Assembly (NCBI RefSeq): GCF_007860105.1
Contig: NZ_SJPU01000001.1
Span: 2,019,015-2,083,014, forward strand
Length of the DNA: 64,000 bases
Direction of reading: 5' to 3'
From: Allorhodopirellula heiligendammensis
GTDB taxonomy: Bacteria; Planctomycetota; Planctomycetia; Pirellulales; Pirellulaceae
The position numbers and the translations under genes were made by a program. Every line of letters starts with the position of its first letter. Position 1 is the first letter of the stretch. Below, one piece after another: positions 1-64,000 of this stretch. Below the pieces are notes generated by a model. That model ran no database searches. It saw only the letters and a program-made list of their open reading frames with translations, and had not been told where the DNA came from.

Positions 1-1
1 G

Positions 2-1432
2 ACAACCTCTACGGTGGGCGGGTCGCTCATCATCATGGGCACCAAGGCCACCGCAGGAATTCGAGGTGCCAACGATCGTGTGCGGATTGCCGTGGCAGGT
101 TTAAGTGGTCGTGGACAGAGCCACATCGACGGATGGTCGAAAGCTGAGAACGTTGAGATTGCTTATGTGATCGATCCTGCCGCGAACGTCCTGCAGAGTC
201 GGCTGCGAGGCTTGGAAAAGCGGTCCGAAGGCAAACTCGCAACCGCCGGCGTTGCTGACTTTCGCGAGGCCCTCGACGACAAGAATCTTGACGCGATCTC
301 AGTGGCAACCCCCAATCACTGGCACTCTCTGATCACCATTAAAGCAGCGCAAGCTGGCAAGCACGTCTATGTCGAGAAACCTATGAGCCATGACGTGGCC
401 GAGGGTCGGGTCGCCGTCGAAGCGCAGAAAAAGTACGGCGTTGTCGTACAACACGGAACTCAGCGTCGAAGCAGTGCGGGCATCGCGGGACTGCACGAAG
501 CATTGAAATCCGGCGAGTTGCCTCGGTTGAAGATCGCCTACGGCTATTGTTGCAAACCTCGCTCGGGAATTGGTACCAAACCCGCCGGCAGGCCGCCGGC
601 GGACTTGAACTGGGATCTTTGGAAGGGGCCAGCCGTCATTGACCAATACCACGGCAATTACCATCCCTACAATTGGCATTGGTTTTGGGAAACCGGCAAT
701 GGCGACCTTAATAATCAGGGCACCCATCAACTCGATGTCGCCCGCTGGGCGATTGACGATGACCAAACGCACCCAGTTCGTGCGATGTCCATCGGTGGCC
801 GTTTTGCGTGGGACGACCAAGGGGAAACCCCCAATACCATGTTCTCGTTCGCCGAGTACCCCAATGGGCAGATGGTGTTCTTCAACGTTCGTAATGTGAA
901 TTACAAGGGATACCAAAACCAGGTCTTCAACGAATACTATCTCGAAGATGGCAGTGTGATTACGGGTGAGGGTAACTATCAGATTCGTCGCCCCGGTGCG
1001 AAACAAGCTGAGAAGCTGAAGTTATCGCCGGGGCATGTCACGCCCGGCGGAAATTGGAATTCATTTATCAGTGCCGTGCGGGCAGCTGACCCCAGCATGG
1101 CAAATGGCAATGTGATGGATGCTCACTACGGATGCGTATTGGGACACTTAATGAACAACTCCTACCGTCTCGGTGAGCCCACGCCCTTCAATGCCGATGC
1201 CGGTAAGCTCTTAGGTAATGCCGATGCGGAGGACCACTTCGGTAGACTGCACGCGATCATGCGTGATGGAGTTGGGATCTCCGATGGCAGCACTCAGTAC
1301 CAGTTGGGCAAGCACCTGACGTTTGATCCGACAACAGAGCGATTTACCGGGGATTTTGCTGACGCGGCCAATTCATTGATAAAGGATGATGATCGTCCTG
1401 GATTTGAGATCCCTGGTCTGGAAGCGGTCTGA
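2..1432 (+). CDS. Gfo/Idh/MocA family oxidoreductase, 5'-partial
   Basis: An NAD(P)-dependent sugar-type dehydrogenase of the Gfo/Idh/MocA family, very abundant in planctomycetes. The frame is already open at the left edge, and its first residues (TTSTVGGSLIIMG) look like the hydrophobic part and cleavage region of a Tat signal peptide, so the true start lies outside the window and the GTG at 14 is probably internal. The Rossmann part follows (RVRIAVAGLSGRGQSH), then the typical ATPNHWH segment and the EKPM motif with the family's catalytic-region lysine. The middle is rich in W and H (NWHWFWETGNGDLNNQGTHQ), typical of the exported planctomycete subgroup. The substrate cannot be told. The gene ends 48 bases before nrfH on the same strand but shows no functional tie to it. 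Confidence 0.9.
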   Translation, partial: TTSTVGGSLIIMGTKATAGIRGANDRVRIAVAGLSGRGQSHIDGWSKAENVEIAYVIDPAANVLQSRLRGLEKRSEGKLATAGVADFREALDDKNLDAISVATPNHWHSLITIKAAQAGKHVYVEKPMSHDVAEGRVAVEAQKKYGVVVQHGTQRRSSAGIAGLHEALKSGELPRLKIAYGYCCKPRSGIGTKPAGRPPADLNWDLWKGPAVIDQYHGNYHPYNWHWFWETGNGDLNNQGTHQLDVARWAIDDDQTHPVRAMSIGGRFAWDDQGETPNTMFSFAEYPNGQMVFFNVRNVNYKGYQNQVFNEYYLEDGSVITGEGNYQIRRPGAKQAEKLKLSPGHVTPGGNWNSFISAVRAADPSMANGNVMDAHYGCVLGHLMNNSYRLGEPTPFNADAGKLLGNADAEDHFGRLHAIMRDGVGISDGSTQYQLGKHLTFDPTTERFTGDFADAANSLIKDDDRPGFEIPGLEAV

Positions 1433-1480
1433 TTCATCCCATAAAGTGCGGCAATCTTATCTCCTGTCCGGAAGCATCCC

Positions 1481-2002
1481 ATGTCGGAAAATGAGCCCGT
1501 GGGGCAACCAGCGAAATCGAACGCTTCGCTAGTGGATGTGGCACCGCCACGTCGCGTCAGCAAGGGTGCGATTATCTTTTCCATCTGCATCGGTATCTTG
1601 ACAGGATTGGGCGTTTTCACATTTGGCTACGGTCGCGGTGCCAGCTACCTGAGTAACGACCCAAAGACCTGCGTGAACTGTCACGTCATGCAGGGACATA
1701 TGGATTCGTGGCAGCAAAGTTCGCATCATGCGGTCGCGGTGTGCAACGATTGCCACCTGCCGCACTACTTATTAGGTAAGTTGGTGACGAAGGCCGACAA
1801 TGGATTTTTCCACTCACTCGCCTTCACGATGGGAAATTTTAAAGATCCCATCCAGATCAAACCAAGAAATAAGCGAGTGACTCAAAATGCGTGCATTTCG
1901 TGCCATAAGGACTTTGTCCATGCCCTCCTGCCAGCGGTACCCGGCGAAGACATGCAGTCGTGCGTGCACTGCCATTCCAGTGTTGGGCATGCCACTCGGT
2001 AG
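1481..2002 (+). CDS. nrfH: Cytochrome c nitrite reductase, small (quinol-oxidising) subunit NrfH
   Basis: A membrane-anchored tetraheme cytochrome c that takes electrons from the quinol pool and passes them to NrfA. There is one N-terminal membrane segment (about residues 27-50) followed by four CxxCH heme sites: CVNCH, CNDCH, CISCH and CVHCH. The length (173 residues) and heme count fit the NapC/NirT-type NrfH family. The ATG at 1481 has a GGAAG ribosome-binding site six bases upstream. The stop is 48 bases before nrfA, so the two form the usual nrfHA operon. The adjacent pentaheme partner makes NrfH more likely than a stand-alone NapC. Confidence 0.95.
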   Translation: MSENEPVGQPAKSNASLVDVAPPRRVSKGAIIFSICIGILTGLGVFTFGYGRGASYLSNDPKTCVNCHVMQGHMDSWQQSSHHAVAVCNDCHLPHYLLGKLVTKADNGFFHSLAFTMGNFKDPIQIKPRNKRVTQNACISCHKDFVHALLPAVPGEDMQSCVHCHSSVGHATR

Positions 2003-2050
2003 TGAGTCAACTCGTCAGTCTTTTCACACTTTCACCTCAGAGTTTGTTCG

Positions 2051-3670
2051 ATGAGTACAGATCAAAAACGCGGTTTCGGGTGGCTCGCGCTACTGACCGG
2101 TCTGGTTGCTTTGGCAACCGTGGGCGTGGTGCTGCTATTGGTCAATATTTTCGAGCGTAAGCAAGAAGCACGCACTCCATTTGTGAAAGTGGTCGAGGTC
2201 AACGAAGTCAGCACCGATCCTAAACCATGGGGCCTGAATTTTCCTCAACAGTATGAGGACTATCTGAAAACGGTTGATGACGACTACACGGACTACGGTG
2301 GCAATCACGCATTACCGCCGAGTAAGCTTGAGGAGCACCCATGGCTGAAAAGACTGTTCGCCGGCTATGCGTTCAGCATCGAATATCGCGAAGCTCGTGG
2401 TCACGCACACATGCTGAGTGATCAAGAGGTCAGTCCACGAGTGACCGAAGTCCAACAGGCGGGCGCCTGTTTGCATTGTCATGCGTCCATCATTCCTACC
2501 TATCGCCGTATTGGGATGGAATCTACCGGGCAGGAGGTGACGGAGGCATCTCTCAGCGAGGAGTTCAATCAAGAAGCTGTGATGACCGGATTTGCGGCGG
2601 TGAGCCAACGCAACTACGAAGATGTCCTGTCGGAACTCGAAAAGACGCCCGATGGAGTCATTCAGTCCGCGGACGGCGATCCCCATCTCGGAAATGCACA
2701 CCCGGTCGCATGCATCGATTGCCATGATCCTGACACCATGGCGATCCGAGTTACCCGCCCCGGCTTCATCCTCGGGATCGACAAACTGGCTAAGAGCGAC
2801 GATCCCGTGCCCCACCTGCCCAGTATTCAGAAATGGCGGGACGATGGTGCCGCAGGGGATTACGATCCCAACGTGCACGCCACGCGGCAGGAACTACGCT
2901 CGTTCGTTTGCGGACAATGCCACGTCGAATATTACTGTGCCAACAAAATGACGCTTACCTATCCCTGGAGTAACGGCTTAAAAGTCGAAGATCTCGAGCA
3001 GGAATGGGATGAAACGACATTCCCAGAGGGCGCTGACGGTACCGAGGGCGGCAAATTCTACGATTACATCCACAAGGAAACTGGCACGAAGGTCTTCAAG
3101 GCCCAGCATCCCGAGTTTGAGCTTTGGAGCCAAGGAATCCACGCTCGATCCGGAGTGAGTTGTAGCGACTGCCACATGCCCTACGAAAAAGTGGGCGCGA
3201 CCAAAGTCAGCAGTCACTGGGTCCGCAGCCCCATGGATAACATCAATAAAGCGTGTCAAACCTGTCACCATTTCCCCGAGCAAGAACTCAAGAATCGTGT
3301 CGATGTGATCCAAGATCGAACCCGTGGGTTGATCGAACGAGCTGCTGCGGCCTCCATGGAGATGTTCGATGCGATCATGGCAGCACAGGATGCAGGGGCT
3401 ACCGAAGAACAACTCAAGCCAATCCGAGACTTACAGCGCAAAGCGATGTGGCGACTTGATTACATCTCCAGCGAAAACAGTAAAGGGTTCCATGCCAGCC
3501 AAGAGGCCGCGCGCGTCCTGGCCGAATCCGTTGACTATGCTCGTCAAGCCATTGGCAAGTGCTACCAGCTGACGGGAGCCCAGGGGGGGCAAGGCAACAG
3601 CGAGGCGGAAAATGCTAACGAAGCAGGGAGCGGTTCGGAGCCCGAGATAAGAAACGTGCCCGCCGAATGA
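2051..3670 (+). CDS. nrfA: Ammonia-forming cytochrome c nitrite reductase NrfA
   Basis: Reduces nitrite to ammonium with six electrons in the periplasm, supplied by NrfH. An N-terminal membrane segment (about residues 10-33) suggests an uncleaved anchor or signal. Five heme sites are visible: CLHCH (140-144), CIDCH (221), CGQCH (287), CSDCH (371) and CQTCH (402). Active-site landmarks match the family: Arg116 in RGH, Glu293 and Tyr294 in CGQCHVEYY, and the KAQHPE segment with His353, equivalent to E. coli Arg106, Glu215/Tyr216 and Lys261/His264. The first, catalytic heme site is CxxCH, not the CxxCK of E. coli, Sulfurospirillum and Wolinella; such histidine variants are known in other NrfA lineages. 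At 539 residues it is longer than E. coli NrfA (478), with a polar C-terminal tail. No nrfEFG-type lyase genes follow. Confidence 0.95.
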   Translation: MSTDQKRGFGWLALLTGLVALATVGVVLLLVNIFERKQEARTPFVKVVEVNEVSTDPKPWGLNFPQQYEDYLKTVDDDYTDYGGNHALPPSKLEEHPWLKRLFAGYAFSIEYREARGHAHMLSDQEVSPRVTEVQQAGACLHCHASIIPTYRRIGMESTGQEVTEASLSEEFNQEAVMTGFAAVSQRNYEDVLSELEKTPDGVIQSADGDPHLGNAHPVACIDCHDPDTMAIRVTRPGFILGIDKLAKSDDPVPHLPSIQKWRDDGAAGDYDPNVHATRQELRSFVCGQCHVEYYCANKMTLTYPWSNGLKVEDLEQEWDETTFPEGADGTEGGKFYDYIHKETGTKVFKAQHPEFELWSQGIHARSGVSCSDCHMPYEKVGATKVSSHWVRSPMDNINKACQTCHHFPEQELKNRVDVIQDRTRGLIERAAAASMEMFDAIMAAQDAGATEEQLKPIRDLQRKAMWRLDYISSENSKGFHASQEAARVLAESVDYARQAIGKCYQLTGAQGGQGNSEAENANEAGSGSEPEIRNVPAE

Positions 3671-3882
3671 GGTGTGGGTGGGCATGCATGTCAACCGCTG
3701 GTACTCTCCGACCCGCATTCAATCCTCCCGCTCATGCTCGGGGAAGGTCGAGCCATGAGCCTTCAGGGCTTATCGGTCGGACGCGTCGTCAGAACTGGAG
3801 GCTTCCTAAAAGAGGGTCCGGCACAGTGCGGAAATCTGGGTGCCCCAGTTAAACCGCCACTCAACGCCTGCCAATTCAACAG

Positions 3883-3953
3883 CCCGCAAATTCCCCGCCC
3901 CGCAAATCCCCGCCCCGCAAATCCCCGCCCCGCAAATCCCCGCCCCGCAAATT
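3883..3953. repeat. 15-base tandem repeat, about five copies
   Basis: The core CGCAAAT recurs at 3885, 3901, 3916, 3931 and 3946, so the spacing is 16, 15, 15 and 15 bases. The unit is close to ccgccccgcaaatcc; the three inner copies look identical and the outer ones degenerate. It lies outside any supported gene. Confidence 0.9.
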
Positions 3954-4047
3954 CACTCATCGCTCCCGCTGGGGCGACGAGCAACGTTTGTTTCCGCCAC
4001 CGCGAGCGAGGTGTCGGCATCAACCCACCCGGCACGCCTGTGCGAGC

Positions 4048-4092
4048 GACGTGCCGCTGCGGGGTGCCTCTACGACGTGCCGCTGCGGGGTG
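4048..4092. repeat. 19-base direct repeat, two copies
   Basis: GACGTGCCGCTGCGGGGTG occurs at 4048-4066 and again at 4074-4092, separated by seven bases. It is noncoding and lies just past the end of the SHD1-domain gene. Confidence 0.85.
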
Positions 4093-4156
4093 ATCGAAGA
4101 CGGCTAGCGAGGGGTGGAACCCACGCTGCCGTAGAACAGTTGCCCGTCGGGGGTCA

Positions 4157-5665
4157 TTACCGGCCTGGCGTGGCCATCACGAACAAAGCGACTCGGTGAG
4201 CAATCGACTGAACATAATCACTGTCTGCATCGCTCAGTCGGCTTTTGGGAACAGTGCAGGTCTTGCCGTTGTTCTTGAGCAGTTTGACATGATCGTCGCC
4301 GATCTTGATCAAACGACCTTCGGTACGGAAACCGCCAGTATTATCAACCCAAGTACGCGATTCGGTGTTGTCCAGTCCGATCAACGTATCGGCCGACTGA
4401 GGAACAACCGCGGTTTGTTGCGCTTCTGGTTGAGCTTCGAAAGCCTCGACGAGGTCACTCGCAGCGTTCTGCTCGCCAGCATCCGCATCGGCGTTCCACA
4501 GCGAGAACAAATCATCGAGGGCGCCTTCGCTCGAATCATCTGCTGGTGGTTCGCTGAACAAATCATCGACGCCTTCAGCGGGCGTCTCTGGCAAGGCCGG
4601 TTCGGTCATGTCAGGCTGCCCAGCGGGATCGCTGAACAAATCGTCGATACCGCCTGATGAATCTTCTGCGGGAAGGGAGTCGAATCCGGAAGGATCACCG
4701 AAAAGATCGTCACCCGTTGCTGGTAAATCCTCCGCAGGCATCGCTGGATCCGGTGCAAAGGCATCCGCATCGCCGCCGAACAGATCATCCCCGCTTTCAG
4801 CTTCCGCTGGTGCCGCGGGGCTTTCCGCAGGCGGGGCAAGCGCGTCGGCAGGAGCACCGAACAGATCATCGATAGACTCCGACTCGGTCGGTTCGGTCGC
4901 CGGTGGAAGCGCGTCGAGAGCCGGTTCGGTCATCTCGGCTTCATTCGTTCCACCAAAGAGATCGTCCACTGCAGGCTCTGCTGGCGGGCTCACCGGTTCC
5001 GGAACGGCCGGCTCAGGAATGACCGGCTCAGGATCGGCAGGCAAATTCATTTCCGAATCGCTCGCACCGCTAAACAGGTCATCGGCGGACTCGTCCGCGA
5101 TTGGTTCAGGCACCACTTCAGGCTCCGGCATAGTCGCCGGTTCAGCTGGCTCGACTTCCGCAGCTGACGAACTGTCCTGATCACGCGTGTCCGCTGTGTC
5201 GCTCGCATCATCTTGTTCGATCGCGACAGGATCTGAGACGGATGTGGGATCCGGAGGGGTGTCGTCCGAATGATCCGTGTTTTCCGCGTCGTGCTCGTGC
5301 TCGTGGACCTGCTGCGTATCTGCAGCGGGCGGCGCTACAATCTCGGCATCTGATTCTTGGAGGACGGTTTCACCCCACACCGATGAATCAACAGCCGAGG
5401 ACGCGTCAGTGACAATTTCGTCACCACAGCAGGGCGCGGGCTCGCAGCAGTCCACGACGGGAGGCGAATACACGGGTTCGCCACAGCAAACCGGCTCGGG
5501 CTGGGGTTCACAGCAGGTGGGGGCGGGCGCGCACACGGGCTCGGCTGGACAGCCATGCAGGTGACGATGCAGCCAGCCTGCAGCAACGGGGCCGGTACCT
5601 AGAAAGGTGGCCAAGGTTACCACGAGGCTCCATCGCAGGGAGTGGCGAATTGAACGCTTCATCAT
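4157..5665 (-). CDS. Exported SHD1-domain protein with Cys-rich head and DDLF repeats
   Basis: Function unknown. The ATG pair at 5665/5662 is the likely start because a signal peptide follows at once (MMKRSIRHSLRW, then a hydrophobic stretch ending near GPVAAG); an in-frame ATG further up at 5794 would put 43 non-signal residues in front. About residues 34-80 are rich in Cys and Pro with several CC pairs, which could form disulfides or bind metal. The middle is a long acidic Pro/Ala/Glu stretch in which DDLF(G/S) recurs eight times at irregular spacing. The last 78 residues resemble the SLA1-homology SHD1 fold common in planctomycete exported proteins (RTWVDNTGGF ... VPKSRLSDAD). It is divergent from the histidine kinase. 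The repeat region is probably disordered. Confidence 0.8.
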   Translation of the reverse strand: MMKRSIRHSLRWSLVVTLATFLGTGPVAAGWLHRHLHGCPAEPVCAPAPTCCEPQPEPVCCGEPVYSPPVVDCCEPAPCCGDEIVTDASSAVDSSVWGETVLQESDAEIVAPPAADTQQVHEHEHDAENTDHSDDTPPDPTSVSDPVAIEQDDASDTADTRDQDSSSAAEVEPAEPATMPEPEVVPEPIADESADDLFSGASDSEMNLPADPEPVIPEPAVPEPVSPPAEPAVDDLFGGTNEAEMTEPALDALPPATEPTESESIDDLFGAPADALAPPAESPAAPAEAESGDDLFGGDADAFAPDPAMPAEDLPATGDDLFGDPSGFDSLPAEDSSGGIDDLFSDPAGQPDMTEPALPETPAEGVDDLFSEPPADDSSEGALDDLFSLWNADADAGEQNAASDLVEAFEAQPEAQQTAVVPQSADTLIGLDNTESRTWVDNTGGFRTEGRLIKIGDDHVKLLKNNGKTCTVPKSRLSDADSDYVQSIAHRVALFVMATPGR

Positions 5666-5984
5666 TGTCTCGGAGGGTTTTACAGAGGTCAAAGCGGGGA
5701 CAGATTCAGTTATGTTGAGCCGCGTGGGCAATTTCTTCACAGTCTTCCGTGACAATACGCAGGTAATGTTAATTGTCAGCCCGCGGCGAAACAAGCATTA
5801 TTTTTCAGTGCGAATGTGAGAGTGAGGAAGACCGGAGCATGTCGGCAAAAGTTCCCGGTGGTGGGAAAAGCAACTATTGGGTGGATTCGTCTCGTCACGG
5901 TGGCGAGTTTCAGTCAAACTAGGACGACTGCACCTGATAACTGCTTCGCACGTTCGGCCCATTCCCCTCGCACCAATTTTGCTG
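5666..5984. other. Divergent promoter region between SHD1 gene and histidine kinase
   Basis: 319 bases separating two divergent starts, so both promoters should lie here. The stretch near 5705-5815 is A/T-richer than the flanks. No operator could be recognised. Confidence 0.4.
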
Positions 5985-7772
5985 ATGCTGCGGTTTTTCC
6001 AAAGCCTATTCGCGTCAATGAGCCTGGAACGCAAATGTTTGCTGTTCTTCGGCTCAGCGCTGGTCGTGTTGATGTGCGGTGCTTTTTGCGTCGTCCTGCT
6101 GCTCGCCGACCGGTTCGTGCGGATGACGACACAGCAACAGGCACGCGACGTCGCTGCGACGGAGATGATGCTATTGCATGCCGATGCGATCTACCAGAAT
6201 GGAGTCCCGAGCCCACGGCTCGAGCTGGAACGGCAGCAGGTTTCGGCACTGCGATCTCAACTGCTCAGTGAGGACATTGAATTCGACATCCTCGGCCTGG
6301 AAGACCCGCATCCCTTCGACAATCTGGAACCGGCCACGCCCCCTGGTTCTCCGGCGGAGCGGCAGCTGCTCGCAGAGCTCGAGGTGATGTTTCGGACCCG
6401 CATGGCGAATCGGCTGCGGGAGGACCAACCCGGGCTCGGTAAACCCGTGAATCTCGCGGAGGATGCAGCGATGAGCCGGATCGGACCGGGGAATCGCCCC
6501 CTATTCAAAGCCATCGGGCCGATCCAAGGACGCTACATCTATTATGAGCCGGTCTTTCTCACCCAAGACTGTATCGCCTGCCATACACCCACCGGGGCTG
6601 CGATCGCGTTGTCGCCTGAAATCGACCCGGAAACTCGCGCCGCTGAATTGCCCTTTCGAGTCAAACGGGTGAGCATGCCCGACGAGAAAATACTGAATGA
6701 TACCAACCAGATCCGCGCCGCCGTTGTCGCGATGGCAATGCTCATCGTTGCCGTGACGCTGTTCGTCCTACACGCGATCGTTCGCTATCTCGTGCTCCAA
6801 CCGCTATTGCACCTACGCGACGTCAGTGACGCCATCACGCATGGTGATACTAACCAACGCGCGGTGATTGATACTGAAGATGAATTTCGCGAACTCGCGG
6901 ACGCTTTCAATCGCATGCTCCGACACCTGACCGAAACGCAGACTCAGCTCCAAAGTGTCAACCGTGAGCTCGATGCCCGGGTGGACCAGTTTGCGCAGCT
7001 GAATCTGCAGCTCTACGAAGCGAACCGATTGAAAACGGACTTTCTCGCCAATATGAGTCACGAACTGCGTACGCCCCTGAATAGCATCATCGGGTTCTCC
7101 GAAGTGCTCCAAGGAATTGACTCGCTCGAGGACAAACAGCGGCGGTATGCGACCAATATTCAAAAAAGTGGACGCCTCCTCCTTGAAATGATCAACGATA
7201 TTCTCGACTTGGCAAAAGTCGAAGCCGGAAAAATGGAAGTACGGCTCAGTGAATTCCAAATTTCGCGATTGATCAGCGCACAATGTGACATGATCCAGTC
7301 ACTCTCAGAAGATAAGAATATTTCGCTCTCCATCGATGTTCCCGAAGACCTGCCGAGTGCCTATCAAGATCCCAACAAATTAGGTCAAATTATTAATAAT
7401 TTGCTCAGTAACGCGATCAAATTTACACCTGAGGGCGGCATGATCACGATCCGCGTTGCCGACTTGGGCGACGGCCGCTTTCGCATGTCCGTGATCGATA
7501 CGGGAGTGGGGATTGCTGAGGAAGACCAGCCGATCATCTTCGAGAAGTTTCGCCAGAGCACGAAAGTGCTCGAGGGCGATGGCTTGACCCGTGAGTTTGC
7601 CGGCACCGGACTGGGGCTCTCGATCGTCAAAGAACTCTCCATCCTGCTCGGTGGAGAAATTGATTTCGAGAGCGAACTCGGCCGCGGCAGCACGTTTTGG
7701 GTGACGCTGCCCTATCGTCTAGGAGAGCAGGACCTCGACGAATCGCCCGCCACGCTGGCGATCAGCCGCTAG
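5985..7772 (+). CDS. Membrane histidine kinase with c-type heme sensor motif
   Basis: A sensor kinase of 595 residues. The start at 5985 (MLRFFQSLFASMSLERK) puts a membrane segment right at the N-terminus; an in-frame ATG at 5877 would add 36 unlikely residues. Order: TM1 (about 17-35), a periplasmic sensor of about 200 residues, TM2 (about 243-270), HAMP (about 272-325), HisKA with SHELRTPLNS (His359), and an HATPase domain with the NLLSNAIKFTP N-box, DTGVGI and GTGLGLS. The sensor resembles the DUF3365/Tll0287-like family and has one heme-attachment site, CIACH, at residues 196-200, just before TM2. A heme there could sense redox state, NO or oxygen. No response regulator gene follows. Proximity to nrfHA suggests, but does not prove, a role in nitrogen-oxide or redox response. 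Confidence 0.88.
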   Translation: MLRFFQSLFASMSLERKCLLFFGSALVVLMCGAFCVVLLLADRFVRMTTQQQARDVAATEMMLLHADAIYQNGVPSPRLELERQQVSALRSQLLSEDIEFDILGLEDPHPFDNLEPATPPGSPAERQLLAELEVMFRTRMANRLREDQPGLGKPVNLAEDAAMSRIGPGNRPLFKAIGPIQGRYIYYEPVFLTQDCIACHTPTGAAIALSPEIDPETRAAELPFRVKRVSMPDEKILNDTNQIRAAVVAMAMLIVAVTLFVLHAIVRYLVLQPLLHLRDVSDAITHGDTNQRAVIDTEDEFRELADAFNRMLRHLTETQTQLQSVNRELDARVDQFAQLNLQLYEANRLKTDFLANMSHELRTPLNSIIGFSEVLQGIDSLEDKQRRYATNIQKSGRLLLEMINDILDLAKVEAGKMEVRLSEFQISRLISAQCDMIQSLSEDKNISLSIDVPEDLPSAYQDPNKLGQIINNLLSNAIKFTPEGGMITIRVADLGDGRFRMSVIDTGVGIAEEDQPIIFEKFRQSTKVLEGDGLTREFAGTGLGLSIVKELSILLGGEIDFESELGRGSTFWVTLPYRLGEQDLDESPATLAISR

Positions 7773-7905
7773 CTTCTAGCCCCGCACTGCCCAAACCGGT
7801 TAAGATGATGGCAGCCCATCGCCGGAGCAATCACCCGGCTTTGTTCTTCTTTCCCCCACTGTCCTTCTCCCACTCTCCCCCTCTTCTTCCCCTTGGATCG
7901 ACGAC

Positions 7906-8649
7906 ATGAGTGAGTACGGCATTTTCGGTGACGAGTACTATGTCAACATGAACTTGTCCACCGAAATGGAACTGCCTCAAGGTCGCGAGTCGGTCCTGCA
8001 CTATTTTGAGCAGGTTCGCAAACGATACCCGAACATGTCCAACTTTTATTGTCGCGAAAAGGACGAGTTCGTGCTTGAGGAGGAGAAAGACAGCGGCGCG
8101 TACCGTTGGGTTTCTACGGAACCCAAGCGAATTAGTAGCGGGATGGTGAACCCAGAATCATTTGCCGATGCCTGTGAGCAGCATCACGCCGTGCTGGAGA
8201 TGGTCCCCTACGAATTGTCGGTCAGTCCGCTGGATTGCGAATCGCTCAGTGTCATGTTGGGATTCGATTTCAACTGCAAGGGCAACCACAATGAAATCTT
8301 GCAAGAGGCGATTGGCATCACCCCTGGACTGGAAAAATTCACCAACTTTCCAGGGGGAAAAATACTTTCCAACGAGCCCGCGATCCAGTTCTCTTTGGAT
8401 GAGGACTGCCGCACCCAGTGCCGGATCAGTTTTGAGACTCGGACGACGGCGTTCCAAGTTCGTTCGGGTGAGTTCTCGGAGGAGCCCCTGAGTGTCTACC
8501 TCATGGTTCGTCGCTACGATTCACTCGGCGTTGACGAAAACTTCGCGGCGGAATTCAAACGTCTTGCGGAATTAAGCCGCAACTTAGTCGATGACTACCT
8601 GATTGAATCGGTGCTACAGCCTTTGCAGACGGCAATCGCCATCCGCTGA
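7906..8649 (+). CDS. Conserved-looking hypothetical protein, 247 aa
   Basis: Not recognised. A soluble, acidic protein with no signal peptide or membrane segment. It opens with MSEYGIFGDEYYVNMNL and contains clustered aromatic and acidic residues and several cysteines (FYCREKD, DCESL, FNCKGN, DCRTQCR). Codon use and reading-frame integrity fit a real gene. The upstream 60 bases are almost purely pyrimidine (cttcttcccc-type runs at about 7843-7893), and no Shine-Dalgarno site is visible. It follows the histidine kinase by 133 bases on the same strand, so co-transcription is possible. Confidence 0.65.
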   Translation: MSEYGIFGDEYYVNMNLSTEMELPQGRESVLHYFEQVRKRYPNMSNFYCREKDEFVLEEEKDSGAYRWVSTEPKRISSGMVNPESFADACEQHHAVLEMVPYELSVSPLDCESLSVMLGFDFNCKGNHNEILQEAIGITPGLEKFTNFPGGKILSNEPAIQFSLDEDCRTQCRISFETRTTAFQVRSGEFSEEPLSVYLMVRRYDSLGVDENFAAEFKRLAELSRNLVDDYLIESVLQPLQTAIAIR

Positions 8650-8759
8650 CTCTGCCCACAAGAAGACATGCTTTGCCGGAATGAAATCAACACCGAACCC
8701 ACGTTCGCCTGAATGTGGGCTCGGTCAGTTCGCGACCGCAGTCGCCACGAGGGACTCAC

Positions 8760-9239
8760 CTAGAGATCAAAAGAGATCTTCAAGATTTTGAATTTAATTT
8801 TGCCGGCCGGGACATCGATTTCAGCTTCCTCGCCAACCTTTTTGCCCAGCAGACCTTGCCCGAAGGGACTCGTTACCAGAATTTTTCCAGCGTCATAGTC
8901 TTCATCTCCCGCACCGACGAGCGTGAATTGCTCTTCGTCCCCATAGGCGACGTCTTCCACAGTCACCGTGCAACCAAAGACGACCTCGTCCTTGGGTAAC
9001 TTTGACAAGTCGATGATCGAAGCGCGCGCAATTTTATCCTTGAGCTCGTTGATTTTAGCCATCAACATTCCCTGATTCTCACGCTGGGCGTGATACTCCG
9101 CGTTCTCCTTGAGATCACCTTCCTCACGAGCTTCCGCTATTTTCTCGGTGACGAGCGGCATTTCCACGTTTTCGAGACGGTGAATCTCCGCCTTGATTTT
9201 GTTGTATCCCTCGCGGGTCATGGGGACGGATTCAACCAT
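8760..9239 (-). CDS. greA: Transcription elongation factor GreA
   Basis: Binds RNA polymerase and stimulates cleavage of backtracked transcripts. From the ATG at 9239 ([15 protein letters not shown]) it has 159 residues, the standard length; an upstream in-frame ATG at 9290 would add an unlikely Phe/Trp-rich head. The N-terminal coiled coil carries the acidic tip [12 protein letters not shown], and the C-terminal FKBP-like domain contains the conserved [15 protein letters not shown] stretch. It is transcribed on the minus strand after yacG, 153 bases apart. Confidence 0.97.
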
Positions 9240-9392
9240 GCCTGTCATCCTGAAAGTTCGCAGAAACCAAAAAAGAAACCTTTCCCACACCCAAGTGTTG
9301 GAAAAGGCTGCCGTGACGAATCAAAGATCATCCATTGTGACCAAGTCCGGACGGTGCGACAAGTGCCATCCGGAGATGCCACCGGGACAGAA

Positions 9393-9614
9393 TCATTCCC
9401 GGTAAGGTTCGTCGGATTCTTCTCGATATTCCACCGGGGTGTCCTCGGCGTCGCCTTCGAAAGGCACTCCAATTTCTTCGTTGAACCACCTCCCCAGGTC
9501 AATCAGCTGGCATCGGGAAGTGCAAAATGGCGGCGTCGGCGACTCGTCAGAAAGGAATTTTCTTGCACAAGTTGGGCACGTCATGGGAACCGGTTTCATG
9601 CTGGAGGCATCCAT
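9393..9614 (-). CDS. yacG: YacG-type zinc-binding protein
   Basis: A small zinc protein; E. coli YacG binds GyrB and inhibits gyrase. The CPTCARKF and FCTSRCQ cysteine pairs form the C4 zinc site and are followed by the family hallmark IDLGRWFNEE. The tail is acidic. It is 73 residues from the ATG at 9614; an internal ATG at 9599 (MKPVPMTCPTC) would be closer to the family's usual N-terminus. Confidence 0.9.
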   Translation of the reverse strand: MDASSMKPVPMTCPTCARKFLSDESPTPPFCTSRCQLIDLGRWFNEEIGVPFEGDAEDTPVEYREESDEPYRE

Positions 9615-9710
9615 GAATGAGAACTATACCTAAGAATGGGGGGCAGAGAGGACGTCGCACGTGACTCTTTAGCTTACAATAGAACGCTCTCCTTGAAATA
9701 CCATGGACTG

Positions 9711-10901
9711 ATGATCATGTCGCCCGCGTTCCCCATTTCAGCTCGTCGACGTGGCCCACGAGTCGCTCGTTGGTCCACTGTCCTGATCGTGATCGTGACG
9801 TTTTCATCATCCGCGAACGCGCAGTCGGACGACACCGCTCAACCTGGGGCGGGCTCGCAAGTTACGGAGTCGCCGAACCTCACCTATTCTGATGCTGTTG
9901 TAGAAAAAGCTGATCGCGTGCTGTTCGACGCGGGCATGCGACGCAGTGGCAATACCATTCAAAGCACACAGTCGGCAGAGCTGTCACGTCTCATCAGTAG
10001 TCTTGCTCGGGACCGTCGCGAACTCCGACTCCAGCAGAAAGCGTTCGCTGAAAACCAGGGCAAGCTCGCGGAGTTGGAACACAAAATTGATCAACTGCGA
10101 CACAACGATGGTGATTTGAACCTCGAACTCGCTCGTGTCGCCGGACTCGATGTAGGCAAGAACAACCGCCTGGTTGCGTTGATCAATGCCACCCGCACCC
10201 AAATCGGACAGCTCCGTAAACAAGGCACCGAATACGAAAAGGCCATGCAGGTGGCGCGAGGGGAACTGAATACGGCCGAGCAAGAGTACGCAGAATCGGT
10301 GTTCCAAATTCGTAAACAGCTCGACGATTTGGAGCAATCAATCGAGGTGAAACTGGCAGATCGGCACGTGCAGATTGCGTTAACAGTGATGCAGGCCAAT
10401 TTCAACGTTCCCGCTGACGTGGATGCCGACCAAATTATGCGCGTGGTCGAGGCTCGATTACGCGAATTTGAAAAGGAAGTGTTCCAAGAAACCATTGCGT
10501 TGGATACCACCGGCAGCGGTCCCCTATTCACGATGGTCAGCGTCAATCGGCAATCCATCCGCATGATCGTCGACAGCGGAGCCACACTGGTGACGTTGCC
10601 TGCCGAAGCTGCGGAAGAATTGCAGGTGTCGGTTCCTGACGACGCCCCCATTTTACGCATGCAACTCGCCAATGGGCAGCAAATCAGCGGCCGTCGGGTG
10701 TCTCTGGCCAGCGTCAGGGTGGGCCAGTTCGAAGCGAAAGATGTCGACGCGGTCGTGCTCGAACCCATCGACCATCGAGCCCAACCGCTTCTCGGCCTGA
10801 GCTATCTCAATCGATATAAGTTTGAGTTAGACTCCGCGGGAAAGACGCTCGGGCTGCTACGTGTTGATGAGTCCGACGCTCAAGACGCGAAGAATCGTTG
10901 A
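9711..10901 (+). CDS. Exported coiled-coil protein with retropepsin-like aspartic protease domain
   Basis: Likely a membrane-attached or periplasmic aspartic protease. The ATG at 9711 (or 9717) leads into a signal peptide (RWSTVLIVIVTFSSSANAQ). A charged region of about 150 residues, heptad-like and rich in Leu, Gln and Glu, follows and should form a coiled coil. The C-terminal 120 residues match the clan AA retropepsin-like group: RMIVDSGATLVTLP with the catalytic Asp near residue 288, then a second half ending LLGLSYLNRYKFELD. A single DSGA motif implies that it acts as a dimer. Its TGA overlaps the mutM ATG by one base (TGATG), so the two are probably co-translated, although no shared function is obvious. 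Confidence 0.8.
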   Translation: MIMSPAFPISARRRGPRVARWSTVLIVIVTFSSSANAQSDDTAQPGAGSQVTESPNLTYSDAVVEKADRVLFDAGMRRSGNTIQSTQSAELSRLISSLARDRRELRLQQKAFAENQGKLAELEHKIDQLRHNDGDLNLELARVAGLDVGKNNRLVALINATRTQIGQLRKQGTEYEKAMQVARGELNTAEQEYAESVFQIRKQLDDLEQSIEVKLADRHVQIALTVMQANFNVPADVDADQIMRVVEARLREFEKEVFQETIALDTTGSGPLFTMVSVNRQSIRMIVDSGATLVTLPAEAAEELQVSVPDDAPILRMQLANGQQISGRRVSLASVRVGQFEAKDVDAVVLEPIDHRAQPLLGLSYLNRYKFELDSAGKTLGLLRVDESDAQDAKNR

Positions 10902-11848
10902 TGCCGGAGTTACCGGAAGTCGAAACGATGTGCCGTGGCATTCGCCCAATCGTTGGGATGAGAGTGGCGACAGTGACGCAGCCCCCGTGCCCTTGCCGCC
11001 CGTGCGTAGTGGAACCCGCGATCGGCGAGCTCCACCGTCGTCTCGCTGGCCAAGAAGTCATCGCGATTGAACGCCGAGGGAAACGGGTAGTGATCGTGTT
11101 CGAGCATGCAGATCGACTCATCATTGAACCGCGGATGAGCGGGCTGGTGCTCCTGGCCGACCCGCCCAACGCCGACTATCTCAGGCTGCGAATCGATTTT
11201 GCCGATGGCTCACTGGCACTCCATGAGCGCGACAGTGTAGCAGAATCATGCGATGACTCTGCTGTCGCCGCACCACGGTCGACTGCGGGACCGTTGCTGG
11301 TCTGGGACCGCCGCGGGCTCGGTACGATCCGCTTACTGAGTCCGGAGGAGTATGAAATACAGGTTAATTCTCGTTTGGGCGAAGATGCATTGACGATCTC
11401 CGCGGAGGAGCTGCGACGTTGTCTCGGCGGCAGTGGGCGGGCGATCAAGGTCGCTCTCCTCGACCAAACAGCGGTCGCCGGAATTGGGAATCTGTACGCT
11501 GCAGAAATCCTGTTCGTTGCTGGCGTCGATCCAAGGGTGCGGTGTAGCAAGCTCAGCCGCCCGCAATGGTCACGTTTACACGTCGCTATCGGCGATGTAC
11601 TGCGTGAAGCGATCACTCATGAAGGCAGTACGCTGAGCGATGGCACCTATCGCAATGCGCTCAATAGGTCGGGCGGCTACCAAAATATGCATCGTGTTTA
11701 CGACCGGGCTGGGGAGATCTGCCCGCGTTGTCGCGAGGGGACAATCGAGCGAATCGTTCAAGCCCAGCGATCCACATTCTTTTGCCCGCGGTGTCAACGG
11801 CGGACCGGAAAGCATGTGGCGGTTGGCGAAGTCTCCTCGCGCGACTAA
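10901..11848 (+). CDS. mutM: Formamidopyrimidine-DNA glycosylase (Fpg/MutM)
   Basis: Base-excision repair enzyme that removes oxidised purines such as 8-oxoguanine and nicks the abasic site. The start must be the second ATG of the ATGATG pair, because Pro2 of MPELPEVET is the catalytic nucleophile and Glu3 follows. Further landmarks are RRGKRVVIVF with the catalytic-domain lysine, EPRMSG, the H2TH segment GIGNLYAAEILF, and a C-terminal C4 zinc finger (CPRC ... CPRC). It is slightly longer than typical (315 residues), with a polar insertion around residues 108-130. Confidence 0.96.
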   Translation: MPELPEVETMCRGIRPIVGMRVATVTQPPCPCRPCVVEPAIGELHRRLAGQEVIAIERRGKRVVIVFEHADRLIIEPRMSGLVLLADPPNADYLRLRIDFADGSLALHERDSVAESCDDSAVAAPRSTAGPLLVWDRRGLGTIRLLSPEEYEIQVNSRLGEDALTISAEELRRCLGGSGRAIKVALLDQTAVAGIGNLYAAEILFVAGVDPRVRCSKLSRPQWSRLHVAIGDVLREAITHEGSTLSDGTYRNALNRSGGYQNMHRVYDRAGEICPRCREGTIERIVQAQRSTFFCPRCQRRTGKHVAVGEVSSRD

Positions 11849-11910
11849 TATCTGCGGCGTCCGAGCTTCCTTTCCATCCGTGACTCCTCCTTCGATACCA
11901 CTCATTGCCC

Positions 11911-12273
11911 GTGCCTGAATCGCTTGCACCGCTCGATCGCCTGATGGCGACGCTCACCCGACGCGCCGCTGAACGCCCGTCGGGCTCATATACGACAAAA
12001 TTGCTCGATGGTGGCGCAGCGGCAATCGGAGCGAAGATTCGGGAGGAAGCGGAGGAATTGATCGAGGCGGCGGCTGAAAGCGGCCAGGACGGGCGCAACC
12101 ACACAGTTTATGAAGCCGGCGATCTGATTTACCACACACTTGTCATGCTCGCTTGGCGAGGCATTTCGCTCGACGAGGTTGCTGCGGAACTCGCTCGCCG
12201 TGAAGGCACCTCGGGGCTGGCCGAAAAGGCCGCCCGGAACTCCGACCAAGACCAATCGAGGACCCAGCCATGA
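11911..12273 (+). CDS. hisE: Phosphoribosyl-ATP pyrophosphatase HisE
   Basis: Second step of histidine synthesis: hydrolyses PR-ATP to PR-AMP. It is an alpha-helical MazG-like protein with SYTTKLLDGG, KIREEAEELIEAA and YEAGDLIYHTLVML, which carry the metal-binding acidic residues. The start is not ATG: GTG at 11911 (or TTG at 11905) gives the family's usual N-terminus, while the first in-frame ATG at 11944 would also spare the core. Its end overlaps hisG by four bases (ATGA). Confidence 0.92.
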   Translation: MPESLAPLDRLMATLTRRAAERPSGSYTTKLLDGGAAAIGAKIREEAEELIEAAAESGQDGRNHTVYEAGDLIYHTLVMLAWRGISLDEVAAELARREGTSGLAEKAARNSDQDQSRTQP

Positions 12274-13130
12274 TTTCTGACTCACATCTGCGACTCGGTA
12301 TTCCTAGCAAAGGACGCTTGAGCGAACTTGCCACAGATTTATTGTCACAGGCTGGATTGCGTTTTCGCCGGCAAAATCGCGGCCTGTTCGCCCGCGTCAG
12401 CGGCATGAGTGTCGATCTCGTGTACCTGCGCACCGATGATATCCCGACGCTCTGCGCTGAGGGCGCTATCGACATGGGAATTACCGGCGGTGATCTTGTC
12501 GAGGAATCCGGCGCAGCGGTTCAGGAACGTATGAAATTTGGAGTAGGTCGCTGTCGACTCGCGTTCTGCGTGCCTGACGACACCAAGATTGCATCGGCCT
12601 CGGAACTGGATGGAAAACGAGTTGCCACCAGCTTCCCCAACGTTACCCGTCGATATCTGGCCGATCATGGTGCGACAGCCCATCTCGTCTCGCTCGCAGG
12701 CAGCGTTGAGGCGATGATCCAGCTGGGTGTTGCCGATGCAATCGTCGACCTGGTCGAAACCGGCAGCACGCTGGCCGCCAACCGTCTCCGCATCCTCGAA
12801 GAAATTGGGCACTATGAAACCGTCCTGATCCAAAACGAAAGCCGGCGTCTCGGTGACGTTGCTGACAGCCTGGTCCAGCGACTTGAAGGCGTCGTCATCG
12901 CCCGCGACTACTCCCTGATCCAGTACAACGTGCCTCGCGCCGGATTGGCGGCTGCGGAAAAGGTTACTCCGGGATTTAATTCCCCCACTATCAACTCGCT
13001 TGAAGATCCTGACTGGTGCAGCGTGCAGGTAATGGTTCGTCGTGGCGAAGTCGTTGATGTGATGGACCAGCTCAAAGCGATCGGCGCTACAGCCGTGTTC
13101 GAAATGACTCTCAACAACTGTCGGTTGTAA
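12270..13130 (+). CDS. hisG: ATP phosphoribosyltransferase HisG, long form
   Basis: First committed step of histidine synthesis, joining ATP and PRPP. At 286 residues it is the long, self-sufficient form with a C-terminal ACT-like regulatory domain for histidine feedback. Visible motifs are GIPSKGRL at the N-terminus, DMGITGGDLVEE, and the PRPP-binding DLVETGSTLAANRL. The last 75 residues are the ACT-like part (VQVMVRRGEVVDVMDQLKAIGA). It is translationally coupled to hisE by the ATGA overlap; no other his gene is in the window. Confidence 0.96.
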   Translation: MISDSHLRLGIPSKGRLSELATDLLSQAGLRFRRQNRGLFARVSGMSVDLVYLRTDDIPTLCAEGAIDMGITGGDLVEESGAAVQERMKFGVGRCRLAFCVPDDTKIASASELDGKRVATSFPNVTRRYLADHGATAHLVSLAGSVEAMIQLGVADAIVDLVETGSTLAANRLRILEEIGHYETVLIQNESRRLGDVADSLVQRLEGVVIARDYSLIQYNVPRAGLAAAEKVTPGFNSPTINSLEDPDWCSVQVMVRRGEVVDVMDQLKAIGATAVFEMTLNNCRL

Positions 13131-13871
13131 CCGCTCTCGCATACATCCCTACCGACGAAGCGAGTTCGTCAGTGGGCCGCGTGCAAATCCATAGAGCGAC
13201 AACGCTGCGCTCAATCCGCTCCCGCTCGACCGCCGCGGCGTGAACGCCGAGAGTGTCGCTGGAGTTTCTCATTCATCCCGCTCTGCTCGCCGATCATCTG
13301 CATTGGTCATGGTGCCAATGCAGGCGGCGCGCCTCAGCGTTGCTCCATGAGCCTCGGCGCTCTCGCCGCTAGCCATCTTTCTGCGATGGCTTCATCTCAA
13401 CGCATCAATATGATTTTAAAGCGTTGCCATCTCGAAATGCTCCGCCACTGCTGACCGAGAAGGCGAAGGCAGTGACAGCACGGCAACCCAACAACGCGCG
13501 GTGCATCGTGCAACCCATTCGCGGATGGCAACGCTAAAACCGCCAGCATCGACGATGCAAAAGCACAACGGTTGCCGCGTCACGCGCCCCCCACTTTTCG
13601 AGGGACTTAGGTCCGATTCCGGCTGCCGACTCACCCGGGATGGTTGAGCCCGACCTCTTTTCCCAAACGGTACGAGCAGCGACTCGGTTCACGCCAATTA
13701 GCGTGCGGGGCACTACCCGCTGGAATTGATGTTTGCCCCACGAGCATTGATAGGCTACAGTGGCGTAAAGGACGCCATCCCATGCGATCGACACGGGTCA
13801 TGCGGCATGGTGCCCCACCTCTTCTATGTGAGCTTTTGTTCACTTATCTTTTTCCATTTAGGAGATTCGAC
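13131..13871. other. Gene-free region between hisG and the DUF1559 gene
   Basis: 741 bases without a supported gene. Two small hairpins are visible: gacgaa/ttcgtc at 13154-13170, 24 bases past hisG, and agccatc/gatggct at 13371-13391. Either could act in transcript ending, but neither has a U-tract. The end should hold the promoter of the DUF1559 gene. Confidence 0.5.
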
Positions 13872-15107
13872 GTGTCACATCAACCTCGTAGTGTCAGGGG
13901 GTTCACGTTAGTGGAACTTCTGGTCGTCATCGCCATCATCGGCGTGCTGGTTGGGCTGCTATTGCCCGCCGTGCAGGCAGCCCGGGAAGCCGCTCGGCGG
14001 ATGAGTTGCAGTAACAATTTCAAGCAGATCGGACTGGCCGTCCACAATTATCATTCGGCATACAACAACTTGCCTGTGCATGCATCAGGCACTTACGCGG
14101 TAGGCGGTCGCGATCCATGGGACGTCAATCCCGGTCGCGAAATCTCATCGAATAAGCGGCTATCGTTCTTGGTAGGTCTCACTCCATTCTTGGAGCAACA
14201 GGCTCTGTGGGCTCAAATATCCAACCCGCTGGCGATCAACTCAAATGGCTCTGCGAAATCACCGCCATGGCAGGCGATGGGCCCGCACCCTGATCGTGTT
14301 CAATATCCGCCCTGGGCGACCGAAGTTAAAACGCTCCGCTGCCCCAGCGACCCCGGGACGGGCCTGCCATCCTTGGGGCGGACCAACTATGCGGCATGCA
14401 TGGGTGATTCTGCGGTCTATTCGCGAGACTCTTATCTCGATGTTGATGAAGTCGCGTCCGGTGCTGTGTTGCCTTACGCTTCCGACACCGCCCACGCCAA
14501 TGCCTCTGGATCTGCTCAGCGTGGGATGTTTGTGAACGGTCGAGCGATCAAGTTCCGTGATACACTCGATGGACTCTCCAATACAATCATGTGCGGCGAG
14601 ATCACCACCGACCTCGGCGATAACGACAACCGAACCACAGTGCCTACCAACGTTGGCGGGCATGCGTCGCCCAATGAAAAAAATCAGTGTCGACTCGATC
14701 CGTCTTATGCGGAGCCATACATCGACCCAGAACGTCCTAGTTTCTGGATCTCAGCTGGGTTGACCAAGAACGCGACATGGGGTCGAGGGTACCGCTGGCA
14801 CGATTACATGCCTCCTTACTCGCAGATGACGACTGTCTTGGGGCCCAACAAGCAACTGTGCTCGGAAGGTCGTGACCATCGCGATGTTGTGACTCCGCCC
14901 TCGAGCCGACACCAAGGCGGCGTGCACGTCCTGATGGGCGATGGTGCGGTCCGATTTGTCACCGATTCAATTGAAGCGGGCAACAAGAATGCACCACAAG
15001 TCGCCAACCGTGCAGGTTCGCCAGCGCCGGGTAGCCAGAGCCCGTTTGGGCTATGGGGATCGCTGGGTTCGCGTGCTGCACGGGAAGTCATTAGCGGTGA
15101 CTTCTAA
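13872..15107 (+). CDS. DUF1559 family protein with type II secretion-like prepilin N-terminus
   Basis: One of the many DUF1559 proteins of planctomycetes, pseudopilin-like and of unknown exact role. The GTG at 13872 is chosen because AGGAG at 13860-13864 lies seven bases upstream and the protein then starts [19 protein letters not shown], a prepilin-peptidase leader (cleavage between G and F) followed by a membrane helix. The rest carries the family signatures: [21 protein letters not shown] just after the helix, SNTIMCGE in the middle, and [17 protein letters not shown] (the H-x-DG motif) near the end. It is 411 residues, a normal size. The 58-residue lipoprotein downstream is a common companion of this family. 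Confidence 0.93.
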
Positions 15108-15326
15108 GACTTGCCCGCCTCGGTACGGAGTGGCCACGGTCACTCCGCGTTTCCCTGGGGAGATGCCGCCGCCGATCTGAACCGCCCGATGCGGAATTCT
15201 GCAGCGCGTGCTGATGCCATCCCGAAACCACAGCCCCGGGGTCATTGTCGACATCTCGCGATACCAAGTCGTTCGCGAGATGCCACCCCCTGTCAATCCA
15301 ACTCACTCAATTCCAAAACATGTGAA

Positions 15327-15503
15327 ATGAAAAAACTAACTTTTTCTATAGGTCTCCTGTGCGTCTCCATCATTCTCGGTGGCTGCGATTCGCAGGGTAC
15401 ATCCAACATCGTCGATGGTGCCGAAGATGCGAAAATCGCTGAGTACGAGAAAGCCTTGGCAGAAGCCGATGCGATGTCAGAAGGGTACGAGGGCGTGAAA
15501 TAA
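15327..15503 (+). CDS. Small lipoprotein downstream of DUF1559 gene
   Basis: 58 residues: MKKLTFSIGLLCVSIILGGC gives a short basic head, hydrophobic core and an LGGC lipobox, so the mature protein should be lipid-anchored and only about 40 residues long. The mature part is acidic, with a helical Glu/Ala-rich stretch (EYEKALAEADAM). Such tiny lipoproteins often follow DUF1559 genes in planctomycetes; their role is unknown. It is followed 18 bases on by a strong hairpin. Confidence 0.8.
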   Translation: MKKLTFSIGLLCVSIILGGCDSQGTSNIVDGAEDAKIAEYEKALAEADAMSEGYEGVK

Positions 15504-15521
15504 CCACCTCCACGACCTCGC

Positions 15522-15557
15522 GATCGCCGCGCCCGGTTCACGCGGGGCGCGGCGATC
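15522..15557 (+). terminator. Strong GC-rich hairpin after the small lipoprotein
   Basis: Perfect 13-base arms: gatcgccgcgccc at 15522-15534 pairs with gggcgcggcgatc at 15545-15557, with a ten-base loop. There is no run of T after the stem, so it is either a U-less terminator or a 3'-end stabilising structure. Confidence 0.6.
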
Positions 15558-15858
15558 TGCGGGACCTTTGACGAATCGGTTAAGCATTTCCAATACCATA
15601 TCGCATGCCAGCGTCACCGCTTAGAAAACGGTCACCCGTCCACCCCGTGCAGCGGTGCGATAGAGATTTTCTGGCTTGTCTCCAGTGCTCCAGTGCTCCA
15701 GAAGATGTTCGCGAAATTTGAATGGCAATCGTGAGTGGGAACTGCCAAGAGAAATAGAGCTCCGCGAAACTGAAGAATACATCACCATATTCCGGCGCTG
15801 CGTCTCAACTTACATTCATGTGCGTGCTGCTGGTTGGCCGGCGCTTACACGTTCCCCA
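15558..15858. other. Intergenic, convergent ends
   Basis: 301 bases between the hairpin and the end of the oppositely oriented antiporter gene. Apart from a short 'cagtgctc' duplication near 15681-15697, nothing was recognised. Confidence 0.4.
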
Positions 15859-17235
15859 CTAGCCCTCACCCGCCGTTCGCGCGCGTCTGTCTCGAAACCG
15901 AATCACTGGTGAGGCAGACACGCCGTGAACGACGACCGACAAGGCGATCGTAAAGGCACACGCGGCCCACAACAGGTTTTCGTCCCGAAACTCTCCTTCA
16001 TGCACCCCGTACGCCAAGTAGTAAAGGCATCCGATTCCGCGAATGCCAAAAAAGCTTGCGATACATCGGTCCAGACCTGACAGCCGTTTCTCGCCCGCTA
16101 GTGCGACCATTCCTGCGCCGGGACGCACCACGAATATCAGTAGCACCCCCAACAGTGCCGCTTCCCATGTTAATGACGCAAATAGGCCGCCTGCGATCGC
16201 GCCTCCCAAAGCGATCAGGATCCCCGTCATGAGCAACTGCTCCGCCTGTTCGGCAAAAATGTGCAGCGACTGGTGCGATTGTTGCGTAGGCTCTCGGTGG
16301 CGGATGGTTAAACCGCCAATAAACACAGCCAGGAAACCATAACCTCCAACGCATTCGGTCAGGCTATACAATAGCAATGTTGCGGCCAATGCTCCCACCC
16401 CGACGTTCATCTTTTCCTGCTCCGATTTAACGGGCAGACGCAACAGAACGTGCGTCAGCACCCAGCCGACGGCAACGCCTGCGGTAACACCCGCGAAAAC
16501 ACGGTAGAAAACGTCAATTAATAACCATTGGGTAAACCAATCGCTCGCTGAAAGTCCTCCGGTCAACATGAACAGTGACAGGTAAGTGAATGGAAAAGCC
16601 AAAGAATCGTTCAACCCTGCCTCGGACGTAAGGGTAAAACGAAGTTCGTCCTCCCGTTCCGCAGGCGCTCGGTTCGGCGATCTCCCCTCGTCGCTCGCCA
16701 CCCTTTCATCATCGGGCACTTCCGGTTCAGGCTCACCAACTTGCACGTCTGAAGCCAAAACAGGGTCGGTTGGAGCGAGCGCTGCGGCCAGCAAGACGGC
16801 CGCCGCGGGTGCCAGGCCAACCATCCACCAGCCCAATAGGGCGACGCCGACCATCGTCAGCGGCATGCAGATCCCGAGCATCCTCCAAGTCGAACTCCAG
16901 GTGCGTAGGTTCGGCAATCGATCAATCTTCAACCCCACCCCAAACAATGAGATGATCACTCCAATCTCTGTCAGGTGAACGGCAATTGATCCGTGCTGTC
17001 GAGGGTCGGGCGGTGTAAGGCCCAGTGGCAGGGCAAACGCGATGTAGCCCAGGGCGAGGGCCAGAATCGGAAATGAGAATGGCAGATTCTCAAACCGATG
17101 CAATAATGCCGCTAATCCCAGCACGCCTAATCCAACGACAACCAGCGTGAGGTCGTAGGCTTCCAGCAAAATGAGCGTCTTGGATAATTCGATCAAAGGT
17201 TCCAGCTCCGTGTGATTCACACAGTTGGTCGTCAT
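15859..17235 (-). CDS. Cation:proton antiporter, Na+/H+ exchanger family
   Basis: A polytopic inner-membrane exchanger of 458 residues with about 12 hydrophobic segments. The ion-binding core is recognisable as APTDPVLASDVQVG followed by SEAGLNDSLAFPF, the arrangement seen in the CPA1/NhaP-type branch. Between these lies a charged cytoplasmic insertion of about 40 residues rich in Glu, Asp and Arg. A late FFGIRGIGCLYYLAYG helix with a conserved Arg is also typical. Which cation is moved cannot be read from the sequence. It is monocistronic as far as visible. Confidence 0.88.
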   Translation of the reverse strand: MTTNCVNHTELEPLIELSKTLILLEAYDLTLVVVGLGVLGLAALLHRFENLPFSFPILALALGYIAFALPLGLTPPDPRQHGSIAVHLTEIGVIISLFGVGLKIDRLPNLRTWSSTWRMLGICMPLTMVGVALLGWWMVGLAPAAAVLLAAALAPTDPVLASDVQVGEPEPEVPDDERVASDEGRSPNRAPAEREDELRFTLTSEAGLNDSLAFPFTYLSLFMLTGGLSASDWFTQWLLIDVFYRVFAGVTAGVAVGWVLTHVLLRLPVKSEQEKMNVGVGALAATLLLYSLTECVGGYGFLAVFIGGLTIRHREPTQQSHQSLHIFAEQAEQLLMTGILIALGGAIAGGLFASLTWEAALLGVLLIFVVRPGAGMVALAGEKRLSGLDRCIASFFGIRGIGCLYYLAYGVHEGEFRDENLLWAACAFTIALSVVVHGVSASPVIRFRDRRARTAGEG

Positions 17236-17973
17236 GTGGTTCGAGATTAGACAACAACACCAGCAAAATAGCTTCTCGGCGCGCCGCGTTGCACCAAGAG
17301 TTTAGATCTCAATTCAGCGGCCACATAGGACACCGCCCCCCACCTCAACGACATCCCGTCAGGGCCCCGGCCACTACTGTTCGGCACGACGTTGGGGCTG
17401 GCGGTTTTAATGCGGGTAGAAACATTTTTGCCGATCTCTCGAATCCGAAAAACACCTCGATGGATCGCCATTGTCGGAGAGGCAATGGGATCGGCTGCGT
17501 CACCGGTCCACTTGGCTGCGTCGCTTTTGAAAAAAACAATCTCAGGGCAGCGTCAACCCGATTCGGTACGCGACAAGCACAGAATCCCATGCAAAGCCGT
17601 TATCTCCATTTTTTGATATGAGCCTCCAGCTCCTCTTAGTGCGCAGCGCGATACTCGCATCCGCGTTGAAGTAAGACCTGTGCCCGTCACGCTTGAGATT
17701 CACCGGCGCGATGAGGGCCGTCGAAGAGGTCGCAGCGACGCCGCGACTCGGACCGGGGCGACGCGTCGAGCAGTGGGACGATCTACCGCAGGTAATCGGA
17801 GAAATTGGAGTAGGTGACCGTCCCGGTAGGCAAGAAAAAGAGAACTCAAGCGGCGAAAGAAAAACGACAAGCTGCTGACGCCCCCCGCAAACCGAACCGA
17901 AACCGTTGCGCCGCAGCAGCTTCGGCTTACGCCCGTGCCATTTTCCCCCGCCCGCTTCCGTCGGATGATCCGT
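17236..17973. other. Gene-free region upstream of the antiporter
   Basis: 738 bases. The right part (about 17700-17930) is GC-rich and contains a short basic open frame (17814-18029) that runs into the peroxiredoxin gene antisense and has no supporting signal. The antiporter promoter should be near 17236-17330. No repeats or RNA gene seen. Confidence 0.4.
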
Positions 17974-18537
17974 TTATTTCAGCGTTTGGATCACTTTCTC
18001 GACGGTCGCAGGATCTTGCTGGGCCTTGACGGCGGAATCCTTATGCACAATCTTTCCATCCCGATCGATTACGAATGTCCATCGCTTGGCGGTTGCGGTT
18101 CGCAACAGCGACGTTTGCTCCCCATCGATCTGTTTGACCACCGTCTTGTCGCCCAACGTCACAGGCACCCCAAATTTCTTGGCGACTTCCCCATCGTTGT
18201 CAGCCAACAAGGTGAAGTTTAATTCGTGAGCTTTCTTGAAGATCCGGTGGTTCTCCGCCGAGTCGCCGCTGACTCCCACGACTTCCACACCCGCCTCGGT
18301 AAAGTCCTCCATCTTGTCGCGATATCCACAGGCCTGTGCCGTGCAGCCACCGGTCATGTCTGCGGGATAGAAGTACAGGACAATGACCTTCTTGCCGATG
18401 TGTTCGGATGATTTCCAAACTTCGCCGGTGTCATCCTTAGCTTCAATACTGGGGGCTTTCTCACCGACGTCTACAGCGAACGCGGAAACCGAAACGAGAG
18501 CCAGGACTGCAAAAGTGAGGAAACGGTGGAATCGCAT
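17974..18537 (-). CDS. Exported peroxiredoxin, BCP/PrxQ type
   Basis: Thiol peroxidase that reduces hydrogen peroxide and organic peroxides. The ATG at 18537 starts a clear signal peptide (MRFHRFLTFAVLALVSVSAFA), so the enzyme acts outside the cytoplasm; an upstream ATG at 18573 would add 12 residues. The thioredoxin-fold core shows LYFYPADMTGGCTAQACGYRD: the peroxidatic Cys, with a second Cys five residues on, gives the PrxQ C-x4-C pair. Later WTFVIDRDGKIVHK is family-typical. Most BCP proteins are cytosolic, so the exported form is a planctomycete-style variant. Confidence 0.9.
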   Translation of the reverse strand: MRFHRFLTFAVLALVSVSAFAVDVGEKAPSIEAKDDTGEVWKSSEHIGKKVIVLYFYPADMTGGCTAQACGYRDKMEDFTEAGVEVVGVSGDSAENHRIFKKAHELNFTLLADNDGEVAKKFGVPVTLGDKTVVKQIDGEQTSLLRTATAKRWTFVIDRDGKIVHKDSAVKAQQDPATVEKVIQTLK

Positions 18538-18569
18538 GAGATATCTGTTATTCAATTGAAGGGAACAAT

Positions 18570-18812
18570 TCAAGCGTCCGGAAAAGATGTCCGGGGCCTG
18601 GAGATGTCATTGGCTGGCTTCTTGTGACCGTGAGGTCGTATCGTGAATTCTAAGGCATCCATGGTCTCACGCCCATAGCGACATCCTGCTACCGATTCGC
18701 AGCTCAAGGTAGCCACTTGCTGAGAGAATCCGATCGTCAACAAATGCTTCTCCAATACAATCGACATGCCGAGCGAAAGGCGACCATACACATGTCCTTG
18801 AAACTTACTCAT
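18570..18812 (-). CDS. Possible small protein coupled to the sigma-54 activator
   Basis: An 80-residue frame whose ATG lies inside the last codons of the sigma-54 activator gene (eight-base overlap, ATGAGTAA). The overlap favours translation coupling, but the product (MSKFQGHVYGRLSLGMSIVL ...) has no signal, domain or recognisable motif and could be chance. The region would otherwise be a plain 231-base gap before the peroxiredoxin gene. Confidence 0.25.
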   Translation of the reverse strand: MSKFQGHVYGRLSLGMSIVLEKHLLTIGFSQQVATLSCESVAGCRYGRETMDALEFTIRPHGHKKPANDISRPRTSFPDA

Positions 18813-21018
18813 GCTGCCGTGTGGTCTTGATACGCTGTTTCCTCATTTTGCCATACAACGTCGTCGGTTTGAGCCCCAGTGTTTCGGCGGCCCCGCCAGG
18901 ACCGTAGATTTTCCCATCGCAGCGCTGAAGTGCATCCAGAATCGCACGGCGTTCGATTTCCGCCAGCGTCGGCTGGACAGCGGAGGTCGCTTCCAGAGCC
19001 CGCTCCTGCGTGCTGCTGGGCAACGATCCGTCACCCGACAACCATGACGACTCGATCGACAGCGTGTCACCGCGACTGATGATCATCGAGCGTTCGATAA
19101 TGTTCTCAAACTCACGAACGTTCCCCGGCCAATCGTACTGCATCAGAATCTCCATCGTACGGCGATCAACCCGCGTGATCGGCTTGTTCATCCGATTGGA
19201 AAATCGTGCAATGAAATGATTCAGTAGTGCGGGGATGTCTTCGCGGCGCTGACGCAGCGGAGGCACAAGGATGGGAAACACATTGAGCCGATAGTAGAGA
19301 TCGTCTCGGAATTCACCTGCCTCCGCCGCGGCCTTGAGATCACGGTTGCTCGCCGCGATCACGCGTGTGTCGATCTCGATCGGTTCGCTTCCCCCAACCC
19401 GTTCGATCTCGCGTTCCTGCAACACCCGCAGCAACATCACCTGCGTCTCGGCAGGGACTTCCGAAATCTCATCCAGAAAGATGCTGCCGTGATGCGACAA
19501 CTCAAAACGACCGCGCCGACGCTCGGTCGCACCCGTAAACGCTCCGGACTCGTGACCGAACAACTCACTCGCGATCAAACCAGGCGCCAACGACGCGCAG
19601 TTGACCTTCACCAACAAATTCTTGCTGCGGGAACTGCTCTCATGAATCGCCCTTGCGATCAGTTCTTTACCGGTACCGGTCTCGCCGAGGATCAACACCG
19701 TCGAGTCGGTTAAGGCAACCTGTTCGACCGCAACGCGAACCTGCCGCATCGCCGGCGAGTCGCCAATGATATTGCCAAAGTCATGGTCCGTCCGAATTTC
19801 ATCTCGAAGATAGACGTTCTGTTGCTCGAGTTCTCGCTTGAGCCGTTCGATCTCGCTGTAGGCTGACGCATTGTCAAGCGCGATCGAAAGCTGACTGCAA
19901 ATTTCTCGCAGCAACTCGAGGTCCCAGTGATCCGGTTGTTGTTCGCGGCGCGAGACTATCCCCAACACTCCGACGCTCAGATCACGTGAGAGTAAAGGTA
20001 GATAAACTTTCGATCCATAACCCGTCTCAAATAACCGTTGATCTTCGGGAAACGAATGATCTTGCCGCAGCGAACGAACCACCTGTGGCACGCGGTGCTG
20101 CATCACCCAGTCAAATGCCGACCCTGGCAGTGCTTGTGTCGGAACATCCGGCCAGTACTCGCGATCGCCTGTAAACTCCACGGCGAACCCATGCCTTGTG
20201 GGTGACTTCGACGATGTCAACAACAAACTGACGCGGTCGCACTCCAGTTGCTTGTGGATCTGAACGGCGGCGTGATGAAACACCTCGCGAATGTCGAGAC
20301 TGGAGTTGACCACCCGGCCCATTTCGACGAGCAATCGATATCGGCTTTCGGAGCGACGGAGCTGTTGGGTCTGCTTGTCGACTTCACACTTCAGCGTGTC
20401 GAGAAAGTCATCCTTGGCTGAGTTTGCCAACGCCAACTCTTGATTGCTTTGCCTCAATTGTCCAATCAATCGTGTCTTCTCAACTCCGATGGCAATCGGG
20501 CTTGCTAAGCGAGCCAGCAACTCAGCGTGGCCCGCCGTGTAGGTATCCGGCTCACGCGAGGAAAAGAAGATCACACCGATGGGTTTTCCGTCTGCAAGCA
20601 ACGGGAGCGTCAAACTCGACCGCATGCCCTCACGAACGATCAGTGCCGTCGAACTCGACGTGGGCTTGCGGCGTGAGTACTCCGCAAGATCAGCAATGAT
20701 CCTTGGTTGACCTGTCTCGAGCAGTGGGGCCAGGGTTGAGCCTTGGACTCGCGAAGCGTACCCCGTTTTCAGATTGACTTCGCCGTCAGACCGACAGGCA
20801 ACCAACCGGAGCACGTGAGCAGGCTCTTCCAGCAATGCCACTGCGATGCGGTTGTAAGGCACGACACCCGACAGCTGGTCAAACACCGATGCCAGTAACT
20901 CGTCGAGACCATGGCCCATGTTCAGCTGGCGAAGCATCCGCTCGACCAGCCGCTCGTAGGCGGGAGCGTGGAAGTCGGGAGGAAGGGACGCAGCCGATGG
21001 AAGGGGCGAGGCAGGCAC
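18805..21018 (-). CDS. Sigma-54-dependent activator with two GAF domains
   Basis: An enhancer-binding protein of 737 residues that remodels RpoN-RNA polymerase. Order: GAF domain (about 20-190), a helical linker, second GAF (about 225-385), coiled coil (ERLKRELEQQNVYLRDEI), AAA+ domain (about 415-650) and a Fis-type helix-turn-helix at the end (GAAETLGLKPTTLYGKMRK). The AAA+ domain keeps Walker A GETGTGKE (about 444-451), the sigma-54 contact loop GAFTGA (about 490) and Walker B IFLDEI, so it should be active. The architecture is like FhlA/NorR-class regulators but without a cysteine cluster or receiver domain, so the signal is likely a small molecule bound by GAF. It is divergent from fdxA-sufBCD, which makes that operon its first candidate target. 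Confidence 0.93.
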   Translation of the reverse strand: MPASPLPSAASLPPDFHAPAYERLVERMLRQLNMGHGLDELLASVFDQLSGVVPYNRIAVALLEEPAHVLRLVACRSDGEVNLKTGYASRVQGSTLAPLLETGQPRIIADLAEYSRRKPTSSSTALIVREGMRSSLTLPLLADGKPIGVIFFSSREPDTYTAGHAELLARLASPIAIGVEKTRLIGQLRQSNQELALANSAKDDFLDTLKCEVDKQTQQLRRSESRYRLLVEMGRVVNSSLDIREVFHHAAVQIHKQLECDRVSLLLTSSKSPTRHGFAVEFTGDREYWPDVPTQALPGSAFDWVMQHRVPQVVRSLRQDHSFPEDQRLFETGYGSKVYLPLLSRDLSVGVLGIVSRREQQPDHWDLELLREICSQLSIALDNASAYSEIERLKRELEQQNVYLRDEIRTDHDFGNIIGDSPAMRQVRVAVEQVALTDSTVLILGETGTGKELIARAIHESSSRSKNLLVKVNCASLAPGLIASELFGHESGAFTGATERRRGRFELSHHGSIFLDEISEVPAETQVMLLRVLQEREIERVGGSEPIEIDTRVIAASNRDLKAAAEAGEFRDDLYYRLNVFPILVPPLRQRREDIPALLNHFIARFSNRMNKPITRVDRRTMEILMQYDWPGNVREFENIIERSMIISRGDTLSIESSWLSGDGSLPSSTQERALEATSAVQPTLAEIERRAILDALQRCDGKIYGPGGAAETLGLKPTTLYGKMRKQRIKTTRQHE

Positions 21019-21061
21019 AGGGATCGTCCTCGAAGCGACTTACTGATGACAGAACATGGTT

Positions 21062-21085
21062 AAATATGATCGAGTAACCATATTT
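21062..21085. promoter_or_regulatory. Inverted repeat, candidate activator-binding site
   Basis: AAATATG (21062-21068) and CATATTT (21079-21085) form an inverted repeat with a ten-base spacer, 44 bases upstream of the activator start. The same AAATATGG core appears again at 21253, which suggests a shared binding protein, perhaps the activator itself. Confidence 0.4.
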
Positions 21086-21248
21086 CGTCAACTGCGTTTG
21101 CGTTGCGAGTTTCACCCCAGCCAACACACTGCCGTTGTGGCGGTGGATCGCGGTCAAAGTCCTGATTCGCGATAAGCGGTTGTAAAATCCAAAGCCATTC
21201 GAATCGTTGCTCACGGCCGCATCGGAGGCAGTTACGGCTCATGAAAAC

Positions 21249-21262
21249 GACCAAATATGGTC
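21249..21262. promoter_or_regulatory. Inverted repeat GACCAAATATGGTC, candidate upstream activator site
   Basis: Five-base arms GACCA/TGGTC around AATA. It lies about 92 bases upstream of the candidate -24 element, within the usual range for sigma-54 enhancer sites. Confidence 0.4.
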
Positions 21263-21353
21263 ACACGTCCTCGGTCGAGTGAGACTCCTTAGATTCCCTA
21301 ATGTGTTGACATCAAACGGGTTACGGCTGACCAGTGGTTTTACTCCGTGAAAC

Positions 21354-21369
21354 TGGCGCAAGATGTGCA
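21354..21369 (+). promoter_or_regulatory. Candidate sigma-54 (-24/-12) promoter for fdxA-sufBCD
   Basis: TGGCGCAAGATGTGCA matches the sigma-54 consensus TGGCAC-N5-TTGCW at all but two defined positions and has the invariant GG-N10-GC spacing (GG 21355-21356, GC 21367-21368). It points toward fdxA, giving a 5' leader of roughly 85 bases, and sits beside a divergent sigma-54 activator gene. Confidence 0.5.
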
Positions 21370-21466
21370 CCCAAACAATTCCCGTCACGACAGGACGCAC
21401 CATCCCGTCCATCAACGCAGCTTAGAACCCTTGCACCCTCTATTCTTTTTAGAACCCTCTCACTCC

Positions 21467-21757
21467 ATGACCCACGTCGTTGCCGAGCCGTGTTACGAAT
21501 GCAAGCACACGGATTGCGTTGTGGTTTGTCCGGTCGAATGTTTCCATGAGGGCCCGAAGATGCTCTACATCCATCCCGAGCAATGCATCGATTGCGAAGC
21601 ATGTGTGCCGGAGTGCCCTGAGGAAGCGATCTTTCATGAGGATCACTTGCCTGCAGATTGGGTTCCGTTTCGTGACCTAAATGCCACGATGGCTCGGCAA
21701 ACTCCGCCCCTGGCGGGCACAACTGACCGCACACCTCACGGTGGTGGTTCACCATAA
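21467..21757 (+). CDS. fdxA: Seven-iron ferredoxin, FdxA type
   Basis: A small electron carrier with one 3Fe-4S and one 4Fe-4S cluster. Starting at ATG 21467, Cys9, Cys17 and Cys50 fit the 3Fe-4S ligands and Cys21, Cys40, Cys43 and Cys46 the 4Fe-4S ligands (CYECKHTDCVVVCP ... CIDCEACVPECP). The upstream in-frame ATG at 21347 would add 40 unrelated residues and overlap the promoter candidate. The tail after residue 60 is variable. It lies 112 bases upstream of sufB; an Fe-S protein leading an Fe-S assembly operon could supply electrons to it. Confidence 0.93.
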   Translation: MTHVVAEPCYECKHTDCVVVCPVECFHEGPKMLYIHPEQCIDCEACVPECPEEAIFHEDHLPADWVPFRDLNATMARQTPPLAGTTDRTPHGGGSP

Positions 21758-21869
21758 CCGCCCCGCGGGCTAGGCTACGCGTCGGCTCGAACTTTTTCAT
21801 TATCTATTCTGATAGCCCCCACTCGCCCTGCTCTGAATCGACATCCAAGGCCACCCCGGAGAAACAATC

Positions 21870-23315
21870 ATGTCAACTGAAAACGCGATGCTGGAAGAGT
21901 ACGCACAACGCGAATACGAGCACGGTTTCGTCACCGACATTGAGGCCGACGCGATTCCGGCTGGTCTCAGTGAAGATGTCGTGCGACTGATCTCGCAGAA
22001 GAAGAACGAACCCGAGTGGTTGCTCGATTGGCGACTCAAGGCGTATCGGCATTGGCTGACCCTGGAAGAGCCGACCTGGCACAATGTGCACTATCCCAAA
22101 ATCGACTATCAAGCGTCGGTGTACTACTCGGCGCCGAAAAAGAAGCCGCAGCTGAGCAGCCTTGACGAGGTTGATCCGGTGCTATTGGAAACCTACGAAA
22201 AACTTGGCATCCCGCTCGAAGAGCAAAAAGTGCTCGCCAACGTGGCCGTTGACGCAGTGTTCGACAGTGTTTCGATCGTGACCACGTTTCGCGAAACGCT
22301 TGAGAAACACGGAGTCATTTTCTGCCCGTTTTCTGAGGCGGTCCATAGTCACCCCGAGTTGATTAAAAAGTATCTTGGCTCGGTAGTGCCTCACTCGGAC
22401 AACTTCTTTGCTTCGTTGAACTCAGCCGTGTTTAGCGACGGCTCCTTCTGCTACATCCCTAAGGGTGTCCGCTGCCCGATGGAACTGTCGACGTACTTCC
22501 GGATCAACGCCCAAAACACTGGGCAATTCGAGCGGACGTTGATCATCGCCGAAGAGGGCAGTTACGTTAGCTATCTCGAAGGCTGCACCGCACCCAAGCG
22601 AGATGAGAATCAATTGCACGCCGCTGTCGTGGAATTGGTCGCCATGGACGATGCTCAGATCAAATACTCGACGGTGCAAAACTGGTATCCCGGCGATAGC
22701 GAAGGCAAAGGCGGGATCTATAACTTCGTAACCAAGCGAGGTGCTTGTCGCGGCACGAATTCGAAAATTTCCTGGACACAGGTCGAAACCGGCTCAGCGA
22801 TCACATGGAAATACCCCAGCGTGATCTTGCAAGGCGATAACTCGGTCGGGGAATTCTACAGCGTTGCGGTCACCGCCAATCATCAGCAAGCCGACACGGG
22901 CACAAAGATGATTCATATTGGCAAAAACACTAAGAGCACGATTATCTCGAAAGGTATCTCGGCAGGCGTTGGTCAGAACAGCTACCGCGGCGAAGTCAAG
23001 ATCCTCAAAGGGGCGACCAATGCCCGCAATTTCTCGCAGTGTGATTCGATGTTGATCGGTGATCGCTGTGGTGCCCACACGTTCCCCTACATCGAGGTGC
23101 GGAACACGACCGGCAAGGTCGAGCACGAAGCGTCGACATCCAAAGTGGGTGAAGATCAGATCTATTATCTGCGTCAACGTGGCCTGTCCACCGAAGACGC
23201 GGTCAACATGATCGTCAACGGATTCTGCAAGGAAGTCTACGACGTCCTGCCCATGGAATTCGCCGTCGAAGCACGCAAGCTCCTCAACGTCAGCCTCGAA
23301 GGCAGTGTCGGCTAA
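21870..23315 (+). CDS. sufB: Fe-S cluster assembly scaffold SufB
   Basis: Core of the SufBC2D scaffold that builds and hands over Fe-S clusters under oxidative stress or iron limitation. It has 481 residues, the normal length, with the characteristic long right-handed beta-helix region; [43 protein letters not shown] and [22 protein letters not shown] are all family hallmarks. GGAG at 21858 gives a good ribosome-binding site eight bases before the ATG. It is followed by sufC (131 bases) and sufD. Confidence 0.98.
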
Positions 23316-23446
23316 GGAACTCGTTTGCTCACTGGGTCAATTCGCGTCCGCTTCCGGGCATCACGCGACGCTCGGTGCCTGATGGCACACGGTTCACAAC
23401 TGCAAAACACGAAACAATACTCCTCCATCGAACCTTTTTTCAAACC

Positions 23447-24211
23447 ATGTTAGAAATCAAAAACCTACACGCTCGCAGTGAAGACACGGAGATTTTGCGA
23501 GGCATCAATCTTACCGTGGCTGCCGGCGAAGTCCATGCAATCATGGGCCCGAACGGCTCGGGCAAGAGTACCTTGGCACACGTTCTCGCCGGGCGTGAGG
23601 ACTATGAAATCACCGAGGGCGAAGTGCTCTACAACGGCAAGGATCTGCTTGACATGGAGATTGAAGAGCGGGCCGCCGAAGGCGTCTTCCTCGCCTATCA
23701 GTATCCTGTCGAAATCTCCGGTGTCAGCAACAAGTACTTCCTGAAGGCAGCGATTAACTCGATCCACAAGTATCGCGAAGAGCCAATTATTAGCCGCAAG
23801 GATTTTGTGGCCATGCTCAAGGAAAAACTCGAGCTGCTCGGCATGGATAAATCGATGATGGACCGCAGTGTTAACGAGGGTTTCTCTGGTGGCGAAAAGA
23901 AGCGCAACGAGATTCTACAGATGGCGATGCTGCAGCCCAAGCTTGCTATCCTCGATGAAACGGATTCGGGACTGGACATCGACGCACTGAAAATTGTCTC
24001 CGAAGGCGTCAATGCACTCCGAGGCCCGGAGCGTGCGATTGTCGTGGTGACTCACTATCAGCGCCTGCTCGATTACATCGTGCCTGACAAAGTCCACGTA
24101 CTGGCCGGCGGTAAGATCGTCCGCAGTGGCGATAAGTCGCTCGCGCTCGAACTCGAAGACAAAGGCTACAGTTTCCTGCAATCGGGTGCTGAGCCAGTCG
24201 CGGCTAGCTAA
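23447..24211 (+). CDS. sufC: Fe-S assembly ATPase SufC
   Basis: ABC-type ATPase that drives conformational change in SufBC2D. The ATG at 23447 (MLEIKNLHAR) is the family start; upstream ATG at 23375 adds 24 unrelated residues. Walker A is GPNGSGKST, the signature FSGGEKKRNE and Walker B LAILDETDSGLD, with the H-loop in VVTHYQRLL. It has 254 residues, a normal size. Confidence 0.98.
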   Translation: MLEIKNLHARSEDTEILRGINLTVAAGEVHAIMGPNGSGKSTLAHVLAGREDYEITEGEVLYNGKDLLDMEIEERAAEGVFLAYQYPVEISGVSNKYFLKAAINSIHKYREEPIISRKDFVAMLKEKLELLGMDKSMMDRSVNEGFSGGEKKRNEILQMAMLQPKLAILDETDSGLDIDALKIVSEGVNALRGPERAIVVVTHYQRLLDYIVPDKVHVLAGGKIVRSGDKSLALELEDKGYSFLQSGAEPVAAS

Positions 24212-24457
24212 TCCGCAATGGGAGGGGCAATGCCGTGTCATCGGGCAATTGCTGTCGGTAGATTGTGCAGCCGCCAGCCGAATGCTGGCGCCCACGCTTG
24301 GCCGAACGCGATGGAATCCCTCGATGATTTTGCAATCGCGGCGCCGACCGCCTACGGCGTTTTCCATGCGAGTTTGTGAACCCCGCCCTCCGCTGCCTAC
24401 CATGTTCCAGCGGGCAATACGAAACACCCAACTACCCAACCACTCTCAACGTTCATC

Positions 24458-25780
24458 ATGATTGCTACTCAATCCGACGCCTTTCAAGAATCCTTTGCGG
24501 CGTTCCTGTCCGATCAATCTGCGACTTCACCGACGTGGTTGAACAAAGTTCGCGAAGCCGCCTGGGATCGGTTTCTCTCCGAGGGTATTCCGACGCGACG
24601 TGACGAGGATTGGCGTTTCACACCTGTCGCATCTCTAGCCGGACGGCCCTACCGCAACGTGCAGTCTCTGTCATTAGCCTCCGAAGCAGTTGACGGGTTG
24701 CTCGGTCAAGCAAAGCTCGATGATGATTTTTATCGGCTGGTATTCGTCAACGGCCATTACATCGAGCGTGGCTCTTCCCCTCATGGCCTGCCCGCTGGCG
24801 TGATCGTCGAGAATTTGGCCAGCTCGATTCGGGAAGGTCGTGAACACGTTCAGCAGTTCCTAACCGAGCCTGTCGGCAAGGAGCAGTCGGCGTTCACTGA
24901 TCTGAACACCGCCTTCGCCAGTGACGGAGCCGTGATCGACATCGCAGCTGCAGTGACGTTGGATCGGCCGATCCACCTCGTCTTTCTATCGGTCGAAGAC
25001 GGTGCTACTGCCTGTCATCCGCGCAATCTGATCCGGCTCGGAAAGGGTAGCAGTGCGACTGTGATTGAGAGCTATGTCGGTCGCGATGGTGATGGCTACT
25101 TCACCAATGCGGTGACCCAAGTGGCGCTGGCCGAAGACGCTAGCTTAGACCATCACAAGTTGCAACACGAACAGCGAGACTCGTTGCACATCGCCAGCAC
25201 TCACATTGATCAAAAAGATCGCAGTGATTTTCGTTCGCACTATTTCTCCTTTGGCGCGGCCTTGGCACGCAACGAACTAAACTGCATGCTCGACGGCGAA
25301 AATATCGTCTCGACGCTGAACGGCCTATACATGCCAACCGGCGAGCAGTTGATGGATTGCCGCACGCGAATTGATCATGCCAAGCCCAACTGCAACACCT
25401 ACGAATTGTACAAAGGCATTCTGGACGACCGCGCCCGAGGTGTTTTCAATGGCAAAATCTTTGTGCACCAGGATGCTCAGAAGACAGATGCCAAGCAGAG
25501 TAACCAAGCACTGCTGCTGTCCGATGATGCGATTGTCAATACGAAGCCGCAGCTGGAGATCTATGCCGACGACGTCAAGTGCACGCACGGCGCGACCATT
25601 GGTGAATTGGATGAACAGGCGCTCTACTACCTGCGATCCCGCGGCATCCCCGCCGGACTTGCCCGGAAGATGTTGATCTTCGCATTCGCAAATGACGTGG
25701 TGCTAGGCGTGCAAGTGCCAGCGGTGGTCCAGCATCTCGAAGCCATCTTGCTATCGAGCCATGGGCTGCCAGACGTCTAG
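24458..25780 (+). CDS. sufD: Fe-S assembly protein SufD
   Basis: Partner of SufB in the scaffold. It has 440 residues. RRDEDWRFTP near the N-terminus, the beta-helix middle, and the C-terminal EIYADDVKCTHGATIGELDEQALYYLRSRGI segment (interrupted here into CTHGATIGELDEQALYYL) with its conserved Cys and His identify it. The gap of 246 bases from sufC is unusually long for this operon and has no gene. No cysteine desulfurase (sufS) or sufE/sufU follows; the sulfur donor must be encoded elsewhere. Confidence 0.96.
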   Translation: MIATQSDAFQESFAAFLSDQSATSPTWLNKVREAAWDRFLSEGIPTRRDEDWRFTPVASLAGRPYRNVQSLSLASEAVDGLLGQAKLDDDFYRLVFVNGHYIERGSSPHGLPAGVIVENLASSIREGREHVQQFLTEPVGKEQSAFTDLNTAFASDGAVIDIAAAVTLDRPIHLVFLSVEDGATACHPRNLIRLGKGSSATVIESYVGRDGDGYFTNAVTQVALAEDASLDHHKLQHEQRDSLHIASTHIDQKDRSDFRSHYFSFGAALARNELNCMLDGENIVSTLNGLYMPTGEQLMDCRTRIDHAKPNCNTYELYKGILDDRARGVFNGKIFVHQDAQKTDAKQSNQALLLSDDAIVNTKPQLEIYADDVKCTHGATIGELDEQALYYLRSRGIPAGLARKMLIFAFANDVVLGVQVPAVVQHLEAILLSSHGLPDV

Positions 25781-26090
25781 CACCTCGAGCGAGGCAGTTT
25801 GTTGTTTGTCGCGGTGAGGTGGCCCCTGAGTATGGCCCCCCAAGCATGGCAATCGAGTCAATGTGGGTGGTGGCATCTGAACGCAGTTGGGAGACAGGCA
25901 GTTTCTTCCGGTGGAAATGTTCAGGGGTGAATCGCGCGGGCAGCACGTCGCCTTGGCACGCTGCTATAATGTGGGCCTCTTCACAGGACCAATGTCGTGG
26001 TTGCTCGGTCTCAGCCGATCATCCGGGCGGGCTGGCAACGCCCAGTCCTGTGAACTTAAACTCCCCTCCCACACGTCCCACCAATTTATC
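25781..26090. other. Intergenic between sufD and the DUF1080 gene
   Basis: 310 bases. No gene, repeat or obvious hairpin was recognised; the promoter for the next gene should be here. Confidence 0.35.
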
Positions 26091-26720
26091 ATGAAGCGAC
26101 TTTTCGTCACCCTGAGCATTTGCCTGTTTGCAATCACCATGAGGGCCCAAGCCGAGGATGCTACCTCGTCGGCGCCCACGGCAGCTTCGCCTGTCTTGTT
26201 CAACGGCGAGACCCTAGCGGGTTGGCATGTCTCGCCCGAAAAACTCTCTGGCCAATGGACCGTCGTCAATGGCATGATTGTCGGTGACAACTCTGACAAG
26301 AAGGGCTCGATCTTGTGGACGGACGCCGACTACGGCGATTTTGAATTGACGCTTGAGTACCGAACCGATTCACCTGACTACGATTCAGGCGTGTTCTTGC
26401 ATGGTGAATCTCACCAAGTGCAAATTGGTATTTCACGATCCTTGAAGGTCGACTTGACCGCGTGCATTTACGCACCGGTTGACAAACAGGGTTCCTACCC
26501 TGCGAAATCGGACAAAGTCAAAACGGTTCATAAACTCGGCGAGTGGAATGAACTGCGAATGATCGTGACCGGTAAACGCATCCAAACATTTCTAAACGAT
26601 GAGCCATTCGTGGATTACACCGCGATTAAGTTCCCTGCCGAAGGTAAGATCGGGCTGCAATTGCACCAGGGTGTCCATCAAAAGATGTTGTTCCGAAACA
26701 TAGAGCTGACCGCCAAGTAG
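26091..26720 (+). CDS. Exported DUF1080 (3-keto-disaccharide hydrolase-type) protein
   Basis: A secreted concanavalin-like beta-sandwich protein; characterised DUF1080 members cleave 3-keto-glycosides. The ATG at 26091 starts a signal peptide (MKRLFVTLSICLFAITMRAQA). Family marks are LFNGETLAGWHV, DFELTLEYRT, DYDSGVFLHGE and the C-terminal GKIGLQLHQGVHQKMLFRNIEL. It has 209 residues, a normal size for a single-domain member. These proteins often work with Gfo/Idh/MocA dehydrogenases, which make the 3-keto group, but the one in this window is 25 kb away. Confidence 0.9.
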   Translation: MKRLFVTLSICLFAITMRAQAEDATSSAPTAASPVLFNGETLAGWHVSPEKLSGQWTVVNGMIVGDNSDKKGSILWTDADYGDFELTLEYRTDSPDYDSGVFLHGESHQVQIGISRSLKVDLTACIYAPVDKQGSYPAKSDKVKTVHKLGEWNELRMIVTGKRIQTFLNDEPFVDYTAIKFPAEGKIGLQLHQGVHQKMLFRNIELTAK

Positions 26721-26781
26721 TCAGCCAGCACGGACGAGATCGATTGAACTGTCCAAGGGGCGAACTTGGTCTAGATGCTTC

Positions 26782-27381
26782 TCAGACCGCCTTGGGCGAT
26801 TGAAAAATTCTCGAATCAGGATAGAAATTGTTTCTGTCCTGGTGAAGGGGCCTGCGGGCGGTGGTGGTGCTGGCATCGCGTATTTCGCGAGTTGGCACGG
26901 CAGCTAACAGCTCTAGAAGGTCGGCACGAGTCATACTTTCGCCGGAATCGTCCAGCGTCCCTCCAGCGATGATGTCCAAAGTATGGGCAAGTGGCTCTGC
27001 AACCTCATCAATAAGTGCACGATTGGATCTAGCAAACTCGAAGGATGTAGCAACCATTTCGTCGGGAGCCGCTTCTGCCGATTTATAGCCTAGCCAATTC
27101 GTATAGATAACCTCAACGGTCTCGCAGAATTCGAGAAGTCGCTCTTTCGCCACGGGCTGACGTTGCTGGACGATCGAAAGAAATCTGAATTTATCGTCTT
27201 CTGGACTGCCGCGTTGCGGTTCCTTCGGTCTTGGCGGATTATCGTAACCGGGAGGCATGATTGGGCACTCCCGCTCGATTAATCGGTGCAACCAGATTCT
27301 AAATCTTCTAATCATTAATTCAAGGAAGTACATTAAGAAGGGAAATGCGAAATGGTACCCCAGCTCGCAACTCATGCTCAC
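26782..27381 (-). CDS. Hypothetical protein
   Basis: Not recognised. 199 residues from the ATG at 27381, but internal starts at 27333 and 27261 (MPPGYDNPPRPKEPQRG) are as likely. With the long start there is a hydrophobic Phe-rich N-terminus (YHFAFPFLMYFLELMI) that could anchor it; the rest is soluble, helical and acidic. It lies on the minus strand, tail-to-tail with the DUF1080 gene. Confidence 0.45.
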   Translation of the reverse strand: MSMSCELGYHFAFPFLMYFLELMIRRFRIWLHRLIERECPIMPPGYDNPPRPKEPQRGSPEDDKFRFLSIVQQRQPVAKERLLEFCETVEVIYTNWLGYKSAEAAPDEMVATSFEFARSNRALIDEVAEPLAHTLDIIAGGTLDDSGESMTRADLLELLAAVPTREIRDASTTTARRPLHQDRNNFYPDSRIFQSPKAV

Positions 27382-27591
27382 ATGCAGAGGAGTCTTCGCT
27401 GTTGTGGGGTGGCATGAATTTGACCTCGCGTGATGAAATTGAGAGGTCTCAATACGGCAGTTTTGCTTCGTTGGTATTATCGTCTTATGGGACTGCCGCT
27501 AATCACACTTCAAACGCGTAGCGGAGTATTGCGACTTATCTACTGCTAAAGCATTTTGTGTTCCAATCGGTCCATGTGCTGTCGAGGCGAA

Positions 27592-27780
27592 ATGATTCAA
27601 TCTATCAGTGCGACGTTGTTGATAACCATGAAGATGCTGCTACTATCGGTCGTTGCGGGATGCAACGCGAAACAATTCTTCGGCGGATTCACGGACGATA
27701 TTCCGCAGCCCGGTAGGATCTTGCACATGTTGCTTCTGCAAGACGGTGAATCAAATTGCAGAAGCGACTCGGCATATTAA
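27592..27780 (+). CDS. Possible tiny lipoprotein
   Basis: From the ATG at 27592 the frame gives MIQSISATLLITMKMLLL then SVVAGC, which resembles a signal with a lipobox, and about 40 more residues. No Shine-Dalgarno site and no familiar motif; it may be chance. Confidence 0.2.
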   Translation: MIQSISATLLITMKMLLLSVVAGCNAKQFFGGFTDDIPQPGRILHMLLLQDGESNCRSDSAY

Positions 27781-27906
27781 TTGTGTGCAGCAAACCTCAG
27801 CATCATGAGCACCGTCCGGCACATTGCTCAATCCTTCTGATGCAAGCTGATGCAGAGTATCTCAAGGATAGCTTGCCAATCGGTGTCCGGCATCAACAGT
27901 ACGTTC

Positions 27907-28473
27907 TCAGGTGGAACGTTTGGGCGTGAAGTCGAGATTCATAATGGCTCTCGTCGGCTTCCGAGGCTTCGTTGACGCTTGAGGACGCCGCCCTGGTCGT
28001 TGTCGCCCGCTATCTGATTGACGTTCGAGTTTACCTGGCATGCGACCGTCCACCTCGTATCGCCGAGGATCGTCAAAATCCATCACGGGCGCGCGAGATA
28101 ACAAGAAAATTGCTACGATCGTCGTCGACGTAAAGAATAACGCAACGATCAGTACGGCCATCCATCCGCTGCTCGCCTCGGCGCCCTGAGTTGTCAACAA
28201 GGTGGATTCAACACCATTTGAGGCATCATCCGAGCCGACCGCCACGCCGACAGAACCTTCCGCCGGAGCATTCGTCTCCGTCGCCTCTCGCGTCGCGCTC
28301 GCGACAAACGTGGAAGCCATCAGCTCTGATCTCACGGGATTTCCCACGTCCGCTGGCGCCAACATGTGTTTACTTGGCGTTTCAGCCAGCCCCTCGCCAA
28401 TGACATTCCCGTTGGCGACTGCCCCTGAGAGCGCCAGCGCCATGAGAGTGCAGCAGACCCAGTGGTTTAACAT
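27907..28473 (-). CDS. Exported single-pass membrane protein, function unknown
   Basis: From the ATG at 28473 (MLNHWVCCTLMALALSGAVANG) a signal peptide is followed by about 85 polar residues outside, one membrane helix (GWMAVLIVALFFTSTTIVAIFLL) and a basic cytoplasmic tail of about 65 residues rich in Arg, Lys, Pro and Gln. An upstream ATG at 28563 would hide the signal. No domain recognised. Confidence 0.6.
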   Translation of the reverse strand: MLNHWVCCTLMALALSGAVANGNVIGEGLAETPSKHMLAPADVGNPVRSELMASTFVASATREATETNAPAEGSVGVAVGSDDASNGVESTLLTTQGAEASSGWMAVLIVALFFTSTTIVAIFLLSRAPVMDFDDPRRYEVDGRMPGKLERQSDSGRQRPGRRPQASTKPRKPTRAIMNLDFTPKRST

Positions 28474-29850
28474 GATTGTCTCGAAAATTGATAATGGTAA
28501 GTACTGAGGGCTGGGCGTGGCCAACGATTTTGTCACTGCTGCTTTCAATGGATGCAAAATCATTTTGACGACGATATCGAGTCGAGTTGAAGCGCGCGAT
28601 AGCCGAGCTTGATGTGCTCGTGCTCGAACGCGTCACTCGGCTGACATCGCTGTATCTTGGCCGTGTTTGTGCCCTCTTATCGGATTAAATGGTGTTTACT
28701 GGAGGTGGCAAGAGACGGCGCCATCTTGAAACGACGACCGTGTCCTGATTGCTTCCGTCATCGGCTTGACGTTTCATGTTGGCGACCCTTCGCATCAAAC
28801 CCCAAGGGGGCTGCTGGCTGAAACACCCAAACAATCGCACGTCCAAGCCTTTCTGTGAATACAAGCTTAGCTCACCAGACACGATTTCAACTTGGCACAG
28901 CTGCCCGTGCACTTCTCCGTATTTGACGATTCCACTTGTATTCCACGTGTTTTTAAAACGTGCTTCGAGATTGACTCTCTCCTATTGAAAGACAGGCTTG
29001 CCATGGAGCTGTCACTCAGAAACAAGACGGTATTGCCTGAAAAGACCGACGTGCAAACGTAGCTGTGCTCGATTACCGTGTGCTAAGCCGACCCGCCCTG
29101 CGTCATCTCGAAGGCGTGCATCGCGATTGACTCGAGTACACAGGGGAATTTGCTGTGCAGTACCAAGGGCAGCCTCCGATCGCCAGGCAAGCGACCAGTT
29201 CGGTAGAGGGGGCGTACCAAGCAGTGCTGGGGCTGGGTGAGAGTGGTGAGGCGGATGTTACGAAGCGCTGAATAAAGCATCGAGGGGTGTGTGTAGGGGG
29301 GCGATTGTGACCACGCTGCATTTTGCAGCCAGTTGGTGAGCTCATTGCGGGCGATTCACACCGCAGGGCGGGTCCATGACCTCCAGTCATTGTGCTTGAA
29401 AGCGAAATTTGCATATTCCGCGTGACAGGCTGAGCTTGGTCCAGTCTATAAGACTAAGCCGAGCCGTTGTGGTTTCTCGCGACTCAAAACTCATGAAACG
29501 AATTGTTGTAGTGCCGCGAAAATCGCCCGCAACCAATCGCGGACGTTAACTCTGAGATTCGCAAGCACTAGAAACAAGCTCTCCATCGCGTCTTTGATCG
29601 ATCGGCTGCGCACTAGATCGCTGCCTGTCGCGGCACGGCATCCCAAAAGTTACCCCACTTGAAGAGCTGTTAGGTGCTTTAGGAATCTCCGTAACCGGGT
29701 TTGCTTCCATGGAGGCGTTAGAGGCGACGCCACGTGGGCTGGGATTGAAACCTTCGGCAAACAAAATTGTTGGCTGATTAACACGCCTGCACTCATCCAT
29801 TACATTCACAGTCAGTGCGCTGACGAAACCAAAGCATTAGAAAGAATAAA
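28474..29850. other. Long gene-poor region before the dockerin-like cluster
   Basis: 1377 bases with no gene I can support. A GC-richer patch at about 29050-29420 is open in several frames at once, mainly on the minus strand, without signal peptides, start sites or motifs; its sharp change in composition could mark a mobile-element relic. The right end (29480-29850) is plain upstream DNA of the next gene. Confidence 0.4.
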
Positions 29851-30438
29851 ATGAAACTTCAAGCCGTTCTGACGTTCGCTCTCTTGGTCGCGATGGGCGG
29901 CCAAGGTTGGTCGCAGACAATTCTGCCTCTCGGTGCGTATGATACCAACCAAGATGGTAGTATCGGTGATTCCGACGCGATGGCGATCATTGATTACTTG
30001 GGCCAAGGCGGCACCTCGCCAGTGCATCCTGGCTCGACCCGCAAAACGTACAACGTGACCGGAACGTTGGCTGATTACTACGGAACGAAGACTGACTCGT
30101 ACATCACTGCGCTCGATGCGATTCAGGTGATCAACTTCATAAATGGAACGAAGATTCATCGAAACCCCGTCCTGGCGCAGGATGTGAACAATAACGGCTA
30201 CGCCTCCTCTTTAGATGCATTGCTGATCATCAACTACTTGAATCGCAACGACCCCCTTGAGCCGCGGGTGAGTAACGTTGCATACCAAGTTGCTGTCCCA
30301 ATATTCTTTTCGTACCCCCTGACGTTGGGTTACCTTGTTGGTCGATCCGGTGCGGTGTACTACGACGTGAACGGCGATTATCAGGTAACATCCAGCGATG
30401 CACTGGCTGTAGTTGATTGGATCAATGCTCATCCTTAG
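29851..30438 (+). CDS. Exported protein made of dockerin-like calcium repeats
   Basis: 195 residues: a signal peptide (MKLQAVLTFALLVAMGGQGWSQ), then almost nothing but dockerin/EF-hand-type loops. Clear copies are YDTNQDGSIGDSDAMAIIDYL, a degenerate SYITALDAIQVINFING, DVNNNGYASSLDALLIINYL and DVNGDYQVTSSDALAVVDWI. Two such loops normally make one type I dockerin; here four make up a whole protein with no catalytic or binding domain. Whether it binds a cohesin is unknown, since none is in the window. It ends 17 bases before the next gene. Confidence 0.8.
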   Translation: MKLQAVLTFALLVAMGGQGWSQTILPLGAYDTNQDGSIGDSDAMAIIDYLGQGGTSPVHPGSTRKTYNVTGTLADYYGTKTDSYITALDAIQVINFINGTKIHRNPVLAQDVNNNGYASSLDALLIINYLNRNDPLEPRVSNVAYQVAVPIFFSYPLTLGYLVGRSGAVYYDVNGDYQVTSSDALAVVDWINAHP

Positions 30439-30455
30439 TCGTGGGCGAATTCAAG

Positions 30456-31187
30456 ATGAACGATCAACGCAGTTTCCGAGTTCGGCTAGTCGCCGGTGCT
30501 ATGTTCCTTCTGTTGTCTGTCAGTGCTTTGGCGTCGAGGACGTGCGGGGAAGATACATTCGATGTTGCTTTCAAACAGATCGATGAGGATCCCCGGCCAG
30601 GCCCTTTGTACCGAGTCAAGCTGGCGCTTTCGCCCAAGTTCATCAGCATGTTTGGAGACGCGCAAGACCAATCCAAGGTCTTGCGATTTGTTCGCACGCG
30701 ACTGAGTCTGAGAAACCCTGAGGTCGCCCAGCTTGCGAGCCAGGCGACTCCGTTTACATCAGAAGACGAAGCGAAGGTGATTTTAGCGAAGATCACTGCT
30801 AAGTATGGGAAGATTGCAGAGGATACGGAACTTGAGTTGCAGGTGGCTACTTCTGCTCAACAATGGGATTCACTGAAGCGAGCTCAAGTCGGATTGCTGG
30901 GACCACTATTTGTTTCGGACAAGCAGTTGGTTGAGTTCTTCGAGCTTACCGAGGATCAGGAAAAGTCATTGCGTGAGATCGCATCCGAGCTTAACGCGGT
31001 ACAGCAGGGAGTCGAGAGTGCCGATGCTGCACGATCGCGACAGGAAATCGAGTCGCTCGAGCGAATGAAGGCGATTTTCGACGACAAGCAGAACGCTCTG
31101 TTGCAACGCTGCTTGGTCGAGTCGCGAGAGTTGGCCGAGTACGAAGAACAGCGGATGAGTGCACCGGATTGGCTGTCAGGACGCTGA
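30456..31187 (+). CDS. Exported hypothetical protein in dockerin cluster
   Basis: 243 residues from the ATG at 30456, with a signal peptide (RLVAGAMFLLLSVSALA). The rest is helical and charged, including FELTEDQEKSLREIASELN and a Glu/Arg/Gln-rich C-terminal half, reminiscent of planctomycete exported helical proteins with LT-x2-Q-type repeats. No named domain. It lies 17 bases after the dockerin-like gene and 59 bases before the LEPR/dockerin gene, so the three probably form an operon. Confidence 0.65.
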   Translation: MNDQRSFRVRLVAGAMFLLLSVSALASRTCGEDTFDVAFKQIDEDPRPGPLYRVKLALSPKFISMFGDAQDQSKVLRFVRTRLSLRNPEVAQLASQATPFTSEDEAKVILAKITAKYGKIAEDTELELQVATSAQQWDSLKRAQVGLLGPLFVSDKQLVEFFELTEDQEKSLREIASELNAVQQGVESADAARSRQEIESLERMKAIFDDKQNALLQRCLVESRELAEYEEQRMSAPDWLSGR

Positions 31188-31246
31188 ACCAAGGGCGATG
31201 CTGTGGAGTTTAATTTATATGTCAGTACTTGAATTGGGGTGCAGGG

Positions 31247-33064
31247 TTGAATAAGCGTTTCTTGCAATGCGAACAGCTTGAGGATCGGAAGTTGCTTGCA
31301 GGCGACATCACTTTGCCCCTAGGTCGTGCCGCCATGATTGGGGATAGCGGCCAGTATCAGACTGCATACGATCAGATGCAGATCCAAGTTGAGTTGGCGT
31401 CAGCGTTCGCGTGGCGCGATAATGCATCGATTGCGATCTCGGATCGAATTGTTGTTGTTGACCAATCGAGTCTGTACGTAATTGATCCTACGCATGACGT
31501 CAGCGATGTCGCTGCAACACTAACGTTCGACAGACCAATCTCTCACGTACTCAAGGTCGGCGAAGACCGGTTCATGGTTGCGACGACATCGGTGCCAGAT
31601 AATTTGCCTCTGCGCGTCGGCACCAGCCTGTTTCTGCTGTCGATTTCCGGCGACGGAAAGATCGAGATTATTGATGAGATGGAGTCGGTAGCGTCGCTGA
31701 CCAGTTTGCGGACGGTGGAACGAGGATTGGTACTGGCAAATTGGTCGCTTGCGGATCAATTTGCAGGCGCACGTGAAGAATTTGCTGACGCGGACATCAA
31801 GCTCACGGGCAGCGAGCAGCTTTGGCAAAAGGGCGGACTTGAGTTCTTGGATCTTTCAACGGATCGGCTCGATACCGAACTACGAATAGAGACGATGGGT
31901 TTTGTGTCTGCCCAGTACGCGGGAAACGGTTTGGTTATTGCTAACTCCGAGAGTGGATTGGAGATTTTCGACGTCGCTCGCGGTGTGAGAGAACAGATTC
32001 ATTGGACGGAAGGCGATCGAGTGCTATCGATCGTCTCGGCCGACTCTTTGGACTCAGACGAATTGTCAGCCGTGATTAAAACGGAGACGCGAAATGTCTT
32101 GGTTCAGATCAGCCGTGATGGCCTGTTACTCGGATCGGAGCCGATTTTGGACAACGATTCTGGAGTGCCGATCGTCGCGGGCGTCCCGCTCACGCATCAG
32201 CATCGGCTACTGAAATCACTTTATGGAAATGGTGTTACATCCGCCGTCACGGCGTATCCCATCGACAATAGCGATGACCTAGCAATTGTGACGGAGCAGG
32301 CGGATGGGCTGCAAATACAAAGGATGCTGCTGCCGTTTGAACGGACAGGCTTCCGCCCGGCGTTCGCGGTTGATGATGACAGCATCATTGTCGTCCGAGC
32401 TGACATAAGCACACTTGAAGAGTCGAGCTTTACAGCCCCCAGCGATACCATTAAGTACCGTGCCTTTCTTTTGCAGCGGCAAAGCAATGGGCAGTTCGCT
32501 GTCACGGATCAATTAACGCTGGATGCGATTGACTTTGACGCATCCGCTGTCGTATCGCCTGGGGTGGTTACGTTTCGGTCGATGAACGAAGGTGTGCCTG
32601 GTGAGCAAGCGCTCGTAGTTCGAGTCGACGGCGATCACTTACTCTCGAACACCCTCATGAACGGCGACACGGAAATCACTGGGTTTTCAAGTGGTGTGGT
32701 TAACGCTAGTCGCGATTCCGTCTCTTATCATCAATGGGCGACACCCCAGGTAACGGACTCCGTTTTGGCTAGCAATGATTTGCGGTTTGATGTCAGTGGT
32801 GACGGGGAGGTGTCTGCACTGGATGCTTTGATCGTTCTTAACCAGTTGAATCGCTCGAACTCAGACATGCTCTTAGCAAGTGGTGAGGATTTGTCTGAGC
32901 TCTTTGATGTTAATGGGGATGGGCACGTTTCCGCATTAGATGCGTTAGTGATCATCAACCGGCTGAATCAGAGCAATGGGATTGCGAGCCAACGAGATCA
33001 TCAAGACGAAGATGAGGCAGAAGACAAGTCGCTGATGGAGTCCGCTCCGATACTGCTCTTCTAG
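31247..33064 (+). CDS. LEPR-motif surface protein with C-terminal dockerin
   Basis: About 605 residues. No ATG is available; TTG at 31247 gives MNKRFLQCEQLEDRKLLAG, exactly the LEPR-type planctomycete export/surface motif, with a G-rich stretch seven bases upstream. TTG at 31229 is an alternative. The middle (about 30-500) has repeated beta-strand patterns with VVDQ, VATTS and VVRVDGD-like pieces, consistent with a beta-propeller such as the C-terminal-regulated beta-propeller (DUF2880-like) group, though I am not sure. The C-terminus (about 512-578) is a complete type I dockerin pair: DVSGDGEVSALDALIVLNQL and DVNGDGHVSALDALVIINRL. An acidic tail follows. Confidence 0.78.
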   Translation: MNKRFLQCEQLEDRKLLAGDITLPLGRAAMIGDSGQYQTAYDQMQIQVELASAFAWRDNASIAISDRIVVVDQSSLYVIDPTHDVSDVAATLTFDRPISHVLKVGEDRFMVATTSVPDNLPLRVGTSLFLLSISGDGKIEIIDEMESVASLTSLRTVERGLVLANWSLADQFAGAREEFADADIKLTGSEQLWQKGGLEFLDLSTDRLDTELRIETMGFVSAQYAGNGLVIANSESGLEIFDVARGVREQIHWTEGDRVLSIVSADSLDSDELSAVIKTETRNVLVQISRDGLLLGSEPILDNDSGVPIVAGVPLTHQHRLLKSLYGNGVTSAVTAYPIDNSDDLAIVTEQADGLQIQRMLLPFERTGFRPAFAVDDDSIIVVRADISTLEESSFTAPSDTIKYRAFLLQRQSNGQFAVTDQLTLDAIDFDASAVVSPGVVTFRSMNEGVPGEQALVVRVDGDHLLSNTLMNGDTEITGFSSGVVNASRDSVSYHQWATPQVTDSVLASNDLRFDVSGDGEVSALDALIVLNQLNRSNSDMLLASGEDLSELFDVNGDGHVSALDALVIINRLNQSNGIASQRDHQDEDEAEDKSLMESAPILLF

Positions 33065-34102
33065 GCGTTAGTGGCAACTGATATTCGAGACGCCGGTGGC
33101 AGACGATGGAATTTGCATTTGGTGGCTATATCACTATGGCAACTCAATATACTGGCTTCGGTACATACGCTCCCCCCCACGTTAAATCTGCTCGTGTTGG
33201 GGCATAGCATCTTGAAGGACGCTTATAAGAATTGGGGAACGTGGTTTCCATCCCGCTCAGGTGTTGCCGCCTGAAGCCAATCATTCCTCAGAACGTGACT
33301 TCCAGCAGTGCCTGTTTGACGATTCTCGTAGCACGCTGACGATAATGGTCGGCCTAGCTGCGTGTTGATTGACGAACCGGGCACGCCAGCGAGGCAGTCC
33401 AGCTTGCTCCACCCATGCGCCGCTCGCTAGTGCTTTTGATTTCGTACAGCGAAGGCACCTATCTCAACTGGCTGCCATACGTGAGTAGGCTGTCGAACGC
33501 ATCCAGGTGGCGCAAAGATGCTTCTGCTCGGAATAGCACTGCGTCATTCGAACTGACGCCGCGCGAACAATAATTGTCCGTCAGTGATGGATTTTCCGTC
33601 GCCCCTGCGTCTTTGATGACCGTGCATTGCATGATCGCGATGGTGGAAGAGGCTACGCGCCATAAGGCATGTGTTTTACATAGACTCTACTTGCGAACGT
33701 CAATCGTTCTCCTTCCAACCAGTCTCGCTAATCGTGCAGAATCTACCGTAGGCACGATGCGAGCGGTCCGCACATGAGTGAGTCAACAAAAAGACACTAT
33801 GAGATGTTGGGTATCATTTCTATGTGTCAGTCTTCAGCGTTTATGCTTCACAATATAGTCGCCTAAAGATTGATGTTTCACATGGTTGATAATCAATCAC
33901 TCTGCTAGTAAATCCACCACTTGCGGCCCGCTGTTTTTGCTCCAAGCGGCGTGTGATTCTTCGGGGCATAGTGCTGTTGCATCTAAGAATATGACAATGG
34001 GTCTAATTCCACTTTTCCATCTCAATTCGTCTTCCAATGATGCGCAGAGGTCGATAGAAGCTAACGTGATATACCTATTCGTCTCTAGTAGAACATAGTT
34101 AC
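33065..34102. other. Gene-free region
   Basis: 1038 bases. Short frames at 33574-33777 and 33886-34098 lack signals and motifs. No RNA gene, repeat or strong hairpin was recognised. The last 200 bases are A/T-rich and should contain the promoter of the PEP-CTERM gene. Confidence 0.4.
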
Positions 34103-35011
34103 ATGCTCAAGAACGGAAGCCCCGTGTTTATAAGGACCTGGACATACAGTACATTCGTTGCTCTTGCCTTTGCGGGGCCGGCGTCGGGCGAGATTGTCGA
34201 AGGCAGCAGTTCGACCAGACTGCTTGGAGGAATCGCGACTACGGTGACGGGCGAAAGTAGCTTTGTTCACTCACGCCGAAACGACCTTAAGACCGCTGCC
34301 GGTGCTGCTCAGGTGCACGACGATGATGCGGATTTGATGATAGCCGACGACGCTAGTTTTGTTTCAAAGACGGAAGTCCATGCAACAGGTAATGAGCGTC
34401 GGCCTGCAACCGCTTTCAATGCAGAACCACCGACGCTGCCTATGAATCGATTCGCGGGTGAACCGTTTCCTCAGGACGTAGCTGAAGGCGTAGAGAATGC
34501 ATTTGACCGCAACGTCTGGAAGCTGAATGCAGCGCTGGATCCCGAACAGATTTCAATTACGGCAGATGCGTTCAATGGAAATGCAAATAGCTCAGTTACC
34601 GATGTCTGGCCGAATCTGCTTGAGCCTCGTGGATTTTCGAACCCTAAGTTTTCGTTTTCTGCGTCTGAATTGTTGCCGCCGAGCAGTGAGATAGTAGTGA
34701 CTCCCGCGACCGTCAGTGAGGGATACCCTGGTGCGCTGAGACGGCCCCGTGTGACCGACTATCGTGTCGATGAATTGGCATTGGCGCCTGAGATAACTCG
34801 CTTTGACTTATCTGGTGCGAGGGGCCCGGAATCTCCATCGAAGGACCACACTAACTCAAACCCCGTGGCTGACGTAATCGTCAGCAATGAGCCTATCCCC
34901 GAACCATCGTCATTGTTGTTTTTGAGTGTGGTTTCTGCCAGCGTCACCTTTGTGTTGCATCGCTCACGTCGTAAGTCTGCATCGACTCGGTTAGCCGATG
35001 GCGTAAGGTGA
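34103..35011 (+). CDS. PEP-CTERM sorting-domain protein
   Basis: 302 residues: an N-terminal signal (about 8-29), a polar low-complexity body without recognisable domains, and a C-terminal sorting tail at about 266-292 reading PIPEPSSLLFLSVV, then a hydrophobic stretch and RSRRK. That tripartite tail is the PEP-CTERM signal processed by exosortase in exopolysaccharide-producing bacteria. No exosortase gene is in the window. Confidence 0.8.
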   Translation: MLKNGSPVFIRTWTYSTFVALAFAGPASGEIVEGSSSTRLLGGIATTVTGESSFVHSRRNDLKTAAGAAQVHDDDADLMIADDASFVSKTEVHATGNERRPATAFNAEPPTLPMNRFAGEPFPQDVAEGVENAFDRNVWKLNAALDPEQISITADAFNGNANSSVTDVWPNLLEPRGFSNPKFSFSASELLPPSSEIVVTPATVSEGYPGALRRPRVTDYRVDELALAPEITRFDLSGARGPESPSKDHTNSNPVADVIVSNEPIPEPSSLLFLSVVSASVTFVLHRSRRKSASTRLADGVR

Positions 35012-35113
35012 ATGGCGGGCGACAAGCAGAGGGACTGTGTCGTCCACGGCAGCTGTCTCTGTGTTGACTCACTGCCGCTTCAGCGTCGGAGCACGAAGGC
35101 TTTCACCGCCTTG

Positions 35114-36688
35114 CTATTGAACGGTTGGTGTGGGGCCCGTTTCAGGCGTGCTGGTGACCGGTTGATTCATCGCGAGAGGGATACGCTGATCTGGGAGCTT
35201 TTGTTTAGCGTCGGCTTGCTTGTTCCGTTGAGGAGCATTTCTATCTTCGAAAGCGGGTTCGATTGATCCCCACACCGTGGTAGGTCCACGGTGTGCCTGT
35301 GACGGATAGTGGTGATTGCCAGCAATCGCTTCGTCAACATTATCTTGCCATGGATTGGGATCCTGATGTGGCGTTAATATATCGGCGATGTCGACAAAAC
35401 GGCCTGGCTGAGGTTTGGCGTCGTTATTGCTAAATGATTCATCGACGTGCTCATGTGATTGTCGCTGCGGGGAGAAGATCTGAAGGTGCAGGCGAAACTT
35501 GGATTGGAATGTCTGAACAAGTGCGCCCTCCAAAAACAGCGCTTCATCATAGAACAATCCTGTGTGGTTAGACTGTCGCGTGACTAGATCGCCCTCTTCC
35601 TCCTCATCATCAGGATTCATATTGCCGGTGGATTGTAATTCGCTTCGACTCAGTGATCTGGCGTCCAGCGATAAGTCTGCCTCGTCTGGCCATTCGAGTT
35701 CCTTCCACTCATTAGCATGGTTCTTCCCGTCGTCGCGCCGATCTGATCGCCACCGGTCGTCCTTGTCTCGCCGTCGTGATGGTGCATCAAAGTCGCTATC
35801 TCGAAAGAACGGAATGTAGGAGACCAACGCAATGGAATCGACTTCCGGCCCAGCTTCTGGGGAATGGTCTTCAGAGTTCGGCAACACAACTACGGGAGGC
35901 GTCGGTAGCGGAAATTTCGTTGTTGAATCGTCCAACGGATCAATCAGCGGAGCGCGTGAGCTACCAGTCGAATCGATATTCGTCTCACGCTGCAGCTCCA
36001 ATGCTGGCGACGCGATGTTCGGAGCTGGTACCGCACTGGCAAAGCCAAATAGCAAGACCGGGTCGAGTTGTGACGTGGAAGGCACGACCTGAATACGATT
36101 TGGTGTGTCCGTGCTATCCACCACGAATCGAGTTTCCAGCAGGAATTGTTCGGCATCTCCGAACGGAGTGAATTCGCGTTTGACGCCACCCAGGTTACGA
36201 AGGAACGATCCGTCCGTTTCTGGGTCGAGCTTTGGACTTGAGAAAGCCTCATTCACTCGAACGCTCCCCGTCGGATGAAGGTTGGGGCTGAATTCCAAGT
36301 CCACCCACGCCTGAAAAACTCCGCCGTTTCCATGCTCGTCGGGATTGGTCGAGGTTAAATCACGCATATCCTGTACAAACACTTTGGCGAGATACTCACC
36401 TCCTGCGTGCACCGTCGTGACGGGGCGGTCCTGCAAGTCGCAGATATCTATGCGAAACTGAACGATGGGCTTGTCGCCCCATTCACCCAACGAGGGCGGC
36501 GTGGTGCGAATTGTCGGCGAATCCTCATTTGATTGGACGAGCTGCGCCAACATCTCTTGAGCCGTTTGCGGATCAAGGCCTTTTGCCGTGATGTTAGCCT
36601 GCAGATCTGCAAACATCTCGGATGCGTTGGCTGACAAGGCAATTCGAGGCTCCATGACCTCAAAACGCAGGAGACGAGTTGAATTCAT
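35114..36688 (-). CDS. LEPR-motif surface protein coupled to the sigma/kinase operon
   Basis: 524 residues beginning MNSTRLLRFEVMEPRIALSA, a variant of the planctomycete LEPR motif. Residues about 60-240 are beta-rich (IVQFRIDICDLQDRP, AGGEYLAKVFVQD, FQAWVDLEFSPNL) and look like a cohesin- or cadherin-like sandwich; the rest is polar and Asp/Arg/Ser-rich, probably disordered. Its ATG overlaps the TGA of the upstream Ser/Thr kinase by four bases (ATGA), so it is the third gene of that operon and likely the regulated or sensed surface component. Confidence 0.75.
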   Translation of the reverse strand: MNSTRLLRFEVMEPRIALSANASEMFADLQANITAKGLDPQTAQEMLAQLVQSNEDSPTIRTTPPSLGEWGDKPIVQFRIDICDLQDRPVTTVHAGGEYLAKVFVQDMRDLTSTNPDEHGNGGVFQAWVDLEFSPNLHPTGSVRVNEAFSSPKLDPETDGSFLRNLGGVKREFTPFGDAEQFLLETRFVVDSTDTPNRIQVVPSTSQLDPVLLFGFASAVPAPNIASPALELQRETNIDSTGSSRAPLIDPLDDSTTKFPLPTPPVVVLPNSEDHSPEAGPEVDSIALVSYIPFFRDSDFDAPSRRRDKDDRWRSDRRDDGKNHANEWKELEWPDEADLSLDARSLSRSELQSTGNMNPDDEEEEGDLVTRQSNHTGLFYDEALFLEGALVQTFQSKFRLHLQIFSPQRQSHEHVDESFSNNDAKPQPGRFVDIADILTPHQDPNPWQDNVDEAIAGNHHYPSQAHRGPTTVWGSIEPAFEDRNAPQRNKQADAKQKLPDQRIPLAMNQPVTSTPETGPTPTVQ

Positions 36689-38985
36689 GGTACGAACCTT
36701 TCTAGGTTAGTCTGTATGCCAGCCAATGCCTCACGATACCGAGATTCACCGGGACGACGCTGAACCAGCGATTGCATTAAATTGCGGGCTTGGATCATCG
36801 CGTGACGAGCTTCGTCGTCGCGCGCCTCCTGCTGCAGCAAGCGGCCAAAGTTATTGTAAATGACAGCAAGCTCTTCGGCGTAGCGAACGGTCATTGGCAT
36901 GTGTTCAATGAGGTTTCGATAGAGTTCGATTGATTCCTCGTAAGCGGCAATCGCTTTGTCTCGGCGATCCAATCGTGTCAGTAGCGAAGCCTGGTTGCGG
37001 AGACTCGTTGCCAAGGCACGATCGATTTCGTGGAGTATCGTGCCAGCTTGCTCGCTGGCGAACCGGACATTCACGCCACGGAGGACATCAATTGCATTCT
37101 GATTCAAAACAAGTGACTGTTCAAGATCATCATCTTGTACCAGATGGCTCAGGTTATTCCAGATCATTGCAAAGGTCATCGCCGCAATGGGGGTGGTGTC
37201 ATCGCCATGAGGGAGGTCCTCGATCGCCGTATAAAACTCCCTTTTTGCGTCCTCATCACGATCCATTGATGAGAGCAGCAAACCGAAGTTGCCACGTACG
37301 GTCGCCAGTGTTACCGGATGGTCCAGGCTAGTGAGACGCCCAATGGCCTCCAGATAGATCGACTCAGCCTGATCTATTTCGCCATGTTCAGCGTGCAATA
37401 TCGCAATATTATTCTGGCAGAAGGCGATTTCGTGTTCATTCAATGGTGACGAAGGTAAATCAAGCAAGATGGCCAAAGCTCGCTGGTAGGCCTTCAATGC
37501 TCGGCTGATAGCACCAACCTCCTCGGTAATCTTAGCGGCACGGAGATGCGTTTGAGCTAGCTCGTATTGAAGTTCGTCAGCGGATTCGATCTCGTCGGCA
37601 AATCTCTCGTAATACTTCAGTAGGTCTGCGACAAGCTCTTCACGCAGTGTTTCCGCACCGGCGACGCCTCGCAGCCGCTCCGCTGCCATCAAACCAAAGT
37701 GATCGAGCACTTCGCGCGTTTGCTGAAAATTGGTTTTGGCTTGCTGAAGATTTCGATCAGCGGCGATCAGATTCTGATCAGACTGCATCAAAGCAGATTG
37801 TAAAGCGGCTTTTTGCTGCGCGAACTTTGTCATCGCCAACAGTGACATCATCAGAGCGAACAGCACCATAATCGCGGACACTGCGGCACTGCGACGATGC
37901 CGCAGTGTCCATTTCGTCACGCGATCGGCCAACGACGGTCGTCGTGCGAGGATAGGGAGCCCCGCCAGCACGCGGCGCAGGTCTTCGGCAAAGGCGCTCG
38001 CGGTGAGGTAGCGCTCGCCCGGTTCCGCTGCCAAAGATTTAAATAGCACGGTCTCCAAGTCCCGCGAAACAAGCGGATTCGCACGCCGCACTTGAATGTG
38101 ATCGCCATCGCTGAAGCGGTCGCCCACTAACATCTCGCAGAACGTTATTCCGAGGGAATAGATGTCGCTGCGATGGTCGACGAGCGCAGGATTGCCTAAC
38201 GTTTGCTCTGGGCTCATGTAGCGAAGTGTGCCGACGATCGCGCCACTTCCCGTAATTCCATCCTGATCAACTCCGTTAGTCTGACGGCAACGCGCTAATC
38301 CGAAGTCGGTAACCCAGAGCTTGCTATCTTGGTCAACGATTAAATTCGACGGCTTGATGTCTCGGTGAATTACCCCATACCGGTGTGCATGCTCGAGCGC
38401 TTCGGCCGCTTGCAGGGTCCACCGGATTGCCCGTGGAACCTCGGGCGGCTCATCGTAAATGAACTCATCGAGCGAGCGCCCGTGAATCAACGGCATGCTG
38501 TAGCAATGGACGCCTTCCTCCACACCGGCCCCGTAGATCGGCACGATGTTTGGGTGGTGCAGTCCACCGGCGGCTTGGGCCTCGATCATGAACCGGGCAA
38601 TCTGTTGCTGATCCAGCGTCACCGAGGTCGGCAGGATTTTTAAGGCGACAATTCGATCGAGCGAAATCTGGTGTGCTTCGTAGACGATTCCCATCCCGCC
38701 ACGACCAATTTCTCGCCGGATCTCGAAGTCACCTATTTTACGCGCGACCAGACTTTCCCAGTTCGTCTGGGCGGGAGGACGTTCACTTTCAGGTGCAAAT
38801 CCATGGAGCGCGTCTAGGCTGGCGAGCAATCCCGGTAATCGCTCCCCTACCGACTTGTCTGCAAAACGAAATTGGCAATCAGCCAAAAATTCGCTCTTTG
38901 AAGTCGAACCAGCCGAACGAAGCTCGAGATACTCGTCGAGAATGGCTAGCAGTTGTTCGTCCGTCGCGGCGTCTTCCAGAATCAT
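36685..38985 (-). CDS. Transmembrane Ser/Thr protein kinase with TPR-like C-terminus
   Basis: 766 residues from the ATG at 38985, which overlaps the sigma-factor stop (ATGA); an upstream start at 39039 would lie deep in the sigma gene. Kinase domain about 85-360: GRGGMGIVYEA glycine loop, VALKIL lysine, HRDIKPSNLI catalytic loop, DFGLA and YMSPEQ. One membrane helix (about 366-390, AVSAIMVLFALMMSLLAM), a helical linker, then about 330 residues of helical TPR-like repeats (ALKAYQRALAIL, AIAAYEESIELYRN). The kinase faces the cytoplasm and the TPR part is outside. This is the Hanks-type PknB-like layout common in planctomycetes. Its stop overlaps the next gene. Confidence 0.93.
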   Translation of the reverse strand: MILEDAATDEQLLAILDEYLELRSAGSTSKSEFLADCQFRFADKSVGERLPGLLASLDALHGFAPESERPPAQTNWESLVARKIGDFEIRREIGRGGMGIVYEAHQISLDRIVALKILPTSVTLDQQQIARFMIEAQAAGGLHHPNIVPIYGAGVEEGVHCYSMPLIHGRSLDEFIYDEPPEVPRAIRWTLQAAEALEHAHRYGVIHRDIKPSNLIVDQDSKLWVTDFGLARCRQTNGVDQDGITGSGAIVGTLRYMSPEQTLGNPALVDHRSDIYSLGITFCEMLVGDRFSDGDHIQVRRANPLVSRDLETVLFKSLAAEPGERYLTASAFAEDLRRVLAGLPILARRPSLADRVTKWTLRHRRSAAVSAIMVLFALMMSLLAMTKFAQQKAALQSALMQSDQNLIAADRNLQQAKTNFQQTREVLDHFGLMAAERLRGVAGAETLREELVADLLKYYERFADEIESADELQYELAQTHLRAAKITEEVGAISRALKAYQRALAILLDLPSSPLNEHEIAFCQNNIAILHAEHGEIDQAESIYLEAIGRLTSLDHPVTLATVRGNFGLLLSSMDRDEDAKREFYTAIEDLPHGDDTTPIAAMTFAMIWNNLSHLVQDDDLEQSLVLNQNAIDVLRGVNVRFASEQAGTILHEIDRALATSLRNQASLLTRLDRRDKAIAAYEESIELYRNLIEHMPMTVRYAEELAVIYNNFGRLLQQEARDDEARHAMIQARNLMQSLVQRRPGESRYREALAGIQTNLERFVP

Positions 38986-39656
38986 CGTTCGTTCCTCACT
39001 TCGAGCTTGTCTCGCAGTGCTTCGACGGCCCGTAGCCACAGCATCCGGGCCGCTCCATGAGATCGCTCCATCCGCTCGGCGACGTCTGGGAAATCCAACC
39101 CTTCTATGCTCCGCAACATCAATACCTCGCGATGGTCTGCATTCAATAGTGCCAACGCATTCGCGACTCGAACACTGCGCTCGTGGTTGACCAGTTGCGT
39201 ACCAGCCGAAGGGTCATTTGCCATGAGTACATTTTCGAGCCGGACGGAGGACTGATCCATCCATTTGCCTATAGCCTCAAGCGAGACCTCCCTCCGAACA
39301 TCACGAACCTGCGCCTCAACATGCGTCTGGATGAGCGTCTGAATTCTCCGTGTCAAGATCGCCCTCAGCCAGGTTACGAACTCACCCCCCGTCGTGCCGC
39401 GAAATTCAGAAAAACCGCGAGCCGCGTTCAGCATGGTTTCCTGGACGATATCGGACTCGCTCGCCCGCACCCGTAGCCGGGCACGAATCTGCGACGCCGC
39501 CAACAATCTCATGTAATTTTGATAGAGGCCAAACAGCGTACTCAGTGCCGTGGTATCGCCTGATTGGGCGGCCTTAAGCAAGCTGTCGACTTTGGTGTAA
39601 TCCGAATTGCTAGGCGCGGTGTCCAGATATGATTCTTGGTGAAGTTGATTTGACAT
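38982..39656 (-). CDS. ECF RNA polymerase sigma factor, planctomycete type
   Basis: 224 residues with sigma region 2 (LFGLYQNYMRLLAASQIRARLR ... SDIVQETMLNAARGF) and region 4 (HREVLMLRSIEGLDFPDVAERM, MLWLRAVEALRDKL). The spacing and the extended N-terminus fit the planctomycete ECF group. There is no anti-sigma factor next to it; instead it is coupled by ATGA to a Ser/Thr kinase, so regulation by phosphorylation is the natural inference. First gene of a three-gene operon. Confidence 0.92.
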   Translation of the reverse strand: MSNQLHQESYLDTAPSNSDYTKVDSLLKAAQSGDTTALSTLFGLYQNYMRLLAASQIRARLRVRASESDIVQETMLNAARGFSEFRGTTGGEFVTWLRAILTRRIQTLIQTHVEAQVRDVRREVSLEAIGKWMDQSSVRLENVLMANDPSAGTQLVNHERSVRVANALALLNADHREVLMLRSIEGLDFPDVAERMERSHGAARMLWLRAVEALRDKLEVRNER

Positions 39657-39958
39657 TGAAAGCTGTTCCTTGTCAGCGTAAAAGCCACTTGCTTAACGCG
39701 GTCAAGTATCGCGAGACGTCTCACGACGCTTAAAGTTCCAGAAGGCCACTACTGCAGTGTCAGTTGAGGGGCTTAGTAGTCAGTGGAAATATCGCCAGGA
39801 TCGGTCGCGAAGGTGATTGCGGTATCCTTTCAAGATACACTGTCGCGACACAGGTTTGGGATGCCAAAACTGTAGAAGCGCAATAAATTCCGTTATGGTC
39901 GTTTAACGTTGCAACCTATATGGGTGGGATAGTAGCTCATAATAGTTTTAGTAATTAA
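39657..39958. other. Upstream region of the sigma/kinase operon
   Basis: 302 bases, A/T-rich toward 39890-39960. It should hold the operon promoter (minus strand). No operator recognised. Confidence 0.35.
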
Positions 39959-40234
39959 TTACCAACCCCGAACCGTGCCCCCCCATGAGAAGTATGCAGG
40001 TGCTATTGAGATGAGCGTTGCGTCGTTATGACGGATACCCAACATCGTATACAAATCGGCAGCACTTAACTCGCCAACCAACCCGAGGAGGACTAATCCA
40101 ACACCAACCCACAGGGGGGGTGCGATGGGGTGCTGTAGCGGTTTTTTATCCTGGGGCCTGATTACGTTAAACCCTATAGGCTTTGTGAGGTTTAGTGAGA
40201 GTTGCCCATCATTCACGAGAGCCGTGCATGACAT
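39959..40234 (-). pseudogene. Possible remnant of a small membrane protein
   Basis: A 91-codon minus-strand frame with one believable membrane segment (PPLWVGVGLVLLGLVG) and ending SWGGTVRGW. It could be a small real gene or the tail of a broken one; no family recognised. It lies at the edge of the disrupted region around the recombinase. Confidence 0.3.
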
Positions 40235-40365
40235 GACCGCTGACGTCAGTTGACCATCCCAGATCCGCGTATGGCTCTACAGATGTTAAGTCCATTTCCC
40301 GACCAATGAACGCGATCATTGTTCGAGACCTCTTGAGGCGACTCGCTTCTGCGTTCATCAAAATG

Positions 40366-40662
40366 CTATTGCGGATCTGGAGGTGTATAGACTGGTTTGC
40401 CTTCACTATCTCTGCCGAGGTAGGTGTCCTTAAAAACGATCGATGGATCGTATTCACTGCCCAGCAAGTTTCGGACGGTGTTGAACTCGACGAGGTGATT
40501 ACTGAAATCACGTTGCCGCAGAGACTCGATGAAACTACCCCCAGGCGGGCCTGCGTGAACATCAGCACCACGCTCGAGTAGCAGGATAACGATGCCCCAC
40601 TGAGCGACTGCTTGTTTCTGCCCGAAACAACGAAAGCAGATCGAAGGCAACTCGCCCATCAC
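40366..40662 (-). pseudogene. Ankyrin-repeat gene remnant
   Basis: The minus frame reads VILLLERGADVHAGPPGG, an ankyrin helix-loop signature, then about 55 residues to a stop at VYTPPDPQ. Only one partial repeat remains, and the upstream end runs into the truncated recombinase and its AT-rich repeat. It looks like the surviving 3' piece of an ankyrin protein gene. It does not resemble the intact ankyrin gene at 62.1 kb closely enough to be its copy. Confidence 0.4.
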
Positions 40663-41609
40663 CCAAGTAAGTCAATTCGCAATTTGCAGTGTTTAATTTG
40701 CAATTTGCAATGAACCGTCCGAACCCATTCTTCGACCGGGTTGGGTAAACTCGGCGTTTTGAGTTTGCCGGACGTTCGGTTGTAAACCATCGTTCCGGCA
40801 TACTTCTCGTTACGAAGCCGGGCGAGTACGCCGCCCGCACCCCAACGCCCGTTGCTCGGCGACGGAATCCCGTCGTCGTTCAATCCTTCGGCGATCTTGT
40901 ACTCCGAGAATCCGCGATCGACGAACTCTTCAAAGATCCGCCGAATGACCGCGACCTGTTCCGGCGGGCCTTCGGTCAACGTCACCCGCTTGTTTTGGAT
41001 GCCCTTGTGTTGGCCGGCTTCCAATACATGCAACGGTTCTCGTTTCTCATCGAGCAACAACCGCGATAAACCATACGGAGGTTTTCCGCCGGCGAGATAC
41101 CCTTGTTCGGCGATCTTCACACATCCCCGCCAAACCTTGTCGCTCAATTCACGACTGTATTGGGCGGCCCGGAACCTCTCGAACTGAACGTAGACCGGAT
41201 AGAGCGGATCATTCTCTTTCGGCTTGCCGATCGTCGTATAGATGACCTGTTTGCCGTTCTTTTTGCAGATCGCCGAGAACTGGGCCGACAAGTCGATGTC
41301 TTGAAACCGGCCCCATCGTGACACGTCCAAACACAGCACGTATTCAAAGTCGCCGCGTTTAGAGATCCATTCATCCATCATCTCCGTGAACGCCGGCCGT
41401 CCTTCGGAGTTCAACCCCGATCGTCCCGGGTCACAGAACTCACGGATGATTTCGACGCCGTGTTCCCGCGCCCACGCACGAACCTGATCCTGTTGAAGCG
41501 GGATCGAGTTCTCTTGTCGGTCTTGCGCCGAATGCCGGTAATACGCCACCGCTCGAACGAGCGCCGGTGCATCCGGATCGGGCACACCGATCTCCCACCA
41601 ATTATTCAC
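40659..41609 (-). pseudogene. Large serine recombinase, C-terminally truncated
   Basis: A site-specific recombinase of the kind used by phages and integrative elements. The resolvase domain has the nucleophile in YYRHSAQDRQENSIPLQQDQVR (cited in part: YYRHSAQDRQ), LCLDVSRWGR and a long E-helix; the recombinase domain follows (LAGGKPPYGLSR, VIRRIFEEFVDRGFSEYKIAEGLN, LRNEKYAGTMVYN). It stops at EEWVRT, where intact relatives go on through a zinc ribbon and coiled coil. The last 16 residues (HCKLQIKHCKLRI) are only translation of an AT-rich repeat. At 316 residues it is far below the usual 450-600, so it is probably inactive. Confidence 0.75.
40673..40711. repeat. AATTTGCAA-type repeat at the recombinase break
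   Basis: The stretch is built of CAATTCGCAATTTGCAGTG followed by a variant TTTAATTTGCAATTTGCAATG. Dispersed TTGCAATTTGCAAT repeats of this kind are often found at gene ends and rearrangement points in bacterial genomes. It forms the exact junction between recombinase and ankyrin remnant. Confidence 0.6.
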
Positions 41610-41809
41610 TTGTAAACCTCTCGCAAAAAGTTATCGTCGTGGCCGCGAACGGAAGCGTCGCGGCATCGACAACACAGTTACGAGAGCACCCCCACATGCC
41701 TCAAGCGGCTAAGTCACACCTGTCGCCAAGAATTCCGAGACTTTGTCACACGATGTGATGGATCGCGGGAAGTGATCCAAGAAATCCTTAATCGCGATGC
41801 AATGATCCG

Positions 41810-42280
41810 TCAGGTCTTCACTTCGTACTGATCCGGCACGTTAAAGATGCGCCAGTACGGATGCACCGCGGTGGTGGGTTGCTTGTCTGGGGATTCGAGC
41901 GGTAGCCCATCGCGGCACCAGCCCAGAATTCCGTCGCGATAGTTCGTCGCGTCAACGCCGGCGGCAACCAGCTTCCGAGCGTACAGATAACTGCGTCCAC
42001 CCACGGTGCAATAAACGGCGACTTGCCGGCCAGCGAACGCCCCCGCTTCAGCTTCGTATTCCTGCTGCGTGATTGCACCCGGAATTCGTGATACGGTTTG
42101 TTCCGCATCGCTGCGAACGTCGACCAGTACCGGTGGCAAGACATCCGACTTTAATGCCGAGTGAAGCTCCGATGTCGAGATCGTTCCAACTTCTGGCCGC
42201 CCAAGAAATCGACGTGTCGCTTCAATGGTTCCGAATCCGCGGTTGCAAAGTCGAATGATCAGATCGCCAAGTGACATCAT
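41810..42280 (-). CDS. Rhodanese-domain protein
   Basis: 156 residues with a single rhodanese domain (about 35-135): VLVDVRSDAEQTVSRIPGA, then the active loop CTVGGRSY, whose Cys can carry persulfide sulfur. An N-terminal helix of about 30 residues (LIIRLCNRGFGTIEATRRFLG) precedes it. The start is ATG 42280 or 42277. Sulfur acceptor unknown. It lies on the same strand as the four-gene operon but 360 bases from its end, so it may be separate. Confidence 0.85.
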   Translation of the reverse strand: MMSLGDLIIRLCNRGFGTIEATRRFLGRPEVGTISTSELHSALKSDVLPPVLVDVRSDAEQTVSRIPGAITQQEYEAEAGAFAGRQVAVYCTVGGRSYLYARKLVAAGVDATNYRDGILGWCRDGLPLESPDKQPTTAVHPYWRIFNVPDQYEVKT

Positions 42281-42640
42281 GATTCACCACGTCGCTAACC
42301 GCGACCACCTTCGCAACAGGTCTCGCAAATTCGATGGCACATCGAACACTGCAACTTCCCGCGAATATCGACCAAGCGACCACCGCAAACGGGACGCGCG
42401 GGAGCGCAAGATGGTGTTGGGCTTTGTCTTGGCGGAAGTTCGTCAGACTCGTTCGACATCGTTACTGCTTCACTCGTGAGTTGGAGCCTAGATCATTTGA
42501 TCCTAGCGAGTTTCGGTTTATTTTTTGGTTCCAGCTAGCCGTTCGCAAAACCGCCTCCGCCTTATCAGCCGCTGCACGAAAGAGATTTCCGAGAAGCGAC
42601 GCTTTGCAGCCTGCGATACAAGTGAATCATGCTTAATTGA
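42281..42640. other. Gap between four-gene operon and rhodanese gene
   Basis: 360 bases with no supported gene. No clear terminator seen at the operon end. Confidence 0.35.
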
Positions 42641-43729
42641 TCACGAATCAATGTATAGGGGCGTGCGCAGAAGGTAGTCCGTGTGTGACATTGGATTCTC
42701 GTTGAAGGAGTGTGAAACGAAGTTCTCATTGCGGAGTAAGCGGATTTCTCGCCGTTGGTTCTCCTCAACACCGAACAGCCCTGGTGGACCTTTGTTCGCC
42801 TTGCCGATAACGCTCCACTCGATGCTTTCACGCTCCGCGATTCTCTCAAATTCCTTCATGCGATCCGCTTTTACTGAGGCGATGACTTGCCAGTCACCCC
42901 AGAACAAAAACAAGTGTCGTGGGTCTAGGCCGTGGTGCAGCGACTCCTTCGTAACGTAATCCGGCATCTGACCGCTCTCCAAGCATACGTCAACGGAAAT
43001 CCCCGAACGCTCCGCGATGTTCCACAATGATCCCAAGACACCATCGGAGTTGTCAGTTGCAGCGCTCAGTACACCAGTGGATTGCAAAATTTCCATCTCG
43101 CGAATTCGAGGCCGCGGCTTTAAAAGTGCTGCAACCTCTTCCGAATCAAGTGATTCAATGCTGCCAAGTCTTTGCGCCTTGAGATAACAGGCAATGAAGT
43201 AGCCGCATTTTCCAATGGCAACAATCGTGTCACCCGCTTTGCATTCGTTTCTTGTGATACGTCGAGAATCACTAATCGAACCGAAAGCCGTTCCATGGCA
43301 AGCAAAACGCGGTGCTACACGTATGTTTCCACCCGCATTCTTTAAACCAAATTCTTTGCATGCTGCATCCATGCCTTCAAAGTAGTCCCGAAAGTCTGCG
43401 ACCGTCATATCGCCTGGTGCTTCGACTGACGTGGTAAACCCGACGGGTGTCGCACCAGCTGCAGCAAGATCACTTGCATTTGCGAGCACGGAGTACCAGC
43501 CCCACGTCCAATAGGAGCAGTGACCGATCGACCATACAAGTGGCTTGGGGCCAACGTCCGTTGTTACCACCAAGTGAGAAGCCGTACGATCTGATTCAAT
43601 AAACGCACAGTCGTCGCCAAGCGAAGCGCCTCCCGATCCAGCTCGCAAAACGGGAAGAATTATTTCGTTGAGAAGGCGAAACTCACCCCAATCAGAGAGA
43701 GTTTCAACGGTTGGTTTCGCGTGATTCAT
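42641..43729 (-). CDS. ThiL/PurM (AIR-synthase)-superfamily protein
   Basis: 362 residues from the ATG at 43729. ThiL-like landmarks: an N-terminal EFRLLNEIILPVL, the metal-binding GDDCAF, then SVLANASDLAAAGATPVGF and, near the middle, DNSDGVLGSLWNIAE, matching the DISDGL motif. Enzymes of this fold use ATP to activate a phosphate or amide (thiamine-phosphate kinase, AIR synthase, HypE, SelD). It differs from true ThiL in having WTWGWYSVLAN and many Cys and Trp residues, and it sits outside any thiamine operon, so its substrate is probably different. It overlaps the kinase gene by 26 bases. Last gene of the four-gene operon. Confidence 0.75.
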   Translation of the reverse strand: MNHAKPTVETLSDWGEFRLLNEIILPVLRAGSGGASLGDDCAFIESDRTASHLVVTTDVGPKPLVWSIGHCSYWTWGWYSVLANASDLAAAGATPVGFTTSVEAPGDMTVADFRDYFEGMDAACKEFGLKNAGGNIRVAPRFACHGTAFGSISDSRRITRNECKAGDTIVAIGKCGYFIACYLKAQRLGSIESLDSEEVAALLKPRPRIREMEILQSTGVLSAATDNSDGVLGSLWNIAERSGISVDVCLESGQMPDYVTKESLHHGLDPRHLFLFWGDWQVIASVKADRMKEFERIAERESIEWSVIGKANKGPPGLFGVEENQRREIRLLRNENFVSHSFNENPMSHTDYLLRTPLYIDS

Positions 43730-45020
43730 ATTTAGGCAGTATCCGTTCAGAAATATATTTGGCAAGTTGCAGAACGTGTTGACGTGTTGAAACTTGTGAA
43801 GAAAAATCATTGCTGTGCTTAAGCAATCCCATCGCAACCAAAAACAGGGGAATTACATATTCCCAATCCCACTCCGTCTCCGTGGGAAATGCCTTTCGAG
43901 CATGTTTGCGGATGAACGATACGAGCTGCACGCGCCCTTGCAACTCAGGCGATTCGAAATGCGGCGAGTCATCCTCAAACGAGATCCATTGCGCCAGCCT
44001 GACGACGTCCTGGTAAGAAGTTGCCGCTGGTAGAGTTACAAATCGAACATTGCACTCAAAGAGAACAAAATCTTTCGCAATGTGAGCGTCACCATCTGCC
44101 CACCCAAAATCAATGATCCGGGGGATCCCTCGGGAGAGAACTATGTTTTTGGGATGAAGATCACCGTGTATCCCACCGCAATACATTCTCGCTTTGCAAT
44201 CTTGGATTCGCTTCAGGACATTGAACGGATTTGTCCATTCCTGTCCAAAATCTATCGATAGTTCATCGTTGTCAGCGCCCCAGCAGTCACGCCATCGAGC
44301 TGCCCATATTGAAGTGTGGATTTTGCGAAGGTACCGCTCGTACTCAACCGAAAACTGCCTCACTTCGACCTGTGACTTGCCTCCTTTGCGGTGCAGTGGC
44401 CAAAGGGACTCGAACGCCAACTGCAGTGCATCGCATACTTGGTCAGTGGCCAATTCCGTTGAGGTAAGCAGCTTCCAAATATCCGCCACACGAAGATTTA
44501 GACGACCTCCGTGCAATTCAACATCGCCCCAGATGTCGTCGGCGGAAGCAAAGGGAGACCAGAGAACAGAATAGGGCCGTTCGGAGTCAGACGGGGACCA
44601 GCGGAGTGGTGCCGCATATCCAGTCGGCGAATGACCAATGAGAAACTTTAGTGCCTCGGCGTCTTGAAACTCTCTTTCGCAGGAATCCTGATCTGAGCCC
44701 GGCTTTGGCTTTGCAAGTTTGACGATAAATGGATGTGAAGGCCAAAGACTTGCCTCGGCAACGAAGTATGCGACAAAAACGGAGGCGCTACTTTTTCCTT
44801 CCGCAGCACCAAGACGATTGAGTGGTACGACGCGAAGCGAGCACTCCTTCACTTCCACACTGTTCCCATGAAGTGACGGCCAAATCTTGCAGCGGAGGTC
44901 TTCGCCCTGAGCGTCGTTCGATACAAGTGTGCTAAGTAGTTCAAATGCAGAATCTAGGAGGCTCTTTTCGCTGCCAGGATCAAACAAGTCAATTTCTAGT
45001 CCTCGCATTACGTCGGTCAC
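43704..45020 (-). CDS. APH-like kinase (aminoglycoside phosphotransferase fold)
   Basis: 438 residues. The C-terminal half is a eukaryotic-kinase-like APH/choline-kinase domain: catalytic loop HGDLHPKNIVL (about residue 288) and metal-binding IIDFGWADGD just after; an N-lobe lysine is visible in PFIVKLAKPK (about residue 105). The first 80 residues (MRGLEIDLFDPGSEKSLLDS ...) are an extra domain I do not recognise. The substrate is unknown; being embedded between a dCTP-deaminase-like and a ThiL-like gene suggests a nucleoside or small metabolite, not an antibiotic. It overlaps both neighbours (4 and 26 bases). Confidence 0.78.
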   Translation of the reverse strand: MTDVMRGLEIDLFDPGSEKSLLDSAFELLSTLVSNDAQGEDLRCKIWPSLHGNSVEVKECSLRVVPLNRLGAAEGKSSASVFVAYFVAEASLWPSHPFIVKLAKPKPGSDQDSCEREFQDAEALKFLIGHSPTGYAAPLRWSPSDSERPYSVLWSPFASADDIWGDVELHGGRLNLRVADIWKLLTSTELATDQVCDALQLAFESLWPLHRKGGKSQVEVRQFSVEYERYLRKIHTSIWAARWRDCWGADNDELSIDFGQEWTNPFNVLKRIQDCKARMYCGGIHGDLHPKNIVLSRGIPRIIDFGWADGDAHIAKDFVLFECNVRFVTLPAATSYQDVVRLAQWISFEDDSPHFESPELQGRVQLVSFIRKHARKAFPTETEWDWEYVIPLFLVAMGLLKHSNDFSSQVSTRQHVLQLAKYISERILPKYESRETNR

Positions 45021-45622
45021 TTTGATTTGGGAGCGTACGGAAACTTAACTTTGCTGATGTGCTGCATTTCTTCAAACATCGAAGGGCCCGATGGAACTGG
45101 TTGATGCTCATAAATACTTCGCATCAACGCAATCTCTCGATTTTGTGGACTAACTGGTGCAAGCATCAGATGGCAAACAGGCATTCCATGGTGTAAAATG
45201 ACAGGCGAGGGGTTGTGCGAAACTATCTCAAACGTCAATTCACTCGGAACACCTTGTCCATACCCAGGTGAAATGAGTTGAGAGTCGCATGTCACGGAAA
45301 TGCCGGCCCGCGACATATGCGAAGTAGTCGACAGGAATCCCGCCAGGCCGTTCGGCAGCCACAAGCTTTCATACGAGCTAACCAATAGTAAGTCGCCTTG
45401 CTTCACACAGATTTCGGAGACCGTCTCGACTGAACCCAGCGAGTTTGCCGCGCAATCCTCGGTCATCAAGTCAATTGGCGTGTCCTGCCGTCGCCACCTC
45501 CGAACTCTATTTCCCAATCGCAATACATAGCTAGCCGATTTTAAAAGTGCGGGCTCAAAAGGCTCTATCCCGAATAGCTCTTGTGATCTTTGATCAGAAA
45601 TCTGGTCAGCACTAAAGAACAT
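45017..45622 (-). CDS. dCTP deaminase/dUTPase-superfamily protein
   Basis: 201 residues from the ATG at 45622; an upstream in-frame ATG at 45643 adds seven. The fold is recognisable from LKSASYVLRLG, QGDLLLVSSYESLWLP, the core FLSTTSHMSRAGISVTC, SPGYGQGVPSELTFEIVSHN and ILHHGMPVCHLML. Ser and Arg of S-x3-R (SHMSR) and the Glu of LTFEI align with the dCTP-deaminase catalytic Ser111, Arg115 and Glu138 of E. coli, so activity is plausible. It is longer and more divergent than housekeeping Dcd. It overlaps the HIT gene by 11 bases and the kinase by four. Confidence 0.8.
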   Translation of the reverse strand: MFFSADQISDQRSQELFGIEPFEPALLKSASYVLRLGNRVRRWRRQDTPIDLMTEDCAANSLGSVETVSEICVKQGDLLLVSSYESLWLPNGLAGFLSTTSHMSRAGISVTCDSQLISPGYGQGVPSELTFEIVSHNPSPVILHHGMPVCHLMLAPVSPQNREIALMRSIYEHQPVPSGPSMFEEMQHISKVKFPYAPKSK

Positions 45623-46277
45623 TGCTTGGCCTCCTGGCTGCAACTGTTTGCAACAAGTCTTGCTCAGGTGCTTTGTACTCGCGCCAATCCCAAGGCCTAT
45701 TTAGGGAAAAGTGACGGACAAGAAGTTTTCGCATGTGCTGTGAACCAAACCCGTGTTCACGAATTGCATTCTGGTCAATTGACGCGACAGTGCCGAGCGT
45801 ATCGCGAGCGACAATGTATTCTTCGCTTACACGATTGATGTTCCAGGCGTCTAGCAATGACGGGTGCCGCAGCCGCTCACTGGGGAGCATGTCTTCCATT
45901 TTGAAGTGCGTGGGAACGGGTACGATGTGTAGGTGGGCATGATAAATTCCGCAACCTCCGCCGGAAACACATCGTGCGCCATGTTCAAAGAGCACGTATC
46001 TCGACTGGACGCTAGCAAATGCCGCCTGGAGGAACGCGCTGAGCTGCTCAACTTCGTCCGCATTCAGATCTGCGAGACGCTCGGCATGTCGCCTTGGCAA
46101 AATCAGAAGACTACCTGCAAACAGCTGACCGATTGTTGGCAATGCGACAAACGCGTCGTTCTCCAGCACGACTCTAGTTTGCAAGTCGTTTCTGTACAGA
46201 TTAGCAAAGCGTGAGCTGAGAACACCTGCGAGCTCATCGCAAAACTCGCAATAGGTTAGGTCGTTCAGATGAACCAT
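45612..46277 (-). CDS. HIT-family (histidine triad) protein
   Basis: 221 residues. The HIT core spans about 30-140: LLILPRRHAERLADLNADE and the triad YHAHLHIVPVP, where the central His is the nucleotidyl-transfer or hydrolysis nucleophile. CEFCD near the N-terminus is the zinc-type pair found in many HIT/GalT relatives. An unusual extension of about 80 residues follows the triad (NRPWDWREYKAPEQ), which typical short HIT hydrolases lack. First gene of the four-gene operon; it is divergent from the transposase gene 329 bases away. Confidence 0.82.
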   Translation of the reverse strand: MVHLNDLTYCEFCDELAGVLSSRFANLYRNDLQTRVVLENDAFVALPTIGQLFAGSLLILPRRHAERLADLNADEVEQLSAFLQAAFASVQSRYVLFEHGARCVSGGGCGIYHAHLHIVPVPTHFKMEDMLPSERLRHPSLLDAWNINRVSEEYIVARDTLGTVASIDQNAIREHGFGSQHMRKLLVRHFSLNRPWDWREYKAPEQDLLQTVAARRPSNVL

Positions 46278-46606
46278 GTCGCTGTTGCCTTGAAGCGGCT
46301 ATTGGATTGGATTGAAAGAAACAGATTTTATCAACGCAACTCTTTTTCAACTAGCTGAGAGCCATCCATGGAGAGATGAGTCCAATGCGATGGTCGAGCG
46401 AGAGACTCACTCAATAGATTTGCTGCATCCCCACTGCATTCGCATTGATTTGACGCACCGCGCCAATGAAGGTTTCGGCATTCTCGCCCATGACGCCGGA
46501 AGGTTGAATAGGGACAGGCAAGAAATAGTTGCCTTCGATCGCGGATTGCATATCATTGCCGATGGTTTCGCAGCTCAAGACCGTGACGCTGACGGAGGTG
46601 ATGAAG
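46278..46606. other. Divergent region between HIT gene and transposase
   Basis: 329 bases. The HIT-operon promoter should lie near 46280-46350. The rest is the transposase leader, with GGAGG at 46594-46598. The left boundary of the transposase element was not found. Confidence 0.4.
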
Positions 46607-47683
46607 ATGCCCAGGCAAGCTCGTGGGGAAGTGATCGATCCCAGTGAGGTTCAGATCCTCCACTGTATCGAGAGGTGCGTCCGCAAGGCGTGGCTCTGCG
46701 GAACCGATCCCGCTACTGGAGAGTGTTTCGAGCACCGCAGGGGCTGGATTCGCGACCGAATGGAGTTCCTCGCCTCCGTGTTCGCGATCGATTGCTTGAC
46801 TTTTTCGATCATGAGCAATCACCTGCACCTGGTTCTAAGAAGTCGCCCGGACGTTGTCGCGGCGTGGTCGGACGATGAGGTCGCCCAGCGTTGGCTGCGG
46901 CTGTTCCCCGCGCGTCGTAACCCTGACGGCAGCCCTGCCGTGCCGACGAGACCGGAGCTGAACATGATCCTGAATCAGCCGGAGGTTCTGGCCTCACGGC
47001 GTCAGCGATTGTCTGACGTGAGTTGGTACATGCGCTGTCTCGCTGAGAATATTGCCCGCCGCAGTAACGCCGAGGACGAGGCTCGCGGCCACTTTTGGGA
47101 AGGGCGTTTTCGGGCACAGGTGCTCCTCGATGAAGCGAGTTTGTTGGCGTGTGCGGCCTACGTGGATCTCAACCCGATTCGTGCCGCCTTGGCGGAAACG
47201 CCTGAATCGAGCAAGTACACTGGAGCCAAGGATCGGATTGACGACTTGACTCATAGCTCCGATCGGACCCGCCTAAGCACCCATGACTGGGAGCGAAGCC
47301 GCGGTCGCCAGCACAGTGGCTGGATGAGTCCAATTGAAATTGACGAGCAGCACGATCCCGTCGGACCGCACCTGGATCATTCGGGCAGACGAGGCAGCCT
47401 GAAAGGTTTCCTAAGTGTCTCGTTGGCGAGCTATCTGGAATTGCTCGACTGGACGGGCCGTCAACTCCGCAGTGACAAGGTCAGTGCGATCCCCTCGCAC
47501 TTGCAGCCGATCCTCACACGTATGGGCTTAGATACCCATGCCTGGTGTGACGTCGTGAGCCGATTTGGGCGGGTGTTCAAGCGAGCAGCGGGTAGCCCAG
47601 AACACCTCGCCGAGGAAGCCAGCCGTCGCGGTCAAGGTTGGCTCTGCGCCCGTGACAACCCACTCGGGATATCTTCGGCCTGA
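46607..47683 (+). mobile_element. Y1-type (REP-associated) transposase gene
   Basis: 358 residues. The start at 46607 (MPRQARGEVIDPSE) is set by GGAGG eight bases upstream. The HUH motif is in IMSNHLHLVLRSRPD and is followed by GHFWEGRFRAQVLLDE and YVDLNPIRAALAETPE, the typical pattern of single-strand, tyrosine-using transposases related to the IS200/REP group and common in planctomycetes. The C-terminal part is variable. It appears intact. Inverted or REP-like ends were not identified. Confidence 0.88.
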
Positions 47684-47860
47684 CCGTCTTCGGAAAACCT
47701 TCCACTTTGATTCCATCCGGGGGCGCTGCTGCGCCGATATTGGAGAATCGGATCAGAATCAGCCCGATGCTCGGTGGTGGCACTCTGCGGGGACCTGATC
47801 GTAGCTAAATCGGCCAAAAAACAAGCCGCAGCCCGGACTGAAAAGTGGGTGGCCCTCTTT

Positions 47861-48124
47861 TCACTCGAACCCAGCGGGTGCTGATTCCAATTCAAACCGG
47901 ATCGAGTCGCCGTCGGGGTCTGTGGCATCGACGTTGTAGATATACGGTGTTGAGAGCGACGTGCGTGTCGACGGCTTGCTGGTGATCTCTGGGGGCCGGT
48001 TGTTTGCTGCCGCATCCGTCGTGACGGAGTACGCGAAAGTCTCCGTATCTTCACCACCGCGTCCGTCAACGACACGAACTGTGTAGGAACCAGTAGTTCC
48101 GATTAAGGAATCGCTTGGGGTGAA
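47861..48124 (-). pseudogene. Continuation of the giant surface-protein frame beyond an in-frame TGA
   Basis: After the TGA at 48125-48127 the same frame continues for 87 codons (FTPSDSLIGTTGSYTVRVVDG ... ATDPDGDSIRFELESAPAGFE) before a second TGA at 47861-47863. The content is the expected next Ig-like repeat of the giant protein, cut off in mid-domain. It was therefore once coding and is now either lost or reached only by readthrough. Confidence 0.8.
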
Positions 48125-51100
48125 TCAGAGACGCCCCGCAGATGTCATCGTCATTCCATCGGGTCCGGAGACAAGTTCAAAGGTCAGCGGGTCGTTGTCG
48201 ACGTCGATCGCACGAGCCTGGTAGTCAAGTGGGACGCCGACGCGAGATTGACCGGCAGGTGGGCTGAGCAGGTACCGCGGTGCAATTTCAGTCAGCAGGT
48301 TGGGTGACGAGTTCTCGCCGTTGCTATTGATGATGCTGACGACGTACGATTGCGAACCGATCGCGCCGTGAGGATCTGTTGAGATGAGTGTGACGAAGTA
48401 GTCGCCCGCGTCGCTAGGGACCCAATCGAGTTCACCGGTCTGGCGATCCACTTGAAAGTCGGTGGACGGCCAGAGTCGACGGTCGCTGCCGAAGCTACTC
48501 ACCAAAGGTATGATACTGCCCCGATAGTCCAATGCCTCGGTTTCACCCTCATTAGGATCATTGGCGTGACTGTCGTAGGCGTAATCGATGCCGACGGCTC
48601 CACCACGAACAGGTGTGGATACGAACCGCGGTGGCGCATTGGCAAGTACTGTGTAGGTCACCTCCTTGGTGAGCACACCACCGGACATATCATCTGCGCT
48701 GACCGCGATAGTCACGTTACCTGGGGCCCTGGGTGTCCAAGTGATCACGCCGGTGTTCGGGTTGATCTGTGGCCCATCTGCTGGATCACCGCTAACCTCG
48801 AGCGACCATTCAATGGAATCCCGCTCGGGATCTTCCACGCTCGCAGTAACTTGCATAGGGTGGTCGCGGTAGAGAATTGGTGCCGGTACAACCATTCTCG
48901 CGGGAGGTCGATTATCAGACGCCAGGGCAGGATCATACGCCATCACTGATACCGTAGCAGTGACTGCTTGTCCTGCTGGGTCGTAGGCCGTAATGGGAAG
49001 AATTGATTCACCAACGATGGGCGGCGTGAATACGATCACGCTCTCTAGGATCGTATCTGCATTGAGATCACGCTGAACAATTTGGGCGCCAGAGGTGAGC
49101 GCTGTGGGATGGAGTTCAACCGTTACGGCGTCGCCGAGTGGATCATGCGCGATGATTGGGATTTCCGCTTCTGTTCTGATCGGTACGCGAACCCACGGCG
49201 CGACATCAAGGGTCGGGAATGCATCAAGGGTGGGGGCGAGCGTAAATGTTTGGGAAGCTCCGCTGCCGCGACCATCCTCAACGGCCACCGTGACGTCGAT
49301 CGCCCCAGTGCCAGCTGGCGTCCAGGACAGCAGTCCTGTGGTCGAGTCAATCGACACTCCGGATGATATGGATGCCGGATCTACTGAGAAGAGTAGAGTG
49401 TCACCATCCGGATCCGTGGCGACTACCTGGTAGACTACCGGCACGTCGACCGCAGCCGTCCTCGGAGGTGTGCTGGTGATGGTCGGGGCTTGGTTGGCAA
49501 ACGTAAACTCTGGGGAGAACGTCTGGCGAGCAAAGCCGCTTTTGCCATCGGATACCTGTACCGTGATCGTTCCCACCTGGGCAGTGTGAGGTTCAGGCAG
49601 CCAGCGAATTAGACCAGTGATGGGATCAATCGTGATGCCATCGGGGCCATCGAGCAATTGGTAAGTAAGTCGATCTCCATCAGGATCCGTCGCATCCACG
49701 TCGTACAGGAACGGCTCAAAGTATCGTGCGGCGAGACCAGGGGTTGTGTTGATGAGAGGGGCGGTGTTCAGACGCGGCCGGGTGTCGACTAGGAAGTCCA
49801 ACTGAGTGACCGCCTCCGCAGAGGAGACAGTGCCTTGATAAACCAGCGAAGTTGGAGAGATCGTCGCCCACTGATCCCCCCGTACAAAACCAACGCGATA
49901 GTCGCCTGCGGGCGAGTCGATGTGATAGATTCCCGCAACATCTGTAGTAGTCGATGCCTCGCCGACATCAAACCGCAAATTGCTGTTGGAATCGAGGTAG
50001 ACAATGGTGTTTTCCAATGGGGTATCCGTCCCACTGTCGAATATCGCGTTTCCGTTGACATCGTGATAGACGCGACCGCCGAGCTTCGCCGGTGCAGCGT
50101 CAATTCCGGCAAGCGTGAATACTTGAAGCGTCGTGTGTCCACGACCATCGCTCACTTGCAGGACGAAATCGTAGGTGGATTCGGCGCCACCAGGCACGTC
50201 GAACGACAGCACGCCTGTGGTGCTCATGGCCGCACCTGCGGGACCATGCCGAAGCGAGATCGTTAGCAGGTCACCATCCGGATCCAAGGCGGATGCTTGG
50301 TAGTGATAGCTCGTGCCGGTTATGGCTGATGGTGTGGGCAGAGACGTGAATACGGGGGCGTGATTGCCTGCGACAGGCCCTAGTCGTAGCGTATACCGCT
50401 GTTTCGCATCGCCGCCACGACCGTCGTCGGCGGTAACAATGACTGCATAATCACCTGCGTCGACTCCATCGGGCAACCAGTTGATTTTGCCCGTGTTGGG
50501 GTTGATCGTAATATCGGCATCACTACCAACGACCCCGGCAAGTTGAATAGTCAAGGGATCGTCAATGCTAACGACCGACAAGGAATATTCGAGCACGTCA
50601 CCATCGGCATCGCGAGCGAACGAGTCATAGGTATAGCGTTGTTCGGCGTCGGACTCGGTCGCAGGTAGGGAGGTAAAAACGGGCGGACGGTTGATCGACC
50701 CATCAATGATTGAGATTACGAACGACTGAACGGATTCGGCTCCATGAGAATCACTTAGGCGGAGCGATACCGGATAATTCGATAAGTCAGCTGGGACGTT
50801 GTCCCACTGCAAATATCCACTACCATTGCCGATATCGACGAAGGTCATGCCTGCGGGGCCGCTCAAGATTTCGAGCGTCACCGCGTCGCTGTCCGGATCA
50901 TAGCTGCTCACCCCAGCTGAGTACGTCTCACCAATTCCGCCTCGGGCCGAAATCACGGGGGTTGATGTAAACACGGGTGCTTCGTTCATTGCTCCAAGCA
51001 AAACCAGTTCATAGTCGAACGGTTGCCTCTCAGGTACGTGAAACGTGATGGATTCGAGGGTGGTGCTGCCACCGGGAAGTAGCTGATCTGTGTCGACGAG

Positions 51101-54100
51101 GGGTGACAGGTCGTAGTATGGCGTGCCATCGGTCCATATCCCGTCGAAATCAATTAATTCCACGCTCGGATCGGAGACATTGCGGACGCCAATCCACAGA
51201 GGATTCGAAACGGGGGTGTTGCCGCGATTGACAATACTCAGTTCCGCATAAAGCTGGTTGAGCCGTTGGTTGAATGAGGTCGTCGCGTACTGCTCAAGAA
51301 TCGCCGAAACATCGATCATGGATTCGAGGGCGGAGTTGGCACGATGCGGAAGTAAACCTTCGAGGCGATGAGTGGTGGTCGCCGAGGCACCGAGACTGTT
51401 GATTACCTCAAAGTCGTAATGCGATTTACCAAAGGGGAGTTCAATCGAAGTGAAGAAATTGCCTGCCGCATCCACCGTTTCAATGCGCTGGCCATCGATG
51501 CTCAGCGAGACAATCGTCGCGTCCTCACTTCCACTACTTGCTCGCCCGCTGATCAGCACGGTCTGCCCAGTCGGGATCGCAGCCCCATCGCTCGGCGACA
51601 TGACTTCAATGGTAGGCGTCGCGCCGAACCACTCGACCGTTGCTGTGTCGATAACGCCCATAGCGGTCGCAGTAATACTATCAATACCAGCAAACTGACC
51701 ATCGACCAGGATTGTTGCTCGACCAAAGGCATCGGTGCGGAGGGAGCCCACCTCAGCGTTGGAACCGGCAATGGTATAGTCGACACGAACGCCCGGGAGC
51801 GGGATTCCTTGTTGGCCCGAAAGTGTGGCGACGACATGGTGCTGGTTTCCGATGGGCAGCCGCAAGATACTCGGATCGAGATTGATTTCAGGAGCGGCGT
51901 CGATGGGAACGAATGACTGACCACCCACGTAGCCATAGGATTCATCATAGCTGTACCCATACGCCGTTACGCCGAATGGAAGTGGGCCGGTGACGCTGTG
52001 GCCCGCCTCATCGACGCTGAGGTTCGCGACGGAATACTCTGTTCCCGCGACAGAAACGAAGTGAGTCGGGTCGACGAATAACCCATTGATCTTGATCTCA
52101 CTGATGACCGAGCTTGGAACGGTCAATCCTAAATAACTATCATTATTTCTCGGGAATTCGGACGAGACCATGTATGACGACAAAAACTGCTCGGTCGGTG
52201 GCACGAGCATCATAAACGGATCACCCACCTGGTCATTCTGCGAACCGGTCGCGAACTGAGTCAGCTGAATCGGTTGGTTGGAGATGACGGATGTTGATGC
52301 GGCCAGCGTCGCTTCGTGCACATCTCCGGCACTTAATGAGACCTGCGTCTCGCCAATCCAAACCTCTGTCGAATCGTAGACGGCGACGGCTCGGATGACA
52401 TCAGGGCCTTTGCTCGCGAGTTTGTTTAAAACAAACTGCTTGCCGAGTGTTTCCAGCGGTGGGAGCTGTTCGATTAGCGTGTCGCACGTCGTCAATCCGA
52501 TGGGCACATTGGCGCAAGTGTGGCCAGAGAGGACGGCTACTTTTTCAGAGGCGTGGATGAGCGTGCCGGTGAAGTCAGCGAGCGCGCGACTGTCCTTTAG
52601 CGAGTAGACCTCGCCGCGATCAAGATGCAGCATCGCTCGAGTGCCATCGGGCGAAGTGATTTCGACACTGGTTTGATCGACTGTGCCAATGACCTGAAAT
52701 TGTGTGCCGAGATTTCCCCCCAGCCGTGGATCGGTGGGATAGGACGTCAAAATATAGTTCTGTCCGATGGTATCAGTGGGCAACGCCATGAATCCATCGG
52801 TCGAAGCGAACTGAGCGGCCAGCCCATACACCGCAATTTCGTGGTCTGCAGTTATTCGTATGGCACTTGGCAAGATGGTTCCCTCACCTGTGACACCGGT
52901 TGTCCCGCTGCCAATCGGTTCAAGCGATGCCGGCAGATAAAACTGCTGTGTCTCACCTGCCGCGAGTTCAAAATTAATGTCCACCTCTGACCAAGGGGCA
53001 GAAATATTCCCAGCCGTATCGAACTCGCTTACCAAGACAACTAAGAATCCATCGCGATCACCGTCTTCATTCGCCGGAGGTTCCTGGTAGGCATTTGCGT
53101 TTGGAGGAATGGCAAGAAAGAATTCTCTTCCAAGGTTATCGGGGATTCCAGAATAGTCGTCGTCCACGATGGTGATCGTGGCGGTTTGATTGAGAAGAGT
53201 CCCTGCTACTGGTGATGAAAGCGAAACGAAGAAATCTCGCGTGGGGTTGGCGTCTCTATTTCCCGGTGTGGGAATCTCGATCACCCCTTCGCGCTGGCCG
53301 GCGGCGATGACGAGCGTTCCACTGGTGTGCTGGTAGTCAACGCCGGCAATCGCCAGCCCATCGCTAGTCGCGTAGTCCATTGATACGGGATACCGGGCTG
53401 GGGCATCGAGTGTCACCGGGACAGCGATAACTCGGCTGGGATCGTTGCCCTCAATGGTTCGAATGTCATTGACGACGATCCCAGGACCAGAGTGGCGCAA
53501 GACAACTTCGTTACCGGTTCCGCCAGCGTAGGTGAGTCTGAACACTTCACCATCGAGAATCCAAGGCTTCCATTCATCCTTAGCTGCGAAGGTTCCTATC
53601 ACAGGATCGACCGTATTCTGACCTTGGCCCTCGTCGCGATGATCGTCTTCGTTAACCCATAGTGTGAACTGGTCTCCGATCTGGGTCTGCCCGACACGTT
53701 GGATCTCAAGATCACCATCAAGATGGAGCGATCCTGTGACTTGGATCTGTTCGTGGACTGGCCCCAACGCTGCATCCATGACCCTGAGGATTGTTGTCCC
53801 CCTGGAGGACTGGATGAAGTTTCCGTCAACCTGGAGAGTTCTGGAAGCATCGCTTATTGAAAAATGGGCGTGATTTTCAATGCTGCCTGCGATTCGACCG
53901 CTGACGATAGCCTGTCCCCCATCGATCAGTAGTGTATTGTAATTGTTTTCGTAGTAGCTCGATGCCAGTTGCAACGTGGCGTTATCGAGCGTGAAAAGGC
54001 CGTCGCTCATAATGATGGGTTCGTCGGAACCGAGTGCGAGTGTCTTGGTTGGTGCAACGTAAACGTTCCCGCTGGTCTGAAAGGGAAGGTCGATAGAGAA

Positions 54101-57100
54101 CAGATTTGTGCCGTCATGGTTGATCAAGCCCTCGTTGATGAAACTCGCTGTGGAGTTCGGAACACCGAAGTCATCGACGGCGGAAACGACCGCCCCGTCG
54201 CCGGTTACATTGAGAGTCCCCAAATTGAGTATTTGAGATGCTCCGTCGACGATGATTCTGCCATGAACCCATTGAGTCGTTCCCTCGAGAAGCAGCCGAT
54301 GGTCGATCAATTCGGGACTGCCCGTCCACGGCGTCGCCCCAACCCGCATCGTGCCGACAACTCGTGTTGTTGCATCGCCCGTGAGCCTAGGAGTGCCGCT
54401 GATTTCGAATTCGTTCTGAATCGTCAGCCCAGAATCATTGTCCAATGTGCCACTCGATAGAGTGACATCGTCAATCGAAACTGGTGCGGAGACGTCAACG
54501 CGAACGCTGCCACCGCTGATTTGTAACGAGTGTGCTTGCAGAGTTCCGTCGAAACTCACCCCACCGCTGCTGACGAGGACTGCGCCGACATTCACATCGC
54601 TTGATATCTCGCTTACACCTTGGGCGATCTCCAGCGTCCCGTCTCCAGTAACAGCGGCGGTTGGCAAAAGTTTCAGCTGGGGACTGTCCAGGTCCACGGT
54701 CCCATAGCTGTCCGCATCCGCCTGAGGCGCCAGTTGCAGGGTGTGATTATTCTCGATAAAGAACTTACCCGAAGACACGCCTATGCCACGGAGTTGCAGT
54801 GTTCCCGATTCCACACTCACCAGGCCATTTGAATTCATGCTGCCATCGTTACGAAAGGGAACGTCGATGACAGTAAGTTGGGTTCCCTGCGTTTTCTTGA
54901 TAGTTCCTTCGTTGTGAAACAGACTGCTGGAGCTCGCCGCGTTGATCGTGTAGTTAGCATCAAACGCATCGATGACGTCTGCGTCAGAACGGATGTCAAT
55001 TGTCCCGCCAGAGCGATTGTGCCAGGTGCCTGGTTGGTATTCGTATTCGTATTGATCGGACAACAGCAAGCGACCAATGGTGACGTTTCCAGAATCTTGC
55101 AGAATGAGCTCACCATCGTTGATCAGGGTCGTTGCTACTGATTTATTTGCTGTCCCATGAATCCATCCAGCTTGAGCTACGGTCAATGACCCGGGACCGA
55201 CGATCACACCTCCCGACCAATCGAAATTCGCCTCCACTTGCACTTCGCCGTTGCTGTGCAGAATTCCTCCAAACATCGAAAGACTTGCTATCTTTGCGAC
55301 ACCGCCAAGACTGATCGTGCCGTTGGTCGTCAGCGAGGCAATCTCGACGGTACCAGTAACGGAGAGCTGACCCCCAGTGTCGACAGTGATGGGCTCTTCG
55401 GAATACAGACTCGCGGCATTGGTACCCGACGACGAACCGCTGTCGATCCGCACGGGAGCGTGACCAGGAACATCGATGAGGACGCTATCGGTACCTGTCG
55501 GGACTCGGTGGACCGCTGCTAAATCCGTGGTTGTCCAGTTGCCGGGTTCGTCCCAATGATCATCTACTGCACCTGTCCAGATGATTGTCGGGTTAAACTC
55601 TGCGGGAGGTGGATCGGCGATGCCATACGGATTTCGGTTATTTGCATCGAGGGAGAATGTCGCAGCATTGGCATGACTGCCATGTCGAAACGACGTGCCA
55701 TATGGGAAGTAGTAGACTGCGTCGGTTTTTTTGTCGACCATCCACAGTTCAGTTCCACCTTGCGGATTCGTGGTGATTCCTTGCAAATCGTGATTGCCAC
55801 GACCGACATCCACTCTCCAGTCGCCTAGATACTCGCCAGCGAGCGTGTACACGAATACTCGGGGAGCGTGATTTTTATCGTTGAGGACGAATAGGCGAGT
55901 GCCATCGGTCGCGATACCAGATGAGTCTCGGTTGCTGGGGTGCAGATCGAATTGGCTGGTAGCTCTAATGTCTCCAGCACGATGCGCCGCACCTTCGGCA
56001 AAGTAGAGGACTTTGTCTTTGGCTCGATCAACCGCCCAAAGATGGCGACCGTCGGTAGCAATGCCTTCGGCAGCGTTTAAGTTCTTGGCATTCTTCTTCG
56101 TGCCGTTGGCTCTGGCCTGCCATCGACCGATTTCGTTGCCGTCGGGTGTGTAAACAACAATCTCGTGGCCTGCGGTGATGGTCCACAGGGTATCGCCTGC
56201 TGCATCGGCGGTGATGCCACGCGCGCGGTCGTTGTTGGCATAGTCCCAGTTCTCAATGAAGTCGCCGTTGTCACCGTACTTGAAGATTTCATGGCGACTA
56301 TGGTCGACGACGTAAAACTTTGCGAACTCCTGCACCGATGCGACGTTGATCGTGATCGTCGCCGGCGCCGAGGTGGTGGCCCCGTCGGTAATTGTGTACT
56401 CCCACGTGACCTTGCCATCAAATCCGGGGCTCGGAAGAAAATGAAACGAACCATCCGGACTGGTGCGAAGGATTCCAGCGGATGCGGGAAATGCATCTGT
56501 GACAGTGCTGATTCGAATTTCGTCAGCGTCCGAGTCCCAGTCGTTTGCGGTCAGGCCCTCGGAACTTCCGACGTGTAACGCGACACCTGCGTCAGTGACG
56601 TAGCCATCATTGATCGCCACGGGAGCATCGTTGACACTGTGAACCGTCAGGTAGACGGTCGCGACGGCTGAGTGAACGTGTCCGTCGAAGACACGATAGG
56701 TGAACTGGTCGCTGCCGTGGTAGTTCTCAGCAGGCGTGTAGGTGAACGCGTTGTCCTCAAGGAGTGCGGTGTTTCCGTGAGCGGGATGCGTCATCAGGAC
56801 CGGGGTGAGAGCGTCACCGTCGCCGTCGAAATCGTTATGGAGAAGGCTCGTGATATCGAGTTGCGTGTCTTCGTCGGTTTCAAAGATATCATCATTCGCT
56901 ACCGGGGCTTCGTTATAATCGTGTACATTGACGTTGACGGTGTTGGAGCGGTAGCCTCCGCCAGCGACGTACGTTCCACCATCCATGACACCAGAGGGAG
57001 TGAATTCGCTGTCGCGACTGAGCGCAATCGTATCCACTGCCGTTCCGTCTTCTCGCATCCACATGTTGAGAGCATGAATGCCGGGCGAGTCAAACGTGAT

Positions 57101-60100
57101 TGTCACGCGGTCGTCTCCGGAGCGATTGTTGACCGCGTTTACCCACGTCCAATCTCCTGAATTGTCAGTCATGCCCAAGTTGCCGAAGGTGACTGGCGTG
57201 CCATCAACCCCCAGGTGAACTGAGTCGTCACTATCCGACACACCTTTCAACCGCACCCATACGTAGAACGTTCCTGGTTGGTCGATCTTGATGGAATAGT
57301 CGCGGCGCGGACCCTCGGTACTGTCTCCTGTATTCAGCGAAGAATTTGGTGCGGCGAGGAGGTACTGGCCTGATGACGCTTGTTGGTCATACCGTACCGC
57401 CCAGTCATGGTTGGCTGCAGTCCCGCTCCCACCGCTTGCGTGTTGGAAATTCTCTGCTTCAACGAGGACCTGCCCTGCTGCTTCATGGAAGAGTCCATCG
57501 TGCGGGGCATCCTCGTCGAAGGCTGTGGCATGAATGAAATAAGACCCGGGCTCTGCGAAACGGTGGGCGACCAAATTTGGATTGCCGCCAATCCATTGAT
57601 CCGGCGTGCCATCACCCCAGTTGATTTGCCATGCATAGATCGTATCTTCGCCGGGATCGATCTCGTGGAGGTCGAGGTCGAATACATCGCCCTGCCGGAC
57701 CGTGAGGGGAGCGGTAATTGTCAGGAGCGGATCGACATTTTTGACCGTCACTGAAGTGCGAGTCGAGTAGATGCCCGATGTGGTCTCCGCCCAGAAAAAC
57801 ACGTCGCGAGCGACATCGCCGTCGTCGTACACATGGCTCGCGGACATTGATCCATTGGAGATCATTTCATTCGCGCTGTCTCCCCAATCGACGAACCACT
57901 GCGTCACCACCTCGGTTGAATGAAGCTGCACAGAGACTGGCGAACCTTCGTCAACCGCGACGGGCATGGCATAATTAACGGGAGGGTCAACATCAGTGCA
58001 GAACTGCAGATCCGTTACCGCTCCGCTGCCAGCGAAGACGACCTCCATCCTGGAGACATTTTTTGTATCAAGAGCGAGTCGTTGGAATCCATTGTCACCG
58101 ACATTGGACGCTTCAACGCGGGCGAGCAGATTATTCTGATTGTCAAAGAGCCGCACTTCGTTTCGACCGTTGTCTACGTCGAGTAAACCGATGGATGTGA
58201 TCGCGGCGGGGTCATCGAAGTGGAAGAGTAACTTTCCGCCTCTGGCGTTGTCGTCAGGGTCCCCCGAGTCACCGTCTTCGCTGATGATCAGAACCATGCC
58301 GAGTGCCGCATCATTCGCGCCAGGAGCGCCTGCCCGTCCGCCACTGCCAATTCCTGGGCCACCGAAGTCTCGGTTGGCCGTCCCTAGATCAGGGTCGCCA
58401 CCGGTAGGTTGGGCGGAATCGAATAGCATGGGTGGATTGGATGCTTGCGAGCTTTCGATCGTGATGCCCCACTCTGCCCACACGTTTCTGGCAATCATTC
58501 CAGCAACATTGTCGGAACCGTCGGAAGCGCTGTCAAAGTTTAGAGCTGGATAGCAAACTGACTCGTGAACGCTCGGGTTGATCGTGACTACGACCGTCCC
58601 CACCTCGGTTTGGCCCAGGACATCAGTAGCCCGATAGGTGAAAGTATCGACGCCTGAGTACCTATCGCCGGGCGTGTAGGTAAACCTCCCATTTCCTTCA
58701 TCAATCACCACACCGTACGTCGCGTCATTCCCTATCGTGTGCACTGTCGAAGCGGAAAAGGTATCGTTGGCAGTGACGTCGCCACTGACAGGAGTTTGGT
58801 AGTCAGTAACAAATACATCGTCCAACACGTCTTTGGCAGATGCGATCAATACCGAGACCGTGACAATGTCCGAGCTGTGCAATCCGTCATGGGCTCGATA
58901 CGTAAAGCTATCGCTGCCATGATAGTCGCCATCGGGCATGTAGGTGAACGAACCGTCGCTAGCAAACTCAAGCGATCCATGTGCAGGCTGAGTTTCGATG
59001 ACTGCGGTCAGATGATCTCCATCGATGTCGGCGTCATTTGTTAGAACGCCAGGAGCATCTACAACCAGTTGCACGTCCTCCGTACCGTGGTAGGTGTTCG
59101 GGCTACCAATGGGTGGCAAATTTGCGCGATCGACGGTAATGTGGACTGTCGCCGCATTGGCGCTACTGAAGACTCCGTTGGATGCGTGATAGTTGAAAAA
59201 GTCATCGCCAAAAAATCCTGGATCAGGGGCATAGACGAATTCGCCATTGGAATCGACTGACACGCTGCCATGGGAAGGCTCGGTGACCGACCCCGGGGCT
59301 ACGGTGATCGCACGCCCCTCCTCATCGAAATCGTTGGAGATCAGTGCCGGGGCGTTTCCAACGAGAACCCTATCTTGGACGGTCGTGTAGTAATCATCCG
59401 ATGCGGTAGGAATGGGGTGATCGCATGTGATTCGGAACCAAGAGCCGCTATCGCCATCGTTATTCACCAGGCGTAAAACAAGCGACAGTTCTTGACCGAC
59501 ATTCAGCTGGGAAATATCGAGATCCACATATCCGCTGAGGTAGTCATCGGGATCGTTTCGATAGTGGTACGTTGTATCGCCTTCAATCGCTCCCATGCTT
59601 TCGGTGATATTGAAGTAGCTGTCACGGTTCAGTTCGATAGTTGGTACCACGCTGTAACCATCTTGATCGAGCAGAGCGACCTCAAACGCATCGTTGATAC
59701 GATCATTGGCGGTTTCATCAAATAATGCCTCGAAGCCAAACATCAGCCACGATGGATCGTCGGGAACCGTGATTGAACGGGTAATTGAAACTAAGAGCGA
59801 ATCCCCCTCGCTTACCAAAACTTCAGGCCCATCGGCCACCACTGTTCCGCGACCCGTATCCGTTCCGCCAAACTGTGAGGCCGTCCAGCCGTCTAGCGGA
59901 TCGCCACCAGCGCAAGACATCGAGATTGAGCCGGCATAGCCGGGGCCGCCAGGATCGATAATGACTCCGTTTGCGATGCCATCGTCGTCGCCTCGACCAC
60001 CGTCCTGGATGTAGAGCGTGAATCCAGATTGTGTTTGGATCGCACCCGTCGTTCCGTCGAAATAAAACTCACTCAGTCTGCCAGTGATCGGATCTTCCTT

Positions 60101-61717
60101 GTACCACCCATCGACGGGCTGGTCGTTTGGCAAGTGGACTGTAACCATTTGCACCCCACCGAGAGGAACCTCATGGAGTTCAAACTCAAACAGTCCCAGC
60201 GGCAGACGGTGATCCGACATGGCATCCATCGGTGTAACGCTACGCACGCCGTTGAGAGCCACCCCGTTCGCGTCGATGGTCGTTGGTCTTCCCGAGTAAG
60301 TATCGGGGATCGTGGCAACGTCCGCTTGGATTGCGTCCAAAATGCCATCGTTGTTTCCGTCACCATCGCTGGCCAGCCGTTCCAGTTCTTCTGGCACTCC
60401 ATCGTGATCTCCGTCATGACTACTCTCAACTCTGTAGAGTTCTGATACCGAGCCCATGGAACCATCGGCGGGTGCAGCATGCACAAAAATTTCGTCGCCG
60501 ATGTTGATCTTGCCAGTCCCAACCAATCGGAAAGTACCCGCGTCACCGCCGGAGTCATCCAGAATGGCATCTCCGAGTGAACGGATCAGATCATCCTGGA
60601 TACTGTAGACATGTAGCTCGTGATTGATTGCTAGCTCATGCGACATACTGCCAGTGACCAAAAATCGTCCGGCGCCACGAGCGTCAGTGGTGGCCGCCAG
60701 TTCAATGGTGGGCGAGTTGGGAGCCTTTCCCGCTGCCTCCAATAAATCAGCAGCCGTGTAGCTCGACGGACCGCCGATGAGATCGTTGTCCACGGATGCA
60801 TCCGAGGTGGGGATTGCATTGACATCACTCTCGTGAGTGCTGCTGCCTTCGCCGTCTTTAGCAATGAATGCCGGGGTGTTGCGCGCGTTCGATAGACTCG
60901 CTTCCTGGATGGGGGAATCCGTAGTGAGAACCGGTGCCTCCGTTGCACCAACTGTTTCGATCGTGGGCGTATCGGCACCGCCTATGCTCTGCACTTCCTC
61001 AATACTGCCCCCGGTGCTGGTTGTATTGTCGCTACTCGACTGAGAGAACCTAAAATTCATGGCGGTCCCTGCGCGATCGGCAGCTTGGTGCGGAGAGTTG
61101 GAGAATCCGCCTCCAGTCGCCCCACCACCGGTCATCCCGCCCCCCAACGAGCCCCCACCGGTGCCCGATCCGATGGAAGATCGTCCGGTAGCAGCTGCCG
61201 CTGGAGATCCAAGCGGTTCGTTAATCCCCGCGACCAGAAACGAATCCGAGATCGCCCCCTGCAGCGGACTGGCAATCAATGGATGAGTGCGTGGTCGGGG
61301 AAAAAGCAGCGCGTCAATCGCTCTTGCGCGCTGTGCGTGATAGCTGCCACGGTCGCCCAGTGGAGGTTCGGTATGAATCGATGCTCTCTGTGGCTCCCAC
61401 CGATGGTCGGCGAACGGCTTGGTGAATCGCGAACGTTTGACACCCTGCAAAACTTCGGACTGTTCACGGCTAATCCGCGTGTCCTCAGCGATTCGTAGCA
61501 TTCGGTCCAGGGGATCTCTGCTCTCGCCCTCCGGCTGTCCCAAAAGCGCGATGGCGGAAATTTCCAGCAGACTGCCGGGATGATCGCGGCGTTCCAGAGT
61601 CTCGACGAGATGTTGACGAGCGGGGTGACGAGCCGGGTGATCTGGCTTCCGTCGACGCTTTTCTCGCGCTGCTCGAGTATCGCAGCCTGACGGGTTTTGG
61701 CTTAAGAATCGCGACAT
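48125..61717 (-). CDS. Giant mosaic surface/extracellular protein, 4530 aa
   Basis: Order by rough residue: LEPR-like head HLVETLERRDHPGSLL (about 37-52); Gly-rich linker (190-220); calcium-type Asp loops (about 430); tandem-95/cadherin-like repeats (about 770-1060); PKD-like domains with VDWGD and INWGD (1270-1390); a CBM6-like domain (VEAENFQHASGG, about 1415-1560); another Ig-like repeat (1590-1790); an NHL-type propeller (1800-2030); autotransporter-like repeats (2045-2700); Calx-beta (about 2740-2850); an IgGFc-binding-type domain (2860-3270); Big-type domain; He_PIG-type Ig repeats (3576-4530) interrupted by an SdrD B-like domain (GGRVYHDVNGNAIFD, about 3880). Likely a cell-surface adhesin of about 470 kDa. 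The start ATG at 61717 has GAGG nearby. The 3' end is damaged (see following fragment). Confidence 0.9.
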   Translation of the reverse strand: MSRFLSQNPSGCDTRAAREKRRRKPDHPARHPARQHLVETLERRDHPGSLLEISAIALLGQPEGESRDPLDRMLRIAEDTRISREQSEVLQGVKRSRFTKPFADHRWEPQRASIHTEPPLGDRGSYHAQRARAIDALLFPRPRTHPLIASPLQGAISDSFLVAGINEPLGSPAAAATGRSSIGSGTGGGSLGGGMTGGGATGGGFSNSPHQAADRAGTAMNFRFSQSSSDNTTSTGGSIEEVQSIGGADTPTIETVGATEAPVLTTDSPIQEASLSNARNTPAFIAKDGEGSSTHESDVNAIPTSDASVDNDLIGGPSSYTAADLLEAAGKAPNSPTIELAATTDARGAGRFLVTGSMSHELAINHELHVYSIQDDLIRSLGDAILDDSGGDAGTFRLVGTGKINIGDEIFVHAAPADGSMGSVSELYRVESSHDGDHDGVPEELERLASDGDGNNDGILDAIQADVATIPDTYSGRPTTIDANGVALNGVRSVTPMDAMSDHRLPLGLFEFELHEVPLGGVQMVTVHLPNDQPVDGWYKEDPITGRLSEFYFDGTTGAIQTQSGFTLYIQDGGRGDDDGIANGVIIDPGGPGYAGSISMSCAGGDPLDGWTASQFGGTDTGRGTVVADGPEVLVSEGDSLLVSITRSITVPDDPSWLMFGFEALFDETANDRINDAFEVALLDQDGYSVVPTIELNRDSYFNITESMGAIEGDTTYHYRNDPDDYLSGYVDLDISQLNVGQELSLVLRLVNNDGDSGSWFRITCDHPIPTASDDYYTTVQDRVLVGNAPALISNDFDEEGRAITVAPGSVTEPSHGSVSVDSNGEFVYAPDPGFFGDDFFNYHASNGVFSSANAATVHITVDRANLPPIGSPNTYHGTEDVQLVVDAPGVLTNDADIDGDHLTAVIETQPAHGSLEFASDGSFTYMPDGDYHGSDSFTYRAHDGLHSSDIVTVSVLIASAKDVLDDVFVTDYQTPVSGDVTANDTFSASTVHTIGNDATYGVVIDEGNGRFTYTPGDRYSGVDTFTYRATDVLGQTEVGTVVVTINPSVHESVCYPALNFDSASDGSDNVAGMIARNVWAEWGITIESSQASNPPMLFDSAQPTGGDPDLGTANRDFGGPGIGSGGRAGAPGANDAALGMVLIISEDGDSGDPDDNARGGKLLFHFDDPAAITSIGLLDVDNGRNEVRLFDNQNNLLARVEASNVGDNGFQRLALDTKNVSRMEVVFAGSGAVTDLQFCTDVDPPVNYAMPVAVDEGSPVSVQLHSTEVVTQWFVDWGDSANEMISNGSMSASHVYDDGDVARDVFFWAETTSGIYSTRTSVTVKNVDPLLTITAPLTVRQGDVFDLDLHEIDPGEDTIYAWQINWGDGTPDQWIGGNPNLVAHRFAEPGSYFIHATAFDEDAPHDGLFHEAAGQVLVEAENFQHASGGSGTAANHDWAVRYDQQASSGQYLLAAPNSSLNTGDSTEGPRRDYSIKIDQPGTFYVWVRLKGVSDSDDSVHLGVDGTPVTFGNLGMTDNSGDWTWVNAVNNRSGDDRVTITFDSPGIHALNMWMREDGTAVDTIALSRDSEFTPSGVMDGGTYVAGGGYRSNTVNVNVHDYNEAPVANDDIFETDEDTQLDITSLLHNDFDGDGDALTPVLMTHPAHGNTALLEDNAFTYTPAENYHGSDQFTYRVFDGHVHSAVATVYLTVHSVNDAPVAINDGYVTDAGVALHVGSSEGLTANDWDSDADEIRISTVTDAFPASAGILRTSPDGSFHFLPSPGFDGKVTWEYTITDGATTSAPATITINVASVQEFAKFYVVDHSRHEIFKYGDNGDFIENWDYANNDRARGITADAAGDTLWTITAGHEIVVYTPDGNEIGRWQARANGTKKNAKNLNAAEGIATDGRHLWAVDRAKDKVLYFAEGAAHRAGDIRATSQFDLHPSNRDSSGIATDGTRLFVLNDKNHAPRVFVYTLAGEYLGDWRVDVGRGNHDLQGITTNPQGGTELWMVDKKTDAVYYFPYGTSFRHGSHANAATFSLDANNRNPYGIADPPPAEFNPTIIWTGAVDDHWDEPGNWTTTDLAAVHRVPTGTDSVLIDVPGHAPVRIDSGSSSGTNAASLYSEEPITVDTGGQLSVTGTVEIASLTTNGTISLGGVAKIASLSMFGGILHSNGEVQVEANFDWSGGVIVGPGSLTVAQAGWIHGTANKSVATTLINDGELILQDSGNVTIGRLLLSDQYEYEYQPGTWHNRSGGTIDIRSDADVIDAFDANYTINAASSSSLFHNEGTIKKTQGTQLTVIDVPFRNDGSMNSNGLVSVESGTLQLRGIGVSSGKFFIENNHTLQLAPQADADSYGTVDLDSPQLKLLPTAAVTGDGTLEIAQGVSEISSDVNVGAVLVSSGGVSFDGTLQAHSLQISGGSVRVDVSAPVSIDDVTLSSGTLDNDSGLTIQNEFEISGTPRLTGDATTRVVGTMRVGATPWTGSPELIDHRLLLEGTTQWVHGRIIVDGASQILNLGTLNVTGDGAVVSAVDDFGVPNSTASFINEGLINHDGTNLFSIDLPFQTSGNVYVAPTKTLALGSDEPIIMSDGLFTLDNATLQLASSYYENNYNTLLIDGGQAIVSGRIAGSIENHAHFSISDASRTLQVDGNFIQSSRGTTILRVMDAALGPVHEQIQVTGSLHLDGDLEIQRVGQTQIGDQFTLWVNEDDHRDEGQGQNTVDPVIGTFAAKDEWKPWILDGEVFRLTYAGGTGNEVVLRHSGPGIVVNDIRTIEGNDPSRVIAVPVTLDAPARYPVSMDYATSDGLAIAGVDYQHTSGTLVIAAGQREGVIEIPTPGNRDANPTRDFFVSLSSPVAGTLLNQTATITIVDDDYSGIPDNLGREFFLAIPPNANAYQEPPANEDGDRDGFLVVLVSEFDTAGNISAPWSEVDINFELAAGETQQFYLPASLEPIGSGTTGVTGEGTILPSAIRITADHEIAVYGLAAQFASTDGFMALPTDTIGQNYILTSYPTDPRLGGNLGTQFQVIGTVDQTSVEITSPDGTRAMLHLDRGEVYSLKDSRALADFTGTLIHASEKVAVLSGHTCANVPIGLTTCDTLIEQLPPLETLGKQFVLNKLASKGPDVIRAVAVYDSTEVWIGETQVSLSAGDVHEATLAASTSVISNQPIQLTQFATGSQNDQVGDPFMMLVPPTEQFLSSYMVSSEFPRNNDSYLGLTVPSSVISEIKINGLFVDPTHFVSVAGTEYSVANLSVDEAGHSVTGPLPFGVTAYGYSYDESYGYVGGQSFVPIDAAPEINLDPSILRLPIGNQHHVVATLSGQQGIPLPGVRVDYTIAGSNAEVGSLRTDAFGRATILVDGQFAGIDSITATAMGVIDTATVEWFGATPTIEVMSPSDGAAIPTGQTVLISGRASSGSEDATIVSLSIDGQRIETVDAAGNFFTSIELPFGKSHYDFEVINSLGASATTTHRLEGLLPHRANSALESMIDVSAILEQYATTSFNQRLNQLYAELSIVNRGNTPVSNPLWIGVRNVSDPSVELIDFDGIWTDGTPYYDLSPLVDTDQLLPGGSTTLESITFHVPERQPFDYELVLLGAMNEAPVFTSTPVISARGGIGETYSAGVSSYDPDSDAVTLEILSGPAGMTFVDIGNGSGYLQWDNVPADLSNYPVSLRLSDSHGAESVQSFVISIIDGSINRPPVFTSLPATESDAEQRYTYDSFARDADGDVLEYSLSVVSIDDPLTIQLAGVVGSDADITINPNTGKINWLPDGVDAGDYAVIVTADDGRGGDAKQRYTLRLGPVAGNHAPVFTSLPTPSAITGTSYHYQASALDPDGDLLTISLRHGPAGAAMSTTGVLSFDVPGGAESTYDFVLQVSDGRGHTTLQVFTLAGIDAAPAKLGGRVYHDVNGNAIFDSGTDTPLENTIVYLDSNSNLRFDVGEASTTTDVAGIYHIDSPAGDYRVGFVRGDQWATISPTSLVYQGTVSSAEAVTQLDFLVDTRPRLNTAPLINTTPGLAARYFEPFLYDVDATDPDGDRLTYQLLDGPDGITIDPITGLIRWLPEPHTAQVGTITVQVSDGKSGFARQTFSPEFTFANQAPTITSTPPRTAAVDVPVVYQVVATDPDGDTLLFSVDPASISSGVSIDSTTGLLSWTPAGTGAIDVTVAVEDGRGSGASQTFTLAPTLDAFPTLDVAPWVRVPIRTEAEIPIIAHDPLGDAVTVELHPTALTSGAQIVQRDLNADTILESVIVFTPPIVGESILPITAYDPAGQAVTATVSVMAYDPALASDNRPPARMVVPAPILYRDHPMQVTASVEDPERDSIEWSLEVSGDPADGPQINPNTGVITWTPRAPGNVTIAVSADDMSGGVLTKEVTYTVLANAPPRFVSTPVRGGAVGIDYAYDSHANDPNEGETEALDYRGSIIPLVSSFGSDRRLWPSTDFQVDRQTGELDWVPSDAGDYFVTLISTDPHGAIGSQSYVVSIINSNGENSSPNLLTEIAPRYLLSPPAGQSRVGVPLDYQARAIDVDNDPLTFELVSGPDGMTMTSAGRL

Positions 61718-62100
61718 TGTGGGAGCCTCTTCAAGTTCTACCCAACGAATGCAATGTCCGCCTAAATCCGGTTCAAAGCGTCATTCCAGCGCCGCAACAT
61801 CACCTTAGCGACGTCTTGTAGTCCCTACAGTCTGCCCGTCCTTATGGGTGTGAAGCTAAGGGGCCACTCAGGCGTTGTCAACAAAATTAATTAATATTTT
61901 GCTAATTACTTAATTGATGTGCCGGAGAGTCAGGTCTTCAAACTCTCAATTCGAAGGCGCGATGCGGGTATTCTATTGAGACTGTCCGCGCCCTCACGCA
62001 ACACACCGACGAGCGATCGCGGTCATCAATAAAACCATCCCCGCTTTCGAAGACAGCAACGACGTTCGATACCGGGTTGCTATCATTGCCCGATGAGAGG
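61718..62100. other. Upstream region of the giant gene
   Basis: 383 bases. A strongly A/T-rich patch at about 61880-61920 (aattaattaatatttt) is the likely promoter region of the giant gene, which is read leftward. No other feature. Confidence 0.45.
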
Positions 62101-63402
62101 TTAGTGGGAATCCAATCGCCGTTCGATGTCGACAAATGCGTCGAGGCAATCTCGGAGCACATCCGTTTCATGGAGCATCCCCGTGTCGTGGCCACTCATC
62201 TTGGAAAGGGCTTGCTCGATGGCTGTTCGTCGAATTCTGACGTGCTCGAGGGGCGTGAGCCCTTCTCCATTCTTTAACGAGGCATCGACGCCGTGTCGAA
62301 GTAAACTCGAGACGACCGCCGCTGATTGAACGATGACGGCTTGGTGCAAAAGCGATCCGTTGATCGGATCGAATTCGTGTGGATCAGCGCCGATTTCAAT
62401 CAATGCCACCACGTTCTCGGCGTTGCCCGATTGCACCGCAAGCCGCAGCGGTGACGCTCCGTCGCGGCCCGTCTGCTGCAAATCGGCTCCTAGCGAGACG
62501 AGCGTGCGGATCGTTGCGGGACTTGCGTAACTCGCGGCCATCGCGAGGGCGGTGACGGTGAATCCTCGAGGGATGCCGTTGATATCAACTCCGTTGGCGA
62601 TCAATTGCTCGATGGTCTCAATATCATTGCTAGCTGCGGCCGAATGCAGGGCGGCTCCCCGAAGATCGACTGTTGGCTCATTGTCATCCATGGCGTGATG
62701 TTGGTCACCTGACGCGTCTGGATGCTCATAAAGCAGGTGACAGTGCTGTGTCAAAGTTTGCGCTGCTGGATCCTCCAGCCAGTAGCGGTAGCTCAGTTGC
62801 GCCAGCGATGAATCACATCCCAACAGGGAGAGAAATGCGGCTAATCCCGCTTCGCCCGTTACGAGCGAGAAGTTTTCAAGCGACGACAGATCGACTGGTT
62901 TCAGGACGTCTTCCAACTCCGCGCGCGTCGTCTCGCCGCGGAGGCAATCTTTGAGCAGCTTCCAACGATCCTTAAGGCTCACCGTAGGTTCATGAGGATA
63001 TCCATCGGCCTCATCATCAATCTCGCCGAGAACGCTGCCAAAATACTCACTTTCGTCCATGCTCGTGAACTGATCGATCGTCAGGCCAGATCGAAAAAAT
63101 GCATAGGTCCAGAAATCGCTATCGTGGACATGAAAATTGAAGGCGCTGGTGTCGAGAGCTCGCGACAGCGCGGCAGGGGAATCGCTGACCATCGCCGCTG
63201 AATCGATTACCGCCACCCAACCGCCACAGGGCTGGCAAACAATGATTCCGCGACGCAAACCGCCGACTCCCCACGTGTCCTCGTCAGCGAGTGGCGTCGT
63301 ACTCGGCTGCCACCCCTCGTCCGCCATTAGACGCTTGAGTTCGCCGGCGACAGCCTCCGCATCGGAACTGCGGACCAAATAACTTGCTGAAAACCCACCC
63401 AT
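62101..63402 (-). CDS. Ankyrin-repeat protein with unknown N-terminal domain
   Basis: 433 residues. The first 230 have no recognised family but are soluble and aromatic-rich (HDSDFWTYAFFRSGLTIDQF). From about 250 on, four to five ankyrin repeats are clear: GAALHSAAASNDIETIEQLIANGVDIN, SPATIRTLVSLGADLQQ (cited in part), GASPLRLAVQSGNAENVVALIEIGADPH and GSLLHQAVIVQSAAVVSSLLRHG. A protein-binding role is likely. No signal peptide, so cytoplasmic. Monocistronic as far as visible. Confidence 0.8.
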   Translation of the reverse strand: MGGFSASYLVRSSDAEAVAGELKRLMADEGWQPSTTPLADEDTWGVGGLRRGIIVCQPCGGWVAVIDSAAMVSDSPAALSRALDTSAFNFHVHDSDFWTYAFFRSGLTIDQFTSMDESEYFGSVLGEIDDEADGYPHEPTVSLKDRWKLLKDCLRGETTRAELEDVLKPVDLSSLENFSLVTGEAGLAAFLSLLGCDSSLAQLSYRYWLEDPAAQTLTQHCHLLYEHPDASGDQHHAMDDNEPTVDLRGAALHSAAASNDIETIEQLIANGVDINGIPRGFTVTALAMAASYASPATIRTLVSLGADLQQTGRDGASPLRLAVQSGNAENVVALIEIGADPHEFDPINGSLLHQAVIVQSAAVVSSLLRHGVDASLKNGEGLTPLEHVRIRRTAIEQALSKMSGHDTGMLHETDVLRDCLDAFVDIERRLDSH

Positions 63403-64000
63403 ATTCAGAACTCCTCAAAACGCAATGTCATCAATCGAGAGCACGATTCTTCTTTGATCTCCTCGCCCCCCACTGTGAACTCAGTCGACGGATTGCGCAG
63501 TCTAACAGGATCGTTTGTCAGTATGCCGTCCGCCCACTGCCGGCGAGCTCAAAAACTTTCCGGGCGATTTCACCCGGTCGAAGGGTGTGGTGAGCAACCC
63601 TGATGTGGCTGCGTGAGCGGTGGGGCGCCCCTGTGCGAGTTTGGACCCTCGTCGGCAACGTGTTCCCGGCGGGCGCACGATGGGGCGGCTCTTTTTTTTC
63701 GAGCGCGGATGATTGACAGATGTGGGACGCGTCGTCATTCTGTGATGAGAATCATTATCACTAAGGTTCGCTCGATCGGAGTTTCATCTCGAGGTCTGCG
63801 ACAGTGCCACGTCAGGTACTTTCGTAGCCCGCAGGGGACTCTGGCTGTTGGTGCGAACGATAGTTGAGATTGATCGCCGACGACGCAGCCAGCCTCATTG
63901 GATGTATCGAGCCACTCTGCCACAGCAGATTACGTTTGCTCGAACTTCTTGCCAGCCACGCTCGGAACTGTAACTGACGCTTCACCGTGAACCGTACAGT
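63403..64000. other. Gene-free right end
   Basis: 598 bases with no supported gene. It contains a Fur-box-like sequence (separate entry). Short frames on both strands lack signals. The gene this region serves probably lies beyond the window. Confidence 0.4.
63746..63760. promoter_or_regulatory. Fur-box-like site
   Basis: TGAGAATCATTATCA; its complement TGATAATGATTCTCA matches the 7-1-7 Fur consensus TGATAATNATTATCA at 13 of the 14 defined bases. It suggests iron-dependent control of a gene to the right of the window or, less likely, of the ankyrin gene 350 bases to the left. Confidence 0.5.

Follow-up and report, generated by a model that had tools for sequence, protein, structure and literature searches.

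A conserved four-gene cassette in Allorhodopirellula heiligendammensis, possibly a new system of nucleotide-based defence or modification

What is the function of four overlapping genes in Allorhodopirellula heiligendammensis which encode a HIT-domain protein, a dCTP-deaminase-like protein (DCD), an APH/TCAD9-like kinase and a ThiL-like enzyme? The analyzed 64-kb stretch of DNA, here called the window, was compared with two other planctomycetes carrying the same cassette (G307 and G339; the window genome is G000) and with two genomes carrying a sister locus (G742 and G541). The explanation favored here, to which about an even chance is given, is that the four genes form an operon whose enzymes would act jointly on a (deoxy)nucleotide, most likely in genetic conflict, i.e., in defence against phages or mobile elements, as a variant of the HMUDK_hel/MazG_C nucleotide-centred systems. 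Burroughs 2015 is reportedly a source on nucleotide-centred systems. Defence by nucleotide chemistry is an active field in which writer and eraser enzymes are poorly known, and a compact unit of four enzymes lends itself to direct tests that could lead to a new nucleotide product.

Layout and conservation of the cassette

An earlier sequence-only reading described four overlapping genes on the minus strand, and this arrangement was confirmed, with overlaps of 11 bases (HIT/DCD), 4 bases (DCD/kinase) and 26 bases (kinase/ThiL-like). Alternative in-frame TTG starts are found further upstream for DCD (45643) and for the ThiL-like protein (43837); the starts adopted in Table 1 are those that match best to the relatives in the alignment. 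A scan for promoters and terminators yielded no sites in excess of shuffled sequences (5 versus 3.4 and 5 versus 4.9), and AlphaFold models calculated from single-sequence input (two models, mean pLDDT 36 and 39) were too poor to be used.

Table 1. Genes of the cassette and of its flanks (positions within the window).
Feature	Length	Position	Strand	Characteristics
HIT-domain protein	221 aa	45612..46277	-	Operon gene 1; PF01230 (1.1e-7); H-A-H-L-H triad; profile matches PDB HIT proteins
dCTP-deaminase-like protein (DCD)	201 aa	45017..45622	-	PF22769 (4.8e-21); S101-x3-R105 and E132; one stretch altered; 4-residue insertion
APH/TCAD9-like kinase	438 aa	43704..45020	-	TCAD9 PF19974 (2.3e-17); K101, HGDLHPKN and IDFGW kept
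ThiL-like AIRS-fold enzyme	362 aa	42641..43729	-	AIRS (4.8e-17); GDD and DNSDG; conserved extra C-terminal tail
Serine recombinase, apparently truncated (flank, outside the cassette)		40659..41609	-	Resolvase (1.1e-16); Recombinase positions 1-78 of 102
Weak REP-associated tyrosine-transposase-like gene (flank)		46529..47683	+	NF047646, 36.9 bits (cut-off 80); Y1_Tnp, 15.8 bits (cut-off 23)

G307 and G339 contain the same four genes in the same order with the 11- and 4-base overlaps kept, while the overlap between the kinase and the ThiL-like gene amounts to 8 bases in both (counted from ATG starts). The arrangement is more than chance, since two further genomes repeat the gene order and two of the overlaps. 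The proteins of these two cassettes are 46-63% identical to those of the window, and dN/dS between G307 and G339 is 0.10-0.14 over the four proteins. The key residues which had been noted in all four folds are indeed present and, according to alignments, invariant in all three cassettes (HxHxH; S-x3-R and Glu; HGDLHPKN/IDFG; GDD/DNSDG), so that the catalytic residues are kept in the relatives as well. The cassette is one conserved unit under strong constraint.

The cassette is rare. The four families occur in conserved order in three genomes, including that of the window: the ThiL-like gene was found at E <= 1e-30 in 3 of 397 genomes of the class, and the DCD-like gene at 390-396 bits in the same three among 392 genomes of the phylum. 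Weaker DCD matches in G065, G118 and G134 (51-56 bits) were rejected as a link, their contigs containing no other cassette gene; those of G065 and G134 are, read by eye, normal dcd genes. In the open-access literature nothing was found that joins the family names of the cassette to each other or to defence words.

The kinase and its relatives in HMUDK_hel/MazG_C loci

The third protein had been taken for an APH-like kinase. Its kinase motifs are kept, but it is of the TCAD9 type (63.8 bits, gathering cut-off 40, with the match in the C-terminal half) and not a plain APH protein, for which the match is weak (0.0059). The clade of this kinase has five members found so far, namely the three cassette kinases and those of G742 and G541, to which the cassette profile gives 265 and 246 bits, at 32-35% identity. 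The motifs are conserved throughout, the form of the sister loci being HGDLHPGN. Both non-cassette members are encoded between genes for HMUDK_hel (5-hmdU-kinase-like, PF18723; 3e-115 in G742 and 2.6e-107 in G541) and MazG_C (PF18722; 1.6e-74 and 5.4e-72), a placement which is new here. The locus of G541 additionally includes ThsB_TIR and Nmad2, and nearby lie TIR-nSTAND, a Tle1-like phospholipase, a WD40 protein, a replication initiator and a ParA-type gene; the setting is plasmid-like and defence-rich. Because the nearest relatives of the kinase sit in nucleotide-modification/TIR loci, the idea of a defence system or a modified nucleotide gains independent support. Furthermore, the occurrence of a kinase of this clade in HMUDK/MazG_C loci suggests that the kinase can be exchanged between such systems. 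One protein of the four, at the identity given above, connects the cassette to conflict systems.

Plasmid versions of the HMUDK_hel/MazG_C operons do not contain the kinase, which is therefore no strict hallmark of these systems. One such version, from Gloeothece, includes a CBASS phospholipase and a TIR gene, and another one a gene annotated as thymidylate synthase together with ImmA/IrrE; the thymidylate-synthase-like genes themselves gave no Pfam match. MazG_C was detected in none of the three cassette genomes versus both sister genomes, and none of the four operon proteins of the window matched HMUDK_hel. A plasmid tblastn with the kinases of the window and of G541 yielded no match. Genome contigs scanned with the kinase, and viral sequences scanned with the kinase or the ThiL-like gene, likewise yielded no relatives; these scans use only a small number of short peptide patterns and are limited in reach, so that such absences mean little. 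In PADLOC, the kinase reached E 0.006 or worse. Five other planctomycete TCAD9 proteins were scanned: four match isochorismatase (three over the cut-off), one with an additional phosphatase, and are devoid of an evident defence role; the fifth carries a TPR sensor domain.

Genomic surroundings and alternative explanations

The cassette has a GC content of 50.8%, compared with 55.2% in the remainder of the window, and lies in the lowest 1.3% of equal-sized windows. This agrees with the A/T-richness noted earlier, and in all three genomes A + T is higher in the cassette than in its flanks. The neighbouring genes differ among all three sites. The mobile flanks claimed for the window are partly supported: the serine recombinase is present and looks truncated, as its match covers only part of the Recombinase domain (Table 1), but the supposed Y1 transposase stays below its cut-off. 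No direct or inverted repeats of at least 18 bases were found in 39600-48100. In G339, a weak match to Phage_integrase (tyrosine recombinase; 16.9 bits, cut-off 27.1) lies 0.6 kb and a reverse transcriptase 2 kb from the cassette. Recent transfer as judged by tree conflict was rejected: the G307-G339 identity of the cassette proteins (69-83%) resembles that of housekeeping dcd (75%) and of a sufB-like protein (72%), and G000 is distant from both in cassette and housekeeping comparisons alike. As these identities are alike, mobility is argued solely from patchiness, GC content and differing neighbours.

Further defence genes were recognized neither in the 64-kb window (ORF list read by eye, three neighbours scanned with Pfam) nor within 7-9 kb of the G307 cassette (by eye, two neighbours scanned). 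A defence island is seen at the sister locus of G541; G339 has the weak recombinase match and the reverse transcriptase nearby, and in G000 and G307 none was seen by eye. The earlier proposal of a defence cassette or modified-nucleotide pathway is strengthened by the relatives of the kinase, but not by any defence island at these two sites.

The strongest competitor, possible although doubtful, is a small-molecule pathway with no defence role, in which a modified nucleoside or similar metabolite would be made or salvaged and whose distribution would reflect chance gain and loss. All four proteins are enzymes, no sensor or effector was recognized in the cassette, two of the three loci have no recognized defence neighbours, and the ThiL-like and DCD-like proteins depart from the housekeeping forms at conserved motifs. 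Metabolic genes are also found near the G307 copy, namely aldehyde-dehydrogenase-like and hypoxanthine-phosphoribosyltransferase-like genes (by eye; the latter 1.7 kb off on the opposite strand) and an aspartyl hydroxylase (Pfam). However, no biosynthetic, transport or resistance gene common to the three sites was recognized (ORFs mostly by eye, few scanned with Pfam), and the nearest relatives of the kinase belong to HMUDK/MazG_C loci, one of them with a TIR gene.

Defence by dCTP deaminases is known, and a simple depletion of dNTPs, with DCD draining dCTP upon infection and the other three proteins regulating it, would fit the family of DCD and its invariant S101, R105 and E132, which align with normal Dcd and which we take to be the catalytic positions. 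Nevertheless, this explanation appears improbable. Of the seven normal dCTP deaminases aligned, five have the motif HVTAGF and a sixth has HISAGF; at this place the cassette protein has a stretch, presumably base-binding, that is unlike all seven and has a 4-residue insertion beside it. This departure does not support the simple dCTP drain suggested earlier, although the normal copy of the window genome also lacks HVTAGF. In addition, neither DCD nor the ThiL-like protein was matched by PADLOC, and three further enzymes would be left unexplained.

Less probable still is that a mobile element uses the genes for DNA modification, in offence or for its own protection, and that they supply the precursor of a modified base, similar to phages whose thymine is hypermodified. 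Thymidylate-synthase-like, HMUDK_hel, Nmad2 and MazG genes next to the relatives of the kinase, and in plasmid versions of their loci, would be consistent with this. Yet, apart from the reverse transcriptase of G339, no polymerase, DNA-modifying or phage gene was recognized at the cassette sites, and the ThiL-like protein matches 2 of 50,697 phage records at 31% identity; the viral scans of limited reach mentioned above add no relative of the kinase. Viral matches to the DCD alignment comprise 31 loci at 27-30% identity with partial coverage of the protein, the matches of the cassette in PHROGs are limited to dCTP deaminase and, on the HIT side, two families with no assigned function, and plasmid tblastn with the DCD and ThiL-like proteins gave matches of 24-33% identity at most.

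Ordinary thiamine or dUTP housekeeping, suggested by the family names only, is rejected with near certainty, because separate thiL (over the cut-off) and dcd genes exist in all three cassette genomes, the copies of the window fall short of the equivalog cut-offs (DCD 78.4 bits, TIGR02274 cut-off 92.8; ThiL-like 3.4e-47 and 161 bits, TIGR01379 cut-off 184.15) and the cassette is present in only 3 of 397 genomes. The ThiL-like proteins of G307 and G339 reach 157 and 150 bits, compared with 228-240 bits for the housekeeping copies. The check for co-occurrence with thiamine or purine genes revealed no adjoining thiamine gene at the three copies by eye, the purine side being touched by the G307 phosphoribosyltransferase-like gene.

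Proposed function and comparison with known systems

In the favored explanation of joint action on a nucleotide, the substrate of DCD would be a pyrimidine nucleotide, but not plain dCTP, which it would deaminate and perhaps also hydrolyse. The ThiL-like and the APH-like enzymes would carry out ATP-dependent phosphorylation of the product or its nucleoside, and the HIT protein might cleave the nucleotidyl product and thereby serve as eraser or off-switch. The end product could serve as antimetabolite, modified precursor or signal. We infer a defence role from these comparisons, and the cassette may stand for a type of nucleotide-based defence or modification that has not been described. A more specific version, which is rather unlikely, would be a new pathway of immunity in which a DCD-like step and two ATP-dependent kinases, each with its own fold, yield a pyrimidine nucleotide with a new modification or hyperphosphorylation. 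This nucleotide would act as antiviral antimetabolite or second messenger, and the HIT hydrolase would be its dedicated eraser. If true, this would be a nucleotide-based defence made wholly of metabolic enzymes, without TIR, cyclase or nuclease.

Compared with dCTP deaminase and Dcd-Dut (TIGR02274; PDB 2qxx, 1xs1), DCD shares the family profile and the Ser-x3-Arg and Glu positions, but differs in the replaced stretch, the insertion and its score below the cut-off. Similarly, the ThiL-like protein has the AIRS domains and the GDD and DxSDG motifs of thiamine-phosphate kinase (TIGR01379; PDB 3c9r), but an altered GGED and a conserved C-terminal tail, with the true thiL elsewhere in the genome. 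The kinase resembles TCAD9 proteins (PF19974, Ternary complex associated domain 9) in its C-terminal half, and unlike them is a stand-alone gene inside an enzyme operon.

The HIT protein of the window (PF01230, 32.9 bits, cut-off 21.5; H113, H115 and H117 invariant in the three copies, of which that of G307 scores 19.8 bits, just under the cut-off) shows a weak PADLOC match (9.2e-5) to ThsC. In Thoeris type II (PMC8565338), ThsC is a HIT protein in a nucleotide-based defence and is proposed as off-switch. In contrast to that system, the cassette has no TIR gene, and the HIT proteins of G307 and G339 have no PADLOC match.

With HMUDK_hel/MazG_C operons, the cassette has in common a kinase of the clade encoded between the hallmark genes in G742 and G541, as well as enzymes acting on nucleotides. 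The DefensePredictor paper (PMC13092281) names a 5-hydroxymethyluracil kinase, which is assumed here to be the HMUDK_hel family, and a thymidylate synthase among the domains of systems validated against phage, and gives MazG, MazG-C and dUTPase domains as predicted to act in defence. Unlike these operons, the cassette holds HIT, DCD and ThiL-like genes, and its genomes are free of MazG_C.

A conserved unit of four overlapping genes

The sequence-only reading had described four overlapping minus-strand genes at 42641-46277, and these were borne out with overlaps of 11, 4 and 26 bases. The cassette DCD (dCTP-deaminase-like protein) reached 78.4 bits and is thus below the dCTP deaminase equivalog cut-off (TIGR02274, 92.8). 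The proposed A/T-richness also held, as the cassette has a GC content of 50.8% compared with 55.2% in its surroundings and lies within the lowest 1.3% of equal-sized windows.

Cassette genes and nearby features in the window
Feature	Position	Strand	Match or content
HIT	45612-46277	minus	Pfam/NCBIfam HIT, 1.1e-7
DCD-like	45017-45622	minus	Pfam/NCBIfam DCD, 4.8e-21
Kinase	43704-45020	minus	TCAD9 2.3e-17; APH only 0.0059
ThiL-like	42641-43729	minus	AIRS 4.8e-17; TIGR01379 161 bits, below cut-off 184
Small rhodanese-domain gene	41810-42280	minus	about 360 bases downstream of the cassette
4530-aa ORF	48125-61717		repeated cadherin-like stretches (by eye)

A kinase search in 392 genomes of the phylum yielded six matches, with two strong ones besides the window (genomes G307 and G339). 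Both of these planctomycetes carry all four genes in unchanged order. The 11- and 4-base overlaps recur there, whereas the last overlap comprises 8 bases (from ATG starts) instead of the 26 in the window. Identities to the window proteins are 50% for DCD, 52-54% for the kinase, 61-63% for the ThiL-like protein and 46-50% for HIT. The catalytic residues singled out previously (HIT triad; S-x3-R and Glu; HGDLHPKN/IDFG; GDD/DNSDG) are invariant across the three cassettes. The dN/dS values, taken from the G307-G339 pair with synonymous sites being saturated in comparisons against the window, are low (DCD 0.10, kinase 0.12, ThiL-like 0.13, HIT 0.14), so selection acts on all four proteins. The cassette is a conserved unit with conserved key residues.

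Rarity, neighbours and mobility

The ThiL-like profile (E <= 1e-30) matched 3 and the kinase profile (E <= 1e-6) 5 of 397 genomes of the class. Across the phylum, the DCD profile gave 390-396 bits in three of 392 genomes and 51-56 bits in three more; both displayed ones of these weaker matches are normal dcd genes.

The surroundings of the three cassettes are not alike. In the window it is flanked by the rhodanese gene, with none seen by eye beside the other copies, and an apparently truncated recombinase; the 4530-aa ORF lies beyond the transposase-like gene. In G307 an aspartyl-hydroxylase gene and what looks by eye like an aldehyde dehydrogenase gene adjoin the cassette. On the opposite strand, 1.7 kb away, lies a gene resembling (by eye) hypoxanthine phosphoribosyltransferase (L014, 14008-14637), and none of this kind was noticed beside the window or G339 copies. 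Near the G339 cassette are a Phage_integrase match that is weak (16.9 bits against a cut-off of 27.1) and, about 2 kb distant, a reverse transcriptase (RVT_1 4e-12; PADLOC RT 1.5e-23). The reverse transcriptase adjoins a weak MerR-like gene and a 507-aa gene that matches no Pfam family, in a stretch at L015, 14489-18491.

The cassette is lower in GC than its surroundings in all three genomes, and it is rare and probably mobile. Its proteins are 69-83% identical between G307 and G339, similar to the 75% of housekeeping dcd and the 72% of a sufB-like protein. No conflict arises from these proteins, and the movement of the cassette was perhaps not recent.

Kinase relatives and nucleotide conflict systems

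The two further members of the kinase clade, from G742 and G541 (32-35% identity), share K101, HGDLHPxN and IDFGW with the cassette kinases. Both genes lie between genes of the 5-hydroxymethyl-dU-kinase-like family HMUDK_hel (3e-115 and 2.6e-107) and of MazG_C (PF18722; 1.6e-74 and 5.4e-72). The G742 locus also includes an ImmA/IrrE-type peptidase, an ACP-like segment and a gene whose product shares 45% identity with a plasmid-encoded protein annotated as thymidylate synthase (neither with a Pfam match). A JetD gene is 7.6 kb away from the kinase, and other genes intervene. In G541, ThsB_TIR and Nmad2 adjoin MazG_C, and this locus (L052, 1-19501) is plasmid-like and defence-rich, with TIR-nSTAND, a Tle1-like phospholipase, a WD40 protein, a replication initiator and a ParA-type ATPase nearby. 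A weak nucleoside-deoxyribosyltransferase match was also seen there. This genomic company was observed for the kinase's relatives, and it points towards nucleotide conflict systems. MazG_C was found in none of the three cassette genomes.

HMUDK-MazG operons without this kinase occur on plasmids of three cyanobacteria and one rhizobium (four of 36 matching records examined), one of the four with CBASS phospholipase, TIR and Nmad2. On a Sinorhizobium fredii plasmid (L065, 602-3086), two genes adjoin the thymidylate synthase/nucleotide kinase/MazG operon: one encodes a protein whose DCD domain is followed by a long C-terminal extension, and the other is a second gene annotated as thymidylate synthase. 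ABC-three-component genes lie further along.

TCAD9 (PF19974) exceeded its cut-off in 12 other genomes of the phylum. These proteins are unlike the cassette kinase: among those scanned from five genomes, four match isochorismatase (three over its cut-off) and the fifth a TPR-S domain. Such isochorismatase-TCAD9 proteins were seen in L057 (8190-10502; DSP-type phosphatase domain at the C-terminus), L054, L055 (below the isochorismatase cut-off) and L061.

The domains for which the DefensePredictor paper (PMC13092281) newly validates a role against phages include a 5-hydroxymethyluracil kinase and a thymidylate synthase; its untested predictions of defence include MazG, MazG-C, dUTPase and a nucleotide-modification domain. 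HIT genes are given for 2.4% of Thoeris systems, with a suggested off-switch role (PADLOC; PMC8565338). For ternary conflict systems, an eLife paper (PMC7159879) mentions APH-type kinases that are active and might have small molecules as substrates for phosphorylation; its main text does not use the name TCAD. No paper combining the family names was found in the open-access library searched.

The most economical reading is that the whole pathway would act on a pyrimidine nucleotide: the DCD-like enzyme may deaminate or hydrolyse it, the ThiL-like and APH-like enzymes may carry out ATP-dependent phosphorylation, and HIT may remove the nucleotidyl product, which could be an antimetabolite, a modified DNA precursor or a signal. 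The order of these steps and the defence role are what we infer, unlike the conservation of the unit, its key residues and the genomic company of the kinase, which were observed. That the cassette is a conflict system appears to us evenly balanced; that it serves a nucleotide pathway outside defence seems rather unlikely.

Comparison with dCTP deaminase and ThiL

A plain dCTP drain is quite improbable. In an alignment with seven normal dCTP deaminases, Ser, Arg and Glu are retained in the cassette DCD, but it has a four-residue insertion before the Glu-bearing strand, and the HVTAGF stretch is replaced. Five of the normal enzymes carry this stretch and that of genome G065 has HISAGF, while the window genome's own normal enzyme is also atypical there. 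The stretch lies presumably at the base-binding pocket. The window genome's housekeeping enzyme (L006, C2:1223788) reads NPGGSLGQAGY, compared with HVTAGFGDVGF in five relatives.

A housekeeping role was rejected, as all three cassette genomes encode separate thiL and dcd genes, the thiL genes scoring 228, 239 and 240 bits, all above the cut-off. The cassette ThiL-like protein retains GDD, SDLAA and DNSDG, but its GGED motif is altered and it carries a conserved extra tail (RNENFV-x2-SFNENP-x-SH-x-DYLL) that is absent from the window genome's own ThiL. Judged from these motif changes, the DCD-like and ThiL-like enzymes of the cassette are likely to use substrates that differ from dCTP and thiamine phosphate.
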